The notes beneath the pieces are model-generated. The model did no database searches, was not told the DNA's origin, and was given only the letters and a program-made list of their open reading frames with translations. The position numbers and the translations under genes were made by a program. From Cyprinodon diabolis (lineage: Eukaryota; Chordata; Actinopteri; Cyprinodontiformes; Cyprinodontidae), in NCBI GenBank assembly GCA_030533445.1, contig CM060071.1, positions 2,418,001 through 2,482,000 on the forward strand: a stretch of 64,000 nt of DNA. Direction: 5' to 3'. Positions 1 to 64,000 of this stretch are shown here, in pieces; position 1 is the first letter of the stretch; each line of letters opens with the position of its first letter.

Positions 1-77
1 AATTCCTAAACTCTTCACACACCGCCCATTTAAGTGACAAGAACTCTAACTTGCCGGAGTGTAGACAATAGTTTTTT

Positions 78-1016
78 TCAGCTGGGGTCAGAGTTCTTGA
101 GCCGAATGCAATGACCTTTAGTTTCCCACCCTGTCTTTGACATAGCACGGCTCCCAGAACCTTTTTCACAGGCATCTGTATCTAGGACAAATGGCAGTTC
201 AAAGTCAGGGAATGCCAGCACAAGTGGATTTGACAGAATGTCAATGAGCTGTTTCAGCATTTGGTCGTGTTCTCCTGTCCAGTGGATAGGAGTCCTTGAG
301 GGCAGCTGAGCACCTTTTCCTTTCCTCGATTTCACCTGTCTTTCCTCAGGGCTCCCTCTAACTTGTAGAAGGGTATACAGGGGCTTGGCAATTCTGGAGA
401 AATCCTGAATGTAGATGCAGTAATAACTCAAGAAAAGTAGTTTTCGTATTTCACCCACATTTGTTGGTCTCTTTTGACTGAGTGACTTCACTGATTCAAC
501 GTCCCTTGGATCCACTCGGACCCCATTTCCTGAAACCAGCCTGCCCAAATATCTGACTTCTGCCTTGAACAGCTCACATTTTGTTGGATGGAGCTTGACT
601 CCGTGTTGTTGGAGAGCCCTCAGCACTTTACGTAGTAGTCCTACATGCTCAACAAAACTTTTTGAATAACAAAGGATGTCATCCAGATACGGGATACAGC
701 AGTCATCACGCAGGGTGTCCAGCATCTCTTCCATACTGCGCTGGAAGGCAGCAGGTGCATTACTGAGGCCAAATGGTATTTTCACCCACTCATACAAGCC
801 CCAAGGTGAGATGAAGGTGGTCATATGGTGGGACCCCTCAGCCATGTAACCCTGGTGGTAAGCCTTCCCCTGGTCAAGGATAATGAACCAGGTTTGGCCG
901 GCCAGTGAATCCAAGAGGTCTTGAATATGTGGGAGCGGATGGCGGTCAGGCACGGTTTTCTGGTTTAGCAATCTGTAGTCGATGCAGAGTCTTAATGTGC
1001 CATCCCGCTTCCTCAC
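78..1016 (-). pseudogene. Gypsy reverse transcriptase / RNase H fragment
   Basis: This open stretch encodes most of a Gypsy reverse transcriptase palm. Visible motifs are an FIILDQ block around residue 48 (motif A aspartate), [12 protein letters not shown] at residues 81-92, and the YLDD catalytic box at residues 110-113, followed by the thumb region with the KCELF and YLG signatures. Towards the end, a Gypsy-type RNase H start (PFVLDTDAC) appears and the frame then degenerates. The first codon here is not a true start: the same frame continues upstream through a TAG at 1080-1082 into the neighbouring open stretch. It is part of the polyprotein of the old retrotransposon interrupted by the Polinton, and is not expected to be functional. 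Confidence 0.85.
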
Positions 1017-1079
1017 ACAGACTACTGGAGCAGCAATGGGGGACTTTGATTTTACTATCCAACCTTTGGCCAGCAGGTC

Positions 1080-1649
1080 CTAAGTGTACTCTTTCACCTC
1101 TTTGTATAATGGTTTAGGGATGGCTGTGTAGGTGCTTTGGACTGGGGTATCATCTTTCAAGTTAATACTCATAATTAAACTTGGAATATCTCCAATGTCA
1201 TCCACTTCACGAGTGAATGCGCTTGACTCATCAAACAACAATTGCTTTACCTCACTTTGTTGCTCTGGTGTTAGGTGACTAATGTCCACTGGATGGTGCC
1301 AATGTGCTGTGAATGGTTGCTCCTGCTCTTTGCTTGACTTTGGGCTTGAGTCAATAGCACGGATGGACCGAGGTGCTGCTTCACACAAATTTTTGGGATT
1401 GTCTGTTTCAACTATTGTAGCGATGGACTCAATAGAACCCAAAACAGTTGAACTGGGTAGGGCCACACTTTGTTTAGAGTAGTTGGACACTGGTATTTTG
1501 ACATATGGCCTGTCTGTCCTTTCAATCGGTAAGAGTCCTGCTCCAACACTAAGTTGTTCAAGGTGTGCATCATTCAGCTCAGGCTCAAATGACACTTGTG
1601 ACTCTGAAGAGCTAATGCTCACTGGGACTCTACACTTAATATAAGCCAC
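1080..1649 (-). pseudogene. Gypsy protease-RT linker fragment
   Basis: This open stretch is in the same reading frame as the reverse transcriptase downstream and is separated from it only by a TAG stop at 1080-1082. It encodes the region between protease and RT of a Gypsy polyprotein, including the segment that leads into RT (an FTREVDDIGD-like block, then NLKDDTPVQ). No genuine start codon exists because the real protein would be a polyprotein, and another in-frame stop lies near 1660. It is a relic. Confidence 0.7.
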
Positions 1650-2019
1650 CTGACCTGGCTAGACTTTTACCCCTTTAAAGCCCACTTTCACAGTAGCTGT
1701 GTTATCTACTTGACACCTTTGAGTCTGGATAAAGCTTACTAGAGCATTTACAGAAGGCATGTCGATCCCCATAGCCCTACCAATAAGCTCAATGAATTTA
1801 GTTTCCCCCATTATCCTCAATAAACTCATGAATAACATTGAATCCTATGATTGGTCTTTCAATCTTAAGACGGCTTACAAGGAAGGGCACACGGATAGAT
1901 AAATCTGGATTGTCATTGCTTTCCAAGTTAACTACTACCTCTACCCACCCGTCATAAGGTACGGAATCCCCTGTGACTGCTTTAACATTGAGGTCATCAT
2001 CCTTTAGTTCACTTAAAGG

Positions 2020-2118
2020 CCTATCTGCTGCCCAGGTAGGTACCTATTCAGCCAAGCATGGTCTACCAGACTAACCCCTGCTCCAGTGTCTAGTACCACT
2101 GTTACCAGGTAGCCAGCC
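2020..2118 (-). pseudogene. Retroviral-type aspartic protease fragment
   Basis: The minus strand encodes a hydrophobic strand followed by the catalytic DTGA motif at plus positions 2079-2090, as in Gypsy proteases. The frame runs into the Polinton target site at 2119-2124 and resumes directly on the other side at 17308, showing that the Polinton landed inside this coding region. Confidence 0.7.
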
Positions 2119-2124
2119 ATCATG
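2119..2124. repeat. Polinton target site duplication, left copy
   Basis: ATCATG lies immediately outside the left inverted repeat and is repeated exactly at 17302-17307. A 6 bp duplication is the known signature of Polinton/Maverick integration. Confidence 0.93.
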
Positions 2125-2274
2125 AAAAAACTATATGCACCACCTTTCATCAAACTCGAAACCACGCCCACATTCCAAAGTGACAGCCGGAAGTCCCGCC
2201 TTAATTAAACCGGAAGTCCCGCCTTAATTAAACCGGAAGTCCCGCCTTAATTAATATAAAATTAATATAAAATT
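2125..2274 (+). repeat. Left terminal inverted repeat (150 bp perfect core)
   Basis: Bases 2125-2274 match the reverse complement of 17152-17301 without mismatch by eye. Beyond 2274 the match continues imperfectly into an AT-rich array to about 2310. The repeat starts with six A and contains three tandem copies of a 23 bp unit. Polintons replicate by protein priming from such termini, and the position also makes the TIR a likely promoter for each arm. Confidence 0.95.
2187..2255 (+). promoter_or_regulatory. Three 23-bp tandem units with ETS-like sites
   Basis: Three copies with a period of 23 bp begin at 2187, 2210 and 2233. Each carries CCGGAAGT (the consensus core of vertebrate ETS/GABP factors), then CCCGCC (GC-box or E2F-like), then TTAATTAA. 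The same three units are mirrored at the right end at about 17171-17239. Transcription factor binding is inference from motif match. Confidence 0.6.
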
Positions 2275-2325
2275 AATATAAAATTGATATAAAATTAATA
2301 TAAAATTGATATAAAATTGAATAAA
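2251..2325 (+). repeat. AT-rich 11-bp repeats containing TATAAAA
   Basis: About six units of the form TTAATATAAAA or TTGATATAAAA follow each other with an 11 bp period. Each contains a TATAAAA heptamer, and the spacing is close to one DNA helical turn. A shorter mirrored array lies at about 17116-17176. The array could act as a promoter, as an easily melted origin region, or as simple AT-rich sequence. Confidence 0.7.
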
Positions 2326-2546
2326 AAAAATAATAAAAAAATGAATAATTAAAAAATTTTTTAAAAAATGTATAAAAATGCATATAAAAAATTAACTATG
2401 TTATTTTAATAACGGTTATGATGATTAAATGATTATTTTTAATTATTTGTATTGATTTCTTATATAATCACTGTTAGCACTCCGTTTCAATGAGCAGCTG
2501 TGTGAGTGTGAGTGACACAGTCACACGGCAGCCATCCCCCAACTCC

Positions 2547-2554
2547 TATATAAA
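2547..2554 (+). promoter_or_regulatory. TATA box for the rightward arm
   Basis: TATATAAA at 2547-2554 lies about 170 bp upstream of the first start codon of the rightward arm (2720), at the edge of the AT-rich subterminal region. Transcription would be expected to begin near 2577-2585. Confidence 0.5.
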
Positions 2555-2719
2555 TTTAAAAGTCGCGGTATCTGTCTTTGGTAACTCCTGATTCGATCAG
2601 CTGATAAGGTGGAGCTACAGCTTCACAAGGCGATAGATGGAGCTGTAGAAAGTGCATTTAAGAACACTTCTCCCACCCTTTGACTCATCTGCATCCAGGA
2701 CCTTTAGGTAAGCCTGCTA

Positions 2720-4405
2720 ATGCCTTCACATCCTTCTACGCCTGTTGTATCAGCTGAAATGCATAACCCTGGGTCTGAGGTGTGTCAGGACGTCGACACA
2801 TTATCCCATAGTAAGTTAAGTACTAGCTAACTGTATTTATAAGCTACAGCATTTTAGCAATGTTTAATATACTGTGAGATACTGAGTTGACGTTCTTAAA
2901 GATCCTTTACAGTCATGTGTTAGTTAAGATGACTTGTAACCTAATGATAAATGCAGCGTATTGAATTGTCTCTGTTTTAACACCACAGACTTTCATTGAG
3001 TAATGTCATTGAGCATAAAGTTTGTTTTAAGTTGAGGTATAAGTTTTTTTGTTGTTGTCAGAAATAAGAACTTGTTCTCAATGTAATAAACCCTATTGGT
3101 GGGATTATATGATCTATCTCAGGATAATGACAATATATATTTTATTTTATTTCCTAGAACCCTCTGAAATCAATTTGGATGACTTCCTAACGGATTATGG
3201 TAGGATATATTTAAAGCTCTTATTCAATTTTATTTCAATATATTGTAAAATACTATTAAATTGTTTCTAACCATTTTTTCTACTTTTTTTATTTTTTATA
3301 TTCTTAAATCCTTATTAAATCTTGTAGGTTTAATAGATTCTCAATATGGACAGCCCGCTCCTCATTATAACCCAAGAATCTTACCCGGCCTTCTCCCTGG
3401 TATTCTGCCTCGGGTGAACCCCGACCGTAGGGGGGATCAGGAGCAGGACTTGAAGGGAGACCAGGAGCAGGACCAGGAGCAGGACCAGAAGCAGGACGTG
3501 AAGCCCTGCTTCAAACCTGGTCAGAAACGTTCAACAAACAGGCTGACTCTTTCCAAAGTCAAAAAGAGTTTACTTCCTGAATTTCAACTATCCGTTGAAA
3601 AAACATCTACCCCAAAGAAAGAACGACAGGGCATCAACCATCATGGCGCATCTGTAATAATAATTTCACCCGATACTCCGCCACGAGCGCTGACCGTCTC
3701 CCGCTCTGAAACAACAGCGGTAGCACACGCTGAAGCTGGCCCACCAGACCACCCACTTCCTATCACTGAAGCTGGAATCAGCACATCAGAGAGGGAAAAC
3801 CCACTACCCGGTAAGTTAGTCATAAGTATGCCTTTTAACCCTAATATTCTGAAATTAATACCGATTGTATTTCATGATTTAGAGGTTTAACTTCTCTCTC
3901 TCTCTGTTTTTTTTTCTTTCTATCTGTTCATTTACAGTACCCTCGGCCCCAAGGAGTGCAAGACTCCCCATTAAGAAGAAGAAGAGACCGACCTTTAATA
4001 AACTACGATCAATGGTACGAGACCTCCAGCAAAGCATTACCAGGATTGCTTCTAAGGTGGAGACCGCTCGACGCATGATAACAGGTAGATTTTCAAATTT
4101 CATTCTTTTTTTTTTCTATTTATTTATTTTATTTCTATTTATTTATTTTATTTTATTTATTTTTTTCCTTTTTTACAATTAGTTTGTGATATAATAAATG
4201 AATGTGATTTTTTTTTTTTTTTTTTTTTTACTAATTATAAATGGCAAAAACCTAATTGGGATTTTTCTTCCGTATTACAGAAACTTCATCAACGGTAGAA
4301 CGGATACCGACCTGTGGACCGCGTCGATCCGGAGGCTACAGATCAAAATCCAGGGTGCTTCTGAGAACCTGCCACATCCTGATGGATGAACTGTTCAACA
4401 ACTAA
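2720..4405 (+). CDS. Five-exon spliced Polinton gene, unknown function
   Basis: I do not recognise this gene. Five exons can be joined in one frame: 2720-2810, 3158-3199, 3328-3810, 3938-4084 and 4281-4405, giving 295 residues and a TAA stop at 4403-4405. Every intron begins GT (GTAAGT, GTAGGA, GTAAGT, GTAGAT), ends in a T-rich tract plus AG, and falls in phase 1. The three internal exons are multiples of three, so skipping them would keep the frame. The protein starts with a Ser/Pro-rich segment, then a short acidic block (EINLDDFLTDYG), a Gln/Asp/Glu-rich repeat region, a Lys-rich likely nuclear localisation signal (PIKKKKRP, near 3965-3990), an Arg/Leu-rich helix and a C-terminal hydrophobic helix. 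The acidic-plus-basic make-up fits a nuclear regulatory or DNA-binding protein, which is inference. pPolB starts 23 bp downstream. Confidence 0.72.
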
Positions 4406-4428
4406 GTAATTTGTGACTTTTGTAAAAT

Positions 4429-7400
4429 ATGGATAAACAGCAAATGAGAGTTGCTTTGAATGTAATAGTACAGGCTGTTAATGACCTTAAGAATATACCT
4501 GTTCAGCATGAATCCGAATTTGTCAATATATACCAACCACCCCCTGTAAGAGAAGAACAAATAAACGCAGATAGGAATCTGGAGCATTTACTTTCATTAG
4601 AACAAGCGATCCAAGAATTAAACGTTTCTGTCCCTCATCCGGTGTTGCAAGAAAATGAGTCCTTAACCCCGCCTAATCCTACAGAGGGTCAGTTTCAGCA
4701 GCAAGGAGGGCATATCAATCAGGGGGTTATAGAAAACGTTGAAAGTAATCAAAGTGATTCTTCCAGTAATGTTCTGCAAAATCCCACATCCAGCCTACCT
4801 CAACAGCCGAACCTGACTCCTTCTTCCTCCACCGCCCCCATACCTGGCCGAATGGTTCAGCCCGACATGAGTCGGGATCAGCAGGTGGTAGACACCCCTG
4901 AACAGACTCAGGTAACCGATGCACCCCATGTTGAACGTGAGCATTTTAATGTTACAGAGATAAGACTTCCTTTCAATGTGATTGCTGCATGCCCCCGTGA
5001 CATTCCAAATCTCGCAGAATTCTATACACAGGTACATAACATACTCGTCGAGCTTGCTAACTCTGCTAGACAATCAGCAGCTCGTAACGATATTGTGCAG
5101 TTAGAATTAAGCGGGGAGGGATTCTCTCGTCATACGATTGTTCAAGTAAATGATGAACCTGATTCAATTCAGGCGGGGTTTCAGGAATTTTTAGACGAGC
5201 TTGTACAGTCCAACGCAGAGCTCCCACCAAATAGCAACTTAGAACTAATTCTTCAGGTTGTGAGAAACCCTACAGGTGGTGCAAAGCGTAAAGCTGTAAA
5301 AACATTAGACTGCGAGCTGATTCATAAAAAGAAACGTCATTTGTATATCATTGACAATTGTTCTAATCGGCTATGTTTCTCAATCAGTCTAGCACATGTA
5401 TTTAACCCGTCTTTTACAGACGCAGAAGCCACGCATCAAGCTAGAGAGTGGCAGCTTATGGCAGGTTTGACTGAGGAAACCCCCGTGACTTTCAGCGATG
5501 TGCAAAAATTTGAAAAGATAGTGAATAGGAAAATTGTGGTATTCTATAAAAGCGATGGGGAAGCACTGCTTTGTAAATTCGAGACAGACTTTCCAGATCG
5601 CTCAAATCCTCTTTTTCTGTTCTTATTCAAAAATCATTATTATGGGGTAAAAAACCTGCTGGGTTTAACCGGCTCCAAGTACATCTGCAGTTACTGCTTT
5701 ACCGGTTACGAAAACATCAACACACATAACTGCGGGGGTCATTGTTCCGTATGCCACGATCCAGGCTGTACTCTCCAAGAGTCCCGCTCTGTACGCTGCG
5801 CAGATTGTAACCGGATCTGTCGTAATCCATTCTGCTTTGTTAAACACAGAGAGCCCAGAGAGAAACCTAAACTCGGGAAGCTTTTAAGTAATTGCCAAAC
5901 AACAAAATACTGTCCTGCGTATAAAAAACTACATTATGTATCGGCAGGAGGAGAGAGCCGGGGTCACGTCTGTGTATCAAAATGCACCGTCTGTCATGAG
6001 AAAGTGCCTGGTAGCATTGATGTAACGTTAAACGAACATCAGTGCTACATTCAACCTAGTCTTACTGATGGAGAGCTCACTGATAAACTGGTTTTTTACG
6101 ATTTTGAATGTTTCATCGATCAGAGCGGGGTGCACATCCCATTTCTTGTCTGTACCAAAACATGGAAAGGTCATCTCTGGCACGCTTACGGACTGAATTG
6201 CGTCCGTAAATTTCTGCTTCAGTTCAGAAAACCCCGGTATAGGGGTTACACATTTATCGCTCATAACGCCCGGGGTTATGACTCTTACTTGATTCTCAGG
6301 GTGATGGTGGAAATGGGTATTAAACCGCACCTCATCACCCAGGGGAGCAAAATCCTCTGTTTCACAGAACCAGATTACGCTCTGAAATTCATTGACAGCC
6401 TTTCATTTCTTGCTATGAAACTGAGTCAAATGCCGAAAGCTTTAGGCTTCACAGATCACAGTAAAGGTTTTTTTCCCCATTTGTTCTCCTCTGAGAACAA
6501 TTTAAAATATGTTGGCCCGCTCCCTGCCCCCAGCTTCTACGCATTCGAACACATGAACCCTGCAGAGCAGGAACGGTTTAACGTCTGGTACAGCCAGGCG
6601 TGCGAGCGATCCTTTGACTTTCAGAAAGAAGCTCTTTATTATTGTCAAAATGATGTTGAGATTCTTTTCATGGGCTGTGTGAAATTCAGGGAAGAGTTCT
6701 TTAAAGAGACGAACGTGGATCCTTTAAAATGCATCACAATCGCCGCAGCCTGCATGAAGGTTTTCACATCCAATTTCCTTCCTGCAAATACTCTAGCCAT
6801 ACCCTCACCGGTGGACTACAGGCGTCAGTGTAAGACATTTTCAGACGCGTCCATTCAATGGCTAGAATGGTTAGCTCATGATAGGGGAATAGAGATTCAG
6901 CATGCGTTAAACAGAGGGGAAAAGAAAATTGGCCCTTATTATGTGGATGGGTACGCAGAAGTGGACGGGGTCAAAACTGTGTTCGAGTTCAACGGGTGTT
7001 TTTTTCACGGCTGTCCCACCTGCTTTCTACCCGACCGCACCTGTCCTCTCAGGGGTGTTTGCTTTGAAGCAATCCACTCAGCCACCATCGAGAGAGCCAG
7101 CATATTACAATCAGTTTACAGCGTGCGATTAGAGGTTGTCTGGGAGCACGAATGGGTCCAGCTGAAGGCGTCGCGCTTAGGCGTCAAAAGTTTTCTGAAA
7201 GGTTTTAACGCCCCAAAACCACTCTCACCGCGTGAAGCTTTATACGGTGGCAGGACATCAGCTCTCAGACTCAGGTACAGTGCAGGAGAAGAGGAAGCTG
7301 TGCATTATGTTGATTTTACTTCTCTGTACCCGTACGTGAATTCCAACTTCCCCTACCCCCTAGGTCATCCCAAGATCATTTGCCGGGATTTTGATGATCC

Positions 7401-8568
7401 CCGCAACTACTACGGGTTCATTAAAGCTACGGTGTATCCTCCCCGTGGTCTTTTTTTTCCTGTTTTACCTTACAGGACATCTGCGGGTAAACTGGTGTTC
7501 ACTCTCTGCCGTGCATGTGCTGAAATTAACCACCAGGCAGGTTCCTGCACCCACTCTGATGAGGAGAGAGCGCTGAGGGGAGTATGGGTCAGTGTCGAGC
7601 TTTGTAAAGCGTTAGAACACGGTTACCGTGTTGCGAAAATCACTGAGGTTTGGCATTTTGAGAAAAAAAGCAGTTCAATTTTTGAACCGTATATTCACAA
7701 ATTTCTCAAAGGTAAACAGGAAGCTTCAGGCTTCCCTGCTGAAGCAACGGATGAGGAGAGCCGCTTAAAGTATGTAGCAGACTACAAACTTAATCAGGGC
7801 ATCCAGCTGAACGTGGACAACATCGAGGTGAATCCTGCTAAAAGACAGATGGCTAAACTATGTCTGAACAGTTTTTGGGGGAAATTTGCACAAAGAAATG
7901 ACCTGCTTCAAACTACCATCGTGTGCAAGGCTGAGGAGTTTTTTGACTTTTTGTTCTCAGGTAAATACACAGTCAGCTACTTTCACTTTCTAACCGATAA
8001 AATGTGTATGGTTCAGTGGAAATACAACAAGCGCTGCATCTCTCCACCCAACAAGGTAAATAATGTGTTTATCGCAGCGTTCACCACAGCATACGCTCGT
8101 CTGAAACTGTACACCTGTCTCGAACAACTTCAGCATCGAGTTTTGTACATAGATACCGACAGCCTCATTTATGTGGTTAAACCGGGTGAGACTCCCTTGG
8201 AGCTGGGCAATTATCTGGGTGATTTAACGGATGAGCTGGGAGGTGACACGATTCAGGAATTTGCATCAACAGGACCCAAAAGCTACGCGTATCAGACCAG
8301 AAACCGGAAAAAGGTTGTGATGCGCGTTAAAGGCATCACTCAAACTCAGGAATGTAGTGAGAGGGTGAATTTTGATAGTGTGAAAGACCTGGTGGAAGGT
8401 TATTTGCAAGGTTCTACAGGGGTCGTTTTAGAAGCTCCACAACGTACCATCAGCCGAGATAAAAGAAGCTTTCAGCTAAAAAATGCCACATTTCAGAAAA
8501 AGTTCCGTGTGGTGTATGACAAGCGAAGGCTTTTTCCTGACGGAACAACTCTGCCGTTTGGTTACTAA
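4429..8568 (+). CDS. Protein-primed DNA polymerase B (Polinton pPolB)
   Basis: This 1379-residue protein is the replicative polymerase of the element and is uninterrupted. From the N-terminus it has a Gln/Ser/Pro-rich disordered region (about residues 60-170), a domain around 270-410 with a Cys/His-containing core (IDNCSNRLCFSISLAH) that may be OTU-protease-like, and a Cys/His-rich zinc-binding region (about 420-537). The 3'-5' exonuclease motifs are D558/E560 (YDFE), H612-D618 (HNxxxYD) and D742 (YCxxD). An inserted block near 840-865 (FEFNGCFFHGCPTC) resembles Vsr/endonuclease-like inserts of related polymerases. The polymerase motifs are A D962 with SLYP at 965-968, B K1143-G1151 (KLxLNSFWG), C D1242-T-D1244, and K1284-x-Y1286. 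All catalytic residues are present. The ATG at 4429 comes 23 bp after the stop of the spliced gene. A GATATAATAAAT stretch at about 4188-4199 or a spliced leader could drive expression. Confidence 0.95.
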   Translation: MDKQQMRVALNVIVQAVNDLKNIPVQHESEFVNIYQPPPVREEQINADRNLEHLLSLEQAIQELNVSVPHPVLQENESLTPPNPTEGQFQQQGGHINQGVIENVESNQSDSSSNVLQNPTSSLPQQPNLTPSSSTAPIPGRMVQPDMSRDQQVVDTPEQTQVTDAPHVEREHFNVTEIRLPFNVIAACPRDIPNLAEFYTQVHNILVELANSARQSAARNDIVQLELSGEGFSRHTIVQVNDEPDSIQAGFQEFLDELVQSNAELPPNSNLELILQVVRNPTGGAKRKAVKTLDCELIHKKKRHLYIIDNCSNRLCFSISLAHVFNPSFTDAEATHQAREWQLMAGLTEETPVTFSDVQKFEKIVNRKIVVFYKSDGEALLCKFETDFPDRSNPLFLFLFKNHYYGVKNLLGLTGSKYICSYCFTGYENINTHNCGGHCSVCHDPGCTLQESRSVRCADCNRICRNPFCFVKHREPREKPKLGKLLSNCQTTKYCPAYKKLHYVSAGGESRGHVCVSKCTVCHEKVPGSIDVTLNEHQCYIQPSLTDGELTDKLVFYDFECFIDQSGVHIPFLVCTKTWKGHLWHAYGLNCVRKFLLQFRKPRYRGYTFIAHNARGYDSYLILRVMVEMGIKPHLITQGSKILCFTEPDYALKFIDSLSFLAMKLSQMPKALGFTDHSKGFFPHLFSSENNLKYVGPLPAPSFYAFEHMNPAEQERFNVWYSQACERSFDFQKEALYYCQNDVEILFMGCVKFREEFFKETNVDPLKCITIAAACMKVFTSNFLPANTLAIPSPVDYRRQCKTFSDASIQWLEWLAHDRGIEIQHALNRGEKKIGPYYVDGYAEVDGVKTVFEFNGCFFHGCPTCFLPDRTCPLRGVCFEAIHSATIERASILQSVYSVRLEVVWEHEWVQLKASRLGVKSFLKGFNAPKPLSPREALYGGRTSALRLRYSAGEEEAVHYVDFTSLYPYVNSNFPYPLGHPKIICRDFDDPRNYYGFIKATVYPPRGLFFPVLPYRTSAGKLVFTLCRACAEINHQAGSCTHSDEERALRGVWVSVELCKALEHGYRVAKITEVWHFEKKSSSIFEPYIHKFLKGKQEASGFPAEATDEESRLKYVADYKLNQGIQLNVDNIEVNPAKRQMAKLCLNSFWGKFAQRNDLLQTTIVCKAEEFFDFLFSGKYTVSYFHFLTDKMCMVQWKYNKRCISPPNKVNNVFIAAFTTAYARLKLYTCLEQLQHRVLYIDTDSLIYVVKPGETPLELGNYLGDLTDELGGDTIQEFASTGPKSYAYQTRNRKKVVMRVKGITQTQECSERVNFDSVKDLVEGYLQGSTGVVLEAPQRTISRDKRSFQLKNATFQKKFRVVYDKRRLFPDGTTLPFGY

Positions 8569-8583
8569 GTGTTAACTGAAAAA

Positions 8584-9267
8584 ATGTCTCTCTCCTCTGA
8601 AACACAGGAGATTGAATTTGACCCAAGATTCAGAACACCCTTTTCATGTATGATTGTAGGCCCTAGTGGATGTGGGAAATCTTTCTTTGTAAAAAATGTT
8701 TTGCAGAAATGTAACCATGTCATGGATGTTGTACCAGAAAATATTGTATGGATCTATACTTCTTTTCAAAGTCTGTATGCTGAATTGCAAAAAATGAATA
8801 AAAATATTAAATTCATCGAGGGGTTACCTCATTCTTTTGATGATGAAAATCTGTTTCCTCGCGACCAAAATCATTTGGTCATTTTGGACGATGTCATTTT
8901 CCAGGCCTCGGAGCATCCAGAAGTGGTCAAGATTTTTACACAATACAGACATCATAGAAATATGAGCGTGATGATGTTGACTCAGAACGTGTTTCACCAA
9001 GGGAAGTACAGTCGTACCATCAGCTTGAACAGTAATTATATGGTGTTATTTAAGAACCCCAGAGATAAATTGCAGCTGAATATATTAGCCCGCCAAATAT
9101 TTCCATCAGAGAAGACTTTCTTTATGGAGAGTTTTGAAGACGCTGCCAGAGAGCCTCACGGCTATTTAATCGTTGATCTGACTCCGACTTGCCCAGATCG
9201 TTTCAGACTGAGATCGGGTATGCTCCCCGGTCAGTGGCCTGTTGTGTATCTACCTAAGCCTAATTAA
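8584..9267 (+). CDS. FtsK/HerA-type genome packaging ATPase
   Basis: This 227-residue protein has a P-loop (GPSGCGKS, residues 26-33) and a Walker B strand ending in Asp-Asp (LVILDD, residues 98-103), followed by a conserved QNVFHQG segment. This matches the packaging ATPases of Polintons and related double-jelly-roll viruses, which move DNA into preformed capsids. The first in-frame ATG at 8584 is chosen. A GTG at 8569 directly after the pPolB stop is in frame but an unlikely eukaryotic start. Neighbours are pPolB upstream (15 bp) and a small basic protein 10 bp downstream. The gene looks intact. Confidence 0.93.
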   Translation: MSLSSETQEIEFDPRFRTPFSCMIVGPSGCGKSFFVKNVLQKCNHVMDVVPENIVWIYTSFQSLYAELQKMNKNIKFIEGLPHSFDDENLFPRDQNHLVILDDVIFQASEHPEVVKIFTQYRHHRNMSVMMLTQNVFHQGKYSRTISLNSNYMVLFKNPRDKLQLNILARQIFPSEKTFFMESFEDAAREPHGYLIVDLTPTCPDRFRLRSGMLPGQWPVVYLPKPN

Positions 9268-9277
9268 TTAATTCATC

Positions 9278-9619
9278 ATGTCAGCCCGCATAAAAAGGAA
9301 CGCTCCCTTATTCAGAGCTCTGTATCACGCTACTCCACAGAAACGCAAAGACATTCTCGCTCACTGCTCACCCGACTTTCTTAAAGCCTTGTGTGAGATA
9401 GCTCTGAATATCTTAAAGGGTAACGTTAAAATATCTCCTTCTCAACATAAAAAATTGCAAAGGCAGAAAAAGATCATTAGGCTGCTGGCTGATAAAAGAA
9501 CAGGGTTAAAACGCAAGCAGTTGGCTCTGAAAAATCAGACGGGTGGCTTTATTCTCCCCCTGCTCAGCGTTGTAGCGCCTTTAATTGGAGAGCTAGTGGG
9601 TGGTCTTATCAGGAGATGA
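9278..9619 (+). CDS. Small basic protein with hydrophobic C-terminal helix
   Basis: A 113-residue protein whose middle is rich in Lys/Arg (KKLQRQKKIIRLLADKR, about residues 57-74) and whose C-terminus, after a Gly-Gly pair, is a hydrophobic amphipathic helix (FILPLLSVVAPLIGELV) ending in Arg-Arg. Similar small basic proteins with a Gly-Gly-Phe plus hydrophobic tail recur in Polinton/adintovirus elements and have been compared with adenovirus core or membrane-active peptides. That link is from general knowledge and not proven here. The Gly-Gly might be a cleavage site for the adenain-like protease encoded in the other arm. It starts 10 bp after the ATPase stop and ends 4 bp before the next ATG. 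Confidence 0.75.
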   Translation: MSARIKRNAPLFRALYHATPQKRKDILAHCSPDFLKALCEIALNILKGNVKISPSQHKKLQRQKKIIRLLADKRTGLKRKQLALKNQTGGFILPLLSVVAPLIGELVGGLIRR

Positions 9620-9623
9620 GAAA

Positions 9624-10448
9624 ATGTCTCTTAGGACGGCTCAAAAGATGTATCTCGTTTCACCGCATCAATTTAAACGTTTGACCCCGTCAGAGACTTC
9701 TATCAGACAGACGGTTGAAGAGGATTTGGATTCCAAAATGAGAGAAATACTGAATGAACCGGGACTGAGTTCTTATGAAAAAATTAAAAAATACGACGCT
9801 CTGCTGCAGAGGTATCTGGTTCTGATGAAGCAAGGTCAGCAGGAGGAACCCCGAGTCACACTAACACTGCAACATCAGCCCATGCCTGAAAATAATGTAG
9901 GTGAGGCAAACTCTGGTTATACACCGTCTACTGCTGGACTGGATGAAACGGCGAGTGAAGTTCTAAAAGCCCTGCCTAACAGAGATTCCAAAAACGCAAA
10001 ATACATTTTGAAAAAGTTATCCGAAAGCGGTGAGAGCTGGACACCCAAAGGCGAATTTGTCTATCGGGATCGTGTGATGGGAGGGTCTCATATACTCGAT
10101 CTGCTGAAAAATCTTTTGCTCCCGTTTAAGAGGAAGACGCAGACCCCAGATCCTGTTGGGTGGACCCCTTTCCTGACGGCCTTAAAGGAACTAAACATCC
10201 CAGTTTCCTCAGTCAGCAATCCACATGCACGTCAACAATACAGACGTTTGACAGAAACGGCTGTATTGGAGGAGGAGGAGAAGAATGGAGATAAGCCTCT
10301 CGGGAGAAGGAAAAAAAAAAAAAAGATCCTTTCACCAAAATTTCTAGGGTTAGAGTATGAGGATGAACGTAACGGACAGGACTCAAATTTAGATAAACAG
10401 AGAAGCGGAAGAGTTAAAAACCCCGAATGGCTGAAATATTCACCCTGA
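9624..10448 (+). CDS. Conserved Polinton protein, unknown function
   Basis: A 274-residue charged protein. The N-terminal 70 residues are helical (a QTVEEDLDSKMREIL segment then EKIKKYDALLQRYL), the middle is Gln/Pro-rich, and a compact second domain contains ILDLLKNLL and GWTPFLTALKELNIPVSS, followed by an Arg/Lys-rich tail with eight consecutive Lys-coding A-rich bases near 10311-10325. I recognise the overall type as a recurring ORF of vertebrate Polintons but know no assigned function. ATG 9624 is chosen because it sits 4 bp after the preceding stop. An in-frame codon at 9600 would overlap the upstream gene. It is the last gene of the rightward arm, just before the polyadenylation signals. 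Confidence 0.75.
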   Translation: MSLRTAQKMYLVSPHQFKRLTPSETSIRQTVEEDLDSKMREILNEPGLSSYEKIKKYDALLQRYLVLMKQGQQEEPRVTLTLQHQPMPENNVGEANSGYTPSTAGLDETASEVLKALPNRDSKNAKYILKKLSESGESWTPKGEFVYRDRVMGGSHILDLLKNLLLPFKRKTQTPDPVGWTPFLTALKELNIPVSSVSNPHARQQYRRLTETAVLEEEEKNGDKPLGRRKKKKKILSPKFLGLEYEDERNGQDSNLDKQRSGRVKNPEWLKYSP

Positions 10449-10458
10449 AAGTCTATGT

Positions 10459-10503
10459 AATAAAAAACTTGATAAAAGAATTTGGAATAAAGATATCTTT
10501 ATT
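10459..10503. terminator. Convergent polyadenylation signals between the two arms
   Basis: Plus-strand AATAAA occurs at 10459-10464 and again at about 10486-10491, just after the last rightward gene. The minus-strand AATAAA (plus TTTATT, 10498-10503) follows the last leftward gene. Only 93 bp separate the two stop codons, so transcripts of both arms end in the same short window. Confidence 0.7.
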
Positions 10504-10541
10504 GTTTCAAATTATTCATGCGTACAGTGTTTTTTTTTATC

Positions 10542-11084
10542 TTACAGTTTGTAGCAATCTTTAAACATTTGTAAAGAACACGTTCCATGATTAAATGAGC
10601 ACGAGGCCCTCTTTTTGATACATCGCTGATATTTCTTCACAAAATCAAATACCATAACATCATTGTTATAAACATCATTGCCGTAGGTCGCCAATATTTC
10701 ATGCACCGATAGCCCGCACGCTTTATGACACAGATAATAAACACAGTGATGACCGCACACGAGAGACAGAGTATTTTGAAGTTGACGATTATGATACAAT
10801 ATTTTTGAGGATCTGTCTTTCAGAAATGACACGATGCTTGAGGGATAGAAATCAAAATCTGGAGGGAATCCGTAAGAGTCGAAAAAGGTGGCTTGATTAT
10901 TTTCTTCCAAAGTCAGAGCTAGCCAGTGTTCTCCAGGCATATGTGAAGGATGAGTGTTCACGATGAAATAGGCGGGTCCTCTGTACGTGCGTTTGAGTAA
11001 CGGGAGGTGATCCGACGCCCAAACCCCATAAAATAAGTCCCCCAACAGGTGATGCATCAGGCTCTCTAGCTCGTGGTTATTCAT
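10542..11084 (-). CDS. Adenain-like cysteine protease (capsid maturation)
   Basis: A 180-residue protein of the adenovirus protease/Ulp1-like fold. The catalytic set is visible: His53 in GEHWLAL, Asp69 in FFDSYG, Gln103 and Cys110 in a QNTLSLVCGHHC block, with the usual seven-residue Gln-to-Cys distance. In Polintons and adenoviruses this enzyme cleaves capsid and core precursors during virion maturation. The ATG at 11084 is chosen because it lies 4 bp after the stop of the capsid gene; an earlier in-frame Met would overlap that gene by 70 bp. It is the promoter-distal gene of the leftward arm and appears intact. Confidence 0.9.
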   Translation of the reverse strand: MNNHELESLMHHLLGDLFYGVWASDHLPLLKRTYRGPAYFIVNTHPSHMPGEHWLALTLEENNQATFFDSYGFPPDFDFYPSSIVSFLKDRSSKILYHNRQLQNTLSLVCGHHCVYYLCHKACGLSVHEILATYGNDVYNNDVMVFDFVKKYQRCIKKRASCSFNHGTCSLQMFKDCYKL

Positions 11085-11088
11085 GTTT

Positions 11089-12392
11089 TTAATAAAAATC
11101 CACCAAGACCTGCCTTTTTGAATCGATTTCCAATATTGAGTCGTAACACGCGTACACAATCAGAGTGGTTGTATGAGGTAACGGGACCCTGAATCTCATT
11201 TCCAGTCTCAAATTACCATTAGATACTGGTGACAGCGCGTCAGCATCCTCGCCCGGATTGAGATTAAAGACAAACAGAGAGTAACCGTTGTTGAATTCCT
11301 CGCGAGCGATGCTCAGAGGAAGGTCTTTTAAATGACGACCTGTAGCGGTGAACATGTTATAATATTCCCTGACTGAGATACCGTTGTTGAATTGGGGTTG
11401 AAACGCCTTGGCTGGGAGCTGTCTGCCATCTTTACAGAGCGCCATATATTCGACATCCATATGCCTAAAGTTGAAAGGTGACAGATCTCTTCTTCCTGTA
11501 AAAGCTTCATGGTGAACCATTCCTAAAACGAGATATTTCGGTATGGCTCCCAAAAAGAGGTTCTCCTGAGTACATATCCTAGAATTTTCAGGGATAGAAT
11601 ATGTTTTCACATTCACGCGTGAAAGCGGGTAGAGGGCATTTCCTCTCATCAAAGCTGAGGCATGCCCGAGCCGGATGGCCGGGGATACCATAACTTTTTT
11701 CATAAAGAGAGAAGCTCCAAGAATTTTCAATCGAAAGGTTGAATCACGAGCTCCCATGAGAGAGAACGCGTCGCTGGCCCTGATTAATTTAACCCTCATA
11801 TCTACAGAATTCAAGAGCAGTCTTTCACAGAAATATCTGCGTGAAGCGGGCCCATCAGATGCAGCTCTCTGGAATTAGTTGTGAAAGAGGCTCTCTGATT
11901 CAGTCCTCTGTTCGGACCATTATTCACAACAATCGAGTCTATAGCTCCCGCTGTGTCTTTGTAAAAGAGACCTGCGCTGAATTGACTCTTTAAAGTGTCT
12001 TCCGAATAGTTTAGAAGAGTTTCAATCATTGCTCTGTACGGGTGAGTGGCGCTCGACTGTGATATTAATCTGTCTCCCAGAATAACATCGCATTGACTGA
12101 ACATCGTATTCAACGGGTAATTCAACAGTCCGACAGCCGCGTCGTCTGCCAGGTTGCTTCCATCCGCGTTCGTGATCTTCACACGGACGTGCAGTAAAGT
12201 GTCGTTCAAATCCAGGTATTTTTCTCCATCTCCGGGAATAAAAAACTCGATAGGGCCGGTGTCTGTAATCGCTGATACGGGTAATATTTCTGTGTAGACC
12301 TTATCTTCGATAGATAGTTGAGTCATGGGTGCTGAAAATAAATCCAGTTCCGCTAGGGTGCATTCTGATGATTTCTGATGTAAAAGAGCCAT
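11089..12392 (-). pseudogene. Major capsid protein (double jelly roll), frameshifted
   Basis: Two adjacent minus-strand open stretches together cover a Polinton major capsid protein. The first (12392 to 11811, 193 codons) is the N-terminal jelly roll, with the characteristic opening (ECTLAELDLFSAP) and a PIEFFIPG strand. The second (11814 to 11089) is the C-terminal half, with GNLRLEMRFRVPLP and an IEID strand near the end. The frame changes where they meet, around 11811-11840, so a single full-length hexon-like protein cannot be read. Elsewhere the sequence is well preserved, which suggests one recent small indel or an assembly error. The gene lies between the protease and a minor virion protein. 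Confidence 0.88.
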
Positions 12393-12401
12393 GATTTAAT
12401 T

Positions 12402-12407
12402 TTTATT
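12402..12407 (-). terminator. Polyadenylation signal after the minor virion protein gene
   Basis: Minus-strand AATAAA (plus TTTATT) lies 17 bp beyond the stop of the gene at 12424-12870 and just upstream of the capsid start, so leftward genes may be separate transcription units. Confidence 0.4.
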
Positions 12408-12423
12408 GAAAAATAATAATAAT

Positions 12424-12870
12424 TCAGCTAAATATATCTTTGCTCGCTGCAGACTTCCTCCCTCTGGCTTTGCTTCTCCTAACTGATTTCTTCTTTTTAC
12501 GTGACGCGAGTATTTGTGAACGCCAAACACGTTGCCCCGGAGGTCTCTTTCTAGCTCTTCTTGATAGAACCATAACTCCTGACCCCTCTTGGTTATTCAC
12601 ACCCTGATGCGAGCCTGATATTTTCGTCATAGCTTTACCTATGACATCCGAGGCGATGTTTGTGGCAGCCTTTTTCAGATGAGGTTTAACAATTGCAAAG
12701 CCGGATTTAACTAAAGGTGACACAAAACGAAATAACCTGGAAAACAGAGACCCTATCCCCCGACCGTACATAACGGGGGCACCATAAAAACCAGGTAATG
12801 CACCCCCTACTTGATTCTGGTAATAGGAGACAAAACGGTGCGGGTCATCTCTCAGATTTATCTGACTCAT
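12424..12870 (-). CDS. Minor virion/core protein, pVI-like (putative)
   Basis: A 148-residue protein with a conserved-looking N-terminus (YYQNQVGG, residues 15-22), a Gly/Arg-rich turn (YGRGIGSLFSRLFRF) leading to an amphipathic helix, a PLVKSGFAIVKPHLKKAATNI segment, and a strongly Lys/Arg-rich C-terminus. Polintons usually encode such a protein next to the capsid genes, and it has been likened to the membrane-lytic adenovirus protein VI. The assignment here rests on position and composition. ATG 12870 is chosen over an earlier Met at 12975 because the upstream extension is low complexity and crosses an A/T-rich tract. A TATA-like box lies at 12983-12992. Confidence 0.7.
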   Translation of the reverse strand: MSQINLRDDPHRFVSYYQNQVGGALPGFYGAPVMYGRGIGSLFSRLFRFVSPLVKSGFAIVKPHLKKAATNIASDVIGKAMTKISGSHQGVNNQEGSGVMVLSRRARKRPPGQRVWRSQILASRKKKKSVRRSKARGRKSAASKDIFS

Positions 12871-12982
12871 GTTTTCTCCTTTTTTTACTACTTTTTTTTT
12901 TTCTTCCCGACTTTTAGCATGAAGCAACGTGGCAGGTGTGGCCGGTTGCACAGCTATGAATGATTCCAACCGCAATCACACG

Positions 12983-12992
12983 TTTTTATATA
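12983..12992 (-). promoter_or_regulatory. TATA box of the minor virion protein gene
   Basis: On the minus strand this reads TATATAAAAA, between the end of the penton-like gene (13000) and the start at 12870. Confidence 0.5.
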
Positions 12993-12999
12993 TTCTGTT

Positions 13000-13770
13000 T
13001 CATCTGAAGGCTCGTTGTGAGGTCACAGGTCTGAAATGCAGTTTCACGATGCACTTTCCGTATGTAAATTTCACCGGGGTGTTCTGGTCAGTTTTAATTT
13101 CTACTTGTATATTTTCAATATGTTTCTTGGCAACTGGGAGATAGTAGGGATTATGAAAGGTCTGCGTGATAACATCTCCAAACACCCCCTCCACCTGAAC
13201 CGTACGCAAGAGGGGTGCGTAAGCATCCCCCACCATCTGCGGGGCAACAACGTCGCTGTAAAAATAGAGGTGGTAGAAACCGGCCTTAAAATCTATAGGA
13301 TGCGGGGCATGCCCGTGGTCAAATTTAATCCATTTTCCTGGTTCCATGCCGAACATGTAGGCTATTGGAGCGTGAAAACGTAGATGGTACTGAGCTCCGG
13401 CCTGGTAGGTGAGTAGGTTTGCGAGCCGATTAACCCTGAAATAAATGTCTGAATCTATCTTTCTCAGATGGGCTTCAATCTCTGTTATAAGCTGTTTCAA
13501 ATTATTGTAGTATCCGTTTCCAATCTTTACGCGTTGGATATTTTCCTCTTCTGCTTTCCGCCATTCAAAGTAGGCTTCTTCCGCAGGGATGTTATGCCAC
13601 GTGTGTGGATAAGAAACCTCCGTCAAAGCCACTTGCCATTGACCTTGTAAATTAATATGCTCGGCTAAATCCACGCGGAAACTCGATATGTTATTATCCT
13701 TAAACACATTGAGACTAGCGTTGGAGGGTAGCGTCAGATAAAATCCCTCATCCTCAGTTATGCGATCCAT
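13000..13770 (-). CDS. Penton-like minor capsid protein (single jelly roll)
   Basis: A 256-residue protein that matches the Polinton minor capsid protein forming the capsid vertices. Its opening (FYLTLPSNAS), the FRVDLAEHINLQGQWQVAL strand pair and the EVSYPHTWHNI motif (about residues 50-60) are the family hallmarks, and the length is normal. It lies between the integrase and the pVI-like gene on the leftward arm. Its own TATA box (13804-13811) overlaps the end of the integrase gene, so it can be transcribed alone. No break is visible. Confidence 0.9.
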   Translation of the reverse strand: MDRITEDEGFYLTLPSNASLNVFKDNNISSFRVDLAEHINLQGQWQVALTEVSYPHTWHNIPAEEAYFEWRKAEEENIQRVKIGNGYYNNLKQLITEIEAHLRKIDSDIYFRVNRLANLLTYQAGAQYHLRFHAPIAYMFGMEPGKWIKFDHGHAPHPIDFKAGFYHLYFYSDVVAPQMVGDAYAPLLRTVQVEGVFGDVITQTFHNPYYLPVAKKHIENIQVEIKTDQNTPVKFTYGKCIVKLHFRPVTSQRAFR

Positions 13771-13803
13771 GTTGCATTGTCAGCCATCGGTGAGCAGCGC
13801 TCT

Positions 13804-13811
13804 CTTTTATA
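13804..13811 (-). promoter_or_regulatory. TATA box of the penton-like gene
   Basis: TATAAAAG on the minus strand lies 34 bp upstream of the ATG at 13770 and overlaps the integrase stop codon at 13807-13809. Confidence 0.6.
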
Positions 13812-14892
13812 CATCTCGCAGGTCATCGGCTCTCACCCAGCTGTTGAATTTCTCCGGCCAATTTTTCCAACGTACTAAGACCTGTTGGACTCCCCGCACT
13901 TTGCGCTTCTTTAATATCTCACCCACTTGATACATTTTGTTTTTTGACATTTTTACTTTTTGAAGCTCCTCTGCGTAAAAAGAACCTCGAACCTGCTCTC
14001 CGTCTAAATCTTCCAGTTTGAATACCGGAGGAGATCGCTGTACCGTTTCTGTAACTTTAAAGATTTCATCCGTGAAGCTCTGTTCATATTTCTTATCAAA
14101 CACTCCACGCACCTTGGAGATTCTGACGTGGTCACCTTGCTTAAATGCTATCTTGCGTTTTGTGCATCGTTTAGAATTAGTCCCGTAAAGGTTCTGAAAC
14201 ACCTGAAAAGCATTATCGGCGGTTACCTCCATAGGTGTCATTTTAATGCTTGAATGAATGCTATTGTTGTAACTTTGGACTAGGTCTTGAAGCACATCTA
14301 GATATCGGAGAGTGTTGTTTGCGGTGAAATACCTCCACATTCGTGATTTTAAGGTTCGGTTAAACCTCTCAACCACCGAAGCTTTTATTTCACTAGCCGT
14401 GGAGAAATGTTCAATACCGTTTTTGTCCATCAGAGCTTTGAATGATTTGTTAAAAAATTCTTTACCGTCATCAGTCTGAAGTTTCTTCGGAATCTGACTC
14501 TCTTCTAAAACGGAATGAAAAGCTTTTACAACATCGGAAGCAGTTTTCCTTTTTAAAACCCTGACATAGGCTCTTTTGGAAAATACGTCGATGACGGTTA
14601 ATAAATAATTGTAGCCATCATTTTTTTCGGATAAGCTCTGCATATCACAAAGATCTGCTTGGAACTGCTTTAAAGGCCTGGTGACAAACACTCTATTTCT
14701 CGGAAATGTTATTCTTGCCGGTTTATGCAAAGAATAAGCATCCTGTTGTGATAAAAAGTCCTGCACCTTTTCAACCGGTATCCTCTTCCCCATTTCACAT
14801 TCCACAGCTTTGTGCAGCCTATTTACTCCACCAAAACTCCCTGGGTGGGCAGGCATGTAATATACACGTTTCATTAATTTCTTTTCAGCCAT
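13807..14892 (-). CDS. Retroviral-type integrase with C-terminal chromodomain
   Basis: A 361-residue rve-family integrase that inserts the linear element. The catalytic triad is D80 (FQADLCDM), D141 (LQTDDGKEF) and E175 (SVVERFNR). The C-terminal region, after an SH3-like segment (KQGDHVRISK), ends in a chromodomain (YQVGEILKKRK to WVRADDL, last ~45 residues). Chromodomains bind methylated histone tails, which would steer insertion to heterochromatin, in keeping with this copy sitting in an old retrotransposon. ATG 14892 is preferred. An earlier in-frame Met at 15018 lies upstream of the TATA-like box at 14949-14957. The gene is intact. Confidence 0.94.
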   Translation of the reverse strand: MAEKKLMKRVYYMPAHPGSFGGVNRLHKAVECEMGKRIPVEKVQDFLSQQDAYSLHKPARITFPRNRVFVTRPLKQFQADLCDMQSLSEKNDGYNYLLTVIDVFSKRAYVRVLKRKTASDVVKAFHSVLEESQIPKKLQTDDGKEFFNKSFKALMDKNGIEHFSTASEIKASVVERFNRTLKSRMWRYFTANNTLRYLDVLQDLVQSYNNSIHSSIKMTPMEVTADNAFQVFQNLYGTNSKRCTKRKIAFKQGDHVRISKVRGVFDKKYEQSFTDEIFKVTETVQRSPPVFKLEDLDGEQVRGSFYAEELQKVKMSKNKMYQVGEILKKRKVRGVQQVLVRWKNWPEKFNSWVRADDLRDV

Positions 14893-14948
14893 ACCTTCCC
14901 GCACACACGTAGTGATGCTTAATGAAAGAAAGGATGAATACGATAGGA

Positions 14949-14957
14949 TTTTATATA
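14949..14957 (-). promoter_or_regulatory. TATA box of the integrase gene
   Basis: TATATAAAA on the minus strand, 57 bp upstream of the integrase ATG at 14892. Its position supports the shorter integrase start. Confidence 0.55.
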
Positions 14958-15000
14958 TTTTTTTATTTTTTATTAACATAGTTAGAAAAGTAAAACACTG

Positions 15001-15136
15001 ACATGAAAATACATTCATTATTTCATAAGCTAATGTAGAAACTACTCATTTAATAGATAAAAGACACGAAAATACAATCATTATATCATAAGCTAATGTA
15101 GAAACTACTCATTTAATAGATAAAAGACATGAAAAA
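15001..15136. repeat. 63-bp tandem duplication upstream of the integrase
   Basis: Two full copies with a 63 bp period begin at 15001 and 15064, with a short third start at 15127. They differ at a few positions only. The repeat lies between the integrase promoter and the stop codon of the gene at 15174-16055, so it may be regulatory or a neutral slippage product. Confidence 0.8.
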
Positions 15137-15173
15137 GAAAATGACTGAAGAAAAATATGCATGCTCTTATATA

Positions 15174-16055
15174 TCAATACCCCCGCCAGTACTGCGCGGC
15201 GGCTTCAAGCTGATTTTTTATGTCGGGGCCTTGTTCATCCAGCTGATCCTGTAGATCATTGAGGGGGTCGGACACCTGGTTGACCAACGTCAATTCATAC
15301 AGATAAGCTTGTGCTACAGCACTGACCATGCTACTGTCTTGATGGATGTTGCGAGCGGCTAAAAACTGTTGAATGGCATCAATGAACCTTGCATTGTAAA
15401 TTACTTGCATTACATGAGAATAATTGCTTTCAAAGTACCTATCCTCAAGCTCGTATGCACACTGATGCTCTCTCACACTCGGACGGTTATGGGAACATCC
15501 GTAGCATGAGTCACGAATATACTTGTTGATCGCAGCGCTCAGCAGATAATGCACTACAGTTTTCACAGCTTTGATGAAGCCGAACCATGTCCAGCCGTCG
15601 TATTCATCCTGTCCGGTCTCACCCCCTCCTTGGCTCGTTGGAACCTGCAAATCAAGGGGTTGAGAAAAGTCCGGGGAGGGAGGATCTCCTTGGCCGGGGG
15701 GAAGTTGTGAGTCCTCGGATTGGGAAGGCTCCGGGGAGGGTGGAAACTGTGAATCTTCGTCCTGGATCACCGGGTTAGGTGGGAAGGGAAACTTGCCATC
15801 TTTGCAGTCCTTAGCCCGTAATACAAAATGCTCAGGGCTGAGTTTCATACCGGGGGGGCAAGACCAGTCGGATATGCGTTTCATCGCTGCGGCGTACAAA
15901 TCCTCACTCCCGCTGTCGCTTTGGGAAGAGGAATCAAGAGCCGGCTGGGGTGATGGTGAAGGAGGGTGGTACGGTCCCGGGAAGAATTTGTCGCTGTCCG
16001 GGGACCCGTGCTGCGGCGATGTTGAAGGCGATGGTGGAGCAGGAGAGCTTTCCAC
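15174..16055 (-). CDS. Unrecognised Polinton protein with Pro-rich N-terminus and Cys/His motif
   Basis: I do not recognise this 293-residue protein. Residues 1-150 are Ser/Pro/Asp-rich and probably disordered, with imperfect repeats of a DSQxPP type and a PLDLQ pentapeptide (133-137) close to the PxDLS motif bound by the co-repressor CtBP. The C-terminal half looks folded: WTWFGFIKAVKTVVHYLL forms a hydrophobic helix, followed by a possible zinc site C184-x2-C187-x9-H197-x-C199 and several helices. A TATA-like box (TATAAG, plus 16160-16165) lies about 105 bp upstream. Position at the arm's TIR end is where accessory or host-interaction genes usually sit in such elements. That role is inference. 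Confidence 0.7.
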   Translation of the reverse strand: MESSPAPPSPSTSPQHGSPDSDKFFPGPYHPPSPSPQPALDSSSQSDSGSEDLYAAAMKRISDWSCPPGMKLSPEHFVLRAKDCKDGKFPFPPNPVIQDEDSQFPPSPEPSQSEDSQLPPGQGDPPSPDFSQPLDLQVPTSQGGGETGQDEYDGWTWFGFIKAVKTVVHYLLSAAINKYIRDSCYGCSHNRPSVREHQCAYELEDRYFESNYSHVMQVIYNARFIDAIQQFLAARNIHQDSSMVSAVAQAYLYELTLVNQVSDPLNDLQDQLDEQGPDIKNQLEAAAQYWRGY

Positions 16056-16159
16056 AACGACGACGTACCGCAGCCCACGTCCTTCCTCATGGTTTCAGAT
16101 GCTGGAAGTCTGTTCAACGAAGTTGCACGGAGTACTGATCAGCCCGCTTGGTTGCTCGT

Positions 16160-16165
16160 CTTATA
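16160..16165 (-). promoter_or_regulatory. TATA-like box upstream of the 15174-16055 gene
   Basis: The minus strand reads TATAAGAC here. The same octamer occurs upstream of the next gene at about 17010-17017, so the two right-end genes share a box type that differs from the TATAAAA of the structural genes. Confidence 0.4.
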
Positions 16166-16223
16166 CTGGGTAGGGAGTGGTTAATGTTGAAGGGGCGGTA
16201 TCGGCTGTTGTGAGGGGGTGGGT

Positions 16224-16970
16224 CTACAAAGCAAGCGCTTTCTTGACTCCCAGAATGTCTTTCCAGTTGCGACACTCGCGAAACAGCGTAGAAATTCGAT
16301 CCGCTATTCCTGACATCTTATCAAGCCATGCATCAAATGGAATGGCTAACAGTGTCCTGAACATGCCGCACTCAGTATTATAATACTCAAGCATAAAAAT
16401 AATTGATTCATCTTGAGCCTTTCTGAGACTTGCGCGAAAAAACCATCGGCCGGTAACCCCCCTCTTTGACTGCCAAGTAGCTGAGAAGATCCTACTTCCT
16501 GATTCTATGTCAGTTTCGTGCAGGAGGAGTTGCTCCAGCTTGTTGCGCTTAGCATCGGGTGTATCCGTGATTCCGTCCTCTGCTCCTTGGCTAACAACAG
16601 GGCCTGCTACATTCAGGTCCTCGCGGTCTAGTCTACGGAGCATGATGAGTTTCAGAACAGCCCAGTCGTTTGATGATAAGACACCCATTGAGTGGATAGT
16701 CTGCAGCTTGTCAACTTCTTCACCCCGCTGATAGAGACACAGATCCCCAGTTTCGTACTTGAAAACATACCCCCATTTACCGCTGGCACCATAGGGTTCC
16801 AGAGACCATTCTTCTTGCAGAGCGTGGGTCGGAGGCATCTGAGCTCTGCATACAAAAAGTGTACCCTTGCGGGGGGTCTCCAGAGCACGCCAAAAATTGG
16901 TCTGATCGCTGAAGATCATGACTGGTGTCTCAGAAAGGATAGCGCGAAGCCTGTTTCTTACTGGAGCCAT
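16224..16970 (-). CDS. Unrecognised Polinton protein nearest the right TIR
   Basis: I do not recognise this 248-residue protein. It begins MAPVRNRLRAIL, is of mixed composition, and has no signal peptide or clear transmembrane segment. Notable segments are GTLFVCRAQMPP (about 36-47), a WGYVFKYETGDLCLY strand region, a Leu/Arg-rich helix (AVLKLIMLRRLDRED), and RGVTGRWFFRASLRK in the second half. It is the first gene of the leftward arm. Its start is about 180 bp from the right TIR core, with a TATA-like box at 17012-17017. An early-expressed accessory or regulatory function would fit the position, but nothing in the sequence proves it. Confidence 0.7.
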   Translation of the reverse strand: MAPVRNRLRAILSETPVMIFSDQTNFWRALETPRKGTLFVCRAQMPPTHALQEEWSLEPYGASGKWGYVFKYETGDLCLYQRGEEVDKLQTIHSMGVLSSNDWAVLKLIMLRRLDREDLNVAGPVVSQGAEDGITDTPDAKRNKLEQLLLHETDIESGSRIFSATWQSKRGVTGRWFFRASLRKAQDESIIFMLEYYNTECGMFRTLLAIPFDAWLDKMSGIADRISTLFRECRNWKDILGVKKALAL

Positions 16971-17011
16971 GTTGGAAAGGATTCAATGACTATGCAGGTT
17001 GGAGGAAGGGT

Positions 17012-17017
17012 CTTATA
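17012..17017 (-). promoter_or_regulatory. TATA-like box of the leftward arm
   Basis: TATAAG (in TATAAGAC) on the minus strand, about 42 bp upstream of the ATG at 16970, in line with a short leader. Confidence 0.45.
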
Positions 17018-17030
17018 CGTCAAGAGAAGC

Positions 17031-17110
17031 GGAAGTGGGGGATGGGCTGATGTGGGGGATGGGAAAGTGGGCGGAAGTGGGGGGATGGGCTGATGTGGGG
17101 GATGGGAAAG
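17031..17110. repeat. Subterminal G-rich direct repeat, two copies
   Basis: A G-rich unit of about 42 bp (starting GGAAGTGGGG and ending GGGATGGGAAAG) is present twice, beginning at 17031 and 17073. It lies just inside the right TIR and has no counterpart inside the left TIR. Confidence 0.8.
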
Positions 17111-17151
17111 AAAAACATTTTTTTATATTAATTTTATATTAATTTTATATC

Positions 17152-17301
17152 AATTTTATATTAATTTTATATTAATTAAGGCGGGACTTCCGGTTTAATT
17201 AAGGCGGGACTTCCGGTTTAATTAAGGCGGGACTTCCGGCTGTCACTTTGGAATGTGGGCGTGGTTTCGAGTTTGATGAAAGGTGGTGCATATAGTTTTT
17301 T
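17152..17301 (-). repeat. Right terminal inverted repeat (150 bp perfect core)
   Basis: It is the exact reverse complement of 2125-2274, including three 23 bp ETS-like units, and ends in six T before the target duplication. Confidence 0.95.
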
Positions 17302-17307
17302 ATCATG
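17302..17307. repeat. Polinton target site duplication, right copy
   Basis: ATCATG, identical to 2119-2124. Confidence 0.93.
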
Positions 17308-17640
17308 CATCTCAGAAGGGACTGGCTACCTACTAGGGGAGCCACTAAACCCCTAGGAGTTTCTTACCCAATAGCCTCTCTTGAGCCAGTATCATCAGTC
17401 TCTCTGTCAGAGTTGGCTCTGAGCCCTTCTTTTGAGTGGGACTGCTGAGGTCTGTCCCTCTGCCCCGACCGTCTCCAGCTTCCCGACTGCTTAGACCCCT
17501 TTAAGCACCAAACAGCACGAATCGTCCATGTGCATGAAACATCTAAATTGAAGGTTTACCCTCCCCAGCAGTACTGAGACTTGGAAGGCTTCTGTTGGAT
17601 GGTTCAGAGTAGTAAATATCTTATATTTAACTAAAGTTTA
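17308..17640 (-). mobile_element. Ty3/Gypsy retrotransposon, gag-pol side of the interrupted copy
   Basis: The minus strand here reads a hydrophilic gag-pol junction region (Ser/Arg/Glu-rich) that runs in frame to the Polinton target site and is continued by the protease at 2118. An in-frame stop near 17350 shows decay. The left (gag) limit is uncertain; similarity fades by about 17,640. Confidence 0.6.
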
Positions 17641-17668
17641 ATATAACAGATCAGTTATCAGCTTAGAT

Positions 17669-17894
17669 CAGGGGTGGGCAATTCCAGTTCCTGAGGGCCG
17701 GTATCCTGAAGGTTTTACATCCTTCCTTTATCAAACACACCTGAAGCAAATGGCTGAGTTACCTCCTCAGTATGCAGTCAGTTCCTCACAAGTCCTCTCA
17801 ATCGACTAATTACTTGATTCAGGTGTGTTGAACCAAAGGCACATCTAAAAGTTGAAGGATACCGGCCCCCAGGAACTGGAATTGCCCACCCTTG
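17669..17894. mobile_element. Short hAT-type MITE (226 bp)
   Basis: The ends are inverted repeats (CAGGGGTGGGCAATTCCAG at the left and its near complement at the right). The element is flanked by a perfect 8 bp duplication GCTTAGAT at 17661-17668 and 17895-17902, the hAT signature. It encodes nothing. Confidence 0.9.
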
Positions 17895-17902
17895 GCTTAG
17901 AT

Positions 17903-19618
17903 GTTTGCAGCTGATGAACCTGTAAAACACTGAGCAGTTCTCTCTCTAAACTTTCATAGAGAAAAATCCGGATGAACAATCTATTATGAGAAAGAAAATT
18001 AAAAATCAAGAGTTAAGAAACCTACAAAAGATAACCTTGAACATATTATGAACCTGAATTATTGGAGCTCAAAGAGAGAAATGATCTGCAGTTTGGATTA
18101 TTTGTTTGTGAAGAAAACAAACATTAAAGGAGGATCTTATTCATTTGCTAAAGGAAGTTTAAGATGCAAATGTCAAGGTGTTTCCCAGTGAACCATTTGC
18201 AGAAGTTTTTTTGCAGGGATTAGATTAACAGCAGATTTCTAAATGTCCTTTTTATCCATTCACTCAAGATATAACTAAGAAGAGAATCTGCTATAAATCT
18301 GTGGACTTCATCAACAACTTCAACATTTTTGAGAAGAAATGCCATCTTTACAAGAAATATACTAAAAAGTATACTCAAAACTAAAAAGTCCAACATGTCA
18401 CATTCTGTGGGTCACAGACTTGCAGTTTAATCTGTGAACAAAGAACAACAAGGTAGTAAATATATAAGTCCTGCATGACCAAAGGAGGCCACAGAGAAAC
18501 CAGCCATAATAATGAAGTTTATAAACAAACAAAAAAAAAGTCAAGGAAAATATTAAAGTTTCATAAAAAAAAAGAAAAAAAAAAAAAAAAGTTGAGGTTC
18601 TAGTCATCAAAGACATAAAGGAGCAGGAAAAGCCCCAAAGTTGAACCAACATGTTTTCGACTTGATCAGCATCTACTTTCAAAGTAGCTGGAGGTTCTCT
18701 GTCTGATCTGATCATGTTTAGAAGCTTAATTTTCACAGAATCTAAAGAGACATTATAAGACAATACATGTAACTGTGTAGATGAGCTGCTAAAAACTAAA
18801 AGAGCAATAGAAAAGAAATCTTTCTTCTCTGAAATCATCAGCAAACAGTTTAATGCTCATTTGCCTTGCAGCTTTTCCACTCTATCAGGGTCTGTAATGA
18901 ATTAACTGATGTCTTACCCAGAAAATCAAATGATCAAAGGGGAAAGTAAAACGTCTCTAGTTAGAAACGAACTTGGACAAAATGTCCCAAATCTACCAAA
19001 TAACCTCCAAAAGCTTTGAGTAAGGTTTTACATCAGCCATACCCCTTTCGGTTTATATCAATTTCAATCCAAATGAGCATCTTTTAAAAGAAATTAGATG
19101 AGCAATACATAAGAAATTTTAAAATGAGTCAAAATCCTTCCCCTTTGTCAGCAGGGATCAAAGTTAAGTTCCCTATAAAAAAATAAAAAAACCATGTCTT
19201 AGTCCAGTTTTCCTTCTTTTAAACTGAGAGGTGCTGTTTGATGTGACATGAAGCCAGTGTTTACTTCCTGGTTCCTCAGCCAATCATCTGATACTTTGCA
19301 GAGTTGCCGAAACAGAGCACAGCCCTGGGAATAAAGAGCAAACATGGAGAGAGGGATCTAGCTGCAGACCTGCACTGTCCAGATCCAGAGCTGCACTGTC
19401 AGGACCCTGGCTGCACTGGGTCAGAGGTAACCTGTTGAAGTAACAGGTTACCATGAAATAAGAAACAGCCCACATTCCTTTTTTATACAATTCGTTCATA
19501 ATTATGGATTTTTTTTACTCAGAACGTATCTACTGTTCGAAACAGGAATGTTATGGGGTGTAAAGTTATGATTAAAGATTAATTTCCAATAGAGGAGAAC
19601 ATGTTTATAAAAATCTGA
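17903..19618. other. AT-rich intergenic stretch, no gene recognised
   Basis: No coding signal is seen on either strand; the open frames are short and of low complexity. An A/T homopolymer lies at about 18565-18590. A perfect 11 bp hairpin with a 5 bp loop (GGTAACCTGTT and its complement) is at 19426-19452. Confidence 0.5.
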
Positions 19619-20870
19619 TCATTTAAGTGGTAATTTATTTATCTCAAAATCACATTGTACAAGAAGTTGGATTCCACATATTTTTTTGAACACTAAATTG
19701 GGTATATATATATATGAACAAACTGAGAGATTATTAGATACTATATATTTCAACCATTTAAATTTTAATACCGCATTCATAATCTCAAAATCTATGGCAT
19801 TTCCCCCACCATCTTCATAAGTTTTAATCATGTCATTTTTACTTATGTAATGATTTCTATTCTTCCAAATAAAATTAAATTTTAGTTTATTAATAGCTTT
19901 TATCATTTTGTTTGATATCGGAAGTGTGTAAGCTGGGTAAATAAATGGAGAAAGACTCTCCATTTTCGTTAATAAAATCCTACCAAAAAGAGAGACGTCT
20001 CTCTGTAACCATTGATTAAGAATCAGTTTACATTTTTCAATATTGTTCCAAATCTTAATGTTATCAGAAGATGTCCTGTTTCTTGTAATGACAATTCCCA
20101 AGTATTTCAAGAAAGATTGTGATGGATGGTCTTTCAAGGGAAAAAGTTCACATTTGTTTAGATTTAATTGAAGACCAGAAGCCTTAGAAAATAATTTCAT
20201 ACTTTGAAGAGCTAAAGGAATTTGTTCTTCATTTTTTTTAGAAAAAGGGTTGTATCGTCGGCCAGTTGACTAATTATTATTTTCTTGTCCAATAACTCAA
20301 TTCCAGATATACAACTGTTTTTAATTAAGATTGACAGCATCTCTCAGAATCAGAATCAGGTTTATTGCCATTGTTAGTGAAGGAGTTCACAAACTAGGAA
20401 TTTTTCATGGTACAATCGTGCAACATGAAACATATAATATCGAATAGGTAAATAACATTATAAAAATATCTAAAACACTGTGGGAATAAGGCATGAAATA
20501 AAATAGACTAATATATACACTTAAGATAAAAATATGGATATAAAATATAAAAAGTAAAATAGCATCTTTCAAGGAGTGCAAATAGAGCAGTTTCTGCCAC
20601 CATTATGAATAATAATGGTGAACTTCCACAGCCCTGACGAATACCTCCTCTAATGTTCAACGGGTTACATGTACCATGACTTAATATTACAGAGCTGTTT
20701 ATCTCATGATAAAGCATTTTAATTAGGTTCCTAATTTTTTCCCCAAATCCAAAATGAGTTAAGAGTTTTAAAGATAAATGGATGTTCGACAGAATTGAAT
20801 GCCTTGTAGAAATCTAAAAACAAAATGAAAACATCAGTTAGCTTCAAAACTGCTCTTTAAACGGGTTAGA
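19619..20870 (-). mobile_element. L1/Tx1-like LINE remnant (reverse transcriptase part)
   Basis: The minus strand encodes pieces of a non-LTR reverse transcriptase. FLDFYKAFNSVEH (motif A) lies at about 20790-20830, an IRQGC..SPLLF block (motif B region) at about 20600-20660, and the post-RT region FLKYLGI..LFGRILLTKMESL with FNFIWKNR is at 19619-20200, typical of L1/Tx1 elements. Frames shift between the blocks and a second repeat is inserted at about 20340-20590. It is a dead fragment. Confidence 0.8.
20340..20590. repeat. Retroposon tail inserted in the LINE remnant
   Basis: The opening TCAGAATCAGAATCAGG followed by TTTATTGCCATTGT is a very common fish retroposon end, here followed by an AT-rich stretch. 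It interrupts the LINE reverse transcriptase between its motif B region and the post-RT segment. Confidence 0.55.
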
Positions 20871-20874
20871 AAAC

Positions 20875-21008
20875 AAAACAACCCCTTATTTCAGTGCTTA
20901 ATTACCTCACATCCGGAAAAACTATGTCTTCCGACCAATGAGAGAGCGAGCTTGTTGGACTGTAGTTTGTTAATGTCCCGTTCCAATAAAGCTTTGAAAA
21001 AAAAAAAG
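20875..21008 (+). repeat. Sequence with AATAAA and A-tail abutting the lipa promoter
   Basis: AATAAA at 20985-20990 is followed by a run of eleven A at 20997-21007, as at the 3' end of a reverse-transcribed transcript. The body upstream contains a CCAAT box near 20934 and is not recognised. Confidence 0.4.
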
Positions 21009-21021
21009 TCAGTCTCACTGA

Positions 21022-21031
21022 GTCACGTGAC
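21022..21031 (+). promoter_or_regulatory. CLEAR element (TFEB-type E-box) of lipa
   Basis: GTCACGTGAC is the perfect palindromic CLEAR motif through which TFEB/TFE3 activate lysosomal genes. It lies about 35 bp upstream of a likely 5' splice site at 21067. Lysosomal acid lipase is a known member of this network, so the site supports the identity of the gene that starts coding at 29717. The link between promoter and gene is inference. Confidence 0.65.
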
Positions 21032-21066
21032 CCTCAGAGTTCAGACAGCAGCGGCGGCAGCAGCAG
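21032..21066 (+). other. lipa: Likely non-coding first exon of lipa
   Basis: A GC-rich segment with CAG/CGG repeats ends at a good donor (CAG followed by GTAGGT at 21067). No ATG is present. Vertebrate LIPA genes have a non-coding first exon with the start codon in exon 2, and the coding exon at 29714 begins directly after an acceptor. The true transcription start is not known. Confidence 0.5.
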
Positions 21067-21469
21067 GTAGGTTCACCTGATTTACCGTCCAACCTGAAAG
21101 AGTTTACAAATGTTAATAAACAGGCTGTAGCCGAAGCTAAGAAAGAAGCGAATAGAATCAGCCAGTAAGCGAGGAAACTGCTGCAGACAAATTAAAACAG
21201 GCTTTAAATATGTAAAAACCGAACCGTGAACGTTTTAATGTCAATTAAAGCCGGTTTAATCAGATTAAAAAGCGGTTTAAAAACAGGCAAACATGTTGAT
21301 AAAATGTCTAAAACAAGCTGTAAGTATGCTGGGGGGGGGGGGTTAAAACAGTCGGTAAACATGTTGACAGTGGGATAAAACAGCCTGAAATGAGTCAGAA
21401 GGCTTTTCTGCCTTTGATCTGGTTTTACATTTTATTTTGGATTCCCATTAGCTACAGATAATCAGGGCC

Positions 21470-21720
21470 GGCTGGAGGCATAAGCGAACTAAGTGGCTGC
21501 TTGGGCCCCCTGGTGATTAACCAAACTATGAAGACTGCCTTTGAGCTTCTCACATACCTCTCACAAAATGAGCTGTATGGGTTTTACGCAGATGTTTGGG
21601 TAGATCTCAGGATAGCTGCCTGTGACAGCTGCCTCAGCAGAGAGGAGCTTTTCCAAGGTCAAATTGATTAAAACATACTTGAGATCAAAGGCCCAGGAAA
21701 GAATAAGTGGAATAAGTCAT
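21470..21720 (+). mobile_element. hAT transposase C-terminal fragment
   Basis: Across two frames the plus strand encodes a LLTYLSQNELYGFYADVW-like stretch and then TAASAERSFSKVKLIKTYL, the signature of the hAT dimerisation domain. Frameshifts and the lack of other domains mark it as a remnant. Confidence 0.6.
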
Positions 21721-21836
21721 TAGTATTAATAGCAAAGTTGAGCAAGCAATACCATACAATGATGTCATCAGTGACTTTGCCTCCAGAAAAAGTAGGAAGG
21801 AATAATTTTGAGGTCATTGTTGAACGCTTGCTGTTA

Positions 21837-21952
21837 GGAAGCTTTCTCAATTCAAATGTCTGGATCCACAGTGAGTTTATATCTATATATAGACAAGGCC
21901 TTGTAGACTCAAACTCACTGCGGTTCCAGACATTTGAATTGAGAAAGCTTCC
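21837..21952. repeat. Large inverted repeat (hairpin) of a dispersed fish motif
   Basis: A 28 bp arm at 21837-21864 is perfectly complementary to 21925-21952. The pairing continues inward for about 14 bp with two mismatches, leaving a loop of about 32 bp. The right arm runs into GGCGAAACGTCTTCAAATC. The same motif occurs at about 42790-42870 and, reversed, at 59630-59720. Confidence 0.85.
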
Positions 21953-22069
21953 TGGAGAGGTGGCGAAACGTCTTCAAATCTTGGAAACCAAGTCCAGTGG
22001 ATTTTTTTTTGAACTTTTACGGAATCTCTTAAAAATGCAACATCATCTCTGCTTCGTGCAGCTTTTACC

Positions 22070-22400
22070 TTTTGTATCTTGTCTTCTTCCTGTATCTCTG
22101 CTTCTGTCTCCTTGAACCCCAGTCGGCCTCAGCAGATGGCCGCTCACACTGAGCCTGGTTCTCCTGGTGGTTTCATCCTGTTAAAAGGGAGTTTTTCCTC
22201 TCTAATGTCACTACATCCATGCTTGGTGTGAGGGATTGCTTTGAGTCAATGAGTTGATGCAATCAGCCTTTTTGTCCTTAAATAGAAAACTTTGAACCAA
22301 TCTTACAGAATGATCTGCTTGAATTCTCTCTGTAAAACGCCTTGAAATGACATGTGTTTTGAATTGGAGCTATGGAAATAAACTGTATTGAATTTTAATT
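22070..22400 (+). repeat. LINE/SINE 3'-tail repeat, copy 1
   Basis: The block contains CTCAGCAGATGGCCGCTCAC, then TTAAAAGGGAGTTTTTCCTC and a terminal AATAAACTGTATTGAAT. A diverged second copy is at about 31070-31370. This tail is widespread in teleosts as the 3' end of retroposons. Confidence 0.7.
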
Positions 22401-23118
22401 TTGGCATCAGCCCTTTTGTCTTGGTGTTACAGAGTTAAAAGTTTTATGATTTATACGATTCTCATTAGGGTATATTTTAGATCCTTTAAAACGTTAAACT
22501 CTGTAACACCAATGACTTTTCCTTGAAGCTGAGGAATTTCACCAAAATTGTACGGTGTGCTCTTTCCAGCTCAATGTCTCATGAAAACTAACTTCCCCTT
22601 AATGATTTGCTTGACTTTCTCCTCAGAATCTGTCCAAGCTTCTCCCACCGATTCCATGACTCCCTCAAAGACTAAATTCTCACTCTTTGATTGTCCTAAA
22701 TTATCTAATGTGTCTGTAGCAGCTAGGAGGCTGTCACAGATCTGAACTCTGATCTGGGTGTTCAAAGTCTGAACAGAGTGAATCAGTCAGACAGGAGCTT
22801 TGATAACAGATCCTCCCTGCAGCTACAGATCATGTCTATCATTTCAATTTGCTAAATATCTGTCTACTAAAAGCAGTCTGCTAAAAGCAGACAGATATTT
22901 GCTTTACTACTTTTTTACTGTTTACTTCAGGTACAGTGGTACTCAGCTGAGCCTGTCGCTGAAGCCTCAGATTTCTAAATAACCTCCACCCTTATGAATG
23001 AAGACCTGAGGTGGACATGTTAGAAAGATGTATTAAGTCCAGAAACAACAAAGATTTCACTTTTTTTTCTAATATAATCAGACTGTTTTTGTTGAATTCC
23101 CTACAATAACTGCAATAG
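22401..23118. other. lipa intron sequence without recognised features
   Basis: No coding exon or known repeat is seen. A short inverted repeat (AATATCTGTCT and complement) lies at about 22853-22900. Confidence 0.4.
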
Positions 23119-23496
23119 TAGAGATAGAACGATACGTCAGCCAGCCGATATTTCTGACTAATAGTGTTTTTTCCGTGTATCGGCCGATTGGTGCAATGTG
23201 TGGGCCCATTAATTAGTGCTTTCAGCAGCCATGGCCTGAGATCATGTGAAGGACATGTATCGCTGCTCCATTTCATTTGCTTTTCATTGTTAATGCTTTG
23301 TTTGATTTGTTAATAAGTGTTTTTTTTAATAACACTTGTGTAACATTTTTTACCAGTGTATAACTTTTATTCTGTAAATAGAAAAGTTTTGACTATAAGA
23401 AATGTCCCTAAAATATCGGCAGCACATATCAGGGATTGGGACTGATTTCAAAATAATCTGCATCAACCTTTAAAAACCTGTATCATTCAATCTCTA
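23119..23496. mobile_element. Non-autonomous hAT-like element
   Basis: The ends TAGAGATAGAACGATAC and GTATCATTCAATCTCTA are near-perfect inverted repeats, and the interior contains CCGATATTT/TATCGGCCGA motifs typical of a fish hAT family. The flanking octamers match at five of eight positions, suggesting an old insertion. Confidence 0.6.
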
Positions 23497-24446
23497 CACA
23501 GTAGCATTCCAAAGCTTTTAATGCAATTGAATATTTTCCCCTCATTCAAATATTTTCCTTTTTTACATCGCGTTTAAGTGTTGCTGAGGAACAGAGCTGC
23601 TCTGACTGATGTTGACATCTCCCTCCTTGGCAGGTCGGTCGTGTTGTTTGGATGTGTTTCATGATTTAGGTACCTTTGTTCTGTTAACTGATGTTTTCAG
23701 TTAAAATAAAGCAAAGTTTGGCCAAAAGCATTTATGTAGAAGGTGTAGCTGCTAAAACACGACAAGTGTGGTGCAACATATTTCTATAAATTCATGATTC
23801 CTACTAGATTATTAGTTACGTCCATCCTGCTTCATCAGGCTGATTGAATCTGGATTACAGAAAAAGAAAAAAAGGTAAACGTTTTTCCACAGTTAAAAAG
23901 CAGAAAAGAGCTCGAACAGCATAGACCTCTCTCAAACAGCAAAATTTAGCAAGAAGACTTAATGTGAAATTAAACCAGGTGAAACTAAAACTTTTAAACG
24001 TAGGGAGTTCTGGATAGAGCATATTAAACATTTATTATGCAAAATGAAAAATGTTTACATATTTTTTTTTTTACAATTCTGATACAAATACTGCTCTAAG
24101 TGGGTCGCCCTGTCAGCTAAAGGCATGCTTTAGTCTCTACACTCCAGTTAATGATTAATCGATTACTAAATTAGTTGAAGATTATTTCAATAAACAATCA
24201 GATTATTGTTTTAGTGCTACTTACACCTATAGCTAAAATTCGCACATAGTCTGGATCATTACCAAATTTAAATGAATTGTTCCTTGAGATGAGACACACC
24301 ATAAGTTTTTAGATTTGCCAACAAACTAACAACCCTTTTCTACAGTTTTTGTCTTCAGTAAAATACCTTCCAATGCTGAGGCTATCAATAGTCACTGCTG
24401 CCACCCTTTGGTTTAGTGGGGAACTGCTTGTTCCCCCAAATATATA
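23497..24446. other. lipa intron sequence without recognised features
   Basis: AT-rich sequence with no supported coding exon. The portion from about 24110 to 24310 looks like decayed repeat but was not identified. Confidence 0.4.
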
Positions 24447-26048
24447 CAGTGGGGCAAAAAAGTATTTAGTCAGCCACCAATAGTGCAAGTTCTCCCACTC
24501 AAAAAGATGAGAGAGGCCGGTAATTTTCATCATAGATGTACCTCAACTATGAGAGACAAAATGAGAAAAAAAATCCAGAAAATCACATTGTCTGATTTTT
24601 AAAGAATTTATTTTCAAAATATGGTGGAAAATAAGTATTTGGTCAATAACAAAAGTTCATCTCAATACTTTGTTATATACCCTTTGTCGGCAATGACAGA
24701 GATCAAACGTTTTCTGTAAGTCTTCACAAGGTTTTCACACACTGTTGCTGGTATTTTGGCCCATTCCTCCATGCAGATCTCCTCTAGAGCAGTGATGTTC
24801 TGGGGCTGTTGCTGGGCAACACGGACTTTCAACTCCCTCCAAAGATTTTCTATGGGGTTGAGATCTGGAGACTGGCTAGGCCACTCCAGGACCTTGAAAT
24901 GCTTCTTACGAAGCCACTCCTTCGTTACCCAGGCGGTGTGTTTGGGATCATTGTCATGCTGAAAGACCCAGCCACGTTTCATCTTCAATGCCCTTGCTGA
25001 TGGAAGGAGGTTTTCACTCAAAATTTGATGATACATGGCCCCATTCATTCTTTCCTTCACACGGATCAGTCGTCCTGGTCCCTTAGCAGAAAAACAGCCC
25101 CAAAGCATGATGTTTCCACTCCCATGCTTCACTGTAGGTATGGTGTTCTTTGGATGCAACTCAGCATTCTCTCTCCTCCAAACACGACGAGTAGAGTTTT
25201 TACCAAAAAGTTCTATTTTGGTTTCATCTGACCATATGATATTCTTCCAGTCATCGTCTGGATCATCCAAATGCTCTCTAGCAAACTTGAGACGGGCCTT
25301 GACATGTACTGGCTTAAGCAGGGGGACACGTCTGGCACTGCAGGATTGAGTCCCTGGCGGCGTAGTGTGTTACTGATGGTAGCCTTTGTTACTTTGGTCC
25401 CAGCTCTCTGCAGGTCATTCACTAGGTCCCCCCGTGGGGTTCTGGGATTTTTACTCACCGTTGTTGTGATCATTTTGACCCCACGGGGTGAGATCTTGCG
25501 TGGAGCCCCAGATCGAGGAAGATTATCAGTGGTCTTGTATGTTTTCCATTTTCTAATAATTGATCCCACAGTTGATTTCTTCACACCAAGCTGTTTACCT
25601 ATTGCAGATTCAGACTTCCCAGCCTGGTGCAGGTCTATCATTTTGTTTCGGGTGTCCTTTGACAGCTCTCTAGTTTTGGCCATGGTGGAGTTTAGAGTGT
25701 GACTGTTTGAGGTTGTGGACAGATGTCTTTTATACTGATAACGGGTTCAAACAGGTGCCATTAATGAAGGTAACGAGTGGAGGACAGAGGAGCCTCTTAC
25801 AGAAGAAGTTACAGGTCTGTGAGAGCCAGAAATCTTGCTTGTTTGTAACTGACCAAATACTTATTTTCCACCATAGTTTGCAAATAAATTCTTTAAAAAT
25901 CAGACAATGTGATTTTCTGGATTTTTTTTCTCATTTTGTCTCTCATAGTTGAGGTATATCTATGATGAAAATTACCGGCCTCTCTCATCTTTTTAAGTGG
26001 GAGAACTTGCACTATTGGTGGCTGACTAAATACTTTTTTGCCCCACTG
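24447..26048 (-). mobile_element. Tc1/mariner element with ~200 bp TIRs, transposase broken
   Basis: The element starts CAGTGGGGC and ends GCCCCACTG, flanked by TA dinucleotides (24445-24446, 26049-26050). The inverted repeats run about 200 bp with only a few mismatches by eye. The transposase lies on the minus strand. Confidence 0.93.
24662..25683 (-). pseudogene. Tc1-like transposase, frameshifted
   Basis: The first part (25683 to 25213) has the paired N-terminal helix-turn-helix domains ([22 protein letters not shown]) and a GRPR-like linker ([10 protein letters not shown]). The second part (25270 to 24662) has the DD34E catalytic core: [17 protein letters not shown] and [11 protein letters not shown]. 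The reading frame is lost between them at about 25310-25345, so no complete transposase is made. Start and stop context are otherwise normal for a ~340-residue Tc1 protein. Confidence 0.88.
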
Positions 26049-26062
26049 TATATATATATATT

Positions 26063-26868
26063 AGGGATGGAACGGTTTATGAAAACTGTCCGAACCGTTC
26101 GGTTCGACTGTCTTGGTTCGGTTCGCGTGTGTTGCGTTCTGTTCATGCGCTGCTCCTTTTTGCTCATAGGCGAAGCGTGTACACTCCAGAGCAGAAGGTG
26201 GCGGTACTGCGACCAAAGCCAACCACCAGTAGTAAACAACAAGAAGAAGAAGAAGCGAAGCAGCGTAGCCGGGTGTAGCAGAAAAAAATCAGTTGTTGTG
26301 GAGAATTGTGTGGGTATGGCGAGTGGGAAAGAACAGGAGTTGGAAGACGCGCCAGCAGCACTTTATAGGTCTGCTGTATGGGAGCGCTTTGCATTTAGAG
26401 TGGCCTACAATGACGGCGGAAAGAAAGTTGTGGATAAAAGTGCAACTGTGTGCAAGCATTGTGCAACATGTTTTGTTTATGCTAACAGCAACACGACCAA
26501 CATGTCAGGCTAACCCCGAAATCCCACATACTCTGTCAGCACTCCGCCCTGCTGCGCTCCAGACTGCCTGCACAAAGCAAAGCAAAACAGCCTCCACTGT
26601 GGCTCCTGTCCGCTCCGCTCTGAGTTCCTTGGAGATCCTAGAGGGCATGAGCGAGATGATTAAATTCAAAGCAGCAAAACAGGTGGAAATGAGCCATGGT
26701 TTCCGCGGATCATTAAAAATAATTGCAATTCATTAATTTTTTGGGATTCTTTCATTAATTTTTATGGGATTTCGGGGTAACAATCAACATATATCGAACC
26801 AAACAGAAAACCGTGACCACGAAACCGTGAACCGAACAGAACCGTGGATTTTTTTTAACCGTTCCACC

Positions 26869-26871
<3 letters not shown>
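26063..26871 (+). mobile_element. hAT element with ZBED-like 5' part, internally deleted
   Basis: The ends AGGGATGGAACGGTT and AACCGTTCCACCCCT are inverted repeats, and further GAACCG/CGGTTC blocks follow inside. It sits in a TA-rich region. Only the N-terminal BED finger region of the transposase remains. Confidence 0.75.
26316..26513 (+). pseudogene. BED zinc finger fragment of a hAT transposase
   Basis: Sixty-five residues from MASGKEQELED to a stop after NMSG. SAVWERFAF, GKKVVDKSATVCKHC and YANSNTTNMSG match the start of ZBED1-type hAT transposases: the two cysteines of the BED finger are present, but the frame stops just before the histidines. The DNA-binding domain is therefore incomplete and the catalytic domain is absent. 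Confidence 0.7.

Positions 26872-26935
<64 letters not shown>
26871..26935. repeat. (TA)n microsatellite
   Basis: About 30 uninterrupted TA units between the hAT element and the 3' end of the LINE. Confidence 0.95.
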
Positions 26936-26939
<4 letters not shown>

Positions 26940-29330
26940 TAATATAACTATTTTCTCACCCCTCGTGGGGTGTTAGGTGTTATCCTCAAGCTCGAATCCT
27001 CTACCAGAGGCCTGGGAGTTTGAGGGTTCTGCGCAGTATCTTAGCTGTTCCTAGGACTGCGCTCTTCTGGACAGAGACCTCTGATGTTTTACCTGAAATC
27101 TGCTGTAGCCACTCTCCCAGTTTGGGGGTCACAGCCCCCAGTGCTCCAATTACCACTGGCACCACTGCTGCTCTTACTTTCCACATCTTTTCTAGCTCCT
27201 CTTTCAGCCCTTGGTATTTCTCAAGCTTCTTGTGTTCTTTTTTTCTTGATGTTGCTGTCGCTTGGGATTGCCACATCTATCACTACTGCCTTCTTCTGCT
27301 GTTTGTCGATCAACACGATGTCTGGTTGGTTAGCCATCACCAGTTTGTCAGTCTGGATCTTGAAGTCCCATAGAATCTTAGCTTGGTCATTCTCAACTAC
27401 CTTATGAGGTGTCTTCCATTTTGACCTTAGGACTTCCAGCCCATACTCATGGCAGATGTTCCTGTACACTATGACAGCTACCTGGTTGTGGCGTTCCATG
27501 TGTGCAATTCCTGCCTGCATTTTACACCCTGCTGTTATGTGCTGTATTGTTTCAGAGGCATCTTTGCACAGTCTGCACCAGGGGTCCTGCCTGATGTGGT
27601 AGACCCTGGCCTCTATTGATCTTGTACTGAGTGCCTGTTCTTGTGCTGCCATGATTAGTGCCTCTGTGCCGTCCTTCAGTCCAGCCTTTTCCTGCCACTG
27701 GTAGGATTTTTAGATATTAGCCACTTCTTTATATCTGGCTGTGGAACACGGCATGCAGCAGCTTGTCCCTCCATGATGGTTCTCCTTAATCTTGTCCTCA
27801 CTTTCGGTTTTCTCCTGCCTGAGGTATTCGCCAAGTCATTTGTCTTTGGGGGCCATCTTCCTGATGTACTCCTGGATCTTAGTTGTTTCATCCTGGACAG
27901 TGGCCTTAACACTCACTAACCCTCGGCCTCCCTCGCTACACTTGGTATACAGTCTCAGGGTGCTGGATTTTGGGTGAAACCCGCCATGCATTGTGAGGAG
28001 CTTTCCCGTCTTTTCCCGTCAGTGGCCTCTATGTCCTCCTTTGGCCAGTTTATTATACCAGCGGGGTATCTGATGACTGGCAGGGCATATGTGTTGATGG
28101 CTTGGATCTTGTTTTTCCCATTCAGCTGTCTTTTCAGGACCTTTCCTTACTCTTTGTAGGTATTTAGCTGTGGCAGTCTTTCTTGCTATCTCCTCGTGGT
28201 TTCCGTTAGCCTGTGGCACCCCAAGGTATTTGTAGCTGTCCTGAACATCTGTAATGTGGCCTTCTGGTAGTTCAACCCCCTTGGTTCTGATCATCTTCCC
28301 CCTCTTTGAGACCATGGACCGCACTTGTCCAGTCCGAATTACATTCCAATGTCGTTGCTGTAGATCCTGGTAGTGTGGATCAGTGAGTCGATGTCTCACT
28401 CACTCCTGGCATACAGCTTGATGTCATCCATGTAGAGGAGGTGACTGATGATTGTTCTGCTTCGGAATTGGTATCCATAGCCAGTCTTTGTGATGATCTG
28501 GCTGAGGGGGTTCAGGCCTATGCAGAACAGCAGTGGGGATACTGCATCGCCCTGGTATAGGCCGCACTTGATGGTGACTTGTGCAATTGGCTTTGCATTG
28601 GCTTCCAGACTTGTTTTCCACAGCTTCATTGAGTTCTTGATGAAGGCTATTAGTGTCAGGCTATTAGGGGGTAATGCTCTTTGTGGCCTGTGGTGTTTAT
28701 CTTATGGCCAAGCATCTCTAGGATCACTGTAGCTGTGGCGTAGATCAGCTCATTGGTCTCAGTTATGTCTTTAGTAGGGATAGTACGTAGCGCTGCATTT
28801 ACATCTTCTAGAAGACTTTCAGAGGGGACTCTCTCACTTAGCCTTGGCAGTCTTGGTCTTCGTACTAGGGGTCGAGTTTGGTTATGATCTGCAGTCGTAG
28901 GTCAGCCGCCCTTACGTTTAGTGGGCTTGTTGTTGTTATTGGGGCTTGGGACCCAATCTCTGAGTGTTGGGATGATGATGATATCTTCCTATTGACCTGT
29001 TGTCCTGACTCCCCCTTCCCGCAGCATGTCAGTTGTACCTCATCAATTTCTAGTTGTGATAGGAGCTGCCGTTTGCAGATGTTAGAACACTGAGTTAGGA
29101 GTTGTTTCTTTGTCAGTGTCGATGATGGATTTTGAAGCATCCACATATCCCATAGTCTCTGCATGTAACCTTTCTCACCGGGGTTGCTTGTATAGTAGCA
29201 TTTCATCAGTTCCAAGTTTTCTGCTCTAGTCCATGTATGTCGTGTTCCAGTAGCCCATTTGTCATCAAGTTGCCCAGGTTCTCTAGAAACTGACGCGGAC
29301 CTTGTTAACCCGGGCGACGTCCGAGCCGGT
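26940..29330 (-). mobile_element. Dong/R4-like LINE, copy 1
   Basis: The minus strand encodes, in broken frames, an RT block (GDAVSPLLFCIGLNPLSQII then HLLYMDDIKLYA, 28396-28629), a region around [18 protein letters not shown] (28019-28399), a CCHC-like knuckle ([18 protein letters not shown], about 27530-27590) and a restriction-like endonuclease ([21 protein letters not shown], about 27260-27330). This domain order fits the R4/Dong group rather than APE-type LINEs. The 3' end abuts a (TA)n tract and carries a GGGGTG/CACCCC hairpin. Internal deletion removed sequence between its N-terminal part and RT. Confidence 0.8.
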
Positions 29331-29337
29331 ATTTCTC

Positions 29338-29338
29338 T

Positions 29339-29400
<62 letters not shown>
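29338..29400. repeat. (TG)n(TA)n microsatellite
   Basis: A run of TG followed by TA repeats directly beyond the 5' side of LINE copy 1. Confidence 0.95.
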
Positions 29401-29402
<2 letters not shown>

Positions 29403-29716
29403 GCAATGTTAGAGAATCTTTTTTTTAAATCTGTGTCCAGATTTTAATCGAGATCATCACCAAAACTTAATGGATTGTTCCTTGTCATGAGGGACACCTC
29501 TGATAAAAGATTCATTAAAATCTGTCCATTTTGTAGTATTTCTGTACACAGACACACAAACTCTGTTAAAAACATAACCTCCTTGCCAGAGGTTCAACAA
29601 TGAGCCTATTATAAACCTTGTTAAACAGGACAGAACCGTTATAAACAGTAAGTTTAGAAGTTTAACAGATTTTTGTCCTGGTCCTTGAACGCAGCACTGT
29701 CATTCTGTTTCAGATC

Positions 29717-32700
29717 ATGAAGTGCGTGTGGATGTGTGCGTTGTTCCTGTTCACTCTCATCCATGGCGGTTGGACCATCGGTGATCAGCGCTGGTCTTAT
29801 GAACCCCACCACAGGCTTGACCCGGAGGTCGACATGAACATTGTGAGAACGCTACAGGTTTCCTACCTTCAGGTGGTCTGTGTTCTGCAGGAAGTCGGAG
29901 GCAGAATCTCCAGGTGGTTCTGGTCCAAAGCAGGAAGCAGATTCCTGAGTTTTAATGAATTCATAGCAGAAACTGATGGAAGATATTTAGTTGAAATACA
30001 AAATCCCCAATCTGTTTAAAAAAATAATAAAAGCATCTTTTCTGATGGAGTATTTTAATCAATATTTTTTTTTTATAAAACTAGCTAACCTACTTTAAAA
30101 GTATCAACAGAGTTATTTAAATTACATTTACACCTTGGGTGCTCTTCGGGCAGGAAGGGTCCTGTGAAATCAGGGTCACCAAACACTTCATCAGCACCCA
30201 TGATGTCTGTGGGCAGCAAGACAAATCACATGTATGACCTACCAGGAGGGGGGGCACTGAGCTGGGATATTTCCTGCAGGTTTTTGAGTTGTTGTCCGTC
30301 TGCCACTCAGACACAAATCATTCAGCGGTGGGGTTACCCTGCAGAGGAGCATGAGGTCGTGACAGAGGATGGCTACATCCTGACAGTCAACAGGATCCCT
30401 CATGGACTCAGACACTCTGCAGGTGGTTTTTCAATTCTATTCCAGTTTTTTGTAGTTGTTTTTTCTTACACCAGTACGCTGATAAAGATTAGGGAGATCG
30501 AACACCCGTGGCTCAAACCGGTTCTTTATGTCTATCCTGCAGGTCCGAGGTCAGCTGTCTTCCTGCAGCACGGACTCCTGGCTGCTGGCAGTAACTGGAT
30601 CACCAACCCTCCCGACTCCAGTTTGGGCTATGTGTTGGCGGATGCCGGCTACGATGTATGGATCGGGAATAGCAGAGGGAACACCTGGTCCAGGAAACAT
30701 AAGACTCTGAATCCAGACTCTGAGGACTACTGGAGGTTCAGGTGAGAGCTTACAGCTGAGACACACTGTTGTTTAAATGTATGTTTGATGAAAAATTTTA
30801 AACATTATTAATCAGTCCTCAGAGCATCCAGTTATTCAGAATGAAGGAAAATTCTGAGCTAAGCTAACTACACTTTCTACTGGATCATACTGGAGCATCT
30901 TTGGTCAGGTTTTGGATCAGTTCATACGGTCCTGCATCAAATTTGGTCTGATGATTCTGGATCAACACCTTTGTTTAAAGATGTTCAAGCTCCGCTTGTT
31001 TTTCAGTTTAGTCCTGTTTCTTTGACTCTGACAAACTGGATGTGCTCTCTTTCATCCTCTGACACCTTTTGTATCTCTGCTTCTGTCTCCCTGAAACCCA
31101 GTCAGCCTCAGCAGATGGCCGCTCACACTGAGCCTGGTTCTGCTGGAGGTTTCTTCCTATTAAAAGGGAGTTTTTCCTCTCCACTGTCGCTACAAGCATG
31201 CTTAGTGTGAGGGATCGCCTTTGAGTCAATGAGTCGAAGCAATCATCTGGTTTTCCTTAACTTTGAACCAATCTGCTGTGTGATCTGGTGAAATTGTCTC
31301 TGTAAATTGTCTTAATGTGACATGTTTGGAACTGGTGCTATAAAAATAAACTGCGTTAAATGAATTGAGGGTTACTCTAGAAAACAGAATTCTGAAAAGA
31401 TTATTTAAAAACGTGTTTTCGCGTTTTATGTCTTTACAAAAAAGAATCAAATGTTTTCAACTTTTCTCACACTGGATTTTGGACATGTCTTTGTTAATTT
31501 CACACTTCGCTTAGAGATGCTAACAGGCTTAGCCGCAGTAGGCTGCTTCCTTGTCTACCCCCTGAACACATGCACAGTATCTTACCTTCTTTGTTATTGT
31601 AAATATACCCATAAGGCTTTTTTGCTAACAAATTGAACAAAAACACAAACATTACTACGCCAGCAGAACGGGATCATTTTTCTAAAATGATTTTTTTGTG
31701 TAATTAGCGTGAGCTACTACTGTATGAAATAAAAAATGACCACTTTAAGATCAGGTAAGTCTGGGATTCTGGGATTTGGATCACATGGCAACAGAACACA
31801 TTTTTCTAGAAAATATATAGAATAATTAACCATATTTTGTGCTTAAAAATGTCATTCTGATGCATATAGTTCTGGAACAGTCTGAATGTGACCGCCCTCT
31901 GTGTCCCTGCAGCTATGATGAAATGGCTCTGAAGGATCTCCCTGCCGTTATCAACCATGTTCTGAAGGTGACGGGACAGGAAAAGATCTTTTACATCGGA
32001 CACTCCCAAGGAACCACCATTGGTACCAGACCCAGTCCTGCTCTGCCTTTCTGCCTGCTACCCACTGACTTCCTGTAAAGGCTAATGTCCGTCCTATTTC
32101 CCAGCATTCATAGCGTTCTCCACACTGCCTGAGCTGGCAAGTAAGATTCGGCTATTCTTCGGATTGGCTCCTGTAGCGACCGTGGCGTTCACTGGCAGTC
32201 CTATGACCAAACTCTCTGTCCTGCCAGATTTTCTGATCTGGGTAAGAGTCACGACGCCATCAAAACAGAGCATTCAGATCACCGGTAGCAGCAGCCAGTT
32301 TCTTTATAACATAGAAAATCTCAGATGTTGCTTGTTAAAAAGACCAAGAACACGAGTTAACAGGCAGTTATTTGTATTTTTAGTCAGTTATCCATAATTC
32401 TGATTTCCTCTTGTACTACTGATGAACCTGCTTTTCTTTGTGTCCATCGTCTCCCTGCAGGACCTGTTTGGAAAGCGGGACTTCCTGCCACAGAGCCACT
32501 ACATCAAATGGTTGGCTGAACATGTGTGTGCAAAGAAGTTGCTGAGTGAGCTGTGTGGAAACCTCTTCTTCGTCCTCTGCGGCTTTGATGAGAAAAACCT
32601 TAACATGGTCCGTACCTCTGACCCTGGTTCCTAAAGATGATCAGAGCTCAGTCATATCCTCCTGCTACCAACAGAGTTTCATTTGAAGACATTTCGTTTT

Positions 32701-35700
32701 TTGTCCGTCAGAAAACAGAAGCTCTGTCAGCTTGGCTGGTTTTATTCGTGTAACTGATCAGTATGTGGTTGAAGTTCAGGTTTTTGTACTGAGGAGGATT
32801 TCCTGGTCTGTTTCAGACTCGGACTCCAGTCTACACCACTCACTGCCCTGCTGGGACGTCTGTCCAAAACATGGTCCACTGGGCGCAGGTACCTGTTCCT
32901 CTCATTGTGTAGCTTTAAGCTATTAAGTGGATGACAGCAGCAGTAATGAATAGGGTGGGGTATTTTCATCAAAGTCCTGAATTGATTCGATTTTGATTCA
33001 GTTCTAAATCGATTAATTTGGATTCAATCTGTTTTTACAATAATGAAAGTGGTTCAACTGTGTTTCAAAATACTCATGTTTTTTTATTTTTCCTGTCACA
33101 TTAAACACAAAGTGCAAACTTGTAAATCGGACAGTTTAAACATGAGATGTGAACAAAACTGTCTAAAATGTGCAAACTTGTTTGTGAAAAGTAAAAAAGT
33201 GAAGCCTCACATTAGCAAGCAGATGTGACACAGCAGACATTCATGAGCTGCATTATCTTCCCTGCACAAACCATATTTGCAGCATTGTCTGTAACAACCA
33301 CAGTGTGTTTGCTGGTCAGCCCCCATTTGTTAATGTCTTCAGTCAACCTATTGGCTATATTTGCAGCTGTCTGAAACAATCTTGAGTGCATCTTTCCTGT
33401 TTATTTGAATGTGAATGTCACGCGGGTCACTATAAAATGAATAGATCTCATTCCCTAGACATTGATTTTGCAGAAATGTAAAGGAATCTATTCAAAATCG
33501 ATTAAATCGATTTTTTTACCCAGCCCTAGTAATGAACTCGGTTGCTCACAGTTTATATGATTGATGTTTCTCTGATGGCATCTCTGAACCCAGAGCTGAT
33601 GGAAAGTTCTTCCTGCTGTTTACAGGCTGTTCATAAAGGGAGACTGATGGCCTTTGACTTTGGACCAGAAGGAAACATGAGGCACTACAACCAGGTGAGT
33701 TTGAAATAGGCTCTAGTAAGACTGGGAAACATCTGAGTTCAGCTGGAACCAGGTCATAGTTCATTCTTGAGACTGTCAATTTCCTCCTAGGCTCTCATGG
33801 CCTTTTCGCACTAGTAAATGGTAAAATGGTAAATGGCATGTACTTATATAGCGCCTTTTTTCAAGTCAGGTAACTTGACCAAATCGCTTTACACTACATT
33901 CATTCACTCATTCACGCACACACTCACACACTGATGGTGGCAAGCTACATTGTAGCCACAGCTGCCCTGGGGCTCACTGACAGAAGCGGGGTTTCCGTAC
34001 ACTGGTGCCACTGGGCCCTCTGGCCACCATCAGTAGACAATGCAGGTGAAGTGTCTTGCCTAAGGACACGACAATGAAAGTCGGGCCAGGGCTTGAACCG
34101 CCAATCCTTCGATTTCAGGGCAAACTCCTACATCGCCACTACAACGCCACTGTCGCTACTCAGCCTGGCTCTGCTCTACTGGCGTTAGCGTTTCATAACG
34201 GTTTTGTTCTCTAGTTGCTCCAATTAAATCTGAACTGCCATTTCTGAGGAGAACCCAGAACAGAGAAGGATCGTTTTCTGGTCCTGACTGAAGATAAAAG
34301 CATTGAATGAAACAATGTTTGAACATTTTTCTGCTTGGATGCGGATGTTAGAAGAATTTTCAGGTATTTATGGAGTTGTCTGAGAGGATGTCTGGCACAC
34401 GGTTCCTTCCTGCCTGCTTCTATGCTTATTTTTCATTTATTCTACTAATTTAGATACATTGAACTAAATAATCGTTTCTTGAACTCTAACCAGAGAAGAA
34501 AAAGAAGTGGGAGGCCGCATTGCACAACTGAACAAGAAGATAAGTACATTAGAGTCTCTAGTTTGAGAAACAGACACCTCACAGGTCCCCAACTGGCATC
34601 TTCATTAAATAGTACCCGCAGTAGCCTGTTTGTGCTGTCCTCTGAAGGGAGTAGTGCAAACCATTGTAGGAAATCTAATTTCTTAGCAATTTCTCACATG
34701 GAATAGCCATCATTTCTAAGAACAATAATAGACTGTCGGGTTTCAGATGAAAGTTCTCTTTTTCTGGCCATTTTGAGCGTTTAATTGACCCCACAAATGT
34801 GATGCTCCAGAAACTCGTTCTGCTCAAAGGAAGGTCAGTTTTGCAGCTTCTGTAATGAGCTAAACTGTTTTCAGATGTGCGAACATGATTGCACAAGGGT
34901 TTTCTAATCATCAATTAGGCTTCTGAGCCAATGAGCAAAACATTTTACCATTAGAACACTGGAGTTATAGTTGCTGGAAATGGGCCTCTATACACCAATG
35001 TAGATATTGCACCAAAAACCAGACATTTGGAACTAGAATAGTCATTTACCATATTAGCAATGTATAAAGTGTATTTCTTTAAAGTTAAGACTAGTTTAAA
35101 GTTATCTTCTTCTAGAAGATGTAAATGCAGCGCTACGTACTATCCCTACTAAAGACATAACTGAGATCAATGAGCTGACCTACGCCACAGCTACAGTGAT
35201 CCTAGAGATGCTTGGCTATAAGATAAACACCACGGGCCACAAAGCAGAGCACTAACCCCCATGGAGGAGAAGGCTGGAAGCCAAGATCAAGACAACATGA
35301 AGAGAGGTTAGTCAGCTCTCAGACCTGCAGAAAGGTGTAGGGAAGAGGTTACCTAAGTACAACAAGCTGTCGATTCCTGAGGCTCTAGAAACTGCCAAAC
35401 AAAGACTGACGCCCTGGCCACCCGCCTAAAGAGATACAAGGGAGAAGCATAAGCCAGGAGAATAAACCAGGTGTTCTCCTCCAACCCATCCAAAGTGTAC
35501 TCACAGTGGCAGGGTAATAATACAAGATCAGATCCACCCAGGGCTGAGATTGAACAGTACTGGAGGAACATATGGGAGAAGGAGGCATCCCACAACATAA
35601 ATGGTCAGTTGCTAGAAGATCTAAGAACAGATCACAGCAATCTCCTAGAACAAGAACCAGTAACCGTTACAACGACAGACGTCCAAGAAAGAGCGGCAGG

Positions 35701-38321
35701 TATGAAGAGCTGGACAGCACCAGGCCCTGACATGATCCACACCTACTGGCTGAAAAAACAAATCGCACTTCATGCATGCCTGGCAGCACAAATGAACCAA
35801 CTGCTGATGGATGGGAAGATGATCAGAACCGAGAGGGTTGAACTACCAGAAGGCCACATTACAGATGTTCAGGACAGCTACAAATACCTTGGTGTGCCAC
35901 AGGCTAACGGAAACCACGAGGAGATAGCAAGAAAGACCGCCACAACCAAATATCTACAAAGAGTAAGGCAGGTCCTGAAAAGTCAGCTAATGGAATAAAG
36001 AAGATCCAAGCCATCAACACATGTGCCCTGCCAGTCAGATACCCCGCTGGTATAATAAACTGGCCAAAGGAGGAGATAGAGGCTACCGACATCAAGACGA
36101 GAAAGCTCCTCACAATGCATGGAGAGTTTCACCCCAAATCCAGCACCCTGAGACTGTATACCAAGCGTAGCGAGGGAGGCCGAGGGTTAGTGAGTGTTAA
36201 GGCCATTGTCCAGAATGAAACAACTAAGATCCAGGAGTACATCAGGAAGATGGCCCCCAAAGACAAATGGCTTGGCGAATACCTCAGGCAGGAGAAAACC
36301 GAAAGTGAGGACAAGATTAAGGAGAACCATCATGGAGGGACAAGGTGCTGCCTGCCATGTTCCACAGACAAATATAAAGAAGTGGCTGATATCTAAAAAC
36401 CCTACTAGTGGCTGGAAAAGGCTGGACTGAAGGACAGCACAGAGGCACTAATCATGGCAGCACAAGAACAGGCACTCAGTACAAGATCAATAGAGGCCTG
36501 GGTCTACCACACCAAGCAGGAACCCTGGTGCAGACTGTGCAAAGATGCCTCTGAAACAATACAGCACATAACAGCAGGGTGTAAAATGCAGGCAGGAAGT
36601 GCATACATGGAACGCCACAACCAGGTAACTGTCATAGTGTACAGGAACATCTGCCATGAGTATCGGCTGGAAGTCCCAAGGTCAAAATGGAAGACACCTC
36701 CTAAGGTAGTTGAGAATGACCGAGCTAAGATCCTATGGGACTTCAAGATCCAGACTGACTAACAGGTGATGGCTAACCAACCAGACATCGTGTTGATCGA
36801 CAAACAGCAGAAGAAGGCAGTAGTGATAGATGTGGCAATCCCAAGCGACAGCAACATCAAGAAAAAAGAACACGAGAAGCTTGAGAAATACCAAGGGCTG
36901 AAAGAGGAGCTAGAAAAGATGTGGAAAGTAAGAGCAGCAGTGGTGCCAGTGGTAATTGGAGCACTGGGGGCTGTGACCCCCAAACTGGGAGAGTAACTAC
37001 AGCAGATCCCAGGTAAAACATCAGAGGTCTCTGTCCAGAAGAGCGCAGTCCTAGGAACAGCTAAGATACTGCGCAGAACCCTCAAACTCCCAGGCCTCTG
37101 GTAGAGGATTCGAGCTTGAAGATGACACATACCACCCCACGAGGGGTGAGAAAACAGTTTTTTTTATGTGTGTGTATATATAAGTCATGGGTACTTGTTG
37201 ATGGCATTAAGATTATTTCTAAGAGCATTAAAAGAGAATTAAAAAGCATAAAATAAGAGTTACTCATTCATGTATAAACCCTGATGCCACTGAGCACGTC
37301 AGAACGTAGAAACATCAGTTATAACTATAGTCCAGGTGTGGAGCTGCTGCTACCTGATCTTTCTATCAATCAATTAATCTGTCGATTTATTTTTCTGATT
37401 AATCTACAAAAAACTTTTATAATTTAAAATTCCTTGAAGATTTTTAACATTTTTCTTTTTGTTCATTACATTCTTGATTTACAGAATTCTTTTACAGAAT
37501 TTGAACCAGATGAAGGTCAGAAATGCTCCTTGAGCTAGACTGAATAGAGTTTATTTACAGACAAAGACATTTTCTCGTCTTAAATTAAAAGTAATTCTTT
37601 TGTGCAGTTTTGGCTTAAGTACTGCTCTCAGTTGGTTGGTCTTGCAGCAAATTGCCTAATTTATTATTTAAAAAACCGAATTGGTTAATTTTAATTCAAT
37701 AATCAAACACGACTAACCGGATTGTTTAATCCCTAAGTGGCACCAGTGTCTAACCTAGTCCAGATTAAATCAGTCAGTCTGAGCTCAATCTGTTATCTGT
37801 TGAAGTTAATGTTTGATGTATGACGACAGATGATCGTACTTCCTTTATTCTCTAATTTTGTCTCTTTCCACATGTTTCCTCTTCAGTCAACCCCCCTAGA
37901 GTTTCGTGTCCAAGACATGAAGGTTCCTACTGCCCTATTTTCTGGGGGACATGACACTTTGGCGGACCCGAAAGACATGGCTGTTCTTCTCACTCAGGTT
38001 GGTCCTATGTGAAGTCTTCAGCTGGACCTTCAGAATAACAGACAGAAGTTCCTCCTCACTGTAAACATATCTTGTGTCTGTCGACCTTAAATAGTTTAAA
38101 GGCTGTTTCCTTCTTCGGGCTGTCCTCTGGTTTTGAACGATCTTCTTGTGTTGGTTCCTTATCGGCAGAGATGATGAAAAAATTCTGTCTCCCATTAGGT
38201 CTCCAAACTGGTCTACCATCAGCATTTTGAGCACTGGGAACATCTGGATTTCATCTGGGGGCTGGATGCTCCTCAGGTTATGTTTCCATCCATTCTGAAG
38301 CTGCTGCAGCAACATCAGTAG
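29717..38321 (+). CDS. lipa: Lysosomal acid lipase/cholesteryl ester hydrolase (10 coding exons)
   Basis: Acid lipase hydrolyses cholesteryl esters and triglycerides in lysosomes. Coding exons: 29717-29842, 30311-30422, 30543-30741, 31913-32022, 32105-32241, 32461-32607, 32817-32888, 33626-33694, 37887-37997 and 38199-38321, 1206 nt or 401 residues, with matching phases and GT-AG introns throughout. A signal peptide opens the protein ([18 protein letters not shown]). The lipase block [22 protein letters not shown] is split as 30640-30700. The triad is Ser177 (GHSQG), Asp347 (GGHDTLAD) and His376 (WEHLDFIWG). Length matches mammalian LIPA (399). The exon 29714 follows an acceptor, so a non-coding first exon is expected, probably at 21.05 kb. 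Gastric lipase paralogs share the fold; the CLEAR box favours the lysosomal form. The 4.2 kb intron 33695-37886 is filled by transposons. Confidence 0.93.
31070..31370 (+). repeat. LINE/SINE 3'-tail repeat, copy 2 (lipa intron)
   Basis: Same block order as 22070-22400 (CAGCAGATGGCCGCTCAC, TTAAAAGGGAGTTTTTCCTC, AATAAACTGCGTTAAA), with many differences. Confidence 0.7.
32951..33528. mobile_element. Non-autonomous hAT element (578 bp, lipa intron)
   Basis: Starts TAGGGTGGGGTATTTT and ends TTTTTACCCAGCCCTA, with internal ATCGATT blocks, and is flanked by a perfect 8 bp duplication GTAATGAA (32943-32950, 33529-33536). Confidence 0.88.
33810..34165. repeat. Fish retroposon end (lipa intron)
   Basis: The block GGTAAATGGCATGTACTTAT then ATAGCGCCTTTTTTC, with TCATTCACTCATTCACGCAC and GGCTTGAACCGCCAATCC, is a common dispersed teleost repeat. 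Family not determined. Confidence 0.55.
34480..35095 (+). mobile_element. Tc1-like DNA transposon remnant (lipa intron)
   Basis: The plus strand encodes [20 protein letters not shown] and [19 protein letters not shown], the linker and second helix-turn-helix of a Tc1-type transposase. The catalytic part is not present in frame and the interior is rearranged. Confidence 0.55.
35105..37155 (+). mobile_element. Dong/R4-like LINE, copy 2 (lipa intron)
   Basis: Plus-strand copy of the same family as 26940-29330, with fragments at 35471-35998, 36115-36396, 36454-36762 and 36766-36996. These cover an N-terminal region, the [20 protein letters not shown] segment, the CCHC-like knuckle and the restriction-like endonuclease ([21 protein letters not shown]). 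The reverse transcriptase core with the DD box is deleted between about 35815 and 35820. The 3' end carries the same ACGAGGGGTGAGAAAA end followed by T-rich and TG/TA repeats. Confidence 0.8.
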
Positions 38322-38893
38322 AGCACAGAGGACATCATTCCTCTAGGAGACCAGAAGAGGACAAGATGCCTGAGCTGAAGGTCCAGCAGCCAGGTTTTAT
38401 CAGGACCAGTTGTTTTTATGTTTTTATAAGGAAGTTTAAGGTGATTGTGAATTTAGAGAGAAAAAAACGGTTTTCAGAAACAGAACGGCAGCAGATTCTC
38501 AGTTTGAGTTCAAATATGTTTAACTCAGGTTTAAAGATCCTCAAGGCTCCAGAACCACAAAAAAAGAGACTCGGAATTAAGTTTTATGGCCCAGAACCAT
38601 CAGAAGCTCTGCACAGGTTTTTATTAAAGGATCATCTGAACTGTTTTATATTCAACCCACAGAAGTTTCATTAAAGACAGACGCTCCTGTTGAGGGCAGA
38701 ACCTGCAAAATGACGCTGAGCGTTCGGTTTGCATTAGAAATGCTTAAAATTCATTAAAAAAGATGTTTCCTAGATGCTGCGGTTTGGATATTCTGTTTTA
38801 ACATCCATCTTTATACCACTGAGAACTGCAGTTGTGTTTTACTGTAACCTGCTCTGAAATAGGAAGAACCACAATGTTCATGATAAGCTGTGA

Positions 38894-38899
38894 ATTAAA
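38894..38899 (+). terminator. Probable polyadenylation signal of lipa
   Basis: ATTAAA, about 570 bp after the stop codon and followed by T/G-rich sequence (TTTGTTTTTATTTGG). It is the best candidate in the 3' UTR; others cannot be excluded. Confidence 0.45.
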
Positions 38900-38929
38900 G
38901 CTGCTCACTGTTTCAAATTCAGATCTTTG

Positions 38930-41681
38930 TTTTTATTTGGACCAGAACCAGGATTTCTGTTGAAATTGGTTCAGAGATTTTTGTGCTTAGCAGTTTATTG
39001 AAAGGACAAGAATGAGGTTGTTTCTTTGATCCTTGAGTGGAATCAATATTTCAGAGACTTCCTCCTTTAAAGTGAAACCTTCAGTATAAACAGGAACAGG
39101 TCGAGCTGAAACTGCAGATCTGAGAAATTCCAAAGCTAAAAATAATTAGAAGACGTGAGGAAACGTTGGAAAACGCCCACAGAGGTATAAAACAGGCACT
39201 GCTTCCTCAAACTGAGAACAGATGTGAACTCAAGATACTGGCAGTGATCAGGTTCAAAAGATGTTTCATTCTATACAGTATGTTCAATCATACATTATAA
39301 ATACCATTTAAACAGGTAGGTATAATGTACTGAAAGAACACTATTATAAATTTAATTTCCACAGCTAGGCTTCAGGAAATATTTCCATCCATCACAGAAC
39401 AACACTTTGACTTTATTATAGTGCAAAAAAACATTGAAATATCAGTAATGGATTTAATTTCACATGTGCAGACCGATTAAATGCTCATCAATCTTAGCAT
39501 TTATAAACGTAACCTTAAAGACCAACAAAGAGAAACGTAACAAATTACCAGCTATGTATAGAAATAATCTAAGTAACGTTAGATACAAGGAAGGTTGACT
39601 TAGGTTAACATCTATAAACAGATAAAGAAACTGATGTGAAAACGTTTTTACAACTATTGTAAACAGATGAAGTTTAACATTATAGTAATATTGCTGATAA
39701 TAAAGACTTCAAAGCTGTTACTACAAAAGCATAAGCCTAGCCTAACAGTTATGTATAAAAAAAAATAATGATTGTAGACAGTAGGAGCAAATGTAAATTT
39801 AATATATTAATAAACCACTTTTATAGAAATACACCTTGGATCTGTTATTTGTTTTGATGATTTTTAGGAATGCATAATGATGAAAGTTTCTGTTTACAAA
39901 CAACAAAAAGTCAAATATACATATTTTACATCACTATTACACTGTTTATATCTAAAACTTTTACAACAGTGTACATGTTGAGAAACTATGTATGGCATCA
40001 TAAATTAACTAACCTTGAGACTGTGTTTTGTCAGAACATTTTCTTAGAGGATAACCAACTATTAACAGTAAGGTGATTGATTGATATCTGTTCAACAATG
40101 AGTGGATAAATATGTACTGAAGCCTCAGAGAGAACCAGCTTACCACCAAAATGGTCAGCCAAACCCTTTGACACAGTTCAATTAAAGGAAAAGACCGGTC
40201 ATATTCAGAATTCAAACTTCTGAAAGTACTTTAATATGAAATTATTCCATCCTGTTCAATAAATGATCAGTGTTTTTAATTCAGAGTAATTTTCATGTGA
40301 ATGTGCTTTACTGGAGGCATCCATGTTTGTCAAAGAACACTACTGCCACCTACTGGTTTGTGACGTCACGGTGCGGTATCGGCTGTTGATCAAGTCCCAG
40401 TGCTGTATCTGGTGTTTGTCACAACGCGCTATTATCCAAGTCATCTTGAAAACATTCTTTTTCAAAATGTTGGCTACATATTAGGTGTCTTTTCTCTGGC
40501 CAGAAGTTCCCTCTTCAAGTTGGCAATCCAACGACGAACCCGTGGTGGATCATGAATCGGAAAGGGGAGATTTTATATCCACTTTTACCCGATGTATTCC
40601 AGCTGCCATGCACGTGGGCATTGTCAGTTTCACTATAGCTCTGGTGAATTTCAATGGTGAAGTCCTCTGGAAATCTTCAATAATTGTTGATTGCAGATGT
40701 GTCTAGTAGTTCCCATTGATTTAGCTTGTAAAGCGGGGAGAGTGGCGCTAGGATTACCGCATTGTGACGTCACTGCTGGAAGATGACAGGAGTGAGGTGT
40801 TACTATATCTTGGTAAAAATGGCCGCTCCTAGACTCAGTGATCACGATGAAAATTATTGTTTTAATTTTTTTTACTGAGTAATGCTAAATTAATTAAATC
40901 ACTGCGAATGTATTAATTTTAGGTATAAATAATGATCCTTTGATTATTCATAGTGACTGGACTTTTCCTTTAGTAGTACTGGTTTTGTAACTTCTCAAAA
41001 TTCACTAGTCTAGCTCAGCAAAGAAATGAATAGCCTATTTAACAAGCAAATAATTATCCTCCTTTAGCACATTACAATTAGCCTAGCTTAGCACTGCAAC
41101 AAGTTTAACACAAAAACTTCAACAGATTCACATGGAAACGGCTAGCTAGGCTAATCACAGAAAGCATTACCATAGTGTAGCACAGAAGCCGTTAGCCTAG
41201 CCGAATACAGAAAGTGGCTGTGTCCAAACTGAGATGATGTAAAGTTAGGTTAATTATAAAAAGTGTAATATATCAGGCCTTAATCACAGTTTTTGCCACC
41301 AGTTTCACCCATTTCACTCCATAATTAATCTTAAACCAGAGCGGGCCACAAAGCAAACATCAGTCCCATATTCAAGTCTCTGGAAAAGAGGGCCGCATTT
41401 AGAGGAGCCTTAAAATTAGGACCAGTTTCATTACTTAGTTAGCCTTCGAAGGATGCAGCCCCTGATTTTAGACACAGCTAATTAACATAAACTTAGCACA
41501 GAAACCATTCACCTAACTTAGCACAGAAATATTTAGCCCAGTTTAGCACACCACATGTTAGCCTTTATTAGCACACCAAGCACCAGAGTTGCGTAGCACA
41601 GTAACCATCACCCTGTTTTAGCTCAAAGTCTGGGATTAGTGTCTTTTCTTCAGCAGAAGTTTGACACCTGTTTGGTCTCCA
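38930..41681. other. Intergenic region between convergent lipa and ankrd22
   Basis: No gene is supported. Two palindromic CRE-type sites (TGACGTCA) lie at 40361-40368 and 40765-40772. From about 41040 to 41640 there is a degenerate array of TTAGC/CACAG motifs with no constant period, probably an old decayed repeat. Confidence 0.5.
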
Positions 41682-44600
41682 TCAGTTTTCCTTCCTGAGC
41701 ATGTTAACAATCTTAGTGAACTGCAGCCTGATGGCGATGTCCAGTGGAGTTTCTCCATCCTGAAAAACAGCAGGTCATCAGATTAACTCTATAAATTCTG
41801 TAACAGTGTTTATTATCCATCTAATAAACAATTATGAGTTCAGATAAGAAAGGAAAGGCTTTCTTTTCCACCTGTTAACAGATTCCTATAGGACCTAGGG
41901 TAATCTTTTTAACCTCTCCAGGCCGATTTTGCAGATTTGCAACAGCTAAATGCCACTTAGCTAATTACTCCACATCCATATTTTAAGAGGTTTTGTTATT
42001 CAGAAGTACAACAGAAGGACTTAGTTGTGCATTTGCAACAGACAGTTTCTCTCCAGCTCACCAGATAGCACTGCTGACTCACTTTCAACATGGCTGAGTC
42101 CTTGGTGTCACTGAAACAGATTTTCTAAGCACCAATTTCATGTGAGCATCACTACCAATTTCCGTTATTTTGACATCAATACTACATAGGATGAATAATG
42201 GCACATGCCAATTAGTAGATTTTATCTCCTCTGGGCATTTCACCAGAGGCATCTCGATTTCAATGTTGTGGATTCGCAACGTGTGCCCAAACAGGTACCA
42301 ATTAATGCTACATGCTTTATCTAGTAGTTTGCCTATATTTTGAGCAACATTTTAACAGAAACGGCCTTCTCAAGAGGTTTTGAGATATTGGCGGAGAGAA
42401 AGTTTGAGAAAAAGTTGTCTCTAATTTTGTGAGAGAATTTTTTTTTCCAAATTTTGTTTTGTTAATTTTTTGTCACTGTTGCAAATCTGCAACATCCCAG
42501 AATTCATTGCGTGTGAAGGTTTCTCTCAAAAAAAAGTCTGAATTGTATATAACTACACCATATGATCATTTTCTCCAAATATCAGATTTTCTGCAACTAA
42601 AACTTAATCTGAGCCTGAAAGGGTTAACAGGTGGACCTAGATCAAAATGTTAAGATTTATATCGTTGATATCATATTGAGATCGTGTCATAAATTCACAA
42701 GTCACAATAAGTCTTTATAGACAACTTTCACAGCCATCTATAAACTCTATACTAAACTCTATAAAGTTTGGAACTCACCGCTAATTCTGACATTTTGAAT
42801 TGAAAAAGCTTCCTGGATGGAAAGCGAAACGTCTTCAAACTTGGAAAAAAAGACCAGTGGATTGTTTTTTTTTTACTTATTTGGAACAGTGGGGGCCGCC
42901 ATTTTGATTGGTGTCTGCTCCAAAGACTTCTTGTAGCGTCTTGCAGGGAGCGCATGGGGGCACGTGGAGGGGGGGATATAGATGCAACTCTGTATTAAAT
43001 AGTCATAAAAGAGTAATCTTTTATTACTCTCCACCTGTATGACCTGCCCTCCCATCCCGCAAGTTTCACACAGGTTTCATACACAAGTCTTCCCTGTTGT
43101 ATCAGGTTATCACAGAATGAGAAAAATTAACACCACTTAATTTGAAGGTAACTCACACCCATGATGCAACCTGTACAGGTGCATCCCTCTTCATCAGCTG
43201 TAACCACCACCTCAGCGTTATGGCAGTATTCATTTAGACACAGACTTGGTCGAACATCTGCCTTCATGTTCACCAGGTTGCCCTGTTTGTGAATCAGCAC
43301 ACAGACTGTGTCGCTGTTTAAGTAGCAATAAGAATCCAAGCTTTGCAGGTTGGTCATGATGTTCCTGTTTACCAGAATGGACTCAACAGATTACAAAAAT
43401 ATTATTTTTGCTGTAATATTATTCCATTTCACCTTGTTTTTCTCCGAGCTCGATTTTTTAGAAGGCTGAGGAACTGATAAACCATCATCTTTTATAAGAC
43501 ATAAATGAGAATGTGAGCATTTTAGAGGCAACTTTAATCTAAAGTAAAACTGACCTATTCAGCTGGATATGATTGGCAAAAAAAGCTGAGTGGCAAATGT
43601 AAACAGGAAATGCCCTTAAAACTTGTCTATAGTGAAGACTGGAAGTCGAGTAAGGAGAGGTAGTGATTAGGGCATAGAGCCTGGAATCCTTAGGTTGTGA
43701 GTTCGAAACCCACTCCCACAGACTGCCACTCTGGGTCTCTAAGCAAGGCGCTTAATCCCTGATTGCTCACCGGGCACCCCACAATGGCAGCCCACTGCTA
43801 CCCAAGGGGATGGGTTAAATGTAAAGGTAAAATTCCCCAATGTGAGATTAATAAAGTTCAATTATTAAAAAGTTAGGGTAAGGTCACAAGTCATTAGTAC
43901 ACAGGAAAACCATCAGGTAAACATCCATCTCTGGTTTATATCCATTCATTCCTGCTTTTCATGCTGTCAAAGAGTCAGGGCGGGCTAATTAGTCCCTGTT
44001 AGAAACTGGTGGATTGGCCTAGCTCAAAAATAGAAGCATTTTCCCAAACAGATTAGAAACTTTAATTCTATCCTAAAATGATTTACCCCATCGTCTACAA
44101 ACCCCAGTCAGTCATGGTAGATTCTGTTCCTACCAAGCTAGGCTATGTTCCTCCTATCAAAGAGGAATTCAGTGACTCAGTGTCACCTTAAACTCATCCA
44201 TTATTGACTGTTGGCAGGCAGTGACTTGATGTAACCAGCTGGGTCTTCTCAGAAAAGTTTTAAACTGTTCAAATGAACTTTGCTTTACTTTGTTTGATAA
44301 CTAGGATGACACTGCCAGGCGTGTAACTCTCTGTAATCTCTAATCTGTGTTTCTTTTTTGATTGAATTGATGCAACAAAAACAAACTCCAAAATTGAACT
44401 CCAATCCTAAACCATCTGATTTATCAGAACCAGCCTAGAGTTCATCCTGCCACAGTGTTCAGGAATGACAACATGTCTGTTTATGATGCGTTCGTGGACC
44501 CACTTTATTCCTGACGTCCGTTTTGGCATTCCACTTCAACAGCAGAGGAACTAGTCGGTGGCTTTTCCTCTGACAGACGTAATGCAGCGCCGTGTTGCCT

Positions 44601-47600
44601 TTCTGCAGCAGAAATGAACACAGATGTCAGGGCTTAATCAGAGATAGCCTGGATTTGAATATTTACCGTCTATGCTCCTATTTGGAGCTTCACTCACATA
44701 GTCAATGGCGTCAATATTGACATTGCTGCTCAGCACGGCCTCCATCAGCTCCACACTCTTCCTCTGCTTCTGCAGCTGGAAGAGTGCAGAAGCAAAAAGT
44801 TATTATCAAAATCACTATTTTTTTCTAAGATCCACATAATGTCTAGAAAGGGGCAGAATAAAGCTATTAATTCTATTGGAAATAAAAGGAATTAAAATTG
44901 TTACGTCTCACAGAAACATAATCAACCCCTAATCCGGCTCTCAGTTTTCCTAAACACATTTAGCTGAGACTGAGAGAGAACAGGTCCGACTGAATGATGA
45001 ACCAAAGGGTAAAAAGCTCTTCAGTCTGTGTTGATCCTCTTTCCAAAGTCCCTATAAGAGCATCCATCAAATCAGCTGCTGTTCTTTAACCCTGAGGAAA
45101 CCTGTCATATAAACACTGCAATGGTGGACAGTAGCGCTGAACGATTTCACCAAAAATCCAAATGTCAAATTTTTTCAAAACAAAATTGTGATTTTATTTA
45201 GATTTTCTTTGTATTCACTACCTGCATGTCGATGCGTCCTTTCAGTTATTGTTTTTATAACTTTGAAAGTTTGCTCTATTGTGCAGGGTTTGGAATTTCG
45301 AAAAAACTAAAATAAAAATACAAAGAAATAACTTTTTCTTGCTAGTGAAAAAAAAAAGTGTATACATTTTTTAATTAACTTATAAAATCGATACTTGCAG
45401 AAGTTAATCTAGATTTGTTACCGTACATTGACCGGATCTCTGAATTGCTCAGCAGACAGAAAATAACTATTTTTAAAAATTCTGTTCAAACAAAAAGTTC
45501 TACTTTGACCTAAATGTCTCTGGTGTTTTTAAATTTTTTAATTTGGTAAAGGTACACGTGGTTAGAAGAGTAGCCTGACATTTTAGTCAGCTAAGATCAG
45601 TCAGCTACTTTATAGTTATTTTTTTAACATAAAGGTTAGTTTTAAGTTTTAAATTGTGTTAAAGGTTCAATAATTGGGTTAAATCGTTCAATCTGGTCTA
45701 TAGGCAATTTCCTGATTCACACATTTTATCAACCACCTGAACTGATTGTTAGTTTTCTTTTTTCTGTCTTAATGTTGGCAGTGGGCTTTATGCTGCCCTG
45801 CAAGGCTTTAAACCTGGGTTTGAATGGAGACTAAGCCATTCTCAAGCACATATCAAGGTGCTCATTCTGAGCCTGGATCCAGATTTATTGTTGATTCTGT
45901 TCATGGTGGAGAATCCTGCTTCACAGCAGCAGGTTGAGCCAAACATCCTCTAAATGTGCAGGGTCATCTTTGAGCGCCATTTCACTTTTCTTTCACCAGT
46001 TCACCGCAGTTCTTCCAGCAGTCCACACTTTCTCTGCTCTCTTTTTCTCATCATCTTCTCCTTTTTTCCCATCGCCTGGCATGCCACAGGTTTGCCTGCT
46101 GTGTCTAAAAGTAGCAGCAGCAGCAACCCAGACTGACAGCTCATTGGATAATCTGGATCACGTGCAGCCTGGTGGCGCTCCAGAGGGGTTTACCATATTA
46201 ACAGGAACGGTGGCGCAAATGAAGTTAGACACCGTCGTCGGACAGCATGTAGTAATTGATAAATTTCTTTAATCAAGTTTCCGGATTAGCCTGCAGATGG
46301 GTCTGGAACCGGTCCGCAGTCCGTTAATCCTAGTGGGTTAGAGCAGTGCTCTTGTGCTCTGAGAAGGCTGAAAGCACCCGGTTCAATCCCCACAGTCTGC
46401 GGAACCCCCCACTGCTCCCAGGGCGCTGCGCAATGGCAGCCCCCTGCTCCCCAAGGGGATGGGTTAAATGTAGAGAACGAGATTCCTCATTGTGGGACAA
46501 TAAAGGGATTTACATTACATTAAGTTACATTATCTCTGACAAGTTTGGGTTTAAATCTGAACAAACCATAGAAATATATATTTTTGTTTTAGATAAACAT
46601 TTTAAATTTGTTCAACCGACACAGTTTCTACAATTTCTGTTTCATTGTTGCCTGAAAAGCCTTTGGTCATGTAAATGATTTAAGTTATTTTATAATAGGT
46701 GATTGTGGAGCACCTACAAGCAAAGCAGAAGAGTGAGACTGAAAATGGAACATACTGATGGAATGAGGATGCTGAGATAAACGAGTTCAGCTCAGTTATT
46801 TACTCCTGTTTGTTTCCTGTTTTCACCGTATGTACTGATGTATGTGGAGATTAGATTCTATAGATACCATCATCCCATCAGCTCAGTTTAAGTCTAGAAC
46901 GAGGAACCGTTGGAGTTTTAGTCTTTTTATAAATTTGTCCGTTTTTTTTTTATCCTTGTTTTTATTCATCTGCTAATTTCCTGATTATTTTTGTTTACAT
47001 GGACCTACTTGCTTCTTTAATAAAGAGGTAATAAATGGCAACTGCAATAAACTTATGCAAATAAAGCAAATTTCTTTTCAATGGATCAGGTAATTAGATG
47101 TAACTAGTTAATATCCACCTCTCCTATTGATGCATTATTTATCAATAACATCACAATATTAAAAGCTAGCTTCTTATAAAAAATAACAGTGGGATTCCAG
47201 GTCTAACCTCAGCATTATTTGAAGATGTCGGTATATAAATGCACACCTCCTATATGCAGAATACATCAAGTCTTAAATAACACTGTGGCTGATAACGTTT
47301 ATATTTAAAGGTATTATAATAGGGAAATCAACTTTTCCCAGCCTTTAACTACATTTTAATACCATTTCTCATCTAAATCATACCCCAAGTTGTACTTTTA
47401 TTAATTCATGTGTTCTTTAGTTCTTGTTCCCAAGAAGCACCAAGCATGCCCAGTAAATGAACAGCACATGGTGACCTGATGCAGAGCGTAATCATTTCTG
47501 CTCAATGGTTGCACAAAGTGGCCACTTAAGCAGCTAATCTGCACAGTGACAGCAACTGCTTGATTCTCTTTTAGCTTGTGTCTAAGGTGCGGTCTGTGAC

Positions 47601-50600
47601 TTTGTTCAACCTTCCTAAAGAAGAGCCTTCTGAACCTAAGTAAAGTGATACCATGCTGCAGCAGCTCTAAGGCAAAGCCATGACACTGGTAAACACTATC
47701 ACAGAGAAGATAAATATCTTTGTTTCTGGGTTGGAAAAATAATGAATAAAGAATAAATAAATAAATACTCTGTTCTGCTAAGGAAAATACTTCAACATAT
47801 ACACCTATGCCTACGTTTTTACTTTGACAGGCTTAAAATAGCAGGATGGTACCTTTGAACAATTTTAGTCATACATAAATGAAACCAAAGAATAAATTAT
47901 TTATTATAAATTAATTAATGAAATTCAATAATTATTATTATATTGATTGCAATATAAAATCAATGAATGGCCCTGAAATGGAGCCACATTCCACAATCCA
48001 GCCCTGGTAGCCATCCTTAATCCAGGAAATATGTGGGCTGAGATCAAACACACCGTCTCTGTTAAAAAAAAGTTATAAAAAACAAGAAATAAACTGTAGA
48101 AGTCAGTAAACAGTCAAACAAAGCCTGAATATATTGACAACCCCCCGCCCCACTCCCATGAAATTGCAATAAATGGTTTGGTCTTCCGGTCCTGCACTGC
48201 ATCAAGTCTCCTCGTCTGTCACCGACAGTTCGCTCTTACCAGAGCTTAAATGCCACAAATACATTATTTGACAAAGTGATAATGAAAGAAACAAATTAAC
48301 AAGAAAATGTGTAAATTGGCAGCAGTGCGGTAAAAAAGTCTGTAGCTGACAAATGCAGCACCCCAAAGTCTGGGTTTCGAAAAAGAAGAGAAAGGAAGGA
48401 GAAAGAGCAGAGAGGGAGAAAGCGTCCAATATCGTGACCCAGTTTTTCCACCTCTTTTTTTCAGACAGGTTTGTTACTTGAATAGTTCACATTAACGACA
48501 GATTATTAACCTGTTGAGTAAAGTAAGATAGTTGTATCTGCTGGATAGATCTACTTAGTTCTTCTCCCTCAGTATGGGAGGAGAATCACATCATTAATGA
48601 TGCCGCCCAGCTGGGTGCCGTCTGAAACAGGGCATGATAGCAAGTTTTTTTATTATTTTGTTGCATTTTGTTTTTAGTTTTCAAGAAAAAAAACAGGATT
48701 AATCCAGCAGTTAATGAGCCTAATGTGTGTCTGTTAATAACACAGATGCCAAACAACTAAGGTCAGAAATCTCACAGAGCTGAGAATTTACCTTCATCAC
48801 CGAGACCAGGTAACAGGAAAACACCATAGTTATCAGAGGGTTAGCATCAGCTAAACACTAGTAGATTATTAGCAGGATATTTACATTAAATAACTGTCTT
48901 TGTCCCTCCTTCATCACGTAATCAGATGATTCACCAGCAGCATGGATTAAAATCTGTGTCAATATTAAAACGGCTTAGTTAGATCTATCAATGTCTTTCA
49001 TGGGGCACCAAATTCCTGGCGGTGCACCTGGTAAGGAGTTCTCAATAAATTTATATTCAAAGCTTATCTAATGCCTCTTGAGTTTTATTTGCTTTAAAAA
49101 AATAAAATTTCATGTTCGCTATCCTGAACATAAAGGGTTTTGGCCGTAATTGTGAAGAGTAAAACCAACAGTGCGTCTAGCAGGGCAGGTTCAGGGTTTA
49201 CCAGGAGGAAGTATCCCAGCAGCAGGATAGGCATCAGGATGGAAATCATCAGGTAGTCCAGAAGAGACAAAGTCCTCTTAGACACGTAGTGAAGACACGT
49301 CCTCTGTTTCTGAGGGACACAGTTAGAGTTAGAGCAGTGGAAAAACCTCAATCATGCTGAGATCATTTTGAGGCAGTACCTTATTGGTCAGCTGGGTTTT
49401 GGCCTTATTGTTCAGCAGATACTTCGCCACATTCAGGTTACCATTACGACAAGCAGCAATGAGCGGCGTGTCCCCAGTGTGTTGGTCCTGAACGTCTATC
49501 AGGGTCGGGTTCTCCTTCAGGATCCCATAGAGCTGTTGGAGGTCTCCGCCATAGGCCGCCTGACAGGCCGGCTGGAGGAGTTGGAGGTAAGAGAAGAAGA
49601 AATTCAGTATGATGTGAAGCCGACATTCCTTTGAAGACAGTACATAAAAACCTAACACTGAGGAAAAGAAGTAATTGAACACCCAGATATTTTGAAAGTT
49701 CTCCCACTTAGAAATCATGGAGGGGTCGGAAATTGTCATCGTAGGTGTATGTCCACTGTGAGAGACTTAATCTAAAAGAATATCCAGAAATCCCAATATA
49801 TGATTTTTTTAACAATTTATTTCTGTGATATTGATGCGAACAAGTATTTGAACACCTGTCTATCAGCTAGAATTCTGACCCTCAAAGACCTGTTAGTCTG
49901 CCTTCTAAATCTCCACCTCCACTCCATTTATTATCCTAAATTAGATGCAACTGTTTGAGGTCGTTAGCTGCATAAAGACACATGTCCACCCCATACAACC
50001 AGTAAGAATCCAACTACTAACATGGCCAAAACCAAAGAGCTCTCTAAAGACACTAAAGACAAAATTGTCGAACTCCATAAGTCTAGAAAGGGCTACGGAG
50101 AAATTGCCAAGCAGCTTGGTGGGTCCACTGTTGGAGCAATCAGAAAATAGAAGAAGCTAAACATGACTGTCAGTCTCTCTTGGACTGATGAGAAATCAGC
50201 CCAGAACTATGACCTGAAAAGAGTTAGGACCACCGTTTCCATGGTTACTGTTGGTAATACACTAAGACCTCGTCGTTTGAAATCCTGCATGAGACAGAAG
50301 GTTCCCCTGCTTAAACCACAACATGTCAAGGTTTTACAATGCAGTTTGCAAATTACCATTTGGACGATCCAGGGGAGTCATGACCTAAAGTCATGAGGTC
50401 AGATGAAACCAAAATAGAACTTTTTGGTCATAATTCCACTAACAGTGTTTGAAGGAAGAAGAATGATTAGTATCATCCCAAGAACCGCATCCCTACTGTA
50501 AAGCATGGGGGTGGTAGCATCATGCTTTTGGGGTGTATTTTTGTACATGCGACTGCACTGTATTAAGGAGAAGATGACCGGGGCCATGTTATGCAAGATT

Positions 50601-53600
50601 TTAGGGAAAAATCTCCTTCCCTCTGTTAGAGCATCGAAGGTGGGTTGAGGCTGAGTCTTCCAGCATCACAATGATCCAAAGGACACAGACAGGATAACCA
50701 AGGAGCGGCTCTGGAAGAAGCATATCAATGTTCGGGCGTGGCCTAGCCAGTCTCCAGACTTAAACCCAATAGAGAATCTTTGGAGGGAGGGAGCTCTAAA
50801 ATCTGTGTTTCTCAGTGACAGCCCAGAAACCTTACTGATCTAGAGAAGATCTGTGTGGAGGAATGGGCCAAAATCCCTCCTGCAGTGTGTGCAAACCTGG
50901 TGTAAAACTACAGGAAACCTTTGACCTCCGTAATTACAAACAAAAGCTACTGAACAAAATATTGACATTGATTTTCTTAGGTGTTCAACTACTTTTTTTT
51001 TTTTTAAAGATTGTGCCTCTCACAGTGGACATGGACCTGCGACAACATTTCAGACCCATCCATGATTTCTAAGTGGAAGAAGTTGCAATATAGCAGGGTG
51101 TTCAAATACGTATTTTCCTCACTGTATAGTCTAAATATAATCTGCAGCTGACAGCCAGCTGATCTGACCAACTGGGAGATTTTTATTACATTTATACAGT
51201 GTAATGACAAATTTCCAGGTAACCTGTAATGGAGCAGAATCTTACTATTCAACATCTGTTAACTCAAGTCAGATTAAATGTGTAAACATCAAATCAGACA
51301 ACAAGTTAAGAGTCAACATGGGATCAAACCGGGTCATTCAGTCTTAGATATGGATCTAATCATGACAAAGGGATCAAGTCTGGCTCAATAAAAAAACAGT
51401 CAGCTTCTATTATCTGGACTTCATTTAGTCTACATTGCCGTGGTGTAGTTGGAAATGGTTTAATCGATGATGGTAAATTGTATCCTCTCACATCCGCTGT
51501 GTCACCATTACATTTTATTCTTTACACAAATATGTTTAAAAGCAGAAATGGTAAAACATTGATTCCAAAGGCTTTATGATTCAGTCAGTGATGGTGGCTC
51601 AGAGGCTGGGAGTTGGGTTTACAGCACCTCCACTCCATCTGTCTCTGCTTCTGTTTGGAGAATGACTGATAGTCGTGGGAGGAGGAGGGACAGAGGGAAG
51701 CTTAAGACATGAAGGTATCGATTGGTTCTTTCCCTTCAGACTGAATGGCGAGGACTGGTCAGGGTTTTCACAGGCCTTTAGCTCTCTTTTCTAAAAAATG
51801 ATGTATTGATTATGATCAGGATGGAAGGAGAGTTTCAAACAAAAGCAGGGCCAAACACCTGGAGCTCTAACTGCAGGTTTCTGCAGACAAATCATGCAAC
51901 AAAATTACTGCACTCTTTAATCGGCTGCCTGAGGACTACGAATGGAAACTAGCAATATCTCACTCTGGTACAAGACATCTCTTCTTTTGAATGTATTTTG
52001 TACGCCGTCACTGTTAAAACAACAAACTAACTAGACTTAGACTCAACTTTCTTTATCCCTTGGAAATACTCCTTCAGGGAAATTCTGGTTCCAGTAGCTT
52101 ATATATATTACAAAGAGTTAAAACAAGACGCCAAAACAGATAAAAATAAGACATACAATATAAAAAGAGTGTACATTGTACAAAAATATAAAAATATCTG
52201 GACAGTGGAGAGTTAATGAAAGAATACATAGTAGCTGACTTGGATTAATGCACCTGCACTGCAGAAATTTAACTAGAACTAATAAAATAAGTAAAACGAA
52301 AACTGCACCAAACTGTCTTGTACAGACACGTGGTAGAAGGGTGTGAGAAATTAAGCCAGATTCCTCTGGTTGAGGTACTGTTTGGGGAAAAATGGCCACC
52401 CTGATAAATACATCTAAAGACAATAACTAAACATTGTTCATCTTAAGCCCCACAGAAGAGAGCAACTTAGAAGTCTAGTATCTTCTATAATAAAGGCAGA
52501 AGAAATGATGACAGAAGTCAACCTAAAAGCTCCTTCTGAATGTAAATAGAAAAATCCCATTGACCTCACCACCTTCTGGATATTTTATGCAACAGCAGAA
52601 CATGCAATACCACCAAATAGATCAAACAGAAAATAAAGCTGAACTGCAGCTGGAACTAGATTTCCTCAGTTAGAAGCTCAGTGTTATATTGACTCTAGTT
52701 CTTCCTTTTTCCAAATGCAGTCTGGTGGGTGAATATAAAGAAAGGGGAGTAAAAACCTAAAACTTTTAACATTTAAAAACACTTAATTTATACACTTCAA
52801 TCAATATAATCCATTACTGAAAGCGTCAGCTAAAAACGTTAAATGAGGATCTTGTTATATTGTAAATCTCCATCATCTAATCCAGTACATACAATCTTTG
52901 TTAAAACTGTACAACTGAATAAAATCCTCCATATTCTGTGTGGCTCTGTGGAAGTAAAACAGGATTACCAAAGCTTGTTATTCCTCTTTAGATCATAGGA
53001 AACTACATTTTAACTGCATATTTGTGTTTTCATATTAATTTGTCTTTACTTTTTGTGGATCTTGTAGGTTTACATTTAAGAAGCCCTGACGTTAAACCCT
53101 CTTTCTATTTTTCCCTCTTTAAATCAAGCAGAAAAAACAGCCTTAGTCACAAGGAGAACGGCTTACAGCCTGATTCAGGCACCAGGCGAGTGAATGAATC
53201 AGAAGCACAAATCCTTTCTCAGCATCAGTGAATCTTGATTCAGTCACAGGGTGGATTAGGTAAGGCTTGGATTGAGCATCAGGTGAGTAAGTGAATCACT
53301 GGATCCCAGTCATAACCAGTGATGGGAGTAACGCCGTTACCCTGTTTTAGTAACGAGTAATCTAACTAATTACTTTGACTGTAAATATAACGCAGTTACC
53401 ATTGCCGACACCCCGTTACTGCGCGTTACTCAGGTCGCACAATTAACCTTTTTTCATGATAGGACTCGCTCGCGCCTTGTCATGAGAGAGGAGAGGATGA
53501 GAATGGCTGATGTATAGTGAGATTCCGTCTGTCAGTTGGGTAGGTGGGTGTTTCCGCTGGTGGGTGTTAACGTACAGCACACACAGAGAGATGGAGAGTG

Positions 53601-56600
53601 AGGAGGATCCAGCAGCAAAACAGTATTTTCCACATGGAAATACCGGTGTTACGTCGAGCTGCGTTTCCCCATCAGATACGGTTTCCCCTGCATCTCCGCA
53701 CAGCGCAGACGGCATGATTCACCGCGCAAGCGACAGGAAACGCACATTCTCGCTAAAGGCGCGTAACAGCCGCCCTGTGCTCGCGCCACAGGAGAACTAT
53801 GGAGAGTGTAAACGATCAAATGTTAGCCTATATGGAGAAATCGGGATGGATGGATGGATGTTGCAGTATCTATAACAACCCAAAAAAACAGGATTTCAGA
53901 ATTAGACATCCCGTTATTAATTTCATACATTCACCAGATCTGAACGCCCTGTTAAAAAACTTCACACCCATAAGTAGAAGTAATGCAGCCTGATGATATT
54001 TACACCGCATCAGATGCCGTTCCCCCCATGTTAAGCAGGGGGAACGCTATCTGACGGTGTTTATAGGCCCCCCTGATGTCATTTACGTTGAGTTGCAATA
54101 AATGCTAAACTCTCTGCAGGTTCTTGTCTTTGTCGTCCGCTCTATTCAGCTGGCTTTGGAAACACACGGCGAGAAGGTGGGGGCTGGGTGGTGCCCAACA
54201 CTGGTCATGAATGAATGAATAAATGAATCAGTGCCATTTCCTTTCCAAGTACTACAGAGGGAATCACTTCTCTGTGTCCAGTAGGCTAGCTAGAAAAATG
54301 GTCTAGCTGTTAGTTCAAGCTAACCTGCCTGAACACCTAAGTGGTAACTCAGCCATTTGATTCTGGTGACTGATGCAAAGAGGCATCTTAAAGGTGTAGA
54401 ACACCAGACCTCAAAGTTGGGAACTGAAGACCCCTCTAGAGGAACAGAGCTTCTCAATGGTGCAACATAAGAATTAGAGGTAGCACCAGTGCAATTACCT
54501 GTTCAGGGAAGAGGGAAGTGAAATCTGCACTTTTAGTGTCAGGTATCCCCTAAAAACCCCAAACTGTACTATATTTTCCTATGTTTTTTTCAAAGCATGT
54601 GTTTGCCAGATTCCTAGGGAGGGACAAAATCAATAAATAAATATAACACGAAATACATCAGTTTAAATTTATTGTGAAATGAATAAATATACCATTAAAT
54701 AATAAGATGCAAAATAAAATAAATACAGGTGCTGGTCATAAAATTAGAATATCATGAAAAAGTAGATTGATTTCAGTAATTCCATTTAAAAAGTGAAACT
54801 TGTATATTATATTCATACATTACATACAAACTCATATATTTCAGATGTTTATTTTGTTTAATTTTGATGATTACAAATGACAACAAATGAAAATCTCAAA
54901 TTCATCATATCAGAAAATTAGAATATTGTGAAAAGGTTCAAAATTGATGGCCCCTGGTGCCACACTCTAATCAGCTTATTAACTCAAACCACCTGCAAAA
55001 GCCTTTAAATGGTCTTTCAGTCTAGTTCTATAGGCTACACAATCATGGGGAAGACTGCTGACTTGACAGTTGTCCAAAAGACGACCATCGACACCTTGCA
55101 CAAGGAGGGCAAGACACAAAAGGTCATCGCTAAAGAGGCTGGCTGTTCACAGAGCTCAGTGTCCAAGCACATTAATAGAGAGGCGAAGGGAAGGAAAAGA
55201 TGTGGTCGAAAAAAGTGTACAAGCAAGAGAGATAACCGCACCCTGGAGAGGATTGTGAAACAAAACCCATTCAAAAATGTGGGGGAGATTCACAAAGAGT
55301 GGACTGCAGCTGGAGTGAGTGCTTCAAGAACCACCACACACAGACGTATGAAAGACATGGGTTTCTGCTGTCGCATTCCTTGTGTCAAGCCACTCTTGAA
55401 CCACAGACAGCGTCAGAAGCGTCTTGCCTGGGCTAAAGAGAAACAGGACTGGACTGCTGGTGAGTGGTCCAAAGTCATGTTCTCTGATGAAAGTAAATTT
55501 TGCATTTCCTTTGGAAATCAAGGTCCCAGAGTCTGGAGGAAAAGAAGAGAGGCACTTCATCCACGTTGCTTGAAGTCCAGTGTAAAGTTTCCACAGTCAG
55601 TGATGGTTTGGGGTGCCATGTCATCTGCTGGTGTTGGTCCATTGTGTTTTCTGAGGTCCAGGGTCAACGCAGCCACATACCAGGAAGTTTTAGAGCACTT
55701 CATGCTTCCTGCAGCTGACCAACTTTTTGGAGATGCAGATTTCATTTTCCAACAGGACTTGGCACCTGCACACAGTGCCAAAGCTACCAGTACCTGGTTG
55801 AAGGACCATGGTATCCCTGTTCTTAATTGGCCAGCAAACTCTCCTGACCTTAACCCCATAGAAAATCTATGGGGTATTGTGAAGAAGAAGATGCAATACA
55901 CCAGACCCAACAATTCAGAAGAGCTAAAAGCCACTATTAGAGCAACCTGGGCTATCATAACACCTGAGCAGTGCCACAGACTGATCGACTCCATGCCACG
56001 CCGCATTGCTGCAGTAATACAGGCCAAAGGAGGCCCAACTAAATACTGAGTGCTGTACATGCTCATACTTTTCATGTTCATACTTTTCAGTTGGCCAACA
56101 TTTCTATAAATCCTTTGTTTTTATTGGTCTTCAGTAATATTCTAATTTTCTGATATGATGAATTTGAGATTTTCATTTGTTGTCATTTGTAATCATCAAA
56201 ATTAAACAAAATAAACATCTGAAATATATGAGTTTGTATGTAATGTATGAATATAATATACAAGTTTCACTTTTTAAATGGAATTACTGAAATCAATCTA
56301 CTTTTTCATGATATTCTAATTTTATGACCAGCACCTGTAAATACAGCATTTATTTATAGTACATCTTTAAATAATTATATGTACCCTTAAATTAAGAATC
56401 AAACATAGTAAAAACTAAAATGTGAGTAAAACTAATAATAGTTTTTGTACTGAAGATGAAAATTAAGTCTAAATCTAAGATGGCTGTCAAAAACATCACT
56501 GTTCTGCAGAGTAGATTTAAGCCAGAAGTCCTGAGAGGTTTGGATGGTTGATCGAATCACAACCAGTCTGTCATGTATTCTAGAGCGAAGCCAATCTGTG

Positions 56601-57476
56601 ATCTATAGGGTCACAGAAATATTCTAGTCTATTTTCTGATATACTGGGAGCCAGTAAATGGACTTTAGAACGTCAAATCTCAGTTCAGAGCAGTTGATCC
56701 AAGTCAAATGGAGGGAAATCTGACCATGGTGGGGAAGAGGACATGTTATGCATGAGTTTAAACATATTCAATTTTCAGAAATAAATTTGTTTTATTCTCA
56801 TTGTCATTTTAATTGTAGTATATTATTTTATTATGTTCTTAATTACAAAATGTTTAAAAACTACAAAGAACTGCTAAACAGTCATCTAAATGCTCACAAG
56901 ATGAATTGTATTCAGTAAAATCTGAACTACTCCATTAACAGCGATGGGGCCCCAGCAGCTGAACCCGATCAGAACTTTAACAAACATCCCAAACACTAAC
57001 ATGGGAAGGATGAGCGCTCGCGTGCAAAGTAGAACTCCATCATTGTTTTCAGAGTCAAACTGAAACTATCTCTAACTGATGATGTGGAGGGATGAGTAAG
57101 TGAATGACTTCTTTCTTAGAGGAGGGCCCACACCAGGGGCCAAAACGCTCTGAATACATGTCACGTTTTTTCTCTTGCCGCTGAGTTTCTGCAGAAATGT
57201 CAGGAACTTTAGACCTGCGCTCCTGACTTAATGTGGAAATATTTCTGACAGTACAGAGTTTACATCCTAGAGCAGGCTTTGCTGTTTCACGGAAGATCTA
57301 TTTCTGTTCCAAGAAAACACACGAGGAACCAAGACAGCTCAGGTGAGCGCGTGGCGCCTAATCTGGACTGACGTGTTCAGGTCCGCTCCGGGTAAAGAGG
57401 AGAGAAAAACGGATTTCTACACAGTTCTGAACAAAAACTCAAAGTTTCAGCTTACCTCAGAGTGCACCAGCCCCAT
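41682..57476 (-). CDS. ankrd22: Ankyrin repeat domain 22 (six coding exons)
   Basis: Coding exons on the minus strand: 57456-57476 (MGLVHSE), 49380-49571, 49202-49309, 44698-44775, 44504-44602 and 41682-41759. All introns are phase 0 with GT-AG ends, giving 576 nt or 191 residues, the length of human ANKRD22. Ankyrin repeats are seen in exon 2 ([21 protein letters not shown]), exon 5 ([21 protein letters not shown]) and exon 6 ([16 protein letters not shown]). Exon 3 adds a hydrophobic span ([19 protein letters not shown]), a likely membrane segment. The N-terminus MGLVHS fits N-myristoylation (Gly2, Ser6). The exon 4 acceptor could be 44775 or, less likely, 6 bp further in (CAGCTGCAG). The protein is a membrane-associated adaptor-like factor of poorly defined role. 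It converges with lipa, recalling the mammalian ANKRD22-LIPA cluster. Confidence 0.92.
42785..42875 (+). repeat. Dispersed fish motif, copy 2 (ankrd22 intron)
   Basis: Contains AAGCTTCCTGGATGG then GCGAAACGTCTTCAAAC, like the right arm of the hairpin at 21837-21952. Confidence 0.65.
43155..43380 (-). pseudogene. SWIM-like zinc-binding exon fragment (putative)
   Basis: The minus strand encodes about 70 residues with [19 protein letters not shown] and then [14 protein letters not shown], followed by GTGAGT, a good donor. The order (a short strand region, K/R-ADVRPS, then a Cys-x-Cys near the end) recalls SWIM-type domains found in transposon-derived fish proteins. No neighbouring exon could be joined. 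It lies in the last intron of ankrd22 on the same strand but is not part of the ankrd22 frame. It may be a transposon relic or an exon of an unrecognised gene. Confidence 0.35.
43650..43870 (+). repeat. tRNA-derived SINE, copy 1
   Basis: A box-like (TAGTGATTAGGGC) and B box-like (GGTTGTGAGTTCGAAACC, about 43693-43710) Pol III promoter elements are followed by a tail with CCCAAGGGGATGGGTTAAAT that is shared with the copy at 46325. Confidence 0.75.
44776..49201. other. ankrd22 intron 3 (between exons 49202-49309 and 44698-44775)
   Basis: Apart from the SINE at 46325-46510 no element or exon was recognised. The sequence is AT-rich with low-complexity tracts near 45340, 46945 and 47740-47770. 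Confidence 0.5.
46325..46510 (+). repeat. tRNA-derived SINE, copy 2
   Basis: Contains a B box-like CCGGTTCAATCCCC and the tail CCCCAAGGGGATGGGTTAAA then GACAATAAAGG, as in copy 1. Confidence 0.75.
49653..51126 (+). mobile_element. Degenerate Tc1-like element (ankrd22 intron 1)
   Basis: Terminal inverted repeats pair ACACTGAGGAAAAGAAGTAA with the end TACGTATTTTCCTCACTG and extend inward over about 80 bp. Near 50022 the plus strand reads [20 protein letters not shown], a Tc1 transposase start, and later a [16 protein letters not shown] and NPIENLWR stretch. Many stops interrupt it. Its left end lies about 80 bp upstream of ankrd22 exon 2. Confidence 0.8.
51130..53316. other. ankrd22 intron 1, no recognised feature
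   Basis: No exon, RNA gene or clearly bounded repeat was found here. Confidence 0.4.
53317..54203. mobile_element. Non-autonomous hAT element (887 bp)
   Basis: Starts CAGTGATGGGAGTAACGC and ends GTGCCCAACACTG, forming imperfect inverted repeats. The flanking octamers GTCATAAC and GTCATGAA agree at six positions. The interior holds a short open frame without recognised domains. Confidence 0.75.
54726..56337 (+). mobile_element. Tc1/mariner transposon with identical 202 bp TIRs
   Basis: The element starts CAGGTGCTGGTCATAAAATT and ends with its complement, flanked by TA (54724-54725, 56338-56339). The left TIR (54726-54927) and right TIR (56136-56337) show no mismatch by eye. Together with an uninterrupted transposase this indicates a very recent insertion. 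Confidence 0.95.
55045..56049 (+). CDS. Tc1-like transposase, intact (334 aa)
   Basis: A cut-and-paste transposase of normal Tc1 length. The N-terminal paired-like DNA-binding region contains two helix-turn-helix units (about residues 8-45 and 65-110) joined by an Arg/Lys-rich linker ([14 protein letters not shown]) that can serve as AT-hook or nuclear signal. The DD34E catalytic triad is complete: D148 (MFSDESKF), D238 (FQQDLAPAH) and E273 (NPIENLWG). ATG 55045 is chosen because the homologous start is MGKT; an in-frame Met at 55009 would add twelve unrelated residues. The gene lies inside its transposon, itself in ankrd22 intron 1 and antisense to it. I see no inactivating change. Confidence 0.93.
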   Translation: MGKTADLTVVQKTTIDTLHKEGKTQKVIAKEAGCSQSSVSKHINREAKGRKRCGRKKCTSKRDNRTLERIVKQNPFKNVGEIHKEWTAAGVSASRTTTHRRMKDMGFCCRIPCVKPLLNHRQRQKRLAWAKEKQDWTAGEWSKVMFSDESKFCISFGNQGPRVWRKRREALHPRCLKSSVKFPQSVMVWGAMSSAGVGPLCFLRSRVNAATYQEVLEHFMLPAADQLFGDADFIFQQDLAPAHSAKATSTWLKDHGIPVLNWPANSPDLNPIENLWGIVKKKMQYTRPNNSEELKATIRATWAIITPEQCHRLIDSMPRRIAAVIQAKGGPTKY

Positions 57477-57789
57477 GATAGCAGAAACACACCTGGCCAA
57501 TGCATCCACGCCCCGACACGTAAGCGCCAGCACGTCCGGTGCTGCCTTTCAAAGTAAAACTCCAAGAGGCGAAACGCTTTCCTGCCTAAACTGAACCTTT
57601 CAACCTTTGCCATGACCTGGATGACTGAACATATTCACAGATATGTTGCGATTAAACGTTTTAACCAGAAACTACAAAAAGATTCAGACACAGCGTGGGT
57701 TGGTACAGAAATTTATAAGACTACAGTTTCAGGTGTGATTCAGGTGACGACCTCTATTTTGTAGGTGGGTTTGTCCTACTTCCTGTCAC

Positions 57790-57941
<152 letters not shown>

Positions 57942-57944
57942 TGT

Positions 57945-58518
57945 CAGGGGCGGATTTTCAGAAACTTGGGGCCCTAGGCAAAGACCGACAGGGGGCCTTT
58001 GAATTGAGAAGACAACACATAAAACAGCCCTATTATACTGGTACAGAAATTCTAATAAAATAGACATCCATTATTCGTTCTAGGTTTTGTCCCTCTCTTC
58101 TTGTTCCTTTTCTTATAATAATAACAATGAATACATTTGACTTCAAATCTCAAAGTGCTACAAAGTGCTACATTTAAAAAAGGGAAAATTAAAACAAGTT
58201 TAAAAGACCATAACATTAAAAACAGAGTAAAAAAGACAATCATTAAAATCAATACATTGAAATGCATACATACTTTTCTTGTCGTTTTCCTCTCTATGTT
58301 TTGTACTCAGCTGACTTTTCATGCTGTTTCAAAAGGAATTAAAGATTTCGACACACTAAATATTATAAGCGTTATGGAAAAAAATAAAAAAAATAATAAT
58401 TTGCACAAATAAGGAATAGTTGAATTAAGCATACCTGTTAAAAGAGTTTTATGGGCCCCTCGGGAACTTGGGGCCCTAAGCAACTGCCTAGTATTGCATA
58501 ATGGTAAATTCCTCCCTG
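57945..58518. mobile_element. Non-autonomous hAT-like element
   Basis: CAGGGGCGGATTTTC at the left and GGTAAATTCCTCCCTG at the right form imperfect inverted repeats. GGGGCCCTA blocks recur near both ends. Flanking octamers AGATTTGT and AGTGTTGT agree at six positions. Confidence 0.6.
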
Positions 58519-58639
58519 AGTGTTGTACATATATTTTGTTCACTGGTTAGACAGAAGTGGAGCTTTTTTGTAAGGTGTTCCTCCCGTTACAATTGGAGTA
58601 GCACTGTAATTCATTCAAGGAACCACAGTAAAATATTGT

Positions 58640-59015
58640 GATGGTCTGTGGCTGTTTGCTGCATCAGAAGCTGGATGGTTGTGATAAACGGAACCATGAA
58701 TTCTGCTGTTTGCCAAACATTCTTGGAGGAAAACATTCAACCAACTTGATCAGAATCTGAAACGAGCTTGAGTTCTGCAGCAGGAAAATGATCCAAGACA
58801 CACAAGAAAGTCCATCTCTGAATGGTTGAAGAAAAACAAAATGATGACTTTGAAACCTGAATCTTAATGAGATGCTGTGGTGTGTCCTTAAGAAGGCTGT
58901 CCATGGTCTGAATTATAACAAGTCTGCAGAAATGAATGGTCCAAAGTTCCTCCAAAGTGCTGCAAATGACTCATTGCAAGTTATTGCAAATATGTAATGT
59001 CAGTTGTTGCTGCTA
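58640..59015 (+). mobile_element. Tc1-like transposase remnant (3' half)
   Basis: Plus-strand fragments read a CAAGRMIQDTQE-like and WLKKNKMMTLK-like stretch, with AATGATCCAAGACACAC at about 58785-58801 corresponding to the NDPKHT catalytic block. Stops and indels abound. Confidence 0.5.
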
Positions 59016-59629
59016 AAGGGTTGCACAACCTGTTATTGGGTGTTACAGTCAGAAAGTGCTGGAAGCTACTTGTACAGACCTGGGAAGTGGGCTTAGCCAA
59101 AGAAAGGTCCAGAGCTGATTTTAGCCACAGTCATCCCCTGCACACACACTGTAAAAAAAAAGCTAAACCCCTCTCCTGTGGTGCTTCAACTTCTATTACT
59201 GTCAGACCCTAACTGTCCAGCAGGGGGAGCCACACATTACTGGTTTTAATAGCTGTTTACACCACTGTTAAATTTCTAGTTATGCTCAACAGGGTTAACA
59301 TGAAAATATTCACTCAGTTTTCGCATAGAAAATAAAATCAGCATAGACATAGGGAAATGTGGAAGATGCTTTAGCCTTTCAACAGTTATGCAAAGTTATG
59401 CAAAGGGAACCAGTTTCTGATCTACTAGGTCGGCCGTATATTTGCATTAAGCCTTTAGAGTGGCTTCAGGTGATGTGCTGTGAATTTGCTCCGTATTATT
59501 GAAGGGAATCATTCAACTATCCAACTGCAAATGGAATAAAACAGATCCAGGAGTTTGGTTGCTTATGCTGAGCCGTCTGATTAAATCACTAAATCTGGTA
59601 TTTACTCACTAAAAAAGTTAAAAATGTTA

Positions 59630-59720
59630 AAGAACAAACCACTGGACTTTGTTTTCAAAGCTTGAAGACATTTCACTTCCCATCCAGGAAGCTTTTTCAA
59701 TTCAAAATGTCTGGATTAGC
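59630..59720 (-). repeat. Dispersed fish motif, copy 3 (reverse orientation)
   Basis: Contains GAAGACATTTCACTTC, then CCATCCAGGAAGCTTTTTCA, the complement of the motif at 42785-42875. Confidence 0.65.
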
Positions 59721-60039
59721 GTTTAGTTCCAGGCTTTATAGTATGGCCCAACAAAGCCTTGTTATGGCTTAGAAAACATGCAAATTGTACAGGAAGAATA
59801 GCTCCACCCCTTAGTAATGGGGAGCTGTTGAGATCTTTGTTAGCCAGCAATACCCAATACTGGTCTATGCGTCTGAAAAGAGGAGGGGTTAGGGTCATTG
59901 TTGGCCTGGGTGACCAGCATTGGTATTTATTTTCATTCGGTTAAATTGCAGGTTTTTATCTGAGACCACAGGCACATGTTTAAGCTTCAGTCAGATTTAA
60001 ACCAGACATGTTTCTTTCTCTTTTTTTTTTTACGGCACT

Positions 60040-60215
60040 GGTGGCTCGTTTTTATGGCCAGTAGGCTGACAGGAAAGGGGGCATGAGAGAAGGGGAGAGA
60101 CATGTAGGAAAGGACCACAGGCCAGATTCAAACCCGGGTCACCGCGTTGAGGACTAAGGCCTCCATACATGTGTCGTGAGCGCTAACCACTGCGCCACCA
60201 AAAACATGTTTCTTT
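60040..60215 (-). repeat. tRNA-derived SINE (reverse orientation)
   Basis: On the minus strand an A box (TGGCGCAGTGGTTAGCGC) and a B box (GGGTTTGAATC) are seen at the usual distance, followed by a pyrimidine-rich body. Confidence 0.8.
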
Positions 60216-60875
60216 ACTGATTTCATTCTTTTGTCAGCAATTCAGCTCCACAGAAACGACTGGTTCAGTCCAGCTTTGGGAGCCCCAGTAAATACCTTTA
60301 ACATGACTTTCATTATTTTCTGGCTTTGCTCTGGCAGAATGACTTTATTGGTTGTCAGTAGAAAGTACTGCAGTCTATGACCTTCGGAATATGAGCATGT
60401 CCTTCATTTCCATTATGTTTTTAAGCCAGAACCACTGATGCAGACTGTGCTGTATGGGGTTGATATGGTGATGATTCTTCGTTTGCTCCTTAGGCACTTT
60501 CATCATGCCTACCTTAACAGCTTCCCCACTTTAACATATCATCCTCCTCTATTTTCTACTTACTGTGAACAGAAATGTTTATCTGTTCAAAAAGGGTCAC
60601 TTTCCACTTGGTGTGTTATTTTATTTTAGCTGATATATTTGTATTGTTTACATATGAAAACAGCCTTTATGAATTTTTCTAAACAGATTCTGCTGTTTTG
60701 GATAGTTCACATGTTGCTCTTTTTTGTTTAGATTTTCCCCATTTAGGGCTCAACCAGCTTCCTCCAGAAATGTGAAAATATGACTTTTGGTTTAATTTAC
60801 TTTCCTACAGGTACACAAATGTATTGTTATAGTTTTTTTTATGTCTGTCTCTGTATTGTTCTGTGATGGACTGAC

Positions 60876-61066
60876 CTGTTTAAGGTGTGTCTTTAAAGTT
60901 GAGAGTCTGTATGTGTTCTGAAAAAATGAAGCATTCCTTCTGTTCTGATAAAGACTAAACATGGGTATTGAAAACTGAAAATATTTTAAAATAATAAAAA
61001 AAAGGTACAACCTTTTTCAGAAACAGGCAGCTTTTGACATAATGAAAATAAAATGTCTGTGTGTTT
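60876..61066. repeat. ~190 bp direct repeat, left copy
   Basis: Begins CTGTTTAAGGTGTGT and contains TTCTGATAAAGACTAAACAT and AATGAAAATAAAATGTCTG; the same order recurs at 61863-62050 with scattered differences. Confidence 0.8.
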
Positions 61067-61730
61067 TTAGATAACTGTTTGACTATGACCAGGACTACAG
61101 TGAGGAGGTGGAGCAGCTGGTGCAAAGATAACAGCCTGATCCTGAATGTGGAGAAAACGAAAACACGCTCCACTGCTCATCAACAGCTCAGCGGTAGAGG
61201 TGGTCAGCAGCACCAAATTCCTGGGGGTGCACATCACAGACACCCTCAACTGGACTGTAAGCACCACCTCACTGGTGAAAAGGGCACAGAAGTGCTTGTT
61301 CTTACTGCAGATGATGAGGAGAGCCCACCTGCCCCCACCCATCCTCCCCACCTTCTCCAGAAGCACCATAGAGAGCATTCTGACCAGCTGTCTCACTGTG
61401 TGGTGTGGAGGCTGCAGCGCCTCAGACTCGAAGAAGGTGAGAAGAGCAGAGAGGATCATGGGGGCTCCTCTTCCCTCCATTAAAGAGATTTCATCCCAAC
61501 GCTGCGTGTCCTGAGCCCGTGACATCATCAATGACCCCTCACCCCCCCCATCATGGAATGTTCTCCCTGCTGCCCTCTGGGAAGAGGCTTCACAGCATTC
61601 AATGCAGGACCAGCAGATTCAGAAACAGTTTATTCCCCACCGCCATCAGACTGATGAATGTTGTAAAAACTCTAAATCATTTCACAGACTCTGCATCAAA
61701 CTGACCATATCAATGCCCTTTATTGCAGCA
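61067..61730 (+). mobile_element. LINE fragment (L2/Rex1-type reverse transcriptase end)
   Basis: Across shifting frames the plus strand encodes SWCKDNSLILNVEKTK, FLGVHITDTLNWT, LTVWCGGC and LLPSGKRLHSIQCRTSR then NSLFPTAIRLMN. This is the C-terminal part of a CR1/L2/Rex1 group reverse transcriptase. It is 5' truncated and frameshifted. Confidence 0.75.
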
Positions 61731-61862
61731 TGTTTTTTTTTTCTCCCACACTGTTTACATTTGATCACTGCAGCACTTTAAGAAATGGAAATGTCATGAG
61801 AAGTAACAAAACGACATTTCGTTTTACAAGAGACAATAAATGTTGTCTCAGTCTAAGTAAGT

Positions 61863-62050
61863 CTGTTTAAGGTGTGTATTTAAAGTTGTGAAAAAAATAA
61901 AACACTCCTTTTGTTCTGATAAAGACTAAACATGGGTACTAAAAACTGAAAATACTTTAAAATAAAATTCAATTTAAATTAAATTTATTTGTTCAGTAAA
62001 CTTCAGCTTTTGAAATAATGAAAATAAAATGTCTGCATTTATTTTAGAGA
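61863..62050. repeat. ~190 bp direct repeat, right copy
   Basis: Diverged duplicate of 60876-61066, on the other side of the LINE fragment. Confidence 0.8.
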
Positions 62051-62196
62051 ACATTTCTATATTTTCAGGTCCAAAGTTAGACTAAAACCTCGGGATTAAA
62101 CCTTTACTTTCTGATACAAACACAAAAACATCAAAAGAGAAAACTCTGCTACTCTATGTGTAGATGATGACGGATCGGAGTGAGTTGTCTCAACAA

Positions 62197-62226
62197 CCAA
62201 TCAGCATCACTACACCGCGCATGCGC
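62197..62226 (+). promoter_or_regulatory. CCAAT box plus NRF1 motif of a GC-rich promoter
   Basis: CCAATCAG at 62197-62204 is followed by GCGCATGCGC at 62217-62226, the palindromic NRF1 consensus. The region to 62500 is richer in CpG than its surroundings, as in vertebrate housekeeping promoters. Confidence 0.5.
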
Positions 62227-62435
62227 ACAACATACGGCCTCTGCCAAAAGCATAGAGCAGGTAGTGGCTCATTACGACTTAAAGACGATCTTTGTGGCCT
62301 TTATCAGTCTGCAGCAACATCCGGAGCTTTCCTTTCTGCCATTTCCACCTGCTTCATTGAGCTAGTGAACCCGAACCGCCTCTGGAACAGAAGCACCCAG
62401 CTGCCGTCATCCGCCGCTCCGCTGAAGCCGCCGGG

Positions 62436-62474
62436 ATGCAGGAGGAGGCTGGACAGAGGAGCGAGGAGCAGCCG
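62436..62474 (+). CDS. Possible first coding exon of an unidentified gene
   Basis: An ATG in a GC-rich context (CCGGGATGC) opens 13 codons (MQEEAGQRSEEQP) ending at a fair donor (CCG followed by GTAAAT). It lies about 210 bp downstream of the NRF1/CCAAT promoter. No second exon could be confidently joined: the nearest splice-like segment (about 63386-63449, between AG and GTAAAA) meets a stop in the required phase. The exon may belong to a gene continuing beyond the window, or may be read through to a stop at about 62540. Identity unknown. Confidence 0.3.
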
Positions 62475-62540
62475 GTAAATTCCTCCTGGAGTCCAGAGGA
62501 GCCAAAACCGAACCGCGTAGAACCTGATTCACTTCATTAA

Positions 62541-64000
62541 AGCTGAAGGTTTTAATTGATCCTTTAATCTGGATCCATAGTTAAACAATTCTTCTGTAAA
62601 AACCTCATCCTTGCTGATCCCACCTGTTTGATTTAATGTTTTTCATTTATTAATTGATATTTCTGCTCAGCTTTGATGTCACGAGCCAAGAAACTATTTT
62701 TAATATTCAATTCTGGACGTGAAAAGCAAATATTTTGTGAAATTCCATTAGACCTCAATGTAAACCTTTTAAAACAGTGCAGTTTGCTTCTAATTGTGAT
62801 GTGAGTCATATTCATGCTGCCAAGGTCAGAGTTCCCGAAGAGCTTCCAGTAAGAGAGAAAAAAAGCAGCTTTGGGCTGCTGGGAATGATTCAAGGCTCAG
62901 GCTGAGCTGGAAGTCTGCATATGGGAAAACATCCAGCAGTTTGACACATCAACAGTCCTTGGATGGGAGCATCATGGGATTTACTTTTTATTAAACTGTA
63001 GAGCTTATTGTTTCACTCCCAAACCCAATCCTTCATTATTTAGTTAAAAAAAGTCCTTTATTTTATTAGAGCTTTTAGATTTAATGGGAATGTTTTCCTT
63101 TGACAGCTGTTATTGCAGCAGAGTGGTGTGATTGAACCCCCAAACAGCTCCACAGTGAGCCTGTATGGTCTCTGCTTTCAGTCTTAAAGAGCTGCTTCAG
63201 TGAATGTGGCTGAGCAGGTTTTATTCAAACAATCAGAGGTGCTCTAGTCACATTCATGCTTGTTTGAGAAACAAGAATCTTCCAGATTCTCAGAGTTTTT
63301 GAAAGTCTGCAGCCAATCAGCCTTTAACCAGTTAAATACTTTAACTTTAAGGGTTAATTAACTTAATATTGATTTATATCTTCCAGATCAGACCGGTTGG
63401 TCTGCGTCTCAGAGATAATCCCAGCAGCTATAAGTGGAGCTAGTCCAGGTAAAAGCCGCCTGGGGCTGTGATCACTGTGGGCGGAGCTTAGCTGCAGGTA
63501 GAAACAGGAAGTCAGACGGTTTACAGTCTGAATTCTGACTGAAACCTTTGCCTTAGTGTTTGAGTTTCAATGGAATTAGAATTTTGTTTTTTGCTTTCTT
63601 GATGTTGAGAACGCTTCTTTCTCAGGTTTAACCCGAGGCAGAACCAGAGCAGACCGGGGCGACAGTGGAGACTTTTTTGTGTATAAGGAATAATTATCTG
63701 CTGAGGGGAGTGTAGACAAACCCCTGTTTTGTGGGTCGCATGACTCAAATGATGCAACCCACAAATTCATCCTCTGCCCCCTTTCTGCGCTGTTGCGTTG
63801 CCGTGGTGACAGCATCCCAGCTGGGGGCCACAGACGGTGTTTGTGGCTGTGAATCAGGGGAACGTTGGGAGCTCTGTCTCTTCTTTTTTACATCTTTCCA
63901 TGTTGTTGGAGTGGATGACTCAGAGAAGAGAAGATGCTGGTTGTCATGGTATCCCAGGCCTTTATTAAAACGAGCGTGATTTAAGGGTAGGTTATCAATC
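62541..64000. other. No recognised feature
   Basis: Sequence consistent with intron or intergenic DNA. No coding exon or repeat family could be supported. Confidence 0.4.

Follow-up and report, generated by a model that had tools for sequence, protein, structure and literature searches.

A predicted five-exon accessory gene at the left end of a Maverick element in Cyprinodon diabolis

A beta-adintovirus-like Maverick element

The window analyzed here is a 64,000-nt stretch of Cyprinodon diabolis DNA (assembly GCA_030533445.1, contig CM060071.1, positions 2,418,001 to 2,482,000 of the forward strand). It contains a beta-adintovirus-like Maverick (Polinton) element of 15,177 bp at positions 2125-17301. 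The element has near-identical terminal inverted repeats (TIRs) and a 6-bp target-site duplication, and Pfam identifies PolB, a packaging ATPase, adenain, and an rve integrase with a chromodomain (Table 1). These ends and these genes are the hallmarks of Maverick or beta-adintovirus elements. The genes form two inward-pointing modules on opposite strands.

Residues 480-1379 of PolB have close relatives in a set of 5.8 billion proteins. Among the best 120 of 1018 matches, the identity values are 80% (Fundulus heteroclitus protein), 76% (Menidia), 68% (Xiphophorus), and 65% (Larimichthys croaker adintovirus). A search of viral contigs with a PolB alignment produced only three distant loci, which are 27-28% identical in PolB. 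Transcripts of adintovirus PolB are known from fish gill, according to PMC8878276.

The element is similar to vertebrate Mavericks, as described in PMC8097293, in its size, TIRs, 6-bp target-site duplication, and two inward opposite-strand modules. It also shares with them PolB, the ATPase, an adenain-type protease, the rve integrase with chromodomain, and accessory regions at both ends. In most vertebrate Mavericks, such regions flank the core modules and carry diverse open reading frames (ORFs), as the same text reports. Between the genes identified by Pfam are ORFs that we label by position only, following PMC8097293, as candidate pz, MCP, PW, and minor capsid genes. The candidate capsid ORFs have the expected place and strand and no Pfam match at the cut-off (one weak FAT match, E 0.13).

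Unlike the Mavericks described in PMC8097293, the element begins with A6 (AAAAAACTATATGC) and has none of the three end motifs given there, which are presented as common types and not as a strict requirement. A second difference is that the gene at the MCP position spans two overlapping frames (11089-11874 and 11811-12395, minus strand), which points either to a broken frame in this copy or to a misassembly. Given this split, the copy may be decaying, and it falls outside the "intact" class of that source, in which eight conserved ORFs are unbroken and intronless. The third difference is the subject of this report: the left accessory gene has four introns, and none were observed in the genes of intact vertebrate Mavericks according to PMC8097293. 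The original prediction regarded a spliced gene inside a Polinton as unusual, and this source bears it out. Spliced adintovirus genes may, however, already have been described in the original adintovirus paper (10.1093/ve/veaa055).

Table 1. Features of the Maverick element and of its left accessory gene (positions within the window)
Feature	Position	Strand	Remarks
Left target-site duplication ATCATG	2119..2124	.	Partner at 17302-17307
Left terminal inverted repeat	2125..2305	+	181 nt, 2 mismatches relative to right copy
Three tandem units	2187..2254	+	23-nt spacing; each with CCGGAAGT and TCCCGCC
TATA-like box	2547..2555	+	Some 170 nt before ATG 2720; putative promoter
Exon 1	2720..2810	+	91 nt; codons 1-30 plus the first nucleotide of codon 31; uncertain start
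Intron 1	2811..3157	+	347 nt; phase 1
Exon 2	3158..3199	+	42 nt; acidic/hydrophobic LDDFLTDY; weakly determined
Intron 2	3200..3327	+	128 nt; phase 1
Exon 3	3328..3810	+	483 nt; QEQD repeat, VIII run
Intron 3	3811..3937	+	127 nt; phase 1; highest-ranked donor in the region
Exon 4	3938..4084	+	147 nt; KKKKR run, then coiled-coil pattern
Intron 4	4085..4280	+	196 nt; phase 1
Exon 5	4281..4405	+	125 nt; C-terminus, TAA stop; highest-ranked acceptor in the region
PolB gene	4429..8568	+	Pfam DNA_pol_B_2, 5.1e-51; own ATG
Packaging-type ATPase	8584-9267	+	Pfam Pox_A32, 4.7e-7
Adenain-type protease	10542-11159	-	Pfam Peptidase_C5, 2.8e-5
rve integrase with chromodomain	13807-14898	-	Pfam rve, 2.4e-13; Chromo, 5.9e-8
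Right terminal inverted repeat	17121..17301	-	181 nt
Right target-site duplication ATCATG	17302..17307	.	

A predicted gene with four phase-1 introns

The gene at 2720-4405 ends 23 nt upstream of the PolB ATG. Its five exons join into 888 nt, corresponding to 295 codons and a TAA stop with no internal stop codons. All four introns have GT..AG ends and lie in phase 1. The original prediction had proposed this five-exon structure, and the sequence reproduces its four canonical introns, its single 295-residue frame, and every coordinate to the base. The three internal exons (42, 483, and 147 nt) are multiples of three, also as predicted, so that by length arithmetic in-frame exon skipping is possible, and exon 2 could be a cassette exon. 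The uniform intron phase had been given too much weight, because a single phase is also found in 25 of the 83 optima with at least three introns that were obtained from overlapping host segments.

Exons have a GC content of 0.38-0.51, compared with 0.16-0.30 for introns. No intron length is divisible by three, and if any intron is retained, the frame meets a stop after no more than 33 codons. Exon 3 contains no in-frame ATG, although its frame stays open over 3249-3890. Because, in addition, the best unspliced ATG frame in 2321-4425 reaches a score of only 4.4 on the scale described below, translation started at an ATG needs splicing.

Strength of the gene model

Gene models were scored with an optimizer of our own that combines codon log-odds and our own splice-site matrices with a cost for each intron. 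The codon log-odds contrast seven other ORFs of the element with a presumed non-coding host stretch (38701-47300 of the window). The optimizer has no intergenic cost and therefore chained neighboring genes on large pieces of the element; such runs were excluded.

At the default intron cost, the free optimum over 2321-4425 consists of exactly the five exons and scores 37.2, whereas the optimum of the opposite strand scores 17.3. This score was reached by none of 60 and none of 2000 dinucleotide shuffles (maximum of 16.5 in the 2000), nor by any of 2000 shuffles done segment by segment so as to preserve the composition of exons and introns (maximum of 27.5). Host segments, which overlap one another and include transposon ORFs, also stayed below it (0 of 90 and 0 of 356, maxima of 32.3 and 33.0). 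This comparison favors element DNA, since the codons were tabulated from the element itself, and the host control region includes the stretch used as background. The codon score, computed with a training set that, unlike that of the optimizer, contained one mis-framed ORF, is +36.5 in frame, and the two remaining forward frames score -21.0 and -17.1. When the codon score was made flat, 0 of 500 shuffles reached the optimum.

Individual splice sites are uneven in strength, and not all are strong. The donors of introns 1 to 4 rank 8, 7, 1, and 5 among 97 GT sites, and the acceptors rank 3, 8, 2, and 1 among 119 AG sites. With intron costs of 6, 8, 10.3, 12, and 14, the middle three values return the five-exon model. 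At the lowest, the start moves to 2490 and a microexon of 9 nt is added; at the highest, exon 2 is lost. The flat-codon optimum likewise starts at 2490, with a microexon at 2699-2707 and exon 2 extended upstream to 3062. Masking splice sites singly costs 1.8-9.0 score units, with a loss of just 1.8 for an exon 2 site. On the basis of these outcomes, exons 3-5 are well determined, whereas exon 2 and the gene start are in doubt.

Candidate starts are 2720, 2759, and 2490. The ATG at 2720 has a weak context and is preceded by a mini-ORF, MEL*. Doubt about the start is increased by a strong donor outside the model, GTAAGC at 2708..2713 (plus strand; rank 2 of 97), which lies just upstream of this ATG and could be an alternative 5' splice site.

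An acidic N-terminus and a coiled-coil pattern

The acidic block, charged repeat, and lysine-rich signal of the original prediction are all present in the protein. Exons 1 and 2 have a net charge of -7, and LDDFLTDY in exon 2 is reminiscent, in our estimation, of acidic activation motifs. Exon 3 carries a QEQD-type repeat (3434-3516) and a VIII run (3654-3665) followed by SPD; we take the VIII run to be SUMO-interaction-like. Short motifs of these kinds, as well as ETS and E2F sites, are frequent by chance. Structure prediction from the single sequence gives exon 3 a mean pLDDT of 52.5 and no confident fold. An NLS-like KKKKR run (3973-3987) is located in exon 4, and the protein as a whole is basic (pI 9.35).

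Directly after KKKKR, exon 4 has a coiled-coil pattern (3994-4080) that the original prediction did not include. It comprises four perfect heptads in which all nine core positions are hydrophobic (F L V L I I V A I). The pattern was matched by none of 20,000 shuffles of the stretch, which was chosen by eye, and by none of 1,000 shuffles of the whole protein. Exon 4 is modeled as one helix over residues 19-47 of 48, with pLDDT values of 91 and 93 for the central blocks. A basic run followed by four heptads could be a bZIP-like layout, and the protein has no Pfam match at the cut-off. The heptad pattern speaks for the reading frame and offers the best clue to function; judging from it and the basic run, the protein probably self-associates and is of nuclear type.

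Database searches

No homolog at E<=10 was found in the 5.8-billion-protein set for the whole spliced protein (861 candidates) or for its C-terminus (35 candidates), by a search that depends on shared 5-residue words and on an annotated protein of similar length, such that relatives that are unannotated or near 40% identity could escape it. Searches of viral contigs with PolB, exon 3, and exon 4 gave no relative. Neither Pfam, PHROGs, NCBIfam, nor PDB yielded a usable family or structure match to the spliced protein, in searches of the kind that the original prediction had put forward. Ribosomal L17 chains (E 0.065-0.069), a designed SNARE-like chain (E 6.9), and Pfam EFL1 (E 0.35, below the cut-off) were taken as chance matches.

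The exons were also considered as a 5' end of the PolB gene, an idea that found no support. The ten PolB relatives listed each have their own starting methionine, and BLAST of the spliced protein against 120 PolB relatives gave only weak matches, of which the best (E 0.011) covers 73 residues at 26% identity with the low-complexity filter off.

Terminal repeats and transcript signals

Each TIR contains three tandem units, those of the right TIR being the mirrored set at 17172-17239. We take CCGGAAGT to be ETS-like and TCCCGCC to be E2F-like. All six copies of each motif in the window lie within the two TIRs, compared with expectations of 0.88 and 1.95; six copies were reached in 0 of 100 and 1 of 100 shuffles, respectively, although tandem and mirrored copies are not independent events. 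The repeats may serve replication instead of transcription.

Poly(A)-type signals occur downstream of the gene at 4560 and 4617 (inside PolB), 6319, 7420, 8797, 8806, and 9783. Two more, at 10459 and 10486, lie just past the last gene of the plus-strand module. From these positions, either early termination or a transcript shared with PolB is possible. A search of 2100-4450 against Rfam found nothing at gathering score.

A possible spliced early regulator

The gene is very likely a real spliced gene, as judged from its sequence; this confidence pools the four readings, given here and below, that take it as real. Our preferred reading, for which the balance is about even, is that it encodes a nuclear, coiled-coil-forming (oligomeric) early regulator. 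Transcription would proceed inward from the putative TATA promoter beside the left TIR, and host splicing machinery would process the multi-exon transcript. The product would be a nuclear coiled-coil regulatory protein with an N-terminus resembling an acidic activation domain, and would act early, before or together with PolB, on element or host transcription.

The original prediction likened the gene to early genes of small DNA tumor viruses. The early-regulator part of this idea is plausible on indirect grounds, in that the NLS-like run, the position next to the TIR, the coiled coil, and the ETS/E2F-like TIR repeats all fit. The likeness to tumor viruses is not carried by any sequence link. 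Adenovirus E1A has LxCxE, a CxxC zinc module, and PxDLS, whereas a motif scan found none of the three in the predicted protein, in agreement with the earlier failure to find LxCxE, and no usable family or structure match connects them. What the gene has in common with E1A and other early regulators is layout: it is spliced, has a basic nuclear-type signal and an acidic N-terminal part, and is likewise near a terminal repeat with ETS/E2F-like sites. It differs in that no sequence similarity was found and in having a coiled-coil pattern instead of the E1A motifs. The gene may work like an early gene, and its likeness in layout falls short of membership in a tumor-virus early family.

With adintovirus Oncoid genes it shares the trait of being an accessory gene in a beta-adintovirus-like genome. 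Its protein is without L.C.E or P.DLS, the former of which is one of the Oncoid-type motifs. The Oncoid class is defined solely by short linear motifs of interest in PMC11071296, and "oncoid genes" are presented as a key adintovirus feature, and likened to Rb-interacting and antiapoptotic proteins, in PMC10812802.

If the spliced accessory gene is real, surveys based on ORFs can miss such genes, the element has adapted to splicing in the nucleus, and the gene is a concrete candidate for the regulator of its expression. More speculatively, some fish Mavericks might have an adenovirus-like early program. In it, ETS/E2F-like repeats of the TIR would turn on a nuclear coiled-coil regulator encoded by several exons and perhaps subject to alternative splicing, and this regulator would couple activation of the integrated virus to the proliferation of host cells.

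Alternative readings

The strongest competitor, though a clearly less probable one, holds that the spliced gene is real and that its product is a lineage-specific host-interaction factor (acting, for example, in innate defense or at SUMO/ND10 bodies) or a captured host gene, and no transcription regulator. The VIII run followed by SPD, the low-confidence fold of exon 3, and the lack of relatives of the whole protein or its C-terminus in the protein set are in keeping with this, as are the diverse ORFs of vertebrate Maverick accessory regions in PMC8097293. However, no host protein matches the spliced protein, and the lysine run with the coiled coil suits a nuclear oligomer equally well or better.

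It is unlikely that there is no gene and that the exons are a chance chain of open stretches among AT-rich tracts. Such a chain would explain why the searches returned no homologs and why the boundaries of exons 1 and 2 shift with parameters, and the best host segment comes near the score of the model (33.0 versus 37.2). Yet the top-scoring host segments coincide in part with a transposase ORF, which we named by eye as Tc1-like, the heptad pattern is in frame, and no control reached the score in either set of 2000 shuffles or in the 356 host segments.

A structural or DNA-core virion protein would be consistent with the basic C-terminal part and its coiled-coil pattern, but this is improbable for a gene that is divided by introns and that lies on the PolB strand at the TIR, far from the protease and presumed capsid genes of the opposite strand. 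Some phages have a terminal protein gene beside the polymerase gene, and the product of this basic (pI 9.35) PolB-adjoining gene is presumably similar in length to phage terminal proteins. A DNA-terminal protein for protein-primed replication is nevertheless the least credible reading, and a very remote one, because PMC11071308 places the polinton terminal protein inside pPolB, as its N-terminal domain ahead of a vOTU domain.

Other ORFs of the element and its flanks

Two further ORFs lie in the right accessory region. One (15174-16094, minus strand) starts without an ATG, and the nearest ATG, at 16090, is in a different frame. Our script joins the two through a 68-nt intron with a score of 53.7, versus 45.5 unspliced; the donor ranks 10 of 57, with 4.2 bits. 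The arrangement may reflect a broken frame or another accessory gene with an intron. The other ORF (16224-16970, minus strand) encodes 248 amino acids, has no Pfam match, and is preceded by a TATA-like stretch recognized by eye.

The left flank (78-2124, minus strand) resembles, by eye, a Gypsy-type retroelement with a reverse transcriptase ORF, and the Maverick appears to have been inserted into it. Elsewhere in the host DNA, regions at about 27000-28400 and 35450-37160 encode peptides that by eye are near-identical, on opposite strands. A lipase-like ORF (30089-30745) lies between the two regions, and this arrangement suggests an inverted retroelement pair around it.
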